A DNA stretch of 64,000 nt. Source: Owenia fusiformis. Lineage: Eukaryota; Annelida; Polychaeta; Sabellida; Oweniidae. Below are positions 1-64,000 of this stretch, piece by piece. Below the pieces are notes generated by a model that was given only the letters and a program-made list of their open reading frames with translations, searched no databases and was not told the DNA's origin. The stretch's first letter is position 1, and each line of letters opens with the position of its first letter. The stretch lies in contig CAIIXF020000006.1 of the NCBI GenBank assembly GCA_903813345.2, forward strand, positions 38,717,348-38,781,347, read 5' to 3'. Made by a program: the position numbers and the translations under genes.

Positions 1-1440
1 ATTTAGTGATCATGGATGCAGTTTGCATTTGAAACGTCTAAAACAAAAAATTGCAATAAAGTCTGTGACAATGAACACTAATAAATGGATTTAATATTAC
101 CAGACTATGAACTTATTTAATGTAATCGTGTTGTCCTAAGCAAAGTCTGTGGCGTTACCACCGACGTCTTATATGAAACACAACTCATTTTATGAATCAA
201 CCGCCACGTATAAGATATGCATGCTGGTTACATTTCATTACCACTCATTAAAGTGGGCTTACTGCGAAACGTACTTAAATCAAACGTCCAGAAAACTGAA
301 AACGTAAATATAAGGTTGTGACATTTATTGTTGGATTTACTTGGCAAAAAAGTATAATGTCAACTGGTTGCTCAAATATCATTAATCTAATGCCATCACA
401 GGTGTAGTTATAAAACAGAGCAACACAAACAATAAAACACATGGTGAATTGTGTGTATATTTACATGTAGAAAATTACTGGGATTGATGAGATAAAAATA
501 TCATTACATATATAATTATATGTATATAAATTCCCATCCATCCAATGACATTTAATTAGAAACAATTGCATCTTCACTGGTTTTCTATTTGAGTGCATTC
601 TGTTTAACTCGGATGACATCAGGTAATGTAGATTTTATATTAATAGCTTTTTCTGAAAAATATTCTTGAGATATTGCAGTATTAGAAGGGAGTAGCTGAC
701 AGAGTATGATTTATATTTTACAATTTCTTGTCAAAACCATAATTGATAGCATGTCTCAGACAAACATTAATCCGTGTATTAGGTAATATATAATTATACT
801 CACGTATAAATCTAGAACATCACATTCACAATGGTGATCAATACACCTTAGGAAATACATAAAAAATCATTCTTATTCAAAATGGTAAATGGCACCAGTA
901 TTTGTACATTTTACAATGTTGGAATATAATTTTAAGAGATAAACATTCATACCAGCCTTTTGATGGTCTTGAAAAAATATTATAGTCGGTTCACAAAATG
1001 TTTCATAATATCTAAAATGTCTTTACAAGTAATATTAGCTATGATATAAAAGAAGTTTTCTTATCAAAGCTAAGGACTGTCACAGATTGTAGTTATGTTT
1101 AGATCACTCTAAGACAGTCACACGAACGAATATGAGATTTCTTTTCCTTTAGTTGGCCATATACACAGACCAAATATACAGAGCAATTAAAATACAATTT
1201 TTTGTCTCGTCTCTGACTTTTACGTGGCTAATTTTGAGTAAATCATGTATTTTGCGGGTAAACTTTGGGTAAATGTCCAGTAAACAAACATGAATCATAT
1301 GAACATGTATATTTACATATTTTTGATACTTCCAATCTTCTTTCTACCACACAATTGAATAAACAAAAAGAGTATAGTAACAGAGTAAGCAAACATTTTT
1401 ATTATATTTGACCTTCGTATAGACGCATAATGGAAAAGGT
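1..1440. other. AT-rich non-coding stretch
   Basis: No open frame with recognisable protein character, no RNA gene and no clear repeat was seen on either strand. It is the upstream flank of the fibrinogen-related gene. Confidence 0.5.
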
Positions 1441-1448
1441 AGTAACAA

Positions 1449-1460
1449 TATAAATATCAC
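1449..1460 (+). promoter_or_regulatory. possible TATA box of the lectin gene
   Basis: The sequence aatataaatatc lies about 75 bases upstream of the predicted start codon at 1531. It would place transcription start near 1480. In DNA this AT-rich such matches arise by chance, so this rests on position only. Confidence 0.25.
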
Positions 1461-1530
1461 TTTTGTATAAGGGTATAATCAATAATAATATAAACAATTT
1501 TCTTTATAGGCACCAAAATACCAACTCAAG

Positions 1531-4500
1531 ATGAATATAAGGAAGTATAGAACTACATATGCGATTGTCTTGGTGTTAGCCATGATAATCGGAACCAATA
1601 CAGGTGGGAATGCCTGTGAATAATAATATGTGAATAATAAATTAGAAAAACGCTGTCCTTTATTTAAGATTCGTATACTTCCATTATTTTCGTTGATAAT
1701 CTCATCAAATACTCTAAACATGTACTGGTAGAATATTAGGTTACAATGCCAAGCAAATATGTGGTTTTGACATCAAGAACAAGAATGTTTCCCCACAGAT
1801 ATGCATTATCATATCATTAAATTTCACAGATACCCATATGACAGCATGAATATGGGACTTCAGCAGATAATGCATGCCGATATGACTTTAATGATCCTAC
1901 AAATTGAGCTCTTGAATATTTTTAGCATTTGGTGAGACAATAGGCAGCTGTCATAAGAGAGAGAAGATGTTGTGTAAAAAAAGAGACATCACCAGTTTAT
2001 GGAAGGAACTGTCTGATGAACTTAGTGAACTGAAAGAGGAGATGGTTAACATAAAGGAAACTGTGAATGGTTTGAAGAAGGATGAACTTGGTGAATTGAA
2101 ACAGGAGATTCTTGACATAAAAGAAACTGTGAATGATCTGAAGAAGGGTGAACTCGGTGAATTGAAAGAGGAGATGGTTGACACAAAGGAAACCCTGAAT
2201 GAATTAAAGAAGGATATACTGGGGACCAAGAATCAAATTCGGGGTAAGGGTAGTACATGCATGAAAGCTAATAAGTTTCGTTTTTTAGTAAATATAAATA
2301 ACAATTTGCATTGGTTGGATTCAATGAATTATACCAAGTAATGGCATTTCAATGTATTTTGTAACTCAAAACATACAGAAAAAAAGAAGAATTGTATTTT
2401 TTGCAGGAATTAGACACACCTTACCTAGCTATCATCAATGCATGAAAATGGTTCAGAGAAAAATGCATTTCAAAATTCTAGTTCTATATATAGTAGAAAC
2501 CAATGTTACAGTATACAATTGTTGACCTCTCCAGAGGTCAACCGGCAAAATTGTATACCGAGACTGTAAACCAAGAAACTACTGTTGACAGAGACCGAAG
2601 GTCGAGGTCAACAGCAGTTTCAAGGCAGTTTCAAGTCGAGGTATATGATTTTGAAGGTTGACCGAATGGAGAGGTCTACAATTGTTTTGTTAGTCAGAAG
2701 AAACTAATGATACACATATAGACGACAATCATCAATCATGGCTTCATTTCACAATCTTTTCTCCGAACCACGCCAGCAATGATTTTTTACGAAAATCTAA
2801 ATACAGTGGTAGCTAAACTCTCTGTTTTCGGTACATCACTGCGTACTCACTAGTAAATTAATGTTAATTTTACGTTCCTATTTGTATTTTTGCTATACTT
2901 GTCGTCTAGTAAAGTCAAAATATCACTTTCATCAACGTTTACAAAATGTCCGTCTACCATATTTTTTCTGTAAACATTATGACGTCATATTCCCCATAAT
3001 TTACAAGTGTAGTACAGTAACATAAGCGGTCAATAATATGATATCCCATGATGCACAGGTGGGGTACAGGCAAAAAAGTTGACCGCTAATTGACCTATCA
3101 GATACGAGTATTTACACTGAGGTACTAACAATAATATTTGAAACACAATATATTCATCCTTTTAACCTGGTTAGACAATCAACATTGGATTATTTGTGAA
3201 GTTTAGCATATTTAGAAAAGATTGACGGGGGTCGGGGGGTCGGTGTATCCCTAAAAATTCCCCATTGTGCTGATTCTGTAACCATGTTAGAAAAACATAG
3301 AAAAGAAGTCTCTCGTCCCAAATTCCAGGTCGATCCATAGATGTTGAGAAAATCACTGACTCTAAGAGTTTTGTGTCCTTTTCATTCAAATTTTCAAAAG
3401 GAGGTGTTAAATACAGTCTCGAATAAGATTGCCAAATGTCATTGAGTTTTCTCAAATTGATGAAAAATGTGGTCACTATGGCTACTTCTTTCGGGGTATG
3501 TCGGTAAATCATTAAAATATTTGAGTATAAAGTGATGATACAGTGTATGTGTTAATAAAAACATCACTAGATATGCTAATATAGTAAAAGGTACTTATTT
3601 GGTCTTATTAATAATCAGAGAAAGGATCACGGAAGGTATCGCAACAGATTTCAAACTGTCATATGTTGGATTTCGGCTATTTATCGGGGATTTGAACAGG
3701 TACATATGTTAGACCAATGCATTAACTCATAGAGGTGATAAAATAATTCAGACTTTGAGACAGGGAAGGTGCAAACACCCCACAAACGTTTTTCTGAAAT
3801 GTTGACCTGATTTTCAGCCCTTTCCACTCATGTTTTTCAATGTTTGATGCATCCAATGTGTTGCAATTTTAAACACAGTTAACCTCTTTAAAGGAAAATA
3901 TGATTCATTTGGGATAAAGTGGAAAACAATATTTTCAGTGTTATTTTTCCATGGGGAAAACTCATGTTATCCATTGTTTTCAGCTTAATTTTGGTCACCC
4001 AAAACCTTTTTTAAAACCCCTGCATGAATCATAATTTACTTTTAAAGATGTTAACGTGTCTCAAAACGCAAACATTGAAAAAACTGGTGTGGAAAGGCTG
4101 GAAACCAGGACAACATTACAGAAAAACACATTGATGGAGTCTTTGCACCTTCCTGTCTCAAAGTCCAAATTATTTTACCATCTCTATTACTGCTTCTCCT
4201 GGAGTTAATGCATTGGCCTAACATATGCACCTGTTGAAATTCTTAGAAAAAAGACAAAATCTAACATACGATTGTCTGAAATCTGTTGCGATACCGTCCG
4301 TGGTCCTTTAAAAGAAAGTTATTTCTAGTTACATAGAGTAGTTTTCATTCTCATCAATACATATTTGCCTTGTTGAAATCATTGGTGAAACAAGTAATTT
4401 GACCATAACGAATATTTACCTCATTTTGACACACTTTTGTTTGACTTAGATTGTCTTAAGGCTGTTTTATCTGAAACCCCGAAGTGTCTCTGTTTCAAAT

Positions 4501-7500
4501 CTTCAAACAATCAAGTCTCATCTTTCCTTTATATCTATTATCTGAATTTATTTACATGGAAGTCCTTTGTTTCTGAAACTGTTTTCAATACTTAACATTT
4601 TCCAGGTGACTGTTTTACAAAATTATTGTGCATTGTGAATCTTCACTATCTACCTGACAGTGTTATGGTCAAAGTAGGTGGTAAAGAGAAGTCATGAATC
4701 TTTTACCTCTTATACCATCAATATGTTTTAAATCAACATGTTTACCTGAAAATAAAATGTGGTTGCAGACATAGGCGTAGCCAGGGAGTTCGATGGGTGC
4801 ACCCCCCCCCCCATAACCAATAAAAATAAGACATGAAAAAGAAGAAGAAAAGAACTTTAAAATGCTTTTTATTTGAAGCTTCTAGCTCAATTTTGAAGGA
4901 AGTTGCATCAATTTTTGTCAAATTCAAAATAAATCTTATTTTTGGCTTGTTTATTCCACAATCGCACCCCCTCACTGGAAACCAAAATTTTTTGTCGTTC
5001 GCACCCCCCCCCCTGACTGAAAGCTGGCTACGCCCCTGCACAGATGCACCCAAATGGTGTCTTATTCATAATGTAATAAATGAAATCATTGTGGTCTGTA
5101 TGTGCAGTCTATTACTCTATTTGCCTTATAATAATACATTTACTGAGTACATGTATTCTCTCCTAATATTATTTCCTAATAAATATCCAACAGCAGTTTC
5201 AAAATTATTGTATATTGTATTTTACCTGAACTTTTCTAAAATATCGTATATGGTATAAGAGTTGTGAAAAATATTGTATATGGTATAAAATGGGTGAAAA
5301 AATATTGTATATGGTATAAGAGAGTTGAAAAATATTGTATATGAATTCCCCTCATTGACATTGAAAGTTTTTTTCAATTTTTTCAATTTATTGAAATAGC
5401 GTGCCCTTTGTTTAATCTTTGTATTGGTGTTTAAATTTTCCGTACTGTGTAGTAGAATAGTTGATAAATAAAAAATGTCAACTTTGATTTGAAAATGGCG
5501 AAAAAGGGGCGTGAGGTGTCTGTAGAATAAATTGGGGGAGTTTTTTCATGCATATCGCCTATGTTTTTCATCTTTAAAACAGGAATACACTTTAAAACGT
5601 TTTTTTTACTATAAGATTGCACCATATAATCCCAAAAATTATTTCTAATTTTCAAGGATTATCCATGGATTATAACCAGGTATTTTAATATTTCTAACTT
5701 CAGAGGGCTGGGAATCATCATCTTAGTACCCCGGACAGGTTGTATGATGCAGTCGTTTTTTACTCTATATTTGCAATAGAACAACCATTCTTATTAAAAT
5801 TTTCATATTTTATTCTGGAGACAATTTCCAACATGGAAAAAATTTTTTTTAACGAAATTCCTAATTTTATGATTTTGATAGGCTTTTTTCAAAAACACTC
5901 CACTGTCAATAAAATACAGGTTTTGCTTGAACAATTAAACTTTTAACGTCATTTCAAAGATTGTCTAGTTATTGAATTTTGGCCGCCTAAAGTCTTTCCA
6001 GATGAATTTGATGCCATATTAATTATGGCTGATTATTGTTATTCATTTTTGTCATATTCAATAGGCCTAATTTTATTACAGTGCATTAGGCCAATGAAAA
6101 ACTTGTCACTCTGGGTCATGTTTCCTCTGAAAACGCACCTTTTGCTCCACTGGGTTTTTCCACTACCGTCACTCAGCATGCAAGCCGTGGCACAAAAATT
6201 GTACCATGCTTTTAAAATGTCAGGTCTCCCTGACAATTTCACGATTACATTTGACACAGCTATATTAACCTCTCTGAAGGATCTAATGCCAAGAATACTT
6301 GAAATTGGAGATTCGTAATGTTTTACTTCATTTTGGACAGTATTGAACAATTCGATCGGGTTGAACTCATGTCCGTGGACAAGAAGATTGACCTCCTCTA
6401 TCTGGGCTCAATCTAGGAAACGCTTCGCAAAACGAGACCCAGAGCAACAAGTTTTTATTGGCCTAATGCAATGTAATGATATTGAATATGACTCAAGTGA
6501 ATAACAATAATCAGCCATAATTATTAATATGGCAACAGATATATCTGGAAAGACTTTAGGCGGCCGAAAATTCAATAGCCAGACAATATTTGAAATGACG
6601 TTAAAAGTTCAATTGTTCAAGCAAAAACCTGTATTTTATTGACAGTGTAGTGTTTTTGAAAAAAGCCCGTCAAAATCATAAAATTGGGAATTTCGTTAAA
6701 ATATATTTTTTCCATGTTGGAAATTGTCTCCAGAATAAAATATGAAAATTTTAATAAGAATGGCTGTTCTATTGCAAATATAGAGTAAAAAACGACTGCA
6801 TCATACAACCTGTCCGGGGTACTAATATACACTTTATTGGGATGCGATATAAATGAAAGCAACCCAATAAGGTGTATATTAAAGATTAACCTTCCTGTTA
6901 TCTCAAAATCTGCTTAGAATCACACCATTGGATTAACATGGGAAATTCCTCCAAGAGAATATTCTAGAGATTAAAGAATTGGTGTAGTTTACACAATTTG
7001 AGAAATTATTGGCATACATGGAATCTATTTAAATCAGCATTTATATTATTCAAAACCGTCGAGCACAATGATTCCCAGCCCTCTGAAGTTTGAAAAATAA
7101 AAATACCTGGGTGTTGATCCATAGATAATTCTTGAAAATGAAACTTTTTGGGGATTATATGGTGCAATCTTATAGTCAATAAAATGTGTCAGTGTATTGT
7201 TGTTTTTAAGATGAAAAAACCAAAATGCATGAAAAAACTCCCTCGATTCATTCTACAGACAACTCGCGGTCCTTTGAATATTTGAGAAATGAAAAGCTGG
7301 CAACTCAATTTTTATTCAAGAATTTCTGAAATAAATTTTACAGTCATGACAAATAGTATATAAATGAAAAAAATATTTTCAAACTAAACATGGGGACTTG
7401 AAGATATTCAGAGTTAGTGATTCAGACCTGAATATCTGATTTTTTCAGTTGGACCTCATATGGACTGCAGTGAAGACAAGAACTTCACTGGTGCTAGAAT

Positions 7501-8089
7501 AATCCAGCCACATGGACAAAAGGCATTCAGAGTATACTGTAGTGGTGGGTGTGTCTACATAGCCAGGCGCTTTGACGGGAGTGTTGATTTCTACAGAGGC
7601 TGGGCAGAGTATCAAAGAGGGTTTGGTAGCCCAGGAGGAGAATATTTCATTGGGTTGGACAACCTACATGGTCTATTAAATCAAAGTAAATACAGTCTCA
7701 CAGTTGAACTTACCACGTGGCCACCACAGAGTGAAACACGTCATGCTAAATACTCTGTATTTGATGTGAGTGATGAAAGTGATAACTACAGACTGACAAT
7801 TGGAAGTTATAGTGGCACTGCAGGGAACTCACTTTCTTGGCACACTGGTATGGCATTTACTACAAAGGACCGTGATAATGATAAATTTGGCAGCAATTGT
7901 GCTTTGTCGTTCACAGGGGCTTGGTGGTATAAATACTGTCACATTTCAAATCTGTTTGGTTTTTATGGTACTAATGCTAAGTGTGGTTCTAGGTGTATGA
8001 TATGGCGCGAATGGCCAAACCAAATTGGCTCACCTCACAATGATCACTATTCTTTCAAAAAGATGAATATGAAAGTTTGTCCAAAATAA
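1531..8089 (+). CDS. secreted fibrinogen-related (ficolin/FREP-like) lectin, 3 exons
   Basis: Exons 1531-1603, 1926-2243 and 7449-8089 join in phase 1 at both junctions, giving 343 residues. Exon 1 is a signal peptide: basic n-region (MNIRKYR), hydrophobic core AIVLVLAMII, then small residues. Its donor GTGGGA is weak. Exon 2 encodes a coiled coil with three near-identical 22-residue repeats (residues about 56-121). Exon 3 encodes a fibrinogen-like domain from about C137 to the end, with hallmarks DGSVDFYRGW, the calcium-site-like DRDND at 271-275, and GAWWYKYCHISNL between paired cysteines 281 and 294. It has more cysteines than the usual four, so extra disulfides are possible. The family binds acetylated or other glycans outside the cell, often in innate immunity; that role here is inference. 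The exon 1 assignment is the least certain part. The 5.2 kb second intron holds several foldback transposons. Confidence 0.82.
2018..2215 (+). repeat. three 66-bp in-frame repeats encoding a coiled coil
   Basis: The three units are 2018-2083, 2084-2149 and 2150-2215. Each encodes a 22-residue unit close to ELGELKQEILDIKETVNDLKK. Twenty-two residues is two hendecads, which suits a near-straight or slightly right-handed coiled coil that would oligomerise the lectin heads. Confidence 0.85.
2515..2695. mobile_element. small foldback element
   Basis: The ends are inverted: acaattgttgacctctccag on the left, and ggagaggtctacaattgt on the right. The interior also has the inverted pair ctgttgacagagacc / gaggtcaacag. 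It is non-coding and lies in intron 2 of the lectin gene. A related ggtcaa/ttgacc sequence recurs near 3028-3100, so the original element may have been larger. Confidence 0.55.
3621..4309. mobile_element. foldback MITE, about 690 bp
   Basis: The left end aaaggatcacggaaggtatc is the imperfect inverse of the right end ending gataccgtccgtggtccttt. The inverted match continues inward through most of the element, for example gacagggaaggtgcaaa against tttgcaccttcctgtc. The whole element could form one long hairpin. No transposase frame was seen. Confidence 0.75.
4771..5039. mobile_element. C-rich MITE with GCGTAGCCAG ends, complete copy
   Basis: The left end ataggcgtagccag pairs with the right end ctggctacgcccct. 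Just inside are poly-C/poly-G runs, and the core is AT-rich. A second copy lies at about 49820-50045 and a fragment at about 52895-52942. Open frames across this stretch come from the repeat. Confidence 0.75.
5440..7345. mobile_element. large foldback element in the lectin intron
   Basis: The left arm (about 5440-6125) and right arm (about 6435-7345) are inverted copies. The segment that reads MYDAVVFYSIFAIEQPF on the plus strand at 5740 reappears on the minus strand at about 6800. The right arm carries an extra segment near 6830-7070 that the left arm lacks, probably a secondary insertion. The loop at about 6125-6435 has open frames on both strands (minus strand 6039-6350) with no recognised family. 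The exact termini are uncertain. Confidence 0.7.
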
Positions 8090-8352
8090 GAACATCCTCC
8101 ATATTCTAATATGATGCAAAATGTCGAACATAATATTTAGAGGACACTCGAATTAAGGTTAGGGGAAGGGGGGCATATTGGAGTGTTAAATCACTTACGA
8201 ATTTGTTAAATTACCTTCAAATGTACTGTATATGGACTTGAGAAGTTGAAATTAGAATTATAACAAATATTTTGATCCTTTGAATTTCTGCCATTTAATT
8301 GATAGAAAACTCGAATTTTATACCTATGTCAAACACCCCTTAATATTTAGTT

Positions 8353-8660
8353 TTGTGACGATTTTCGTCTCAGACTGATTCCGTCAATTGTTCGTGACGC
8401 TTAAATCATTTAACCAATCAGATGACGGGTTTCGGCTATATAAGTGACACATTTTATTCGGACTGTCAGACTTTGTTCAACCAACAGATGACACACACAC
8501 TTTTTCGTTTGTAAGTAACTTTTAAAATAGACTCATTGTAAACCTTAACCTTAAATTTTGCTTTTGTTCTACATCCAGCGATACGCAAACCCCCCCACTC
8601 TATTCCATCTCAAGCCTTGGCAGCTCGCTACCACTTAGAGAGAAAACGACACATAACAGT
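8353..8660 (+). mobile_element. possible solo LTR or orphan promoter
   Basis: The stretch starts TGTGACG, contains aaccaatcag (a CCAAT box, about 8411) and gctatataag (a TATA box, about 8434), and ends near acacataaca. TG...CA borders around a CCAAT/TATA promoter are typical of LTRs of Gypsy-like retroelements. No internal region or second LTR is visible, so it would be an old solo LTR. The alternative is a host promoter, but no gene is recognisable downstream on the plus strand. Confidence 0.35.
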
Positions 8661-9060
8661 ATTTTAACAATAACCACATCATATATAAAATAAACTAGAA
8701 TTAATTCTAATTAATGAAATATTGGCCTGGCCCTATTTCTTAATCAAAATATATTTTTATTTTAAGAATAATTGAACAGGTTAATGGATGTAAATAAAAT
8801 ACATTGATGGTTCACATATTTCTTATGTTTACATTTATTTACCATCATGCCTTTTGGAGTCAATCTGAAAAAAGTTATAAACCTTTCACGTTTCTCTTAA
8901 CCCACAAACATTATGGAGGAATTATAATGAATCATAACATGTATAATGGAATAATGAGCGCAAATGGAAACACTGGTGTATGGATTGTAGGTTGCAAGGT
9001 CAAATTTTATTTTGACAATTTACATATAAAAAATTCCATCTCGAGTATCGAAGAGTAAAG
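8661..9060. other. AT-rich non-coding stretch
   Basis: Nothing supportable was seen. The 84-codon open frame at 8804-9058 resembles no known protein and matches the base composition of the surroundings. Confidence 0.4.
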
Positions 9061-10275
9061 GTCCTTTATCCATAACCAGCAGCCTTTAAAATTTGGACCA
9101 AATCTGATAACTGATTTTTATCATAATCATGTATATTTCTCCCTGCTTATAAGTCATTAACGTAACGCACATAAAATCTAAACCAAATCTTACAACTGGT
9201 ATTTGAGTTATTTGATAATATTGGTGGGCATTTTGAACAGCAACGTACAGTCTTGAATATTCCTTCTTGAACAAATATATTATGTCCTTAGGTATCAGCC
9301 AAGAAGAGGGAAACCCCCAGAGCTTAGATATAATCACGTCACTTGCTTACAATCTTCATTTGTTCAAATTCCACCTGCCATGTGCTAGTTTTCGAATATA
9401 ACACGTCAATGTGATGTTTTAATCGACGTTAAGCATATTCCTTACATGTATATCTTTCTTTATACTGCTGTGAAATAACAACCTATGATATTGGTTAACA
9501 CGCCAGAAATGAATATAGTATTATTCCAAGCGTATTTCGAAAATATTGATGGCCACCATTTTGCATTGTTTATCGATTTTGATAGATCAGAGACGTATGT
9601 CATCTCAATGCAGGTTTACATTATAAGCGTATGTCATCTTTGAACTCTGGGGATAATCCACATCTTGTATCAGCCTACATTTGAACCAAATCCGACAACT
9701 GGTATATGAGTGAGAGAAGATTATGAGATAATAAAAGATTGCAGCCATTTTTAATTGAGCAGACATACTAGAATTTCTCAAGCGAGTGAGTTAACAAAAC
9801 TTACATGTTTTTCATAAAAATTGGCCATTTCGAAAATTCCTTCTTGGGTGAATGTCCTATGACCCTAAGATATCGGCATATACTATTTGAACCCTATTAA
9901 TCCAATAGTATTTGAGTTTTAGAGGATTATATTTTTACAAAATGGTGGCCATTTTCGAATTACGTGGCCACAAAGGAATCTTTACCAGAGATTCTATTCC
10001 TATATGACACCAGCCTCTTAAATTTGGACTTAATCTGACAACTGGTATTTGTTTTCCCAAAAATGGTCGCCACTTCGGATTCAGCAGCCATCTTTGAAAC
10101 CTTTTTCTTTGACAAATACTCTTTGTCCTTACCATTTATTGGAAATTCTATCTGAAACACAAGTCTCATGCTCGTATTAGCTTATACCATTTGAACCAAT
10201 CCGTACACTGGTATTTGAGTTATTGCTCAGAACAGACAGGCGCACAGGCGGATGGACAGATGGATGGATGACTTA
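9061..10275. repeat. cluster of degenerate dispersed repeats (ACTGGTATTTGAG type)
   Basis: Variants of accaaatcygacaactggta followed by tttgagtta recur near 9096, 9180, 9680, 9890, 10023 and 10190. Phrases such as attccttcttg...aaatat..ttgtcctta occur between them. The last unit ends in a ggacagatggatgg-type tail. A separate unit with the same body and tail lies at about 48805-48900. It looks like an old short interspersed family, copied locally several times. Confidence 0.6.
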
Positions 10276-10529
10276 TAATCTATGTCCCGACTCCAGATTC
10301 GTTCAGTGGGAGAATAAACATCAGTCACATAAATATTTCCGTGTACTTTGAATTGTGCATTTTCTCGTTGAAACCCATGTTAATTAAAATATTTTTCTAG
10401 AAATAACTAAACAGTTAATCGGTCAAATAGGATAAAATCATGATATCGTATGTATATATGGTATAGACGTACTGGACAATTTTAAATTGTCATGAAATGC
10501 AGAATCCATTTACGTATCATTAATACACT

Positions 10530-10960
10530 AGATGCGAGTAGTAATAATCTTGATTTACGTCATTAAATATTCAAAATTCAGTCAAAGTGATGTCATATTT
10601 GAAGTCTACATGTAAAAGTAAATCTAAAAATATGGTTTCGAAAGTTGTTTATCAACTTTGAAAATTTTTTTTTTTTCGAAAATGTGACTTCTTGTTCGAG
10701 TTGATTCCCCATAGACCCCATGTTACAAAATCACAAAAAGTGAAATATCTTTTCTTGTATTAGACAGATATTAACATTTTCCTTTGCTGGACATATTTTA
10801 ATTTGCATAACTATTAGATACATAAGGGTTATATGAAAATTGAACCACTAAAACAGATGTAATTTAACTTAAAGGGAACTTTCTTTTATACCCGCCATGC
10901 TATCTGACCCAAACGAGCCACCTGGTGGTGAAACTGGTAACTGCCTACTCGCATCTGCGT
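10530..10960. mobile_element. MITE with AGATGCGAGTAG ends, copy 1
   Basis: The terminal inverted repeat is gatgcgagtag on the left and ctactcgcatc on the right, next to TA dinucleotides. The interior shares long stretches, in reverse orientation, with the copy at 18459-18851, including gaaatatcttttcttgt and the ccacctggtgg block. Confidence 0.75.
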
Positions 10961-12181
10961 TATTACTAGTAACCCCAAAAAGATCATTTTGCAAATTATT
11001 TTAAAACTCGTGTCAATTTTGAAAAAACTGGGCAAAGCAACTGTAGCAACTATGTTCACCAAAATAAACACAGAGAATGATCGATCGAGGTTACAAAGTC
11101 ATAAACATCGTGTATAAATTGGCACACAAACGTTGAAATCTCGTATTCCTCACGCTTAGTTCTCAAAATTAACATATGCTTTATTATTAATATAAATAAT
11201 ATATATTTCAGTATCAAGTTCATTACAATCATATATAATTTTTATGAAAAAATACTAATATGATGACACTAAAAATAAGTGTATTTGATTGCACAATAAT
11301 TTTTACCAATGTTTAACATACTCGTAAATTACTAACTACAATTAAATACCTTGTAGCAATCGTAGGTTCGAACAATAATTTCATGAATTTGGTTCTAGTA
11401 CGATAATGAGAACCTTCAACCGTGATAAATAAATGCTAATCTGTAAGACTCCAGATGATAAAATTGTTTTTAACTAGAATTATGGAATCTGGAGTCTTGA
11501 ATTTATTCAATTTCAGCCATCTAGTTGTACTCATTGTGTGGATATGTTAACATAATGTACCTCAAGTACTTGTACCTCATATTTGGTACTAATAAGTGTG
11601 ATACGTGATCGATCGATTTCCTAAAATGGTATCATAAATAAGTACTTTGCTGCATTGGCTACAACTTATCTCATCTTTTGGCATAAATCTGATATACATG
11701 TAGATATAGAAATGGTGCTTAGTGTTAACCTTATGCTACTCCCTACTCTACATCTATTGGCATACACCTTGTTTTGACTTGACACAGTGCAATTTTAGAC
11801 AAATACAAGTATTTGTCCCTTTTTATAATTTTCACAAAATGTTGCTTTCTCTTGTAAGATGTTGATATCTTCACTTTTTAGAGTTGACAATGGTGTCTCA
11901 TTTTTGCCTTCTCTTGTTGGGACCTGAGTTGACACAATTATGTCGTTGACAAATAAGTGTCTCGATCTAATTAGAACTTTAGGGTGGTCACAATGATACA
12001 TTTTCAGTTGACGCAATGGCTCTTCTTATTTAAAAATGGCATGTGCAGCACTATAAGAATTGACACAATAAGGGATGATATAATGATAACTCTTTCTAGA
12101 TCCTATGTCTATTACAATCATGCCTCAGGTTATCATAGTGTTTAGATTGTGTAGGTCTACGGTTTAATCCAGTTTTGAAGC
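10961..12181. other. 3' flank of SLC23 copy A
   Basis: No gene was seen. From about 11591 the sequence is the paralogue of 22719 onward, so the A/B duplication starts here. The part at 11795-12016 matches the flank of copy B. Confidence 0.5.
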
Positions 12182-15100
12182 TCAGAGTTGACACACTGCC
12201 TCACCATCTGGTTTCGCCATATTGGAGATTGTATATGGTTTAATACCATTTTGTAGCTCATTCTCAGTCAGTTCTTCCATGCTCGGCGTAGACTGAGCAT
12301 CTAAAACAGTTCTACGGAAGGCTGGGCAAAAAGGTAGGTAATGAAAAAGTCGTTTTTTGGCTAACCAGTTAGAAATGAATGGTATGTCATAGATTTCAGC
12401 TGTTTCTTTTGATTGTGGAGATGTTGATGATAGTTTAGATGTCCACATCTCAATACCTCTTTCTTTATCAGTACCTGAAATACCCAGTCAGAAAATGTGA
12501 CTACAATATTTACTGGTAGTTTTATTCATCTCATCATGACACTGAAGGAGAAGTAGATAAGGTGGGTATTCCCAAAATGAAGAAAAAACAGTACAAATAA
12601 TAATGGTGGTCAGATACATGTAACTAAAACCAACCAAACCTACATTATTTGAAATTTTATCTTTTCGGGATACTCAAATCTTCTTTATTGGAAAAATGAG
12701 TTATGTCTTTATTTTAGTGTATATGTTGAGGAGAAATAATTGAAGTATGCCCTACCTGGTAATGTGGTAAAGTATGCCTTTTTGATATGTCTATTTAATA
12801 TAAGAAATACAGGAGGCTCTACCTGGTAATGTGTTGTCTAAGATGAACCCCACTAGTCCAGCTAAGAAGTTATTGGTGCTCAGAAGTACGTAGAACACAT
12901 TGTCTACAGTCTGAACTCCTGAAACAATGAATGAATCACTTGTCAAAGAAGTTTCTATTGTGTATTATACCATGGTCAGAGCAATATCAGGTACATGGTA
13001 GCAAGTGATAAGTCACATATTTGGGATAGGGATGATATCAGGGGTGATATTGGGATTAGAGGATGGGGGTATATATTGAAAAATTTAACATTTTTTCAAA
13101 AATGTTCTCTCGTTCAACAGAGGATTTTAAGTAGATATTGCTGACTCTCATATAATATCGTTATCCACCTGTCGGGATGATATGGGGAATATCCCTTGGA
13201 TGCTATCAATATTTCCATTGGTCACTGCGTTCAATCGGGAACTATTGATATCATCAGATGGGTATTCCCCATATCAAATCCCTCCTGGTGAATAACTTCT
13301 TCATAGAGTATTTTTTATCATGATAGATCATAATATTCAATTTGTTATTAGTTAGGAGGGAAAAAGTGAGCTCCTTTGTAATGTGTCCGATCATCAGCAT
13401 TGTTCATTTGTCTGTATGTCTGGGTGATTTTCAAGATTGCTTGCAGTGTTGTCTGCCTTTTGACAAGATATGTAATGAGATTTATGTGCTAAGAAAACGC
13501 AGTCGTCCAGTTTAAATACAAAAAATTAACCTTCTTATTCGTGTAACACGCATGAATTGATAGATTACCTGTATGTATTGATGAAGGATTTGCTTTGATC
13601 CACTGCGGGACAGTAAGACCAATGAAGAAAGAGAGTCCTATTACACAAAGGTTCCTAGAAGAGTTCAGATTGACGTACTGCAGGCTTGAGACGCCAACGG
13701 CTGTTATCATACCTAAAACAAAAAATAATAATTTCAAAGGCTAAAATTAATGACGTGATGCAAAGTGATTTGGACATGAGGATCAGAAATATCTTTAGAT
13801 CGACTGATGAAAAACTATTCGAAATTGAAATATGGCTGGCTAAAGTCTTACCAAAGAGTACGAGGAAGATTCCACCAATAACAGGGTCGGGAATGGCGAC
13901 AAACAATGCACCAAACTTTCCAAGTAAACCCAGGACTAACATGTACCCAGCAGCATAGTAAATTACACGCCTACTGCCACACTGCAAAACAACAAAGTGC
14001 ACTAATAAAGGGAAGTATCTATAATCCTGATTCTTAATCATCCTTAATAACCCCACAATCAATTCATTATGATTTGTTAACTAATATACCATTTTGTCTG
14101 AAAATATCAACGTTTGAAAAAGCTAGTCACATAGTAATATGCAGCTTACTTTTATTACCCCTATTGCTGCTTTTAAGCTAACACAACAAAAACAGATATG
14201 CAGCTTGTAGTTTACCTATGTTACCACTATTGCTAGATTTGAGCTAATACAACATAAACAGACGCAACTCTGAGTAGCTTAGATTTTACCCTTATTTCTC
14301 TTTTTGAGCTAAAACAACACAAATAGATGCAGCTAGTACCGTACCTTTGTTGCAATTATTGCTCTTTTTGAGCTAATACACCATAAGCAGATGCAGCTGT
14401 TGAGTTACTTTTATTACTATTATTGCTCTTTTCGAGCTAATGCAACATAAACAGATGCAGCTTTCAAAAAGCTTACCTTTGTTACCCCTATTGCACCTAT
14501 ATTGACTGTAGTTGATGTTGTTCCATTGCCAGTACCAAATGCCCCTGCTATCAAACACCCTAGCCCCTCAATTCCTATACCTGGAAAAATAGAAACATCA
14601 ACATGTGTATTCTGAGACAAAATAACAGCAATCAACTGAAACGCCTTTATAAGTAGAACATGCGTGTAAGATGGACACTTTTTATAGCCCTATGACTCAC
14701 TGACATATTAATCAAACCTCTATAAGCATCTACCTCTGACCTTTGGAAGGATTCTATTACATCAACAAAACTAAAGACGCCAATTGTTTCAGTGTTCTCC
14801 CATACAATATATAAAAATATCACGTAGTTTTAAATTGCACACTTAGTTCCTGAATAGTGGGGAGGGGAGCCTTAGACATTTTTCCTTTATGTATCAAATC
14901 ATATTTTGGGATATTGAGGGCTCATTGTCATAATGACGGGTTGTACTCTTCCTTTTTTAACTAACAGTGTCTTAAACACTTTCGGTCTTCCCATTAATTG
15001 TTACTAGATAGTACTTCCATATTTCAAGGTACACCATACTTATCATTAACATTATAATACATACCTCTGTTAACAGCATGTGAGGGAGGTGGGGGTGCCC

Positions 15101-18100
15101 CAGAGATTCTAGCACATGCGTAGTAATCACCCACAGACTCCACAGCTGAGGCTAGCAAACCTGCTATGATACCTATCACACTGGAGATACTCACTGTTGG
15201 TCGACCCCACTGCCCTATGTGAAAAATATGAAAAGATATAATATTTTTCAGAATGAATATAGTATGAAACTGATTAATGCCAAGATTTCATGTGCATCAA
15301 ATCAAACCATTATATCCTGCAACTTAAGATCAGATGGTTTACCTGGATATGGAAGTCTGATCCAGTCTGCATTATTCAGTACATCCATTTTAGTGTCAGT
15401 CCTCGCCTCGTATCCCCAGTGACCAGGTGTCTTAGGGAAAACATTAGTTGCAGTGAGAATACCACATATCAACCAAGTAATTACCATAGCGAGGAGCACC
15501 TGCGTCATAAAACAAGATTCAAAACGTGCCATTTCGAAGTGATACATTTGTGAAGTCAAGTAGAGGAAGGCGGGGTTCAAAGGGGCTTGTAGCCATAAGG
15601 CATAAGTATGCCATATATCAAATATATCACCATGCATGGATCATCTTTGTCATCATCATTTTTTCATTCAGTTTTATTAATTTAAAATCATTTCAAAATT
15701 CAAATAATGCACAGCCGCTATAAAGGAACTTTAGCACCATCACCGTTTTACTCTGTAGTAAAGGTAAAAGATCCATGGATGAACTTACTGGAAATGCCTG
15801 AAAGACTGGGTACCACGATATGTAACATCCTTTCTTCCTCTTAAATGAAGGGCAGGGGAACAGGATGTTCTTCATATATTGAGCAAATATTACTATCAGC
15901 ACAGCTGTTCTATAATAAATCAATCAATAAATATGAGAATTGGGTAATTTATTTTATTTCATAATAAAAACATATTTGGATACAATCTATTATAACATAT
16001 GCCCGGGGCTTCTTATCACACATTTAGGAATCTAAGCGTGTCTTCAAAACAGTCACAACTGAAATGATTCCTCTGAGAGTATTTTTCATCTACCGCAAAG
16101 CACTTTTACTTTGAACTCCCATAGGGCATTTTCAACCCATATTCTGCGTGAACCAACTTACAGTATTGCTATCCACCATTGTTTAGAGGCCAGGTTTGAC
16201 GCAGTGTTGAATAGCGCCAGCCCTAATATAGAGACAGTCGGGGAGATCACAAGTGGCCCAAAGAAACGCAACACCAATCCAACAAGCCCTGTGAATCCTA
16301 ATAAGATCTCAAATGTTGAAGCCACCATAATGGCGCCTTGAATCTGAAATAAACAAGTTGAAACGTTATATAAGGTTAGTATGTATGTAAGGTTATATTT
16401 GAAAAGACCCGGCCTTACCAAAACAGATTTTTTATGACAACAAAAGGATGAGGTTTAATGCGTTCAAAACAATGATTGACATGACTAAATTGAAAACAGA
16501 AATATTGACCTAATTTGAGGGACAGTATAAAACATAACTTGACTTATGTGTATCATGCTTTTAATATTACTACTGCTTTAATGTAATGATGTTTCTGTTT
16601 TAGCATTTCTGAAATGCAGGATAAAATACCAGATATCATGCTTCATTTTTGGGAAACCCGATATATATGTTCAAACCCAGAAGATTGAATACTGAAAAAC
16701 CTCTGCTTCACTAACCTCCCTAAGTCGAGACTGCCACATCTCAGTATAAGCGGGTGTTCCCCTTGTCACTATATTGCTAGTGTCTGTAAGGTTGACAGCT
16801 GTCTCTGAAAGAAGGGAATGTTAATCAGTATAAGCGGGTGTTCCTCCTGTCACTACATTGCTTCTGTCTGTAAGATTTGCAGCTGTATCTGAAAGAAGGG
16901 AATGTTAATCAGTATACACGGGTGTTCCCCTTGTCACTACATTGCTAGTGTCTGTTAAGTTGACAGCTGTCTCTGAAAGAAGGGAATGTTAATCAGTATA
17001 AGCAGGTATTCCCCTTGTCACTACATTACTAGTGTCTGTAAAGTTGAAAGCTGTCTCTGAAAGAAGGGAATGTTAATCAGTATACACGGGTGTTCCCCTT
17101 GTCACTATATTGCTAGTGTCTGTAAGGTTGGCAGCTGTCTCTGAAAGAAGGGAATGTTAATTAATAGTGATATTGATACATTACAAGGAACAAAATATTC
17201 TACTGGGTTACTCAGTAAGCTTGCTTACAAAGTAGGTGTGCGATACTTAATGAAAAAAATCAAAAATATGAGGAACCGTGACTGCTGTGGAGCGGAATTT
17301 GTTTTAAAATTAGCTATTATACTAGAACCATGCTATGTTTTACTCAATTCAAGTATTTGAAACTGAACCAAGTAAAAATATGTAAAAATGGAAAATGATA
17401 AAAGTGACAAAATTAAAACTAGAGAACACCGTTGGTCTCTCAATGATGTAGTTTGTCTCACTAGAGGCGTTCACTTACAGAGGTGTTCCACTTTTTTACA
17501 GGTTTTACTGTACCTGTTTAACTGTATTTAAATACAATATATGCATTGATGTTCCTCTTTGAACCCTCTCATTTTAAATCAAAGAGTTTCAGATGAAATC
17601 TTGAAAATCACTTTATCAGATTACTAAGGTCCCAATGTTGACACTCGTAAAACAAAGCGAACTCTAGAATGGTTTTATCTCTCTCCCCTATAAATGTATA
17701 AAAATTAACAATCATATGAATTTGCCTTCCCCTGAACATATGAACTTTTTTATTTACAGCTCCCCTAACTAAAATGACAATTTTTCTTTCACAGCTGTTC
17801 TCAGTTGGACACTATTCCCTACCTGGTGAAACTACTGTTGGACACCTCCACTTTGGTAGTGAGAGAATTGCCAGCGAGGGTACCATCAAGGCAAAGGTAC
17901 CTGCTTGCACTACAGGCAGCCTAAAACGCAACAAATCTTACTTTGACAATGTACTTTTATACTGTGCTTAGTGGTAATAGTTTAACTTTGATGCCGTTTC
18001 GCATTATTAGAAAATGGGTGTTCAACAAGGGTCATTGTCATATCCTACTTTATATTTGTAATTATAAAAAGGAAAGTTTGGTTGATTTCAAAAAAGTATC

Positions 18101-20622
18101 TTGTTAATGAAAGGTTTGTCTTAGTTTTTATCTATTTCGGGGATTTTCGTTTTAATTTTTTGAATACTTTTTGTTAAATCAACCAAAATTCCCTTTGTAC
18201 AACTATAATATTGGGAAGTCTAAGAAAATGTTGTATATGCTATTTTGTTCAAACAAGCTTCGGAAAGACATTTTATTTCATTCTCAAGAAATGGTGAAAA
18301 GGAACAAAAAACAATTGCAATAAAAACAAAAAATGTTAACAAAAACAGTTATATAAAATAAAAATAATTATATATAAATTATTTTCGCATTGAATTGTTG
18401 TCAGTTAGTCAACATTATATAAAGGACCGTGTTTTTTACAGAATGTTTTCAATAATTACTCAGATGCGAGTAGGTAGTTACCAGTTTCGCCACCAGGTGG
18501 CTGATTCGGGGGAAATTACATGGCAGGGTATTACAAAATTCCCTTAAACTTAAATATTCATCAGTTTTAGTGGTTCACTTTTCACATTACCCTTATGTTT
18601 GTGATAGTTATACAAATTATAATATGTCCAGTGAAAGAAAATATTATCTGCTCAACACAAGAAAAGATATTTCACTTTTTGTGGTTTTACAATATGGGGT
18701 CTAAGGGGTATCTCCCCGACCTAGAAATCACATTTTTAAAGAAAATTAAATTTTCAAAATTGATAGACTCTTTTCAAAATATGATATCAGTTTGACTGAA
18801 TTGTGAATTCTTAACGACGTAAATCAAGATTATTTCTACTCGCATCTAGACTATCGATTTAAGAGAAAAACAATGTTGAATTTAGTTCTCCATATTGATA
18901 CCAATCCTTTGCCAAATAAAAATGAAATGTATTATTACCGTACACCCAATGCTACTTGTACAAGAGTTATGATTCCAGAAACAAACACAATTGTACTGAT
19001 AAGTTCAGCTTTTACATTATTGTCGTCTCCAACACAGAGGGCAGGGGCCAGTGTGAATGGTATGGTCAGTGTGGCGGTGAACATTACTAGGAAATGCTAC
19101 AATAATAGAGCAGATTAAAATTATCATAATGTTTGCTCATAACAATGCAGAATGTCTAGAAATGCTACTACGGTAGTGTTATAATTATAAAATAAAGATA
19201 AAAATAATTAATCTAAACATATTCTTTAGATATTTGACCTATTTTGATAACATACTGTATATAGTGAACGAGCTGATAATGCTCATGAATATTCTACTTG
19301 GCAAAGGTCATTTTGAGCTAAGCACAAGGTTACCTAACAATCGCTGTATGTAAAATACTTACCTGTAAACCAAACACAAAGCACTGGAGCCATGGTGGAT
19401 TGTCCTTTACTTTAAACAATATAGCTGATTCAGTATCATCTTTCTCCTTTGATTCCTCCACCTCTACAATCTTCACATGGCGTTCTTCCTGCTAACATAC
19501 ATTACAATGAATTTGATGTATGCCCGTAGCAAGCTTTTGCTAAGGGTGGTGGGGGGGGGGAGGGCTCTAACTCCCAAATATTTGAGCGCAACTTTTCGAA
19601 AATATGACCAAATTTTAGTTAATCAACGCCCAGTTGGAAGTTTGTTATCTAAATTGGGGGAGGAGCAGATTCTCCATCGAGAAAGCAAAAAGTGTAGCTC
19701 TCACATATTTAGGAGATATCGAGGAGAGGGGGCTAGCATGATAAGAGGATTTATTTAGTTTTATACTCGCCATGAAGAAACATGGTGAATTATGATGCCT
19801 GAGTCACATTTGCTTCCATTCATCGACCGACATCCGGACGATTGAATATTTTGTTCAAAATACCATTCAGTTTTGAACAAAATTCTCAATCAGCCAGGAG
19901 TTTTGTAATTCTGGGCTTGGTTGCGTTTAAACGAATTTCCTTTTTTCAAAGAAATCTGGAGTCAATAACCCAGCATTTATAGCTTTCCTTTAGTTGCAAA
20001 TACTTCCAAAGTAAAAAAAAACAGATTTTAATTGACGTTTCATGCTTACATTGAAGTAAATATTATATTGAGTAAAATCAGAAAGTAAAATTAGCGGTGA
20101 TGTCAAAATATTTACAAATGGAAAAACATAGTAATATTCATATTAGTTTACTTATCGTCTCCAAATACTATCAAATACCCCTCTCCCTAATGACAATTAT
20201 TTTGTTCTTCCAATTTGGCACCGTTTTTGAACCACTCAAAAACCTTATCATACAGTTTTGTAGCTTATTTATATTTCAGCTCATGATGTAACTTTGGTCT
20301 AATATTAAACATGGAGCAGGGTAATTCGTTTCAATTCAATTTGATTTGGCAAAAGTAATATCATTCAACTTTTCTCACTCAATTGTTACAAATTCAATTT
20401 TGTCAATGAATCTTTGTCATATTAGGTTACATCATTTATTGAAAATTAAACAAACTTCTATCATTTTACACTCCTAGATCTTATTATTTACTTCCTTTAA
20501 GAATGAGCATATAGTCTCTGTGATAAATACAAAATGTTTGCACTTATGTAACAGTCATTGTTTTCTTATAAATAACGGCAAACGCAGCCTACCTTCAGTT
20601 CGAACTTATTTTCCTCTTGCAT
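12182..20622 (-). CDS. SLC23A: SLC23 nucleobase/ascorbate transporter, copy A (14 exons, 625 aa)
   Basis: Exons in coding order: 20593-20622, 19363-19488, 18939-19096, 17823-17920, 16716-16804, 16162-16343, 15789-15909, 15343-15499, 15065-15214, 14477-14580, 13852-13981, 13569-13712, 12823-12918, 12182-12474. All introns are GT-AG, phases agree, and the 1878 nt give 625 residues, matching vertebrate SVCTs (about 600-650). Landmarks: DNPPW then LQH (51-53) in TM1; [26 protein letters not shown] with Glu346 (TM8, UraA Glu241 position); [30 protein letters not shown] signature [10 protein letters not shown] (396-405); CGSRRV; PDPVIGG; LNSSRNL; and [10 protein letters not shown] in the C-tail. 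The family has 14 membrane helices and imports ascorbate (with sodium) or nucleobases. Substrate is uncertain because signature position 1 is Val rather than P, Q or E. The start was chosen because an upstream ATG runs into a stop. Confidence 0.93.
14135..14476 (-). repeat. exon-10 donor-edge tandem array, copy A
   Basis: About five degenerate units of about 64-72 bp follow the true exon 10 donor inside intron 10. Each holds a worn copy of the last 17-18 coding bases of exon 10 (minus strand, GCAATAGGGGTAACAAAG) plus donor-like GT and the intron motif ATTAGCTC. The exon edge has been duplicated into the intron. Confidence 0.8.
16805..17160 (-). repeat. exon-5 acceptor-edge tandem array, copy A
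   Basis: Four intronic units of about 84 bp lie beside exon 5. Each contains the 3' splice site CTTTCAG, about 64 bp matching the start of exon 5 (reading [20 protein letters not shown] in the exon) and about 20 bp of intron. With the exon the array has five units. In frame the spacer usually reads through a TAA here. Confidence 0.88.
18459..18851. mobile_element. MITE with AGATGCGAGTAG ends, copy 2
   Basis: It lies in intron 3 of SLC23 copy A between TA dinucleotides, with ends ctcagatgcgagtag and ctactcgcatctagac. The matching intron of copy B (about 30295) lacks it and reads straight through, which fixes the borders. It inserted after the A/B duplication. Orientation is opposite to the copy at 10530. 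Confidence 0.85.
19540..19760. repeat. G-rich repeat fragment in intron 1, present in A and B
   Basis: A G-run (about 19549-19561), then gggctctaactcccaaatatttgagcg and a gggggagg...ggagaggggg segment. The same segment is at about 30985-31195 in copy B, so it predates the A/B duplication. An open frame here is a by-product of the repeat. Confidence 0.45.
19800..19905. mobile_element. hairpin element, degraded copy
   Basis: The inverted arms are gattgaatattttgttcaaaa and ttttgaacaaaattctcaatc. The layout and flanking gtcacatttgct match the cleaner hairpin at 50979-51106. Copy B has only a short remnant at about 31275-31310. Confidence 0.6.
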
Positions 20623-23529
20623 GTTGCATCCAAGTTTCAGTGTCTGGCTAGATTTAGGTTTTATATTCTCCCTGTGTTTTACTGTCTATTACTGTTCGTA
20701 TAATGACATAATTTATACTTGTTTACAATGTTTACATTTGCCAATTATCAAACCAAGCACGTGGTTACTTTAACTCTGGGAATGAATTAAATGTTTCGTG
20801 AGAGTCTTGTTATGCGTGTATATGTCCGTCCTTGAATTATATTAAGAACTAATGATTCCGGTTTTGTCTTGATATCTCAGAAAGCAGTACTCGTGTTGCT
20901 TGTATGATAACTTTAGTATGGCAGTCACTGTATTCGATAAGACATAATTTGATCAAAGTGGACACCTTGTTCAAAGTGATCTCTTAAACTCAAAAAGAAC
21001 ACTTGAACGTGTTCATTTATTTCACTATTAAATTACAATTAGATAAGTGAAGTTGATGGTCGTCCGAGTTATGTTACAAAATACTTAAAAGCTGCATTTG
21101 AATACTTGATATTAAAGGATCATAGAGTGGCAAATAAACATGTTATAGTAACTGTGACTGCTATGGTATGATTAGATAGATAAGGTAATATACAATTCTA
21201 CATGTACAGAAGTGAGGTAAAGACCTTGAAGAGATGGCGTGATTTGTCGTATAGATCTATTAAGTTTCATTGTTGAATCATAACAGAGGCAACATATAAT
21301 AAAGATGTGCCAAAAGACCTTTAAAAGAGGCTACACAGGCCCTGCAATTCATTTCTAGAGCTACCACTACTTTATTTCAACCCACTGGGATCATGTTTCA
21401 AGTGGTGAATTAATTCAGTCTGCTCTGTTTTAAATTTCAGGTTCATTTTACGGTAAGTGTTTTGGATTGATGCCACATTGAAATCACTTACCTTTTCAAT
21501 GTAATGATATGTAGTGGGTTTAATTCGAGTGAAACAACAACTATATATTCAACTCTTTATTGAAGATTATAAAGTATATTGACATATAAAAATAGTACCA
21601 GACCACCGATATTGGAATACTATATCAATACAATTCTTGGAGGTCACGTAATTGTAAAGTCAACTATTCTATGACACATTTTTGATGGTTATACTGTTAA
21701 AATATCAAAATATGGGGCCAATACAAAAAGAGGTCATACATTTGACTTGAATGTTTATGTTTTAGTAATAAGTTTACAAGAGTAAAAAACAACTGTATAT
21801 TTAGATTAATGTTATTTGAAGCATTTACATGTTTACACTTTTCTTCTCTATATACTTTATGAAAAAGATAAATATTCAATAATTGTATTAGATAAATATG
21901 TATGTCATTTAAATAGTATCTAATATATTAGACTTTGTACTAACACGTTTCTTTCACGCACGAGTCTTGTTATCGTGTCTTGTTTGTGGTCATCTCATAA
22001 TAATACCTTATAAGGTAATATTGTTATCTCATTTCGTAAAATATTGCTGTCCCTTACAAATATATTAGCACTGGTGCCAAAGGGAAAGGACCAAAAGTTG
22101 CAAAGGTTGTAATGGAACTTAGCAAAAAAGCAAACTCTAAGTGCATGCCAGGAAAGAAAAGCAAACCCCATATAGCCCAAAACCATGATCTAACGTGAAA
22201 AGAAAGAATGTCTAATACCCCCTTTCCCCCACCATTCAAGAGCCGATATCACAATCCAAGGCTAGAACACCAAGGGACATTTCATTCATACTTAAGTCAT
22301 TACAATACGTGTTAAAGAAAAAATTCATAGGAGTCCATAGGAGTTTCAAAGGGTCAACATCCATTCACAAAAGGCGTCGTCATAATCCATAAAACACAAT
22401 AATTCACAATGGTCATCAGGAGAAAACTATGGCTGGTTTCGATCCCTATTTCTCAACCATTAATACCATAGCCGGGATCTACCTCAAAAGGTGCCAAGTG
22501 AAAATATTGTGAGTTCAGCGCCAATGTCTTCCTAAACAATTCCTACATTTCCTAGTTAGAGAAGATTGTGATATGATAAAGTATGATTTTCTATGAAAGA
22601 TGGCAGCCATTTTTAATTGAGCAGACATACTAAAATTTCTCAAGCGAATGAGATAACAAAACTTACATGTTTTTTCATAAAAATTGGGCATTTTGAAGGT
22701 ACAAGTACTTAATATTTATACTTAGAAGTGTGATACGTGATCGATTGATTTCCTAAAATGGTATCGTAAATAAGTACTTTACTGCATTGGCTACAACTAA
22801 TCTCATCTTTTGGCATAAATCTGATATAGATATAGAAATGGTGCTTAGTGTTAGCCTTATGCTACTCCCTACTCGACATCTTTTGACATACACCTTGTTT
22901 TGACTTGACACACCTTGTTTTAACTTGACACAGTGCAATTTTAGACATATATTTTTTTTCTTTTTTATGATTTTCACGAAATGTTGCTTTCTATTGTAAG
23001 ATGTTGATTTCTCATATGACTGACAAAGATAGAGCCATCTTTACCCCATGTAAGATATTGCCATCTTTCATCACATGTGACAGATGAGATTTACTTATGG
23101 CATCACTTGTTTATAAACATAATCAACGTGACAACGGATAAACCGTTGCTATGTGTATCCATGCTTATTCTACAAAAATAAGTTGTGACGTCATAACAAT
23201 CCTGCTTTGTTGCCACGCGTAGCCATGTATCTTCTACAACATCGACTCGATAAAGAAAAATTATCAAAGCTCATCAAGAATGGACTATCTTGCACAGGTA
23301 CTCATACAAGAACCTCTATATCTTCACTTTTAAGAGTTGACAATGGGGTCTCATTTTGTTCAAAATTAACGAAATAGTGCCTTCTCTTTTTCGGACCTGA
23401 GCTGACATAAAAATTGACACAATAAGAGATGATATAACTCTTTTTGAATCCTATGTCTATTACAATCATGCCTCAGGTTGGCATAGCGTCTTGATTCTAT
23501 AGGTCTACGGTTTAATCAAATTATATTGC
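20623..23529. other. intergenic region A-B
   Basis: 20623-22067 is the 5' flank of gene A and is paralogous to 31983-33191. 22068-22605 has no counterpart in the flank of A or B and no coding character. 22610-22690 matches 9745-9830. 22719-23529 is the 3' flank of gene B, with a 21-bp tandem duplication near 22905 (cttgttttgacttgacacac) and an insertion at 23010-23317. No defined promoter motif was identified. Confidence 0.6.
23010..23317. mobile_element. about 308-bp insertion, 3' flank of copy B
   Basis: Unit A reads gatgttgat-atcttcac without interruption at about 11850. Unit B has this segment in between. Part of it (catctttaccccatg, and gatgagatttact) recurs at about 43685-43810 inside the foldback of SLC23 copy C intron 1, so it belongs to a mobile family. 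Terminal repeats are not obvious. Confidence 0.7.
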
Positions 23530-26500
23530 TCATAGTTCACACACGGCTACACCATCTGGTTTTGCCATATCCGAGATTGTATATGGTTTAATACCATTTT
23601 GTAGCTCATTCTCAGTCAGTTCTTCCATGCTTGACGTAGACTGAGTATCTGTAACAGTTCTGCGGAAGGCTGGGCAAAAAGGTAGGTAATAACAAAGTCG
23701 TTTTTTGGCTAACCAGCTTGAAATGAATGGTATGTCATAGATTTCAGCTGTTTCTTTTGATTGTGGAGATGTTGATGATAGTTGAGATGTCCACATCTCA
23801 ATACCTCTTTCTTTATCAGTACCTGAAATAACCAAACAGAAAATGTGACTACAACATTTACTTGTAGTTTTATTCATTTGATCATGACAATAAATGGGAA
23901 GAAGATAAGTTGGGGGTTCACAAAATTAAGAAAAAAAAAACAGTTCAAATATTTGTGGTCAGATAACGAAAAACAAACCAAACCTACATTAAATTAAATA
24001 TTGATCTTCTATCTTACTCAAATCGCCAATTTTCTTAATTGGAAAAATGAAGTATGCCTTTATTTCAGTATGTATGTTTAGTAGAAATAATTGAAGTAGG
24101 CCCTACCTGGTAATGTATTGTCCAAGATGAACCCCACTAGTCCAGCTAAGAAGTTATTGGTGCTCAGAAGTACATAGAACACATTGTCTACAGTCTGGAC
24201 TCCTAAAACAATGAAAGAATTGCTTGTCAAAGAAGTTTCTATTGTGTATTTACCACGGTCAGAGAAATAGGGAGGATATCAGGGATGATATTGGGATTAA
24301 AGGGATGGTATCAGGAATCATATAGATATCAACCCGGATTTTTTTTTTTTTAAATCATTTTTTTCAAAAATTTTCTCTTATTCAACCGAGGATTTTAGGT
24401 AGATATTGTTCTTGGCCATATTGGTTATTATTCACCTTTCGGGATGATATGGGGGATATCCCTTGGATGATGTCAATATTTCCCTTTGTCAATGCGTTCT
24501 ATGGGGAAATATCAAATCCCCCTGGTGAATAACTTCTTTATACAATATACAGTATTATTGATCATGATAATTCATAATAATCAATGTATTGTTAGTTACA
24601 TGAGTTATAGGAGAAAAAAGTGGGTGCCTAAGTCCATAATGTCCAAGCATCCACATTTTTCTATTGTCCGTATGTCTAGGTGATAGTTTACTTCAAGATG
24701 ACTTGCAGTCTTGTCTGCCTTTTGACAAGATATATAGTGAGATGTTTGTGCTAAGAAAACACAGTCGTCCAGTTAAAATATTGATAGATTACCTGTATGT
24801 ATTGATGAAGGATTTGCTTTGACCCACTCAGGGACGGTAAGACCAATGAAGAAAGAAAGTCCTATTACACAAAGGTTCCTAGAAGAATTTAAATCGACGT
24901 ACTGCAGGCTTGAGATCCCAACGGCTGTAATCATACCTGAAATAAAAAATAATACCCTCTGGTCAAAAACCATCTGTGCGTCGTCATGCAATGCTCATAA
25001 CTTTTAATAATGAAAATCATACAATTTCATACCTTTAGGGTTTGGGGCCCTATATGTACCAAAGTAGGTGTAAAATTTTGATAAAATATATGGAACGTTG
25101 AAAAACTAGAAGCTGGTTACCATAGGGACCCCAGAAATTTTGGCTGTGACATTTATGGAAGTTTTCCTCATTTTTGCTAATTCAATGGAATTATTTTCTC
25201 ATCTCACTTATTACATCAAACATCAATTAAACTTGCCAATCCAAATTATTGTTACAAATATTAGGCAGCATTTGATCCCAAAATTGACAAGTAGTAGCCA
25301 TTCACCCTTATTGTTTCAATCAGAGTATTTTCGAGTTGAGAACCACTGGGTATCAACTGTATCTACAGTAATACAGTAATACAGTAAAAAATGAACATTG
25401 GGATCAGAAATATCTTTAGAACAATGGATGAAAAACTATTTGAAATTGAATTGAATTCAGAAATATTGGTGAACTAAGGTCTTACCAAAGAGTACGAGAA
25501 AGATTCCACCAATAACAGGGTCAGGTATGGCGACAAATAATGCACCGAACTTTCCCAGTAGACCCAGAACCAACATGTACCCAACAGTATAGTATATCAC
25601 ACGCCTACTGCCACACTGGAAAACAACAAAGTGCACTTATAAAGGGAAGGGTCTATAAACCTGAAGGCAATTAACAGAAGCTTCATGAAGTTAAGAATTC
25701 GAAAAACCCATTGTTCTCTAACTGTGACGTCATTATATCCATGGTTACAACAATTGATTTACGAATTCGCAACCTTACCAAGTTTCTGATAATGACCCCC
25801 TGATTCATAATCACCCTTAATCACCCCAGAATCAACGGATTATGATTTGTTAAATATAAACAGACGCAGCTCTTAAATAGCTTAACTTTTAGCCTTATTG
25901 CTCTTTTTGAGCTAATACAACATAACCAGACGCAGCTCTTAAATAGCTTGCCCTTTTACCCTTATTGCTATTTTTTGAACTAATACAACACAAATAAATG
26001 CAGCTAGTACCATACCTTTGTTACCTTTATTGCTCTTTAATTTTTTGAGCTAATGTAACACAAATAGATGCAGCTTGCAACTTACCTTCGTTACCCATAT
26101 TGCTCTTTTCGAGCCAATACAACATAAGCAGATGCAGCTAGTATCTTACCTTTGTTACCCCTATTGCTCTTTTCGAGCCGAATACAACATAAACAGATGC
26201 AGCTAGTATCTTACCTATGTTACCCCTATTGCTCATTTGGAGCTAATACAACATGAAGAGATTCGGGCATATCGCAACTTACCTTTGTTACCCCTATTGC
26301 ACCTATGTTGACTGTAGCTGATGTTGTCCCATTGCCAGAGCCAAATGCTCCTGCTATCAAACACCCTAGCCCCTCAATTCCTATACCTAGACAAATAGAA
26401 AAATCAACATTTTTCGAGATGCAGTTACATCAATCTAATGAGATGCCTATATAAGTACATGCTTGTAACCTATACGTATAAGTATCTACATTTGACCTTT

Positions 26501-29500
26501 GTTTAGGATTCCATTGCATAAGTAAGAAAAGGCACTTATTGTTTCAATGTTCTCTCATATATAGTATCTTGTAGTTTTAATTGAAAAACCGCTTCCTGAA
26601 TTGTCAGGGGAGAGGTCTTAAATTATTATTTTGTTTATTGAATAATCTTCTAGGACATCAGGACATTGGAGATTCGTTTGTCTGGTTAAACTTTCCTTTT
26701 TCAAACTGTTTCTTTTCACATTTGAAGTATTTCTCCTCTTGTAGTTTCATATTCCAAGATACAGAATGCTAACCTTATGCTGGTAGGACATACCTCTGTT
26801 GACAGCATGTGAGGGAGGTGGGGGCGCCCCAGAGATTCTTGCACATGCGTAGTAATCACCCACAGACTCTACAGCTGAGGCTAGCAAACCTGCTATGATA
26901 CCTATCACACTGGAGATACTCACTGTTGGTCGACCCCACTGCCCTATGTGAGAAATATAAAAAGATGTATTTTTTTAGAATGAACATACGTTTCGAACTG
27001 ATTAATGTCTGGATTTCGTGTGCATGAAATCAAACCATTATATCATGCATCTCTAAATCAGATATGTTACCTGGATATGGAAGTCTGATCCAGTCTGCAT
27101 TATTCAGTACATCCATTTTAGTGTCAGTCCTCGCCTCGTATCCCCAGTGTCCGGGTGTCTTAGGGAACACATTAGTTACAGTGAGAATACCACATATCAA
27201 CCAAGTAATCACCATAGCGAGGAGTACCTACGTCATAAAACAAGATTCAAAACTTGCCATTACGAAGTGATGCATTTGTGAAGTCAAGAAGGGGGAGGCG
27301 GGGTTCAAAGGGGCTTGTAGACATAAGCCATAAGTATGCCATATATCAAATATATCATAATACAAAGATCATCTTGGTCATCATCATTTTTTCATTCAGT
27401 TTTATTAATTTACAATCAATTCAAAATTCAAATAATGCACTGCCGCTACTTGTATTTGTATAAAGGAACTTTAGCACCATCATCATTTTAATGTGTAGTT
27501 AAGATGAACGATCCATGGATGAACTTACTGGGAATGCCTGAAAGACTGGGTACCACGATATGTAACATCCTTTCTTCCTCTTAAATGAAGGGCAGGGGAA
27601 CAGGATGTTCTTCATGTATTGAGCAAATATTACTATCAGCACAGCTGTTCTACAAACATCAATAAATATGAGAATTGGGTAATATATTTTATTACATAAT
27701 AGTAGAATCATATTCGGATACAAAAAAACGAGTTCAAAGATTATTTTGCGGCACAATCAATTATAATACATGCTCAAGGCTTATTATCACTCATTTAGGA
27801 ATCTGTGTCTTCAAAACAGTCACAACTGAAATAATTCCTCAGAGAGTATTTTTCACAGACAACAAAGCACTCTTACTGTGAACTCCATACGGCCATTTTC
27901 AGCCCATATTCTGAGTGAACCAACTTACAGTATTGCTATCCACCATTGTTTAGAAGCCAGGTTTGACGCAGTGTTGAATAGTGCCAGCCCTAATATAGAG
28001 ACAGTCGGGGAGATCACGAGTGGCCCAAAGAAGCGCAACATTAACCCAATAAGACCTGTGAATCCTAGTAAGATCTCAAATGTTGAAGCCACCATAATGG
28101 CGCCTTGGATCTGAAATAAATAAGTTAAAACGTAGGGAATCGAACGTGTAAGGTCCATTAACAGTAATACACTTGCCAGTTGTATATTCTTTTTATATAA
28201 GGAGCTTATATTTGAAAAGACTCGGCCTGACCAAAACAGATTTTTGATGACAACAAAAGGATGAGGTTTAATGCTTTAAACAATGATTGAAATGACTAAA
28301 TCGGAAACAGAAATATTGACCATATTTTAGGGACACATAAAATATGTGATTTTGGTTGATCAAACCCAGAAGATTGAATACTGAAAAACCTCTGCTTCAC
28401 TAACCTCCCTAAGTCGTGACTGCCACATCTCAGTATAAGCGGGTGTTCCTCTTGTCACTATATTGCTAGTGTCTGTAAGGTTGACAGCTGTCTCTGAAAT
28501 AAGGGAATAGTAATAGTATAAGCAGGTGTTCCCCTTGTCACTATATTGCTCGTGTCTGTAAGGTTGACAGCTGCCACTGAAAGAAGGGAATGCAAATCGG
28601 TATAAGCAGGTGTTCCTCTTGTCACTACATTGCTAGTGTCTATAAGGTTGACAACTGTCTCTGAAAGAAGGGAATGCAAATCGGTATAAGCAGGTGTTCC
28701 TCTTGTCACTATATTGCTAGTGCCTGTAAGGTTGACAGCTGTCACTGAAAGAAGGGAATGTTAATAGTATAAGCAGGTATTCCCCTTGTCACTACATTGC
28801 TAGTGTCTGTAAGGTTGACAGCTGTCTCTGAAAGAAGGGAATATTAATAGTATAAGCAGGTATTCCCCTTGTTATTACATTTCTAGTGCCTGTATGGTTG
28901 ACTGTCACTGAAAGAAGGGAATATTAATAGTATAAGCAGGTGTTCCCCTTGTCACTATATTGCTAGTGTCTGTAACGTTGAAAACTGTCTCTGAAAGAAG
29001 AGAATGTTTATTAAAAATGATATTGATACATTACAACGAACCAAATATTCTACTGGGTTACGCAGCAAGCTTGGAAGGTGTGGTATACTTGGTGAAGCAA
29101 TTTAAAAGTATGAGGAATCGTGACTGCTATTATACCAGGATTATGCCATGTTTTACTCTATTCTACATTTGAAACTGAACCAAGTGATAATATGTAAGAA
29201 TGGCACATAAAGCCATGGGTAAAGACTAACCCTTATATACAAATTATAAAAGTGACAAAATAAAAACTAAGGAACCCCTTTGGCCGCTCAATAGTTGTAA
29301 TTTGTCACACTATAGGCTTTCACTTACAGAGGTGTTCAACTTTACAGGTTTTACTGTACCTGTTTAAGTGTGTTTAAATACAATACATGCATTTATGTTC
29401 CTTTTTGAACCCTCTCATTTTAAATCAAAGAGTTTCAGAAGAAATTCCTTACCTGGTGAAACTACTGTTGGACACCTCCACTGTGGTAGTGAGAGAATTG

Positions 29501-31982
29501 CCAGCGAGGGTACCATCAAGGCAAAGGTACCTGCTTGTACTACAGGCAGCCTAAAACGCAATAAATCTTCATTTGACAATGTACTTTTATACTGCGTTTG
29601 GTGGTAATAGTTTAACTTTGATGCTGTTTCGTATTATTAGAAAATGGGTGTTCAACAAGGGTCATTGTCATAACCTACTTTATATCAGAAAAGGATGGGT
29701 ATCGGCATGGTGAACCTTTTTAACACACGTTTCTCTTAAACCAGTTATCAAAAAAATTCTGAAAATTATACACATTGTCAATTTAATGGTCATATTTTGA
29801 ATGGTAACAATATAATTTGAAATAGATATATATATTTTTTCTCTATATTCTTTTAGAAAACCCATCGGACACTTCTATTATTGTTGGTATTATATGTTCG
29901 GAATGAAATGACATATGTTTCTAAATATTGTTATTTTACAAAGGTAAGTTTGGTTGATTTAAAAGAAGTATCTTGTTCATGAAATAAAAGGTTTATCATA
30001 GTTTATAATTTTTTGAATATATACTTTTTGTTATAACAACCAACATTTCTTTTGTACAACTATAATATTGGAAAGTCTAAGAAAATGTTGTATATGTTAT
30101 TTTGTTCAAACAGCTTCGGGAAGACATCTTATTTCATTCTCAAGAAATTGTGAAAAGGAACAAAAAATAATTGCACAAAAAAAACTGTTAACAAAAACAG
30201 TTATATAAAAAATATGTGAATCATTTCCGCATTAAATTGTCGTCAGTCAGTCAAAATTACATAGGATCGTCTTTTTAACATAATGTTTTCTATAATTGGT
30301 TTAAGAGAAAAATATTGTTGAATTTAGTTCTCCATATCGATACCAATCCTTTGCCAAATAAAAATGAAATGTATTATTACCGTACACCCAATGATACTTG
30401 TACAAGAGTTATGATTCCAGAAACAAACACAATTGTACTGATAAGTTCAGCTTTTACATTATTGTCGTCTCCAACACAGAGGGCGGGGGCCAGTGTGAAT
30501 GGTATGGTCAGTGTGGCGGTGAACATTACTAGGAAATGCTACAATAAGAGAGCATATTAAAATTATAATTTCAATGCAGAATGTCCAAAATGCTACTCCG
30601 GTAGCGTTATATTTATAAACTAAAGAGAAAAATAATTAATCTAAACACATTCTTTAAATTTTTGACAGAGTCTTATTTTGATAACATACCGTACAGAGTG
30701 AACAAGATGATAAATGAAAATGTAATAGTGCTCATGAACATTCTACTTGGCAAGGGTCATTTTAAGCTTATCACAAGGTTACCTAATCGCTGTATGTAAT
30801 ACAATACTTACCTGTAAACCGAACACAAAGCACTGTAGCCATGGTGGATTGTCCTTTACTTTAAACAATATAGTTGATTCAGTATCATCTTTCTCCTTTG
30901 ATTCCTCCACCTCTACAATCTCCACATGGCGTTCTTCCTGCTAACATACATTACAATGAATTTGATGTATGCCCGTAGACAGCTTTTGCTAGGGGTGGTG
31001 GGGGAAGGGCTCTAACTCCCAAATATTTGAGCGCAACTTTTCAAAAATATGACCAAATTTTAGTTAATTAACGCCCAGTTGGCAGTTTGTTATATGAATT
31101 GGGGAGGAGCAGATTCTCCTCCGAGAAGCGAAAAGTGTAGCTCCCACATATTTAGGAGATATCGAGGAGAGGGGGCTTGTATGATAAGACGATTTATTTA
31201 GTTATAAGTGATATAAATTTTTTCTATATATATGCATTGCCATGAAGAAACATGGTGAATTATGATGCTGGGTCACTTTTGTTCCCATTCATAGACCGAC
31301 TCCCGGACGAGAAGGGGTCAACCCAGCGTTTATAGCTTTCCTTTAGTTGCAAATACTTCCGAAAGCAAAGAAACACAGAATTTAAGTTGACGCTTCATGC
31401 TTATAAAGAGAGTAAAATTAGAAAGTAAAATTAGCTGTGGTGTCAAAATATTTACAAATGAAAAAAACATAGTAATATTCATATTAGTTTACTTATCGTC
31501 ACTAAAAACTATCAAATTACCCTATCCCTAATGACATTTATCTTGTTCTTCCAATTTTGCACCGTTTTTGAACCACTCAAAAATGTTATCATCCAGTTTT
31601 GAAGCCCATTTATATTTCAGCTCATAATGTAACTTGGGGTGATATTAAACATGGAGCAGGGTGATCCGCTCCAAATCGATTTGGCAAAAGTAATATCATT
31701 CAACTTTTTTCACTAAATTGTTTCGTATTCGCAAAGGTGTATCCATTTTGTCAATGAATCTTTTTCATGTTAGGTTACATCATTTATTTAAAATTCACTT
31801 CTAGATCTTATTATTTGCTGTCCTTTGAGGATGCGCCTATAGAGTCTCTATAGCAGAAAGTGATTAATAAAAAATGTTTGCACTTGTGTAGTCAGTTGTT
31901 AGACCACTTAACTATCATTAGTTTCTAATAAATAACGGCAAACGCAGCCTACCTTAAGCTCGAAGTTATTTTCCTCCTCCAT
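23530..31982 (-). CDS. SLC23A: SLC23 nucleobase/ascorbate transporter, copy B (14 exons, 625 aa)
   Basis: Exons in coding order: 31953-31982, 30812-30937, 30381-30538, 29453-29550, 28405-28493, 27929-28110, 27529-27649, 27071-27227, 26794-26943, 26283-26386, 25486-25615, 24793-24936, 24107-24202, 23530-23822. Every exon has the same length and phase as in copy A, and no break is seen. About 25 of 625 residues differ from copy A; ten are in the last exon, and exons 5, 7, 9 and 13 encode identical protein. The NAT signature is again [10 protein letters not shown] at 396-405, preceded by TTSAT instead of TTSTT. TM8 Glu346 and the LQH motif are kept. Introns have diverged more than exons, which suggests purifying selection on the protein. 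It is probably a working plasma-membrane transporter of the same class as copy A. Confidence 0.93.
25855..26282 (-). repeat. exon-10 donor-edge tandem array, copy B
   Basis: Six intronic units (junctions near 25882, 25948, 26014, 26083, 26147 and 26212) of 64-71 bp follow the true donor at 26282. Several keep a nearly perfect exon edge and donor, for example AATAGGGGTAACAAAGGTAA at about 26147, equal in quality to the real one. Confidence 0.88.
28494..29010 (-). repeat. exon-5 acceptor-edge tandem array, copy B
   Basis: Six intronic units of 81-84 bp (unit landmarks near 28516, 28599, 28683, 28767, 28849 and 28932) plus the exon itself. Two adjoining units are open in the exon frame with spacer DLHSLLS, giving an uninterrupted frame from the exon side through 28745. 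Each unit has its own CTTTCAG acceptor. Confidence 0.9.
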
Positions 31983-34417
31983 GTTGCTTCAAACTTCAAG
32001 TGTCTGGCCAGATTAAGGTTTAATATTCTCCCTGTGTTTCACTGTCTATTACTGTTCATATAATGACATAACTTCAACTTGTTTACTATATTTACATTTG
32101 TCAATTATCAAACCAAACACGTGGTTACTTAACTCTGGGAATGAATTAAATGTCTCGTGAGAGTCTTGTTATGCGTGTATATGTCCGTCCTTGAATTATA
32201 CCAAGAACTAGTGATTCCGGTTTTGTCTTTATATCTCAGGAAGCAGAACTCGTGGACCTTGTATGATAACTTTATTATGACAGTCACTATATTCGATAAG
32301 AAATAATTTGATCAAAGTGGACAGAAGAGAGGTCACAGACGGATAGATGGCGTGGTTTGTCGTATAGATCTATTAAGTTTCGTTGTTGAATTATAACAGA
32401 GGCAGCATATAAAAATGTGCCAAAATGACTTGAAAAGAGGCTACACAGGCCCAAATTTCTTTTTCGTTGCCTTGCAATACATTTTGTAGAGCTACCACTA
32501 CTTTATTTCAACCCACTGGGATCATGTTTCAAGTGGTGAATTAATTCAATCTGCTCTGTTTTAAATTTCAGGTTTATTTTAAGTGATTTGAAATAATGCC
32601 ACAATTAAATCACTTACCTTTTCAATGTTATGATATGTAGTGAGTTTTATTCAAGTGAAACAACGACTATATATTCATGTTTATCTATATTTATTGAAGA
32701 TTATAAAGTATATTGAAATATAAGAAAATAGTACCAGACCACTGATATTGGAATAATATATCAATACAATTCTTGGAGGTCACGTAATTGTAAAGTCAAC
32801 TATTCTATGACACATTTTTGATGGCTATACTGTTGAAACATCAACAGATAGCGCCAATACAATAAAAGGACTTGAATGTTTTAGTTATAGGTTTATAAGA
32901 GAAAAAACATTAACTCTGTAAAATTAGATTAATGTAAATTATTTGAAGCATTTACCTGTTTACACCTTCTCTCTATATACTTTATGAAAATTATAAAATG
33001 TTCAATAATTGTGTTATATAAATATGTATGTCATTCAAATATTATCTTATATATTAGACTTTGTATTATCACGTTCCATTCACGCACGTGTCTGTCTTGT
33101 AATTGTGTCGTACTCGTGGTCATCTCATAATAATACCTTATAAGGTCATATTGTTATCTCCTTTCACAAAATATTGTTGTCCCTTACAAATATACTTTTG
33201 GCCACATTCATAAAATTGCATTGCGTCATTTAAACTATAACAATATTGTGCAAAGAATCATGACTTAGCTCTATTTCAGCACAAGGGAATCTTTATAACT
33301 GAGTGAAAGCAACGGCAAAAGGTAATCCACATATCTTTGGAATTTTATTTTGAAATAATGACAATCTTTGCCTGACAAGATTATCTTAAGTTCCCTGAGG
33401 TAGAATTAAAAGTACACACTTAAAGATATATTGCAGGTTAGGGCAGGCTATTTGCCTTGTAGTGCCCTTACACCTGAATATATACAATAGTACAATACGA
33501 TGTCATCAATACAATATGATGTCACCAATACAATACAATGTCACTAATTCAATACATTGTCACTAATACAATACAAGGTCACAAATACAATATGGGGTCA
33601 CTAATACAATACAAGTCACTAATGTAACGAAAACATTTGAAAATGCCTGTATAAAAAATGTTTAAAGTCTCCATTGAAGAAAGTTATTAACCCTCAAATG
33701 GTTTTTGGGGTCCGTTTGGACGCCAGAGCACATTCTTTGCAATAATTACATCAGAAATAATTATTAAATCTACATGAAATTCGATCTAATCGTCAATTCA
33801 TGCATTTCCCTTCAGACAAAACAAATCAGATGTAAATCTCATGATGATTTTTTGTTCGACTTGATGTCAAGGAACATCACTATCACAAAATGTATATTCA
33901 AATAATATAGTGTTATATATAAATACAAAATGCTAAAAAAATCTGTCCCCGTGTTATTAGGTTTATTCATATTTTCTTGCATCTGATATAAATAGTGCAT
34001 ATATATATTATGAATGAAAGGTTATTGAATGACCTATTCGGAACTGAAATTAGAATGAAAAAAGCTTCTCTGATTGCAGGTTTAATGCAAAATATGTGCT
34101 GGGGTCCAAACCCTTTAAAGGGTGTAAATACAAAAAACAATTGAGGGTTGAATCTGCATACGTATTGTGTTTTGAAAATTTTCCTCACAAAATTGCTCAA
34201 CCTTAGATCATCTTATCTAAAGTATCAGGATAATGGAAACGTTTAAAACAGAAAACATTACTTCTAAATGCATTTTTATGCTCACATAATGATTCATCTT
34301 GTTCAGTTGATGCAATGGTCCCCCTTTACAATGGAAAGTATGCAGCCTCCTCTTATTGTGTTGACACAAACACAATAAGATGACATAATAAAAATTCCTC
34401 TTTCAGATCATGTATAC
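31983..34417. other. intergenic region B-C
   Basis: 31983-33191 is the 5' flank of gene B, paralogous to 20623-22067. From 33192 the sequence is unique and AT-rich, with a minisatellite at 33483-33620. No gene was recognised; the small minus-strand frame at 33967-34200 has no protein hallmarks. Confidence 0.5.
33483..33620. repeat. minisatellite, unit about 20 bp
   Basis: About seven imperfect copies of tcactaatacaatacaatg in tandem. It is non-coding and lies between SLC23 copies B and C. There are no unique spacers between repeats, so it is not a CRISPR-like array. Confidence 0.85.
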
Positions 34418-37400
34418 TCATTTGAGTTGAACAAATGTCACATCATTTTGTTTTGTATCATTTGAGATTGCAATTCCATTTTGAAGCTTCTCAGTCAGTT
34501 CTTCAAATTCCTGAATGCTTGATGTGGACTGAGTCTCCGAATCACTAATGAGTGACAAGGTTCTCCGAAAGACTGGGCAAAAAGGTAGGTAATAACAAAG
34601 TCGTTTTTTGGCTAACCAGTTAGAAATGAATGGTATGTCATAGATTTCAGCTGTTTCTTTTGATTGTGGAGATGTTGAGGATAGTTTAGATGTCCACATC
34701 TCAATACCTCTTTCTTTATCAGAACCTGGAATACCCAAACAGAATATGTAAATAAGGTTTATTTTTCTGGAAGTCTTGCTTCGAGCCCTTGTAATTCTCT
34801 TCACACTGCACTGGATGAGGCGATGGTTCCAAGATGACTTCATACAAGACTGCATGGATACAGCTTTATATCGTCTGAATATATTGTGTATCGTATGAAT
34901 CTTATGAATATGATGAAGTACTTATTCATGCTTAATTTCATGTGCATGCTCCTGACTAGACTTTTTAGTTCCTAATAACGTTAATTCATTCTTGAGCAGA
35001 TTTTTTCTAAGTAATTCCACCCACATTATTTACCTGTTGGAAAATGTTGGTTATATTGGGTGGAACTTCCTAGAAAAAACTTGCGCTCTGATTGAGAATC
35101 TGTTAACGTAAGTAGAACGTGTAAAGTCTTGCCAAGAGTATGCACATAAAATTAAGCATTAAAATCCTTCATTATATCCTACATCACTATAATTGCTTTG
35201 AACACCTAAAGTCTGCACCCATATATTGTGTCACTGTAAGTTGTCGATAGTTAGGCGTGTTTATTGGAAAAATAAAGTATGCCTTTTTGATATGTCTATT
35301 TAATATAAGAAATACAGTAGGCCCTACCTGGTAATGTGTTATCTAAGATGAACCCCACTAGTCCAGCTAAGAAGTTATTGGTGCTCAGAAGTACGTAGAA
35401 CACATTGTCTACAGTCTGAACTCCTGAAACAATGAAAGAATCACTTGTCAAAGAAGTTTTATGCCGTAATATATAGTATTTCAGATGTTATCAATTTCTC
35501 TATAGTTGAGAGGGATAAAGAGAGTGCGTATTTGTCCATATGTCCATCGATCTACATGTTCAATATGTGTTTTTATATCTGAGGATATTTTCGAATATAT
35601 AATAGAATTAATATAATACCTGTATTTATTGATGAAGGGTGTGCTTTGACCCACTGTGGGACTGTAAGACCAATGAAGAAAGCCAATCCTATAACACAAA
35701 GGTTCCTAGAAGAGTTCAGATTGACGTACTGGAGACTTGAGACTCCTACAGCAGTTATCATTCCTGAAACAAAGGGTTTTTAAAGTCTAAAAGTAATGAT
35801 GCAATGGAAGTAATTTGCACAGTAGGATCAAAAATATATTTAGTACAACACACAAAAAACTATTTGAAACTGAATTAAATGCAGAAATATGGATGGACTA
35901 GGGTATTACCAAAGAGTACGAGGAAGATTCCACCAATAACAGGGTCAGGTATGGCGACAAATAATGCCCCAAACTTTCCTAGCAAACCAAGTACCAACAT
36001 ATACCCAGCAGCATAGTAGATCACACGTCGACTTCCACACTACAACACAACAATTAAAGGTTTATACACGACAGAATTATATCCCTTGAACTAAGATTTG
36101 CTCCGCTTATTATTAAATGCTAGCCACCATTTAATGCAAACAATACTCAATTTAATCTCAAAAGCTCTACCCCTAAAATCTTTTTGAGCTAATACAAGAA
36201 AAACAGATGCAGACTGTAACTACCTACGTTACCCCTAGCTATTGTTCTTTTTGAGCTCGTACAACAAAAGCAGATGCAGCTAGTATTTTACCTTTGTTAC
36301 CCCTATTGCTCTTTTCGAGCCAATACAACATTAACAGATGTAGCTTGCAGTTGGGACTTACCTTTGTTACCCCTATTGCACCTATATTGACTGTAGTTGA
36401 TGTTGTCCCATTGCCAGTGCCAAATGCCCCTGCTATCAAACACCCTAGCCCCTCAATTCCTATACCTGGATAAATAGAAAAATCAACATGAATTTTCTGA
36501 GATATAGTAATGTCCGTCATATGGAATACATAAAAGTGACACATGTAAGATGAACCCTTTTCAGTCCTGTGGCCCAACGTCATTTTAATCAAACCTCTCG
36601 TGTTTACTTATTTGACTATTGAAAGGGGATCCATTATATCAGTAAGACGACACACTAATTAAAGAGATTTCACAACTTACTTATAGCATGTTTATTATTT
36701 CCGTATAATGTATAACTTATGAAGCGGCATTAATAACGTCATTACGGAGAAATTGCGATATTAGTAAGGGAAGGAGGTGTTAAACATTATTTCTTGTTTC
36801 ATTAAACCATATTCTGGAACATTCGAGGTTCATTTTCCTTTTGATTGGTTTTACTGTTCCGTTTTCTATTTCTTTAACACTGTTGGACTTTCCCATTTGG
36901 CAATTGTGCCTCCATAATTCAAGTTACATTACAACATCATACTAATCATTAAGATTATAAGACATACCTCTGTTGACGGCATGTGAGGGAGGTGGGGGTG
37001 CCCCAGACATTCTAGCACATGCGTAGTAGTCACCCACAGACTCCACAGCTGAGGCTAGCAAACCTGCTATGATACCAATCACACTGGAGATACTCACTGT
37101 AGGTCGGCCCCACTGTCCTATGTGAGATATCAGAAATGAGACAATATGTAAACTGGACAGAGTATATTACACAAAGGATGTTCTATGTCACTTTGCTTAA
37201 ACTTTTCTAAATGAAACTCAATGTGCATTAATTACATCAAACCACTCATATGTGTTACCTGGATACGGAAATCTGATCCAGTCTGCATTTTCAAGAACGG
37301 CAAGTTTTGTGTCAGTCCTTGCCTCGAACCCCCAGTGACCAGATGTCTTAGGGAGCACATTGGTTACAGTGAGAATGCCACATAGTAACCAAGTTATCAC

Positions 37401-40400
37401 CATAGCGAGGAGCACCTATGTCATAAACAAGATTCAGGCATAACTTGGGTTCAGCCCGAGTGTAGCTATAACTGTGCAAATCAAAGATATCACCATAAAA
37501 AGAGTACCTTTGTCATGATAAAAGATAAGACTAAGAGAGGACCAATTACCAAAATAATAATACTAACATAAGTTACGCTTGAGAAATTGCATTTGGTCAA
37601 TCTTTTAATTAATGTGATGCATTATCGTCATTTTGAAATCAAGTCTGTAAAACATGCACAGTGTACAATGACATAGCATATGCATAACATGACTGATGTT
37701 TTTAGTATACTGTCTCTTTGGCTTACGTTTCATCAGTTCGATTGATGGAAAACAGTTGTTTAATTAAAAATTAGTACCTTTGAAACAAACTTGATATACA
37801 AAATATAAAAATTAATCAGGGATTTTACACGGAAATAATCTAAATTAATTATGATATATATTTATCAAAAAATCGATTTCACCATTCTAGCTTAATAACC
37901 CTTACTGGGTTAAGTTTGAGATCCATGCATTAACTTACTGGAAATGCCTGAAAGACTGGGTACCACGCTACGTAACATCCTTTCTTCCTCTTGAATGAAG
38001 GGCAGGGGAACATGATGTTCTTCATGTATTGAGCAAATATTACAATCAGCACAGCTGTCCTACAAACAACCATAAACAAAACAACCACTTCACATACATA
38101 CTCTGTTTTGGATTAATTGAGATCCATATGATGAGAATTTTCATCCTAACAATGACCAATAATACATAAAATTCGTTTTTTTTATTATATTTGGTTAAAA
38201 ACATGAGATTTTCCTAAAAGAGTGGAATATAAGGTTTAATATATTTCTCAATTGTATCTACTCGTATAACCAGAGTTTGAACTCTTGTAATTGCGAGTTT
38301 ACTTTAAACAGTCACAGAATCACTGGTGCACTCACACGTTTTGAACCCATATTCTGATTGATTGAGTGAGTGAGTGAGCATACTACAGTAATGCTATCCA
38401 CCACGTGTTAAAATATTCTGTGTGAATCTACTTACAATATTACTATTAACCACGTTTTAATACATATTCTGTGTGAATCTACTTACAGTAATGCTATCCA
38501 CCACTGTTTAGAGGCAAGGCTTGATGCAGCGTTGAAAAGTGACAACCCAAGAACAGTGACAGTTGGTGCAATAACAAGCGGCCCAAAGAAACGCAGCAGT
38601 AACCCAACTAACCCTGTGAATCCTAGTAGGATCTCAAAAATCGAAGCCACCATGATAGCCCCTTGAATCTGAAATTAATAAACACAGGGGATTGAACCTG
38701 GGTAATGTAATACAAGTATTTAAGAAACAGTGTTTTTCGTCTTTTTCATTAATTGAATTGAATTGATTACAGTATTGAAAGTTCCACCTTAACCAAAACA
38801 AATTTTAAAACAACCAAAAGGATGAATAAGCTTAAATTTCAGTGCAATGATTGAGTATGTGTTAGATGACTAAACTAAAATGAATTTATCTCATTAATCC
38901 TTTTTTAAAAAAGGTTTTAATCTTAAGGGATAAACGTAGCTTACTGTGTACCATGGTTTTGTGGTACTGATATTTGAAATGGTAAAAATTAGCTATCTAC
39001 TACCCATTTCATGTTAATCTATTTCTATTTCACTGAACTATGGGTTACTATACTGACCTCTCTTAGTCGAGACTGCCACATCTCAGTATAAGCGGGTGTT
39101 CCCCTTGTCACTACATCGCTAGTGTCTGTAAGGTTTGCAGCTGTCTCTGAAAGAAGAGAATGCTAATCAGTATACACGGGTGTTCCCATTGTCACTACAT
39201 TGCTAGTGTCTGTAAAGTTGAAAGCTGTCTCTGAAGGAAGGAAATGTTAATCAGTATACACAGGTGTTCCCCCTGTCACTACATTGCTAGTGTCTGTAAG
39301 GTTGGCAGCTGTCTCTGAATGTTGAAAATCCATAATAGTGATACATTATAATTGGAGGCTATTTCTTTTGTCTGTATTCTTGATATTAAAATGACGGTTT
39401 TGAAAAGAAGTTGAACACTACACTCCAATTTTTTTGCCTGAAATTATGTATGCAGATAAATATTAAATATTCTATTAGCCTTACCATTTTGCTGACTAAA
39501 CCTATTTTGCCTGGATTTCGGGATATTGCTATAACTTGACACAAATCATTTACAAGTTGCCAAGAATCTGATCTTACATTTGACACTCAATGACCTTTCG
39601 AAGGGTCAAAACGATGAGTTTTCAAATTGAGTTTTCTGATTAAAGTCGAAGTCAAATTTGATCACAAAAGACTGACTGAGGTCTGAAAAAGTAAATATTT
39701 TAGGTAAAATATCATCTTTATCAAACTAGGTCACAACCAGGTTTTACATACATGTATATAAGCAATTGATGATCTATTAAAATGTTGTTCCAATTTTGAG
39801 ATACTGTACATCATGTATCAAGGCTCAAAACGTAAAAGGTCAAATATATAATTAGAAGTTTCTATTATATTAGTATATCACACCCTGTCAATGTCTGAAT
39901 TTTTATTGTGTCCCTTAATTCGGATTTACAACACATTTAATAAGTATATACCATTTTATGTATGCCATGCAGTTGAATGAATATGCATCCAGTTCGAAAT
40001 GACATGTTAAATTTCAAACAAACATCACTAAATAATATAAACGGAAAGTAGTTAAAACTGAGCAGAACTCGTCAATATTGACATCTTGAGCAGTGTTGAA
40101 AGGTGAACCAAGATAGGTAACCTTCTCGCAAAAAAACAATACATGACAAATTTTAAAAAAAATTATTTCAAATTGCATACGTGCCAAATGTAACGTGACT
40201 ATCACATTGATAATAATTCAAACACATATAATAGTACATAAATATAATATATCTAATAATGTAATCGACGTGTAGAATAAAATTTGCAAAATGCATATTA
40301 AAATCGTTCTTATCACAGTCAATTTTTATACTAATGTTAATTTTATACCAGGAAAGAAGAGGGTAATTCTACTAAAATCCAAATGTGCATGTTATCAGTG

Positions 40401-43400
40401 TCTGCAATCCGTAGTCTTCAATAGCAGTATGTTCAATTTTACTCGTCTATTTATTAATGCCCCTTCTAAAGAAATAATGAGTTGATATTTGGACACTATT
40501 CCCTACCTGGGGAAACTACTGTTGGACACCTCCACTGTGGTAGTGAGAGAATTGCCAGGGAGGGTACCATCAAGGCAAAGGTACCTGCTTGCACTACAGG
40601 CAGCCTAAAACACAACAAATCCAAATTTGAAAATGCATCATTATATATCGTGTTCAGAGGTAAATTGAATGTATATACTGATGGAATGTTAACCAATCAT
40701 CCTCGAATTGTCATTCAATTTTCAGCTTTTAAATGTGTCAAAGCTCTCAGGCTCTAAATCTACATCATCCTTTTAATATTTTGATTTCTTGTGGATTCCC
40801 AAATCAGCTTGATTATTTTTCGAGAAATGCTGTACGTGAAGTGCTATTTAAATTAGTTGATGTGCTGTCGATGAAAGTGAAAGAGTTCATACAATTAATG
40901 CTGCTTCGTTTAACACAAAAACGGGCATTCAAGAAGGATTATTATAACAACCTGCTTTTTGCTTAATAATAAACAAAATGTAATATAACACAAATACTGA
41001 ATTCTATCCCGAAGGGCGAGGTGAATACATGCCTAAGAAATATATACAGATATTAAACGATCACAGAATTCAATATTTGTTTTATAATTTTCTCATTAAA
41101 GTAATACACAATATTAAAGTTAGAAGTACACAATATTGTTATGATATGACGTTAATAGTTTCAACGTTTTTCCAAACGTTTGCCAATATTCTGTTATAAA
41201 TCACGATCTCTGTCACACCATCGTAAAAAATAGATTTGTAAAATCGTATTACCTTTTCTTGGGAGGACTTCCTGATACAACTTCACCGTCTGTCATATCA
41301 GATGAAAATACTTTTAACTAAATTCCCGGGAATTAAGTGATGTGACGTCATTTTAATTGAATATATATTGGTATTCGTTAAAAATAACGTCACTGCCGGT
41401 GAATACACTCTTCACACGTTTTTTAAGCAGGGAGACATGAAATACCTCTATATATTTTAAGTCACATGGTATCTTATTGACCAATGAGAGAACGAATATC
41501 CCGGCATGGAAATAATGAAGTGGATTATTACCTTACACCCAATGCTACTTGTGCGAGAGTTATGATTCCGGAAACAAACACAATTGTACTGATAAGTTCG
41601 GCTTTTACATTATTGTCATCTCCAACACAGAGGGCAGGGGCCAGTGTGAATGGTATGGTCAGTGTGGCGGTGAACATTACTAGGAAATGCTATAGAAAAA
41701 GAGCAGATTAAAATTATTACATTGTTCGTTGTTTCGTCTGTACAATTTCCAATATTTGGAACAACCACTCAGTTAATAATTGTCCCAAAATACTACCGAA
41801 ATAGTATTATATGCATAAGCTTTAAATAAATGAAATTAATCTTAATAAATTCTATTCACTTTAAACGTAGATTCGAATAAATGTTGATAACAATTGGTAA
41901 GGGTTAACACATTGCATAGAGTGAATGAGTTGATAATACTAAGTTGTATTCTACTTGGCAAATGTCATTTTAAGCTTATCATGAGGTTATCTAATAATTG
42001 CTGAATGTAACACAATACTTACCTGTAAGCCAAACACGAGGCACTGGAACCATGGTGGATTGTCCTTTACTTTAAACAATATGGCTGTTTCGCCACCGTC
42101 ATTCTCTTTTGATTCCTCACCCTCTATGTCATTCAAACAGGTTTCTTCAGGCTAACAAACATTGACAAATATATTAATAATGAAATGTTCTATGGTGGGT
42201 TTGCTTAGGGAGGGGGGGGGGGTTAATGGGTCGTGGTCTTCAGTGTTTCTTCTTAGGATACACCTTGGTTTTACCTGTCTATATTTGATTTTGTCACTTC
42301 AAGTAAGTTTTTCTCTAGACACTGGAAGCAAAGTGGGGAAAGTTCATATGAATTATTGTGAAAGACATGTTTTTATAATCAAAGACGATACTGATAAATA
42401 ATCTGGAACCAACCCAAAGTTCATAGCTGTTGTTTAGTCGAAAATACTTCCGGGAATTAAAATAAAAGGCGGATAAATATCGGAGATTGTGTTATAACAC
42501 GTTGGTAGTCAATTTTTTCATCAAGCTTGTTCTCCCCCCCCCCGTTCTTTCCCTGGCTCATATTCAATAATGTGTTGACCTTTCATTCAAAATTTTCAAT
42601 TACTTCTAACTATTTAAAACACAATTCACCATATGAAAATATATGCTTACTTGTTTTACAACTATATCCGAAATCAAATGACAGACTGATTAAGTTCATA
42701 TTCGAAAATATGTCATTTGCTAAGATTTTTTAATGATATTTAAGGGAATACATACATTTGATGTGGTACATGGGGTAATTTGTTTTGGCAATAATTGTTT
42801 ACATTTTACCCCGCTTTCATCGCTTTTTAACCAAATAAACATTTAGGTTACTACACGCCTAACCATCGCGTAAGCAGGCGTCACCGTACAGCGTCAAAAA
42901 ACACAGTAGTACAGTTTCCTGTACGGTGACGGAAATTAACAGCGTTGAAGCAAAAACTATAATGGGGTTTTTAAAAAAATTAATTAGATGAAAATAAATA
43001 CGATTTCGAGTGTAATAAAAACAGCATTCTCTTAGGAATGGTTTTAACTTTCTAATTATGATAAAAGTTTTTCGAGCACTGCTCGGATTTTTTCTGACTG
43101 GATCGGCCCACACAATCGACTCGAGAGAAAAATGTTGTTTTTTTCACTTTTCGTTTGGTTATTATTTCCCCTGTCGTCTGAGTATGGATTATTTTTATGA
43201 GAATATGTATTTGTTATCTACACATTTTAGAACAGATGAATATTCGGCAAATAATCATTCAGTGTATTTATTTAAAAAAGATCAGATCTGTACGGTGACG
43301 CATCTGCTGTACGGTGACGATTCCTTAGATTTCATGAAGTGTAATATATGACCTTAGTATTAACTTAAGATTCCATAAGTTTTTGTGTGGAAATTCAAAT

Positions 43401-45253
43401 GTTGTATCCCATTCAACATTGAAAAGATCAATTCTTATGTCTGATAACAAGGATTAAATACTGAAACACATTCAACTCTAAGCTTACTGTTCGAACAAGA
43501 GGTAAAGAAGCGTCAGATCTACATTATCACTGGTAAGTATCAAGCGAAGGTTACAGCCGTCACCTTAGCATTTACGATGGCGGACAGGAAGTATTAATTT
43601 CGATATTTTTAGTTTTCATGGAATTAACTATTTGAAAGTTTACGCAATGCTTTGATATCATTTGAAATACAGACCAGGCTTTTCTCATATGACAAACAAA
43701 GATAGCCTACATAGCCATCTTTACCCCATGCAAGATATTGCATCTTTCATCCTAAAAGTCACACGTGCAAGATGAGATTTACTTGTGACATCCCTTGTTT
43801 TAAAACAATAATAACATAGCAACAAATATACTGAGTTTTTGGTTTCATGACCCCTACCGTATCACACATTTCCAGTAACCTTCCATTAAGCGATGGAAGA
43901 TATAGTTGAATTGTAGCGCCCATGCACTATATATGAACAAATGATCATACTCCAGAGTTTCCATTTCATATAAGCCTAGTCTCATTTAGTTCATCAAAGC
44001 ATAACGCCAACTATAAAGAATTCGATGAAAACTAAAAATATTGAGATCGACACTTCCTGTCCGCCATCTTAAATGCAAAAGTGACTGTAGTAACTTTCAC
44101 TGATCATTTTGACAACATGTATACGAGGGATACTTGATTGGATCAACATTTGAACTTCCACACCAAAACTTATGCGATTTGAAGTAATAAATAATGAATT
44201 CTTTATATTACTTCTCACAAATTATAATGAATCGTCAACGTACAGCTGATGCGTCACCGTACAAATTTGATATTTTTTAAATATACATAATGAATGGTTG
44301 TTTGTTGAATCTTCGCCCGTTCTAAAATGTGTAGTCGACGAATACATATTCTCATAAAAATAATCCATACTCTCAGACGGCAGGGAAAATAATAACCAAA
44401 CAAAATGTGAAAAAACAACCTTTTTTCACTCTGGTCGATAATGTGGGCCGAACAGTGCTCGTAAAACATTTATCATAATTACAAAGTTAAAACCATTCCT
44501 AAGAGAATGCTGTTTTTATTTCACATGAAATCGTATTAGTTTTCATCAAATTAATTTTTTTAAACCCTTGTCATAGTTTTTGCTTCAAAGCAGTTAATTT
44601 GCGTCACCGTACAGAAAACTGTACTCCGATATTTTTTGACGCTGTACGGTGACGCCTACCTACGCGATGGTTAGGCGTACTAAAGGTTAGGCCCTATTAT
44701 TTATCTAAAATTAAACAAACTTGCTACATTGTACAATCCTATTCTTCGATGCCCTTTTGAGACTGGGCTTTGAAGAACCCAAAGTATAGTGTGGGTCAAT
44801 TGGATTCTGAGTCAATAAAACCTAGAAGATAAGCAATCAAAAGATTCATATTTTAGAGGCAAGACGTTTGTATAAACGTAAACCTCTGACCTCTTGTAAT
44901 TTACGGAATTCGAGTCATGTTCATTTATATATTGAAAAGTGTGTCACAGAACGAGGCCACAGACCAAAGCAATCCAACATATCCAAATCCAATCGTTTTG
45001 AATTTTAACTTCATTAAGGTATTTTCCATCAAGAAAATACTGAACTTTGGTCATTTGATTGCTAATAGGTTTGACTGACGCATGGAAAAGTGTTTCGAAA
45101 TGAATAATACAAAACGTTTGCACTAATCAGTTGTTAGACTACTAAACTGCGGGCTAAACTGTCATTAGTACAGTATCTAACAAATGATTGTAAATTCAGC
45201 GTATAATTGTAAATTCGACATACCTTCAGCTCTAAGTTAATTTCCTCCTGCAT
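34418..45253 (-). CDS. SLC23A: SLC23 nucleobase/ascorbate transporter, copy C (14 exons, 631 aa)
   Basis: Exons in coding order: 45224-45253, 42023-42151, 41532-41689, 40507-40604, 39058-39146, 38487-38668, 37939-38059, 37259-37415, 36968-37117, 36362-36465, 35910-36039, 35620-35763, 35328-35423, 34418-34725. All introns are GT-AG and phases equal those of A and B. Exon 2 is one codon longer and exon 14 five codons longer, giving 631 residues. Membrane motifs are kept: [36 protein letters not shown] (397-406), PDPVIGG. The N-terminal tail, exons 6 and 8 and the C-tail (ending DVTFVQLK) have changed much more than between A and B, so this is the older paralogue. Intron 1 is about 3 kb and holds a large foldback transposon. 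The divergent tails suggest different trafficking or regulation; that is inference. Confidence 0.92.
36170..36361 (-). repeat. exon-10 donor-edge tandem array, copy C
   Basis: Two clear intronic units of 68 and 70 bp (donor-like junctions near 36222 and 36290) plus a worn third follow the true donor at 36361. The consensus is the same as in copies A and B, so the first duplication predates the gene triplication. Confidence 0.82.
38386..38486 (-). repeat. tandem partial copies of the exon-6 donor edge, copy C
   Basis: Two decayed copies of the last 20-25 coding bases of exon 6 and its donor (plus strand like acttacagtaatgctatcca) lie near 38389 and 38431, after the true junction at 38486. The unit is about 45-60 bp. 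It was not seen in copies A or B. Confidence 0.7.
39147..39320 (-). repeat. exon-5 acceptor-edge tandem array, copy C
   Basis: Two intronic units of about 84 bp (landmarks near 39171 and 39254) beside exon 5, the shortest of the three arrays. The acceptor CTTTCAG or a close variant is present in each unit. Confidence 0.85.
42855..44678. mobile_element. 1.8-kb foldback transposon in SLC23 copy C intron 1
   Basis: The ends are acgcctaaccatcgcg and cgcgatggttaggcgt. The inverted arms extend about 500 bp, and inner inverted matches (cgatggcggacaggaagt against acttcctgtccgccatc) reach about 43640 and 44015. CGTCACCGTAC or its reverse (one variant has an extra a) occurs at 42879, 42921, 43290, 43309, 44233, 44252, 44602 and 44644. 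No transposase was recognised; the frames at 43058 (plus) and 44469 (minus) are the two arms read inversely. Confidence 0.82.
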
Positions 45254-46214
45254 GCTGCCACAAAATTAGCTTTGGTTTTATTTTCTCCCTTTTGTTTACT
45301 TTTTATGTCGGTTGTTTGTGTAATGGTATCCTTTTCGTTGTCTGCAATGGATACATTCATTAAACTAAAACAAACAACTGTTAATGTAGGCTATCATCTA
45401 GAATGGATTTAATGTCACGTGAATATTGTCTTGTAAAATACATGTTCATCCTTGAATTCTCAATATGATGATTACAGTGTATACTTACCTTGTGCACTTC
45501 TTGTTTGCTAACTATATACATGTAACCACGTTTTTTACTCTATTTGAAAGGAAATGGTTTGAGCAAAATGCCAAGTCATTCGTTAGAATTTCTGTAGGTG
45601 GTAAACCACGTGTTCCAAGTGATTGGCGCGAGTGCATGTGAAAAACGAAATATCGATTGTTCGTACTTTTCACGGACCAATGTTAATTCATCATTATTTA
45701 TAATTTACACTTATAATATATATTACTGTTGACACAAGAAGTAATTAAGATATTAGTTAATTTTTTCGATCGCTAATTACGCGATGACAGGCAATGACGA
45801 CATTTTTAATTTTGATATTAGTCAATGCCAAGGTCGCTAGAATAGTACAATAACGTCATTTCGAAGAACATATATGGAGGTTATTTAATGGGAGGTTTTT
45901 GATACAAGGTATATCTGAGGTAAATACAATATATCTACCCGAGGGACCGTAGGGACCGAGGGATATACCCTGTATCAAAAATCGAGTATTTAATAACTGA
46001 TTTGTCCTATACTTAGTAAATTATAAAGCTGATTAGTAGATCATTAAGTATGCATCGAGTGTTATGGGACCCTCATGTAATAATTACAAATTACAAACTA
46101 CAATCAAAACATGAATATCTTATCTCAATGTAAAGTTCTTAACATTTATTGTTTTTTTAAAACTCCACAGCTATAAAACGAAATTCCCGGGAATTGTTGA
46201 GCAGTTGATGTATA
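45254..46214. other. 5' flank of SLC23 copy C with an inverted-repeat patch
   Basis: No gene. At about 45897-46000, ttttgatacaaggtatatc and gatataccctgtatcaaaaa form an inverted pair around a ccgagggaccgtagggaccgag core, typical of a small foldback remnant. Confidence 0.5.
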
Positions 46215-47081
46215 CAGGGTGGTCCAAAAAAGTGAACCCTTGCAACCGGCTATATTTCCCTATATAATACTATACATTTTTCTTAGTATTAAAATTTGCA
46301 GAAATCATAAGCCCTAACGAAACATCACCGAGGATGGGTAAAATGAACTTCAATATCTGCGATTCTTCAACCCTTCAACAATCGTCCCATGTCGGAGTCT
46401 GGGAAACCTAATGTTTTCTGACTTTGTTGGGTTTTGAATCCCACACCATATGATGTAAAATTAGCATCCTACCTCTGTTAGTTGCAAAGTTATTGTGATC
46501 AAAAGAAATGTTCAATGTTTCCAAAGACGAGAACATCTTCCAGTGAAATCGTAACATAGCCCTATTTGGTCTTAAAATGTCAATATCTTCATTAATCATG
46601 GACCAATTCTAATTAAATTTGGCTCAAAACACTGAATATTAGATTTCCTTTTGATTTTTGTAAGATTTATATGAAGGGCCCCTCTATCCGATTTTGTAGG
46701 TAACATACCTCTAAACTATTGAATGGTAAAAACAGCTTCAAAGGCTCAATAAAAGTGTGAAATGTGTTCCTGCTCAAATAGTGTCCCATTTGTAATATGG
46801 TATGGTTTAAACTTATAATCTCTCACTGAAAACTTTTTTAAGATCATCTATTGTGTATCAACAATTTCCGTCAATCATATTGGTAAAATTTTGCACAAAA
46901 TCTAATTTGAGGCATGTTTGTTTAGTCTTGTAATGTCTTCGAAATTCAAGACTGAGAATAAATTATGGTGTCAACAAAAATTTAGACATTTCTCTACAAG
47001 ATGTGATAATATGAGCAAATTGATGCATTTATTAAGGAAAATATAGCCTGTTGCATGGGTTCACTTTTTTGGACCACCCTG
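46215..47081. mobile_element. 867-bp non-autonomous DNA transposon, CAGGGTGGTCC ends
   Basis: Terminal inverted repeats of about 45 bp start CAGGGTGGTCCAAAAAAGTG at both ends, with only a few mismatches further in. Flanks are TATA-rich, so the target may be TA. The end sequence resembles Tc1/mariner-type termini, which is inference. Inside, only a 63-codon minus-strand frame (46408-46599) with no recognised domain is present. Confidence 0.8.
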
Positions 47082-47315
47082 CATATATCTCCCGCTCACC
47101 TCAGCGGGAGATATATATAACACCCGCTCACGTCAGATATCGATTATTTTCCCGCATGTTATTTACCTATTACACTGCTATGTATGGAATAAAGTGAAAT
47201 ATTGGACCGAGAGCCGAAGGCCTATATTGCCCGCAGAAATGATATTATTAGTATTATTACCACCGTTAATGACCGGGACTGAAACAGCAAGAAAATCTTA
47301 CGCACTGAACGATAT
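47082..47315. repeat. short palindromes around a cccgctcacctcagcggg core
   Basis: atatatctcccgct and agcgggagatatat face each other around 47099, followed by further cccgc/gcggg-type pieces and gaccgagagccgaaggcc. It looks like the rim of an old foldback element that also contains the palindrome at 47316-47422. Confidence 0.5.
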
Positions 47316-47422
47316 CAATATTGCCGGTCAAGAATGCAATTAATGACCGGCAATTTTCCCCGGGAAATTATATAATGGGGAAAATTGCCGGTCATTAATT
47401 GCATTCTTGACCGGCAATATTG
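47316..47422. repeat. perfect 46-bp inverted repeat
   Basis: The arms 47316-47361 and 47377-47422 are exact inverse copies as read by eye, with a 15-base loop (gggaaattatataat). Each arm contains ccggtcaagaatgcaatt and gaccggcaattttcccc, which form internal ccggtca/tgaccgg pairs. Confidence 0.9.
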
Positions 47423-49815
47423 ACCACCACTAACGTCACATATTGCTCGGGTCGATATAGTAAAATGATTGCCTTCTAAACTAGAACTGAAACCCCCAAA
47501 ACTGGCCCGGCAAGGTGGTAATAATATCGGCCATTCTCTGTGCAGTTGCATCGTACAAATTTTGCCGGCATCGTCAAGTAAATAGAGGAGTTTCTAAGTA
47601 GCTTTGAAATCTCTCTAATTCTCATTTTTTCATGAGATTTTAAGATATTTGCACTTTTCCTCATTTTTGATATCATATTTGAATTCAAACAGTAACGTCA
47701 TTTAGATCATTTTCTATGACATTTTAAAACGTGGGTCAAATCTCCATTGGTACGCTGCTAAAATTCATTAAGACCTGGGCTTATTCGTATGACAACCAAC
47801 ATTTCCATGCTTTATCACAATATGTACATTGACAGGGTCATCCAAGAGTATATCATTCGAGTTTCAGACAGATTCAACCAACACTTTTTGATAAATCGTG
47901 AAATTAAGTGACTATTGCAAGTTTCAAGCATTGAAGCGAATAGAGGTTTGGCCCAAGAAAATCAAAGACAAACAAGGGTCACATCGATTATGTCGGCGAT
48001 ATTCATCTATTTAGAAACTATACTTTTGCTTGGAGATTGAAAATATCGAGTTGGCCTTGGAAGCCAATCCTCCATGTCCAGAACTGGCACTTCCCTTGGA
48101 TGGAGGAAGGAACGCAGTGGATGATGTCCGGAGCACTGAGTTCGGTGGCCGAAAATTCTGGTGGATGTTGAATAACGACCAAGATAATTTGCAAAAGGTT
48201 TGACCTAGATTTTGACCTTTCACCCATCATATCAGACACATTCCTCAACTTAGAATGTAAGCTGCTTAAAAAGCTTTTTTTAGTTTGCGAGGAGAAAGAA
48301 ACTGGCAAAAGCAATAGACTCCAGATTTTAAAGTATGGAGTAAAATAATAATAAAATAAAATATTGTTACTAGTGTCTCTTTTGTTAGTCATGATGCTGA
48401 ACACTTAAACGTTTTTAACAAGTTTTAATAATTTGTTAACTATTTGTAAATAACTTCCTCCACTTGATTCCTTACCAGGGAAAGCAGGAATACGATCGAC
48501 TGCATTCAGTCCTTATCTAAACTTGCAGCTACATCAAATACTTCTAACTTGTGCTTTTCACCAATTCCTGGATAAGATCTTGCGATCACATCGTCAGTGA
48601 AACGTCAATCTCAATCAGCCATTATTGTCAACATTCCACATTTTCATTGACATTCCACAATAAGCCTGTTTTTCTTATTTTTGCCTGGAATATCATATGG
48701 AGTTTCTTTATAATGTGTACTTGCGAACAGCTCAACTGACATACTGATGCTTCTTCTAATCTTCTAACAACATTTTCTATGTTCATCGAGTGTTGCTAAA
48801 AAACTGCACCAAATTCGTCAACTGGTATTTGAGTTATCGTCCGGACAGACAAACGAACAAAGGAACGGACGAACGGACGGACGAACGAATGGGCAGATGG
48901 CTTCCGTATATCCTGACGGACCTCGTTCGGAGGGATAATAAGCGAATGATGGACGACGCAACACAACAAATTTTATTTCAGTACATTTTAATCTGTTAAT
49001 ACTGCATACCGGGCCCAACTTGGGGGGGGGGGTCTCATGATCAGTAGTCCTATTTTTTAAATTAACAAATGAATTCTTTGGGTGAGAACGGAACCATCGT
49101 GGAAACCCAAAGGAGTTTCTTTCTGGAGAGATCATGCTCTGAATTAAGGGCTAGAGTCTTTTTGATAAAAAAGTCGGAGGCTTTTACTTTTATGTGTAAA
49201 AATTTGGTAATCAAATATATTTGTAAACATGAGAACTGTTAGTCAAATTGGCTGCTCAGGGTAGTAAACTAATACATTAATTTGCATATTTGTTACATTC
49301 CCTGGAAGGCCATGCCTTCAAGCATGGATGTAGATCTCTGGATTATTCAATTATTCAAGATGAACTTTAAAATTTGGCCAAGTAAATTATTGCTATAAAT
49401 GATGACAAATTTAAAGAAATCAAGTGACCATATGGATATCACGGGAAGGTTAGGTATAGTCTGGTCTAATATGATTATAGACTTTTGAAGGCTTTGGAAA
49501 TTTACAATGAAGATTTCTCAGCTCAATCTACGTAGGCTCAATCGATCTCACAAGACAAAATCGTATGGAATAACTTAGGATAAGCTAGTTATTAAGCTTG
49601 TTATTATGGTCTTACTAGTGGTTATTATTGAGTAATGATACAGGTATTCGATATGGTATTGCAGCTTACACTTAAGTAATGGTACACGTATCCTTGGATT
49701 TTAGGCCCGAATACCGAGGTTTATTTTTTTAATTATCGTGTATTATTATTTTGTGTTGATATTAGTTAACCATCTAACTATTGACATGATATGATAACCT
49801 TGTTATATTAATATA
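47423..49815. other. gene-poor stretch with repeat traces
   Basis: No supportable gene. A minus-strand frame at 48018-48404 and an overlapping frame look accidental. A dispersed-repeat unit (caactggtatttgagttat plus a ggacggacg tail) lies at about 48805-48900 and a G-run at about 49021. Confidence 0.45.
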
Positions 49816-49819
49816 GCGC

Positions 49820-50045
49820 ATAGGCGTAGCCAGGGGGATGCGATGGGTGCGATCGCACCCCCCCCTCCATAACCAATGAAAATAGAACCATTAGATAGAA
49901 GAAAAAGTCTTAAAATGCTTTTTATTTGAAGCTTCTAGCTCGATTTTGAACGAAGTTGCACCAATTTTTGTAAAATTCAAAACAAATCTTCAAAAACATT
50001 TTTTATGCCACGATCGCACCCCCCTCCACCCCGACTGAAAGCTGA
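49820..50045. mobile_element. C-rich MITE with GCGTAGCCAG end, right end missing
   Basis: Same left end and body as the copy at 4771-5039 (ataggcgtagccag, gctttttatttgaagcttct). The right terminus stops after gactgaaagctg, so the copy is truncated. Confidence 0.75.
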
Positions 50046-50978
50046 AACGTATAATCAATACGCTACATTTTGTATGTTCAATTTGTATACTAAAAACTGT
50101 TATTAATCCACAAATTTAGATGAAGACAAGATAAAAATTCGAATCAAGAATGAAAAGGTGTCTAAGTATATAAATCTTAAGGGTAATGCATATTTGAATT
50201 AAACAGAGGCGGGTTAATTTATATTGTGTCATGAATTACGCTTTTATTCAAAATTGCAGCTAAGATGCCTGTTTTATGAAAAATATCACGGAAGATGTAT
50301 TCTAGATATCAGTAGTATTCTCAGAAATTTATTATCCGAAACGGATAACATCTAGCCACTCAGACAAACAATCGCAGACATAGGCTAAGCTTGTTTATTT
50401 AACAGTTAGATTTGTTGACTTACCGATCCGTATTTCAATCTCCGGGAAGACGTTCTTTTCACTTTGTATTTGCGTGCAGTGTAATATAAGTTGATACTTT
50501 TGTTCAAAAATGTACTTTTAATGGCTATTTTATGCCTTTTGTTTTCAAATTATGTTTTGTTTTGATGTCAGTGTGAAAAGTCAAGAAACGTCAACCCCGA
50601 CTTTTAATTAAAAAATGTTGGTTAATCACTTATGGCAAATCACAAGGTTGATGATGTCAACGGACCATGATCGTGGAAGGCTATCAATATCAGGTGTATA
50701 TCGCATAGAAAATAAATATAGCTAATTTTTCGCACTGATATGATGATGACTATTGGGCGTACATACTCGATCTGTCATGTTACTTACATTTCATTTGCAA
50801 GTTGTCCACATATTCATCCGACGTTTTGTTTAATCAAATTTCCCGCCCCTTGAGGTTGCCGACCAATGCATCAGTTAATATTTTCAGAATACACATTTTC
50901 CATTTTCATTTCTCTGATAGATAAAGTCTCATTTTGAATCTGTTCGTGTATTAAAGAGTATGCTTTTATAATGCCGTG
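50046..50978. other. gene-free stretch
   Basis: No gene, RNA or clear repeat was recognised. Confidence 0.4.
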
Positions 50979-51106
50979 GTCACATTTGCTCAGATTTTCA
51001 GCACCGGCGCCCGGCCGATGAGTATTTTGTTCAAAATTGTATTCAATTCTGAACAAAATACTCAATCGGCCGGGCGCCGTGATGAAAATCGGAGGAAATG
51101 TTACCA
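50979..51106. mobile_element. hairpin element, clean copy
   Basis: Arms of about 60 bp (50979-51040 and 51048-51106) include the GC-rich ggcgcccggccgatgagta against actcaatcggccgggcgcc. The loop is only a few bases. A weaker relative is at 19800-19905. Overlapping frames on both strands are hairpin artefacts. Confidence 0.85.
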
Positions 51107-51529
51107 AGTCATAACTGATGAAAAATCAAATGAGAACATGAACATGGATAATAGGGGCACTATCACGCTGCGTGCAGAGTCTAATTATAAACTACGAGAA
51201 GACGAAACTCTCATTTAAGAAGTGAAGTCGAACAAATGCAAAGGGTAGGGTACTATAGAAGGGGATCATATAAAAGCACGATCTATTTCACAACGCCTTT
51301 AACTTTTGTTCTTCAACTGTTGCCCTTTGTGCATTTCAAAAATAAAATATCTTAATCTGATTTGTTCCACCTTTCTTTTCGCTCAGTTCTGCAATATTAT
51401 GTCCATATGTTGTTTAGGATTATGTCATTTGCGAAATAGCTGTAAGACATAAGTAAGAATGAATAAGGGAGTTACCACGATAATGTTGTTCACATGATTT
51501 TATACACTTACCTGCATAACAATCGGAGA

Positions 51530-51703
51530 CAGAAGTCTTAATAGTGTCCAATAAAAAATAAGAATCTAACATTTAATGATAACAAAAGGATTAATTGCTT
51601 AGTTCTCTTTGTTTTAGTCTTTGTTTTCTTAAATGCGGAAGTGTACCAACATCACCTAGATTACATAAGAGATCATCTAACAGTCTAAAATTGCTTTTAA
51701 TTG
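51530..51703 (+). pseudogene. duplicated membrane mini-ORF, first (broken) copy
   Basis: Direct repeat of 52017-52198. It holds the same start context (atgataacaaaagg) and the same end (HHLDYIRDHLTV, stop), but the frame is interrupted after eight codons and resumes in another frame, so it is broken relative to the second copy. Confidence 0.5.
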
Positions 51704-52016
51704 CAAGTTAATGCATTCCGACCAAAATTTGTATACCTGTAATTTGGGGGGGGGGGGCGATGTTACATCACATAACTACAACGTTCATATAGAAATATAC
51801 AATAAGCATGTCCGTATAAAAGCTAAAATTATAAAAACTCATTTCAAAGTCATTCTGTTCATGGAAGCGTCAAGTTATGAAAAACAATGCTAAACACTCA
51901 AACAAATCGACTTGATTACCTTTGAAAACTTCTTGAGAGGAAATGGACAAATGTAGAACGTCTGTCTGATTGAAATACTATTTTTTAAATACAAACATAA
52001 ATGATTTAATCTTGGT

Positions 52017-52198
52017 CAGAAGTCTGAACATTGTCCAACAAAATAATAAGAATCTAACATTTATAATGATTACAAAAGGATTAATTGCTATAGTCTTTGT
52101 CTTAGTCTTTGTTTTTCTAACGGCGGAAGTGTACATGTACCAACATCACCTTGATTACAGAAGAGATCATCTAACAGTCTAAAATTGCTTTTAATTCC
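52017..52198 (+). other. duplicated membrane mini-ORF, second (open) copy
   Basis: Within this repeat, 52066-52182 encodes 38 residues: MITK, a strongly hydrophobic helix GLIAIVFVLVFVFLTAEV, then a polar tail YMYQHHLDYRRDHLTV and a stop. It could be a single-pass microprotein or the anchor exon of a type II membrane enzyme, but no good 5' splice donor precedes the stop. Function is unknown, and the sequence may simply be part of a repeat. Confidence 0.3.
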
Positions 52199-52894
52199 CG
52201 GGTTTTAATCCGGGGTTTTAATTACATTTTATGTATAGACTTTTTTGCCTCTATTCTCATTTTTAAACCTGTTTCTGTTTGCTGATTTAACAATTGTGAT
52301 AAATTATTCAGTTAGTGTCGAAATCAAAACAATTTTCTACATTATAGTCCCCTCCTCTTGCACTGACTAAATATTAAAATAAGCCAGTCTGATTGCGAAT
52401 TTACAAATCCTGTAAAAGTAGCTTCAAACCGCCTTTTAATCAGAGAAAACAATAAGTTAATTCATCTGATTGCGAAAATACGAATCAATCTGATTATCTG
52501 ATCTCCATGCTATTTGATTCGTGCATTATCTACAAGTCAGTCGGGCAGGGTGAAATTATTTCATTTGAAAACAGAAGTAAATATCAGCTCCCCTCTAGCA
52601 TAACTATTCGGAAGAAATTCATACAAAAAATAAGGTACACAACTGATAAAGGGTCCCACACAATGCACGCACCCCTCTCCTCCTCCTCCGTGTTTGCCCA
52701 CACACGACCATATTTGACAATTTTTCTAAAAGCGTTTTCCCCGGGAATATAGGTGTAGCGGTTGCCAGAAGTCGCACAGCTTGGGAGTCAGGGTATCCTG
52801 ATCCATGCCTCAACGCCTGGCGGGTCTGATATTTAGAGGGGGCGCAAGAATTATTTTAGAGGGCGGGGTAAACGTAAAAGTTGCTAAAATATCC

Positions 52895-52942
52895 ATAGGC
52901 GTAGCCAGGAGGGGGGGGGGGGGGGGGTGCGATGGGTGCGAT
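52895..52942. mobile_element. C-rich MITE fragment (GCGTAGCCAG end)
   Basis: It contains ataggcgtagccagg, a G-run and tgcgatgggtgcgat, the left end of the family at 4771 and 49820. The rest is absent. Confidence 0.6.
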
Positions 52943-55900
52943 AACAATAGGCTTTATATATGCTTTAATGTTTTATTTATCATGATGCTTTTATGTAGGC
53001 TATTAATTACAGTTCTTTTTGCAATATAAAGCTGGTATGTTTATGCAAATTCCGATTGGACTAATATAAAGGGATATTGTTTCATTATGTGGACTTGAGA
53101 AAGTCCGACATACTCATTGCTTTCAACCCAAAACTTAAAATAGGAAGTTATCAAGATCCCAAAAACACGATCGCTACTTAAACAATACGTTTGTAAAATC
53201 CCGGCGATCGAAATGCAATCAAACTTTCGCAATCAGGTGCCTAATTAGTCTTTTGATCTCTAAAGTTTTACGACTGAACGTTTCAATGAACTCGTGAGAA
53301 GCAAACGCAATCATCATTTTCTAGTAAATCTAAAATAAAGTAAAACCCAGGGAAAAATATCGCGTGTTCATAGGAATTAGGCATATTTCAATTTTGAAAT
53401 AACAAAAGTCAGTCTCGGAATAATTTTCCAAGCATTCCCTGCTTCGATGCGTTTTTATTGCAAGGGCCGTTTAGCGCCGATATGAATTCATTATAGGGCA
53501 TTAGGGTTGTGCTTTATTTGTTTTATTTATATAAATGTTATAAAATGTGTACAACACTTTAATGAATTATTTTTAGGGTTACAATGCATATTTGACTTTT
53601 CCCTCTAAACGTTTAAAATTCATCTTTATACTTTTCTTAGTTTGCTTCAATAAAATTAACATTGGATCCCAGACAGTTATCAAATTCTCAGACATTTGAT
53701 TAATATAGATATTTGTACTTCCTTTGACCAGTGGTGCTGGTGTGACTGAGATTCGAATCTAATCTGTTTCATTTTTATGTAAATTGAGAGGAATAAAGTT
53801 TTATTTTAAGCGTTTTAACAATCTTAACGTTTGGCGTGCAGCTCAACTTAATACACAATCAAAGGACAGAATACAGAAATAAGAACATGCCTTTTATTTG
53901 TTATTCAAGCTTGTGGAAGGATAAAGACAAAGGGGTCGCTGCTATCGCGATGAGGCCATCTTATTTCTAGGAATTATTTCTGCCTCTCATTCCTTAAACC
54001 GGCTTCGTTAAACAGTGCCAAAATATATAAGTCGGAGCCAAAAACAAGACTATTTTTATATTTAAATCCCCTCACCTTGTCAATGTCTATGCCTGCATCT
54101 GGTTTTCCCACCTTTGGGAGGGAGCCAATATACACATAGATTACTTACTGGCCATGGACAGGGGGGGGGGCACAGAAGCGAACATTCTGGGGTCATAAGG
54201 GATACTTGGGGAAGGGGGATGGGTGGTGGTGAATAGTGAAGTCCGGGAGTGAAGTTAAGAAGTTAAGGGGTACTGAAATCTTTCTTCCTATTTAGTGCTT
54301 GAATGGAGACTTGTTTCCACCTCCCGCATTCTAGTAGAATTTAAATATTTGATCCAAAGGAGTTATTTTAAATCAAACTTGCATTCCGATTAATTAACAC
54401 TCCAATGATTGTACCGCTTCACTATTGTCTAAGATAATTATAATGAATTCACGGGACACTATAGTCTTCCTTTTAAACTTTAGTGGTTGGATGGAGACTT
54501 GTTTCCCCACCCCGTACACTAGTAAATTTGTAAATTTTAAATATTTGATTTAGGGAGGTATTTGCAATCCAACTCTGATGATGCAAGACTAGTCAGCCAA
54601 GACTAAATAAAATTATGAACTTATTATCATTTAGACTATTGAGTTCATTAATTATAATTCCATAGATATCATATTTAATCCTGTCAACACAATAATGGTA
54701 TTAATTGGCATGATATGTAGTCAGAGACGGTTTAAAAAGTTGTTTAGATTAATGATAGTATTAGGAAAAATCCTTACTCAAAGTTTTTGTTCTCTCGCAA
54801 TCCAGAGCAAACCACTCGCCGGGCAAGCATTCTTTAAAAACGTGAAGTTTTCACCATGTTGAGCAGTTTTGAAAATTGTCCAATTTGAACCATCGCCTTG
54901 TATATTTCTGTAACTGCCCCCCCCCCTTGACACTCGAGTGTAAGAATCCTTTCCACACTGTCAATGGTTTTACAAAATAGTTCATGTCAGGAAGGGGGAG
55001 GGGTGAGTGTGGAGAACAATCACTGACTGCGATTTGTATGATTGAACATTATACACTTATCATAAATTCGTAAAGAATAGTTTTAAAATAAACAGATTGT
55101 TTTATGTTATGATTGGAGTGATGTATGCATAGAAGAATGACACTGGTTTTGAAATATCTTAATTATCCCATTGAATGAAGCCATCAGTCCCTCTGTCCAT
55201 TCTTAACTCATACTAGTGGACTGATTTGATTTAAAGGAGAAGTCTCGGTGTAGAACGTGTACACACTAATGGGAACGAATTATACTCATTTCTATTTAGG
55301 ATTCGTTCATATACTAGCGGGGCTTTAGAGCATTTACAAACGCACGAATCGTATTGTTTTAAGGCAACTTTTATGACATATAATGTATTTAAAGCTGATT
55401 AATTTTAGATTATATTCGGTTCAATTTTACAAATAATGAATAGTATTACAGTATATCGAAAACTATACAATGATTTACATTAACTTGCGCAGACTGCAAA
55501 CAATGTACATGGTTGGCGAATTTGCATGCGCGTTCTTGATAATAAGAATTAAAGGTTGAACTTAAAAATCAAACATTTTCTTTTTTAAACATAATAAATC
55601 TTTAAATCAAGAAAATAAAAATAAGATTGATGATTGAACTTTTCATAGTCAACTGCGACTGTGTCGACGTATGTTTATTTACTTAGCTAATTAGATATGT
55701 AAAATTGTTAATGGCCGCAACGGATAATACGTAAGCTGCTGTTCGGATAAGACATTTCTATATGATTAATAACAAATCCTGGGCAGAATGTTATTCAACA
55801 GTACATGATCTTATCAGTTATTATTCAATTTGGATAATAAATCTATTATCTCGTCGTATTGATGTTTATTATATAGTGTTTCTCGTTGTGTCTTGGTAAG

Positions 55901-56935
55901 GCTGATTGATATCAGAACGAGGACTGTGCCAGCTCGTTCTCCACAGGTGTCATAGACATAGGACCGGGAACAAGTATAAAAATCTAGTCAAATACACCAA
56001 GTAGTCGATTTTCTATTACCATGATTTCGAAACCATGGTGGTTTGAAACCCCAGTTTTAAATATTGTCTAGATACATTTAGATATCCCCTAATATTCAAG
56101 TTGATGTTGATGTTTGCCTTTTGAAAATTCTCTATTCTTTAACATGGGAAATCCATAACATGTAGCCTAAGTCTTATTTATGGTCCAAACTGGACTGTAT
56201 GTTCTTGGTTGAAAACAGAATGATTGGAAGTTACCATCACTTTACCATCATCCTAATATGTACACAGTGGAACGCAGTGACCTACCTTGTACATGGCTTT
56301 ATGCGCTACGTGAAATAGAATTGATCACAGGCCCAGGAAGATTTAACCCCCCCCCCCGTCACTGTATCGCAAGTAATACATAGTAAGTGGGAGGGGGTGG
56401 ACTTTTGTTCCCGTGTCTGTGGAATTGATCTAATTTTATCGAAAATGTTTCTCTTGTGGTGGGCGATAATAGAGTTAGCACAATACTGTATGGCCTAGAT
56501 ATAATAAAATCCTTCATTTTAGACCCAAAGTACTGCATGATTCAATACCTTAGAAACTAATTCAAATGAATGAATTCTACTTACCAATTATATCATATTA
56601 ATAATCGAATAGTGACTTCCAAACATCAAACTGTTCAACTTATTCAGACTATTTTGTAAACTTACGAAACGTAATGCATCATATTTACGAACGTGTAGAA
56701 ACTAATTTGTTCTAAATAATTTCATAGTCGTGACATGCAATCATGAACCAATCATTGACAAATACAAAAAGTATGGAGTAATAACACGAAGTTTTCACCA
56801 CTTGGTTATCTATAAAGATACATTTTATGTTTTGATCAAAGGGAACAATGGGCAACATTCTGAAAACAAGAGTGGGCAACTAGGGATTTTCGCAAAGGAT
56901 TGAACTCGGGTCGTGAAAGTGATGGGATAAACCAG
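52943..56935. other. 4-kb gene-free stretch
   Basis: No exon with recognisable protein was seen. It contains a direct duplication (54288-54390 and 54470-54570) and several G- or C-runs (54160, 54919, 56347). Confidence 0.45.
54288..54570. repeat. direct duplication of about 100 bp
   Basis: Two copies share tggatggagacttgtttcc-type sequence, a ctagta...aatttaaatatttgat block and a following gga/gttatt region. They are separated by about 80 bp of unrelated sequence. Confidence 0.65.
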
Positions 56936-57989
56936 GTATTCATTTTTGGGCTAGTGAACCACCACTGGCACATCGGGGGAAAAGCAGTCCCAAGCATTTT
57001 TTGGGCCCAACCATTTTAGGGCCCGGCTTTAGTGACCCTTGATCTTTGAGCATTTCCGTGCCTTTTTGGGCCTTATTTTTCAACAAAAATCGGCCTTGAA
57101 TTTTCAAAATTCGGACCCAATTGTTGGGTTTAGGGACCAAATTTTTCATACTTGAAATATGTCTCCCCCCTTTTATACAATTGCAACATGTGGTGGAAAG
57201 GTTTATGGTCCGTGTAATTGTAATTTTTCTTTTATTGACAATTGTATCAAAACATGACACATTAGTCTATGTACAAACTAGGCTGTCTTGACACAAGACA
57301 ATACTACACTATTAACTAAATGCTAGACTACATTTATATCTACCTTTCTACAAAATGGCACATGTAATCGACCTTCTACTAACTGAAAGGCCATTCTTCT
57401 TGATCTAACCGGGTACGTAGCAGTCTATTATTAGCAGAATGAACTTGACAAGTAGTATAGGGAAAAACGTGTGGGTGTAAGCATAAATCAATAACTCATT
57501 CAAAGTTAATATCAGATTTCTACATAACAATAACTTTATAAATGGTTATTCTCCTAAATATACATGTAATTTAACTTAAATTAATCCTAGTTACCGATTC
57601 TATCATATACAAAATCCCATATTAATACAATACACAATATACCCTTTCTTTGGTAATTTGATATTTAATTGTGTAGTATTCCGTGGTTGTATGGGTTTTA
57701 TTCAATCGATGTTATTCGAGTTAAGTACGTTTATATATGACCAGGATTACTATAGTTTATTTGTATAACTTTTCACGGATTTCAATGTAATTCACTAAAG
57801 AGATTAATTGGACAGGTTATTTAATCCATAGCGAAATATTCTCACTTACAAGAGCCGATGAATAGGACATCGAAACCGGTCTAAATTACATTTTTTCGGG
57901 GAGTGTAGCTGAGAACATTTTCGTTACGGTTTTCACTGTACTCACAAGAACAAAAAGCTCAATTATTATGCATTTGTTGTTTGGGTGTA

Positions 57990-58170
57990 GTCGGTGAGGC
58001 AATGTTTTTTTTATGAAAGAGGCAAACTTTGTCAATGAGGCAAAAATGTCAGTGAGGCAAATATCATCGGCGAGGCAAATGATTAAATTGTACAGGGTAT
58101 AAAATAACACATTTTGAGGCAAATTAAAAAAGCGACTAGTCAATTTTTCTAAAAAGCGACGAGGCAAAAA
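57990..58170. repeat. interspersed GAGGCAA motif cluster
   Basis: The motif gaggcaa occurs seven times in about 180 bp, with uneven spacers such as tttgtcaat and aaatgtcagt, ending in a G-run. It is non-coding in the plus direction. The minus-strand frame over it is a by-product. Confidence 0.55.
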
Positions 58171-58286
58171 CTCAGGGGGGGGGGGGGTGCGCCAAAACCC
58201 GTAGAGACACCTTGCTACGGCCATGGCTTTTCTCATCATATATCCAATGTGGGTGTCAGAATCTTCAATGAAAACCTGATAACTGC

Positions 58287-58485
58287 CACTGGCGGATCCA
58301 GAAGCTAACAAGGGGGGGGGGGGGCAATTTTCAAATCAGAAAAAAATAACATTTAAGGCCCATTACTTGATAAATTGGCTTAAAAAGGCTTAGTGATACC
58401 CAAAAAGGCCAATAGCCCTACAAAATTTTTAAGGCCCAAATTTCTTAATCTTGGGGGGTGGCCGCCCCCCCCCCTGGATCAGTCA
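58287..58485. mobile_element. MITE with CACTGGCGGATCC end, copy 1
   Basis: The left end cactggcggatccagaagct is followed by aaca and a G-run. The right end is a C-run then ctggatcagtc, a worn inverse of the left. It contains repeated aaggcc/ggcccaa phrases. Confidence 0.65.
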
Positions 58486-58674
58486 ATTACTACAGCAACA
58501 CAATCGGAAAGACTGTCTAGGATAAAAATACCAGCAAAATCAATACACTATGAGTTGTAGAGTATCCCTGCTTTAATTCAATAGTAACCACGAAAATTAT
58601 GTCCCTAGAATTCCCCCCGGACGTAAATGTATACTCTTACCCTCATTTACAAAGCTAGTCTACAACTACTATAG

Positions 58675-58861
58675 CACTGGCGGATCCAAGGATTCTGCCC
58701 CCCCCCCTTGCCCGGGTGGGCTCAGAAAAAAAATTGGGCCCAGAAATTTTTTTGGGCTCAGCGATTTTCAAGTGGGCCTTTTTGGTGGCCAAAATGTCAA
58801 GCGATTTGCCAAATTTGAAGTCCCCCCCCTGTTAGCTTCTGGATCCGCCAGCTCGCCAGTG
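58675..58861. mobile_element. MITE with CACTGGCGGATCC end, copy 2
   Basis: The left end cactggcggatcca and the right end ggatccgccagctcgccagtg are inverted. C-runs lie inside both ends, with a gggcccagaaat core. It is complete, about 187 bp. Confidence 0.75.
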
Positions 58862-59499
58862 TATAGGTTCAGGTATTCAGAGAGAAAATAAATATAAATG
58901 TCTCTATAACTCACGTATTTTTAAAAAATATTCTCCAGCTCAAAATCTAATTGTTGGCTTAAGCTAAATCCGCCTTTTGTCTCATATTCCCAATTGTTTT
59001 TTATACAACGAAATTTCTATATCATTCCTTTCACTATATTTGCTATTTAGATGAAAATCGCTCACCTTGACGTACCCAGCTAAGGTGATAGCCCATGCCC
59101 CGTCAGTGTGAGAAACTTATATGAATAATATTATGAATAGAACATTTGACACTGGCCTCGCACGTGTATTGATATTTATACAGGATTCATATATTATGGC
59201 AACGGTCGCTACCCGAGGCCCAGGGAGTACAGGGATACCTTATAAAATGTCACAAGGTTACCTAGTTACGGAATTGTATATATTTGATATCCAATGCTTT
59301 ATTGTACTAAAAATCCCCTTCGGGTAAGTGTACAGCAAATAATGATTTAAAATAAAAACTAAAACTGTACATACAATGCAAATTTTACATGGCATACGAT
59401 AACAATATAATGCGATTGACTGATCATTAGATATATACCAACCACTACTATTAGCCTACATGTATATATTTATATTGTTAATATAGTTGATCTCTTTTC

Positions 59500-60370
59500 A
59501 ATTATTTCATAAAAGTATTTTTTTGCAAAGGTGATACACATGTTACCCTCAGCATTAAACATATAATAAGCCATTTCTTCGGGATTCAATACAGTTAGAT
59601 TTGGGCAAATTGATTGAGTTTAACGTATCAAAGTATTCATATCTCATTTTTCCAATTTTTGGCATTCAAAAATAACATGAGTTTCCGTACCAGTGTTGAT
59701 TTTACATAATTTGCATTTTCTTTGATCTCTCGGAATTATTGGTCTTGTATATCTTCCTCGCTCTATTTCTAAATTGTGTGCACTTATTCTTACAATCTTG
59801 TTAATCGCGTCATAGATTTCCTATATTCAGCGTTCTTTATTAAATCCAAATATGGTTCTTTTCCCCATCGTTGTACTATGATATTATTCAAAAATTCCCT
59901 TTATTATCATTGACAGTTTTCTCCCAATATTTTATATATCTCTTTTCAAGGATTTTCTTAATATCAAGCGGTTTGCTGTTCATGTAATTTGTATCTTGTG
60001 GTTGAACATATGCCATTATTCTATCAATGTCATAGTACCATGATGGTTGATTATGAACTTTTGATAGTTCAATGCTATCTGCATATGCATTGATTAGTAA
60101 TGAACTCGTTCCTTCATTTTCTATATGATCTAAATGATCTAAGTATTTAATTTGTTGGTAAAATATATTGATAAATAGAGGGAATCTACCTAATTCACCC
60201 ATCGTAGCTAAATTACTCGTTTTTCTATGCACCCCTAATAAAAATTTCAGAAAAGATCGATGTAGTAATTCCGGTGGAAGTGACTTGTCATATTTCATTT
60301 CAAGGCCAAATTCTTTATATGTACAACTATACTGATTCAGTATACACGCGTGCACGTGGATAGAGGTCAA
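59500..60370 (-). mobile_element. 5'-truncated LINE, reverse transcriptase C-terminal region
   Basis: The minus-strand frame 59888-60370 encodes 160 residues. Its middle (FLKFLLGVHRKTSNL, GELGRFPLFINIF) matches the region downstream of the RT domain in invertebrate non-LTR retrotransposons. A stop ends that frame. Another frame further on carries AHNLEIERGRY, then CKLCK with H and C spaced as CxxC-x7-H-x4-C, the usual C-terminal zinc-knuckle-like motif. There are at least two breaks (a stop and a frame change). The RT core and endonuclease are missing. The upstream side abuts a small foldback. Confidence 0.75.
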
Positions 60371-60390
60371 TGATCTGATGTAGTTGTGTT

Positions 60391-60591
60391 CGGAATTTTG
60401 CTGTCATTCCTCATTAATTGAGTCACATGTTATTTTTCAAACAGGAATTACTCCTTCCCCACATTGTCTACATCTTCCAGTTGTACACAAAGAGTGCACT
60501 TATGTGCCTAGAAAAGTGAGAGATGTAGACATCGTGGGGAAGGAGTGATTCAAACATGTGACCCTATTTAGGGTTGCAGCAAAATTCTGAA
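60391..60591. mobile_element. 200-bp foldback element next to the LINE
   Basis: Inverted arms: ggaattttgctgtcattcc... / ...gcagcaaaattctga outside, and actccttccccac / gtggggaaggagt inside, with tgtctacatc/gatgtagaca between. Almost the whole element can pair. Confidence 0.75.
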
Positions 60592-61105
60592 CATGCACCC
60601 TGGCCTTAAGAACATTTCGAATGTTTTGACGGCCTTATTTGTAATAATTAATAACCATATATACCCTTTGTATTCATTCAACTTCACTTCTTAAAGAGAC
60701 TCTATTGAGACTTCTCTGTGGCATTTTTTCTTTATTCCTTTTTGTTTTGAATTTTTAACACCATAACATTAACTAACTACTCAATATGCAACTTTTCACC
60801 ATGTAGAATTTTAAAATATTAAGTTTGAAAATTCCATTTTTATAATGGAGCTCAATGGGAAAAACTACATAATTTGAATTATTTTCAAACGTAGCGGCGC
60901 GATTTTGATAAAATTGACAGATATAATAAATATTGGTAAGACGAAATGTTTGATGAATCTTATAAACAGTTATATTCACTGAGACAAGTGGGTCAATACT
61001 TCATGTACTTTATGTGCTCTCACACAATTACCTTCCCTTGCATAAAGTTGCTGTACAGTTATATGTAACTGAATATTGTATATTCATCACAAACAACGTA
61101 GCAAA

Positions 61106-61205
61106 ATGATGGTTCGAAATAATGGACGGTTCGCTAAAACCAATAAACCAGGCAATCCAGGCCAATTTGGAAAGAAACTAGATAACGTGATAGCGAATGA
61201 AGATA
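61106..61205 (+). CDS. candidate first coding exon (unknown protein)
   Basis: ATG at 61106 (a second ATG follows directly) opens 33 codons rich in N, K, G and P: MMVRNNGRFAKTNKPG, then NPGQFGKKLDNVIANED. It ends at a strong donor, ATA|GTAAGT at 61205/61206. No matching downstream exon was recognised before the window ends, so the product cannot be named. It might be the start of a gene extending right, or of a transposon-encoded protein. Confidence 0.3.
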
Positions 61206-61860
61206 GTAAGTAAAATATATTTTGCAAAGGTCAGCTTGTAAACTACTGGGTAACCCTAAATGATGAGAAATATGTACAAAATATGTTTTGCATGATTTAT
61301 TCATATCCCAATGATTTAACTCCTTCACTGCATCTAATAAGGTATATACTTAGGTGGTTCAAAAAGTTTTGCAGTTGATGCCATAACTTAAAGGAAAATA
61401 GGACTTTTACAATGAAACTTGGTACACATATCTGTTATACATTTATACATTATATGTTAAAAGGAAGAGGTGCGATTATTGGCAAATACCCCTATGGTCA
61501 AAATGAATAATTGTTGGGTGTAACATGAAGAATAGAATGTCATATAACTCTTTGGAAAATATTAAAATGCTCGGGCACACATAGGCTGAGATAGGGGCCA
61601 TTTAGTTTAGTAAGGTTGTATTGCCTTACATGGGGCTGTGCTTCATTGACTTAACATGAGGATATCAGCAGATCCCAATAGAGGCCATTGGTTTCTATTG
61701 ATTATCACACAAATACCAAAAATACACTATGACCTGAATCGATTGCAAACTTAATAATTTCACAATATGGCACTAATGGTTTATCTCATCAAATGTGCAA
61801 ATATGAAGTTTGCAATCGATTTTGGTCATACTTAAAATTAAAAGATATTTATGACGTGCA
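61206..61860. other. gene-free stretch
   Basis: Nothing recognisable on either strand beyond AT-rich sequence. If the exon at 61106 is real, this is intron. Confidence 0.35.
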
Positions 61861-62752
61861 CGGACCTGGGGACAATTCGGGAAATACGGGCTAATCTCAG
61901 CTTCGAGCGTTAATCTCTGCCTTATTTAAAAAGCTAGCTATGTGTTTTATATATCATTTTGAAGTATTTTTATTCGCATTTCAGTGAAATTATTTTTCCT
62001 TCAAAATTTTGAAGGGATCCAACATATTTCTAAAGTTAAATATATCCCGACATCGTCAAATACGCTGTAAGACGTAACACTTTACGCTTACAGGGCTCGT
62101 TGAAATTGAGATAACTTTTGAAATAATGATCAAAATCCCACTAAAATTTCAAAATTTATTCAATGGAACATGTTCATTTATGACGTCACAATTGCTTAAC
62201 GGCTCCAGCTCAAATTATCTTATATGAACGCTTTTAAAATTTTCAAAATTTTGTAAGGTTTTGAAGGCGAATGGGACGAGCAATAAGTTTACCTTCATTT
62301 AACCCTCTAATTTAAGTCAGATTTGAAAGAAAAATTAACTGCACAATATTGTCATGGCGAAATTTACAAAACAATAACCGGTTTGTTTATTTTGTAAATA
62401 ATATTAAAATAAGAGCTGGTTTTCGAGACTTGAAAAAAATGTGACGCATCGATTTTTTACCCACAAATTCCATACAAATCAATTTTTACCAACGCCCCAA
62501 GTGGATTTCCTGACCGTTTTTCAAAATTGAAAAGCATTTTAGAAATATTGTCCTCGAGATCTTGCTACCCTGTGAATTTTGTCATGATTAGATAAGGATA
62601 AAGTGTTTTATTTTTAGGTTGACTAAACTTGACAAAAATGTGACGCTTGTCGTTTTTGACGTTGTAAGGCTGTTTGCGCCCTATTCTGCTCATTGTTTTG
62701 TCTTGGTTTTTGACGCCATAATGTTACGCTAATTGTCCCCAGTTTCGTGCGA
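61861..62752. mobile_element. about 890-bp element with GGGGACAATT inverted ends
   Basis: The left end cggacctggggacaatt and the right end aattgtccccagtttcgtgcg are imperfect inverses. Both are flanked by gtgca-like bases (gacgtgca on the left, cgtgtgca on the right), which could be a target-site duplication. The interior has repeated tgtgacgc and gacgt motifs and no coding frame. Confidence 0.55.
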
Positions 62753-63371
62753 CGTGTGCATACATTTTTTCATCATTTTTTCCCTACAAAATGGCTAAAG
62801 AAAAATGCTCCAAAAACAACTTTTACACTTATAAAAAATCATACAACTTTGTAAAACCAAAGAATATACTATTTTATTTCATTATGTAGTAACATATTTG
62901 GATAAGATGTAGGGATGCGTAGGATGCAAATGGATTTTGACAGACACAAAAATACTTCCTGGTTTGGAATCATATGCCTCTACACTTCATGATTGAATTA
63001 TGACCCTAATAAGTGGCCTATACATCAATACAGTGCTGAATATAGGTCAACAAGATACTAGTGTGCATATAAATGTAATAATTAAAGCAGAATACTCATT
63101 TTGAAAAATCAGATGAATTATTTTTTTCTCATGGGGAGATCCCAATGGAGGGTGTATAAGGTCCTTTGGGACCTCAATTTTGATTGGTTCTTGAGAGATG
63201 GTTGCTAAGGTAACCAGAGTGGTGGGTACCATGTTCAACCCGAAATTACGTTTTTCCAAATAGTTTTCTTGCTTGAATAAACTCTTTGCAAAGTGGCAAT
63301 TAGCAGGTGTAAGTGTCTTTGGGTGGCTATTTTTCTTCAAATTCTTCAATTTTTTGCCAGCTGTCAACACA
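62753..63371. other. gene-free stretch with an unassigned minus-strand frame
   Basis: A 113-codon minus-strand frame at 63047-63388 begins inside the poly-A of the neighbouring LINE and has no recognised domain. Nothing else is supportable. Confidence 0.3.
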
Positions 63372-64000
63372 TTTTTTTTTTTAATCATTTTATTTAACCT
63401 AGAAGGTAACAGTGTACAAGTACCATTATAACCCTCTAGGGTTCTACAATATATACATTACAAATAGCATGTAAACTTAAATAAAACTTAAATAAATAAA
63501 TATGTCAGATGAATCTCTGGGTGTGTTCAATGAACTTCTGTACGTGAGTAAAAATAGTTAAATTATCGTTGACGGATATGGCATCACTGCCATGTATAAG
63601 TAATTGGATTTTTGAATGTTTTGCTAAGTTCCGGTAGTTCCCAGTGTTCCCAATATCTCTCACTAGGGTGGCACGTGGGGCAGCATAAAGGGGACAGTCA
63701 AAGAGAAAATGAGAGATATCTTCTTTAAAATAGCCACAAGGACAGTTTTGAAAGTCAATAAGATGATAAGAAAAGCGCTGAGCATTCAAAGCACTAAGAC
63801 CCATACGAATTCGAGAATGATTGATTGATGATCTGCTTGCCTTTAAGGAATATAGTGGATTTTTGGGGTTGCAATGGGATAGTTTGTATTTGTGTTTGAA
63901 AAGAGGAAGGTAGCTGATGCTTTTGAGTTCTTTGCTTAGATTGTTCCATTTATTTAAAATATAAGGTAGGAAAGAAGAGGAGGTCATTTTTAATCGGCAG
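63372..64000 (-). mobile_element. LINE 3' end, continues past the window
   Basis: The minus-strand frame from the window edge (open to 64000) to 63505 encodes the C-terminus of a non-LTR retrotransposon protein: a WNNLSKEL helix, then RIRMGLSALNAQRF, then CPCGYFKEDISHFLFDC with C-x-C...H-x4-C spacing, and ...RATLVRD. The 3' UTR ends in a T-run on the plus strand at about 63371-63382, i.e. the poly-A tail. The visible frame is unbroken. It belongs to a different family from the fragment at 59500-60370. Confidence 0.85.

Follow-up and report, generated by a model that had tools for sequence, protein, structure and literature searches.

Why does an intron of a transporter gene carry repeated copies of the 3′ splice site at its own end, and would the splicing machinery be expected to use them? 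The case arose in a window of 64,000 nucleotides (the whole stretch of DNA analysed), in which three SLC23 genes, A, B and C, form a tandem trio on the minus strand about 10–12 kb apart. We conclude that the array at exon 5 of these genes is very probably a mirage-type minisatellite, mostly inert and tolerated through exon definition.

Gene B was assembled as 13 exons (E2–E14) with GT-AG introns and a single open frame of 615 amino acids free of stops, which matched mouse SVCT1 (7ytw) over residues 21–595 (E = 3e-179). With a full-length SVCT match and an intact frame, the host is a putative SLC23 transporter by homology. The peptide of its exon 5 aligned to a stretch of mouse SVCT1 containing the sequons NWS and NTS, just before the conserved REVQGAIM; this stretch of the SLC23 genes we take to be the glycosylated loop between TM3 and TM4. 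A sequence-only reading of the window had placed the duplicated part in that loop, and the alignment to the NWS/NTS stretch agrees with the placement. Exons 9 and 10, and likewise 11 and 12, seem to be fused (one match, intronless) in several SLC23 relatives (L034–L041), unlike in genes A–C.

The coordinates of the arrays and exons are given in Table 1. Tandem Repeats Finder (TRF) reported array B at 28432–29008 with a period of 83, 7.0 copies and 88% matches (score 856), which is far beyond chance and bears out the original description of a seven-unit array, consisting of six upstream copies plus the exon-5 acceptor itself. The TRF spans of the sister arrays were 16741–17161 (A) and 39083–39319 (C). 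In all three genes the repeat unit comprised 20 nt of 3′ splice site and 62–64 nt of exon 5, in keeping with the exonic length of about 64 bp first proposed; the spacing, put at 81–84 bp, is really 80–84. The distal copy of array C (39314) had a degenerate polypyrimidine tract. According to the translations of the units in A–C, the sequon N-X-T was kept in 11 of the 12 upstream copies and the twelfth read NLI, in line with the NLT noted from the start in the duplicated coding part and found in the exon. When the genome (498.3 Mb in 525 contigs) was searched at the DNA level with 28405–29010, arrays A, B and C were the only places among the matches listed, match counts in this search being lower bounds.

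Table 1. Positions of the splice-boundary arrays and of the exons to which they relate
Feature	Gene or locus	Position	Strand	Details
Intron-4 array, six upstream copies (3′ splice site and exon-5 start)	B	28494..29010	-	TRF and minus-strand parsing; first exon-like bases 28990, 28907, 28827, 28744, 28660, 28576, then exon-5 acceptor 28493; spacings 83, 80, 83, 84, 84, 83 nt
Intron-4 array, four upstream copies	A	16805..17161	-	First exon-like bases 16888, 16972, 17056, 17140; spacing 84 nt each
Intron-4 array, two upstream copies	C	39147..39334	-	First exon-like bases 39230, 39314; spacing 84 nt
Coding exons E2-E14	B	23530..30937	-	Span of the 13 assembled exons
Exon 5	B	28493..28405 (89 nt)	-	First 62-64 nt recur in the repeat unit
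Exon 5	A	16716..16804	-	Splice-junction frame reading
Exon 5	C	39058..39146	-	Splice-junction frame reading
Micro-exon candidate in exon-5 array	A	17030-17056 (27 nt)	-	Donor CTA/GTAATG, 4.0 bits
Exon-10 donor array	B	25856..26300	-	~64-nt units running into intron 10, with the last ~18 nt of exon 10 and its 5′ splice site
Exon 10	B	26386-26283	-	Gene B exon assembly
Exon-10 donor array	A	14146..14462	-	Exon 10 at 14580-14477
Exon-10 donor array	C	36179..36345	-	Exon 10 at 36465-36362
Exon-6 donor array	C (only, among A-C)	38384..38509	-	51-nt units, 2.5 copies; exon 6 at 38668-38487
Exon-6 donor array	L035 (g2)	6124-7149		~21 copies of a 48-nt unit
Exon-6 donor array	L036 (g3)	3126-3535		Three copies of a 136-nt unit
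Array with gapped relation to exon-8 acceptor region	L042	7589-8291		~Eight 87-nt units
Array repeating exon-7 acceptor without exon	L037	4496-4987		~Ten 51-nt units

The first proposal for a function was that splicing to a distal acceptor lengthens the extracellular loop by whole repeats, with more sequons. Besides the conservation of the sequon, this idea draws on the fact that the exonic part of every unit, when read on from exon 4, meets no stop before it ends, and that the unit acceptors score like real ones (see below). When exon 4 was joined by script to each acceptor of A–C and read to the exon-5 donor, the three proximal acceptors gave open frames, but all 12 upstream acceptors led to at least one stop, so that none was open through exon 5. 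The linkers of A and C carry in-frame stops (ACT GAT TAA, once ACT GAT TAG); of gene B's linkers, two read through (GAT TTG CAT), but the exon-adjacent unit is 83 nt long, which shifts the frame. Since every upstream acceptor brings a premature stop, the loop is not lengthened by distal acceptors, and whole-repeat extension is excluded for the present sequence. We also paired the upstream acceptors with internal GTs (n = 101); the donor reached at least 2 bits in five pairs, only one of which was in frame and open. This pair, the 27-nt micro-exon candidate of array A, would need a donor that ranks near the 2nd percentile among real ones, and we regard a loop-length switch as extremely improbable. 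The micro-exon, if it were spliced in, would contribute a second sequon.

The strength of the splice sites was determined with a matrix built on acceptors from 13 SLC23 genes; 112 sites were gathered, and those of exon 5 in A–C were kept out of the matrix. The upstream acceptors scored 2.1–7.8 bits, corresponding to the 5th–37th percentile of real ones, and the proximal exon-5 acceptors 5.8 (A), 7.6 (B) and 7.3 bits (C), while intronic AGs elsewhere in A–C (n = 545, intron 4 left out) had a median of −3.1, with 2.2% reaching the lower quartile of the real sites. The intron is indeed lined with candidate acceptors, as had been suggested, the upstream scores falling inside the range of real acceptors. 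In array A, three of the four upstream acceptors had exactly the score of the proximal acceptor and the remaining one a higher score; in B and C the proximal acceptor was the top-scoring one, by margins of 0.1 and 3.5 bits, respectively. On the donor side, the best GT of each array scored 4.0 (A), 3.1 (B) and 2.3 bits (C), about the 2nd percentile or lower of a reference set of 98 donors of SLC23 genes; the genuine exon-5 donor of gene C is weak as well (2.7 bits). The proximal copy stands out by having the remainder of exon 5 and the donor behind it, which makes exon definition the likely means by which the proximal acceptor would be picked. Only the copy joined to the tail of the exon and to its donor would work; the other copies present acceptor signals without a good donor, and exon definition would be expected to skip them.

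A transcript that did use an upstream acceptor would meet a premature stop and could be expected to undergo nonsense-mediated decay, which raises the question of whether the array is kept for that effect. To look for constraint, we compared the units with one another. Unit B2, which has a 3-nt deletion, was misaligned in a run with 15 units, and the comparison was hence repeated with 14 units without it. The minimum numbers of changes at codon positions 1, 2 and 3 were 7, 8 and 10 in the 14 units (20 columns each), with a pN/pS of 0.58, or 0.60 for the intronic units alone; with B2 included, the changes were 9, 10 and 14 and the pN/pS 0.64 (intronic units, 0.68). These values suggest that the units may be under little coding constraint at most, leaving room for a weak constraint or for an exchange of sequence between units and exon. 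The bases TTCAG before the cut were invariant in 15/15 units, and in array A all 20 bases before the cut were identical in 5/5 units while the exonic part varied. Such invariance could be a sign of constraint, the numbers being small, and it is not proof of it, since so few changes have occurred.

A regulatory reading would have the upstream acceptors partly used, the resulting stops causing decay and thereby tuning transporter dosage. The stops from all 12 upstream acceptors, the score ties in gene A and the retention of the array in three paralogs speak for it; it is at odds with the want of a good internal donor in the units, with the top scores of the proximal acceptors of B and C, with the unit comparisons, which gave no clear constraint, and with the lancelet arrays discussed below, which are reported without a change in mRNA (PMC3087553, PMC3902484). 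Weighing these points, we consider poison splicing of this kind quite unlikely, and return to an array that is mostly inert.

The junctions between units provided information on the origin of the array. All six linkers of A and C join the position 64 nt into the exon to the position 20 nt before the cut in the intron, with the junction ACTGA-TTAAC in five of the six and ACTGA-TTAGC in the remaining one, and the linkers of gene B have the same type of junction minus one base or with other changes. A common breakpoint in A, B and C implies either that the array arose once, ahead of the gene duplications, or that it was passed from gene to gene. Since the sister arrays are built on the same breakpoint, the exon-5 array most likely predates the triplication of the SLC23 genes. 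At 476 third positions the genes differed at 48 (A–B), 85 (A–C) and 98 sites (B–C), and the exonic parts of the units within array A differed by up to 21%; judged by this internal divergence against the 48 of 476 third positions between A and B, the array is not evidently younger than the A–B split. We propose that, in the ancestor of A, B and C, a short tandem duplication captured the intron-4/exon-5 boundary (20 nt plus 64 nt), and that the array later expanded and contracted, with slippage or unequal exchange as the presumed mechanism, until it reached the present 4 (A), 6 (B) and 2 (C) upstream copies.

Exchange could also have involved the exon, in which case the intronic copies would act as a reservoir that feeds variants of the loop into exon 5 through unequal crossing-over or conversion. 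A tree of the units (84 columns) placed gene C's genuine exon 5 with unit A4 (support 83/81), both having a GCA codon, and gene C has the fewer copies that contraction would leave. This is, however, one moderately supported fork, no branch of the tree reaching the program's mark of strong support, and the repeated part of exon 5 is 98% alike in A and B despite the variant units adjoining it. On this weak tree, clustering by gene label was absent for A and C (500 of 500 shuffles as low) and partial for B (20 of 500). A reservoir is in our view very improbable. We would call it unlikely, too, that the array is active in the combined sense, with partial upstream use among 3–7 comparable acceptors setting SLC23 dosage and copy–exon exchange renewing the loop.

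Other boundaries of the SLC23 genes carried arrays as well. The exon-10 arrays of A, B and C repeat, in 64-nt units, the end of the exon with its donor (GCAATAGGGGTAACAAAG/GTAAG, the slash marking the cut) downstream into intron 10. They mirror the exon-5 array, it being here the 5′ splice site that is repeated downstream. In genes A, B and C these arrays held two, four and one distal GTs, respectively, at or above the 10th percentile of real donors, fewer than the TRF copies. At least one stop followed from all the distal donors examined, a non-exhaustive set picked by score or string match: seven at exon 10 (two in A, four in B and one in C), three GTs after exon 6 of gene C, and 15 and two donors in L035 and L036, respectively. 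No array of period at least 25 was detected at a score of 80 in the SLC23 members g1, g5, g6 and g9. Two tandem repeats of other kinds were seen in passing: one of 66 nt at 2015–2215 (22 codons, coiled-coil-like if translated), present also in L047, the neighbouring stretch (2244–2371), and a 19-nt array of seven copies at 33491–33623, between genes B and C.

A preference of such arrays for splice boundaries was looked for by bases and by events. In 50-nt windows at score 20, a second copy nearby was found for 13 of 211 boundary windows (6%) vs 696 of 3876 intron windows (18%), which speaks against the idea that splice sites seed minisatellites on a per-base scale. Counting arrays instead, a strict interval rule applied to the 13 SLC23 genes gave 7 of 21 arrays spanning a boundary, with 3.16 expected. 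After merging the A, B and C arrays by hand, 6 of 17 spanned a boundary (at most 2.72 expected, P = 0.034), and 9 of 17 spanned one or lay no more than 20 nt from it (4.2 expected, P = 0.008), the thresholds of this per-array test having been chosen after seeing the data. Among the six spanning arrays, that at g8 exon 8 matches its exon with gaps only, and g4 exon 7, where the acceptor is repeated without any exon, was left out of the spanning count; the exon-8 donor of gene C was set 1 nt off in the boundary-window and per-array counts. In three SLC6 regions, none of four arrays of period at least 25 spanned a boundary, one of the four being judged from match coordinates only. Taken together, there is a mild excess by events and none by bases, and splice sites are not established as preferred seeds of minisatellites.

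Tandem arrays of mutually exclusive exons of the Dscam type have repeated exon-like units with acceptors within an intron, and in this the SLC23 intron resembles them. The SLC23 units differ in having no good donors and in stopping 25 nt short of the exon's end, and for these two reasons they do not resemble cassette exons. Nor do the copies each bring a donor of their own, as those of a mutually exclusive array would, the best GT of each array standing at about the 2nd percentile or lower. Gao and Lynch (2009) reportedly dealt with internal gene duplication accompanied by intron creation. A potato gene is reported to have gained an intron by tandem duplication (PMC4974935). As far as these descriptions go, the duplications take in splice signals, as the SLC23 arrays do, but at the SLC23 genes no new intron was seen and the extra copies remain inside the existing intron.

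The closest known systems are the mirages of lancelets. In the globin genes they are minisatellite-like repeats in which an intron's 3′ end is duplicated in tandem together with the start of the following exon, or in which the 3′ border of an exon is so duplicated; the units measure 10–160 bp, and an earlier case was known from Adh3. RT-PCR suggests that splicing is undisturbed, and mirages have been proposed as a model of intron gain and discussed as possibly general in cephalochordates (PMC3087553). Mirages in PGBD5 and troponin C are mentioned in a second paper (PMC3902484). In the exon-5 arrays of A, B and C, too, the unit lies across an exon–intron boundary, and both boundary types are represented, by the exon-5 acceptor (A–C), the exon-10 donor (A–C) and the exon-6 donor (C, L035 and L036). 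Boundary-spanning tandem units at 3′ and 5′ sites are thus a likeness to the mirages of Adh3, the globins BflGb6 and BflGb9, troponin C and PGBD5 (PMC3087553, PMC3902484). On the same footing, the units are of similar size (10–160 bp in the published mirages and 48–136 in the SLC23 arrays) and identity (81–100% in BflGb6 and 79–98% in the SLC23 exonic part, unit B2 left out), and in both systems many units keep AG or GT, as do 12/12 of the upstream exon-5 units for AG, and copy number varies, as it does between the three paralogs.

The sequence-only reading knew of no description of such an array for SLC23. In the literature searched, which lacks most subscription journals, we found none for annelids, for SLC23 or for introns generally other than in lancelets, where the kind of array is known (PMC3087553, PMC3902484). 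Pfam PF16915 (Eryth_link_C) had three matches in the host genome, of 38.1, 30.7 and 28.4 bits (cut-off 27), and joining two of the matched places into one query gave a match to haemoglobin linker 1 (22jw; E = 3.5e-8), the third place alone giving only E = 0.029. This haemoglobin linker family is presumably annelid-specific, so that the host is likely an annelid. Neither COX1 nor the mollusc haemocyanin family gave a match, the latter without a hit in any genome that could serve as a control. Since the genome that harbours the arrays encodes annelid-type haemoglobin linkers, mirages apparently occur beyond lancelets and seem not to be confined to them, and the mirage minisatellite would, as far as we could find, be new for the host lineage. 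Mirages at several boundaries of one gene family in an annelid-type genome would make the phenomenon wider than lancelets, and the sets of SLC23 paralogs would make it possible to follow how duplicated splice sites expand, decay and are spliced. They also provide a natural experiment on spliceosomal choice among up to seven similar acceptors. The SLC23 arrays are set apart from the lancelet mirages by their SLC23 host, by a non-lancelet genome and by one array that is common to three paralogs.
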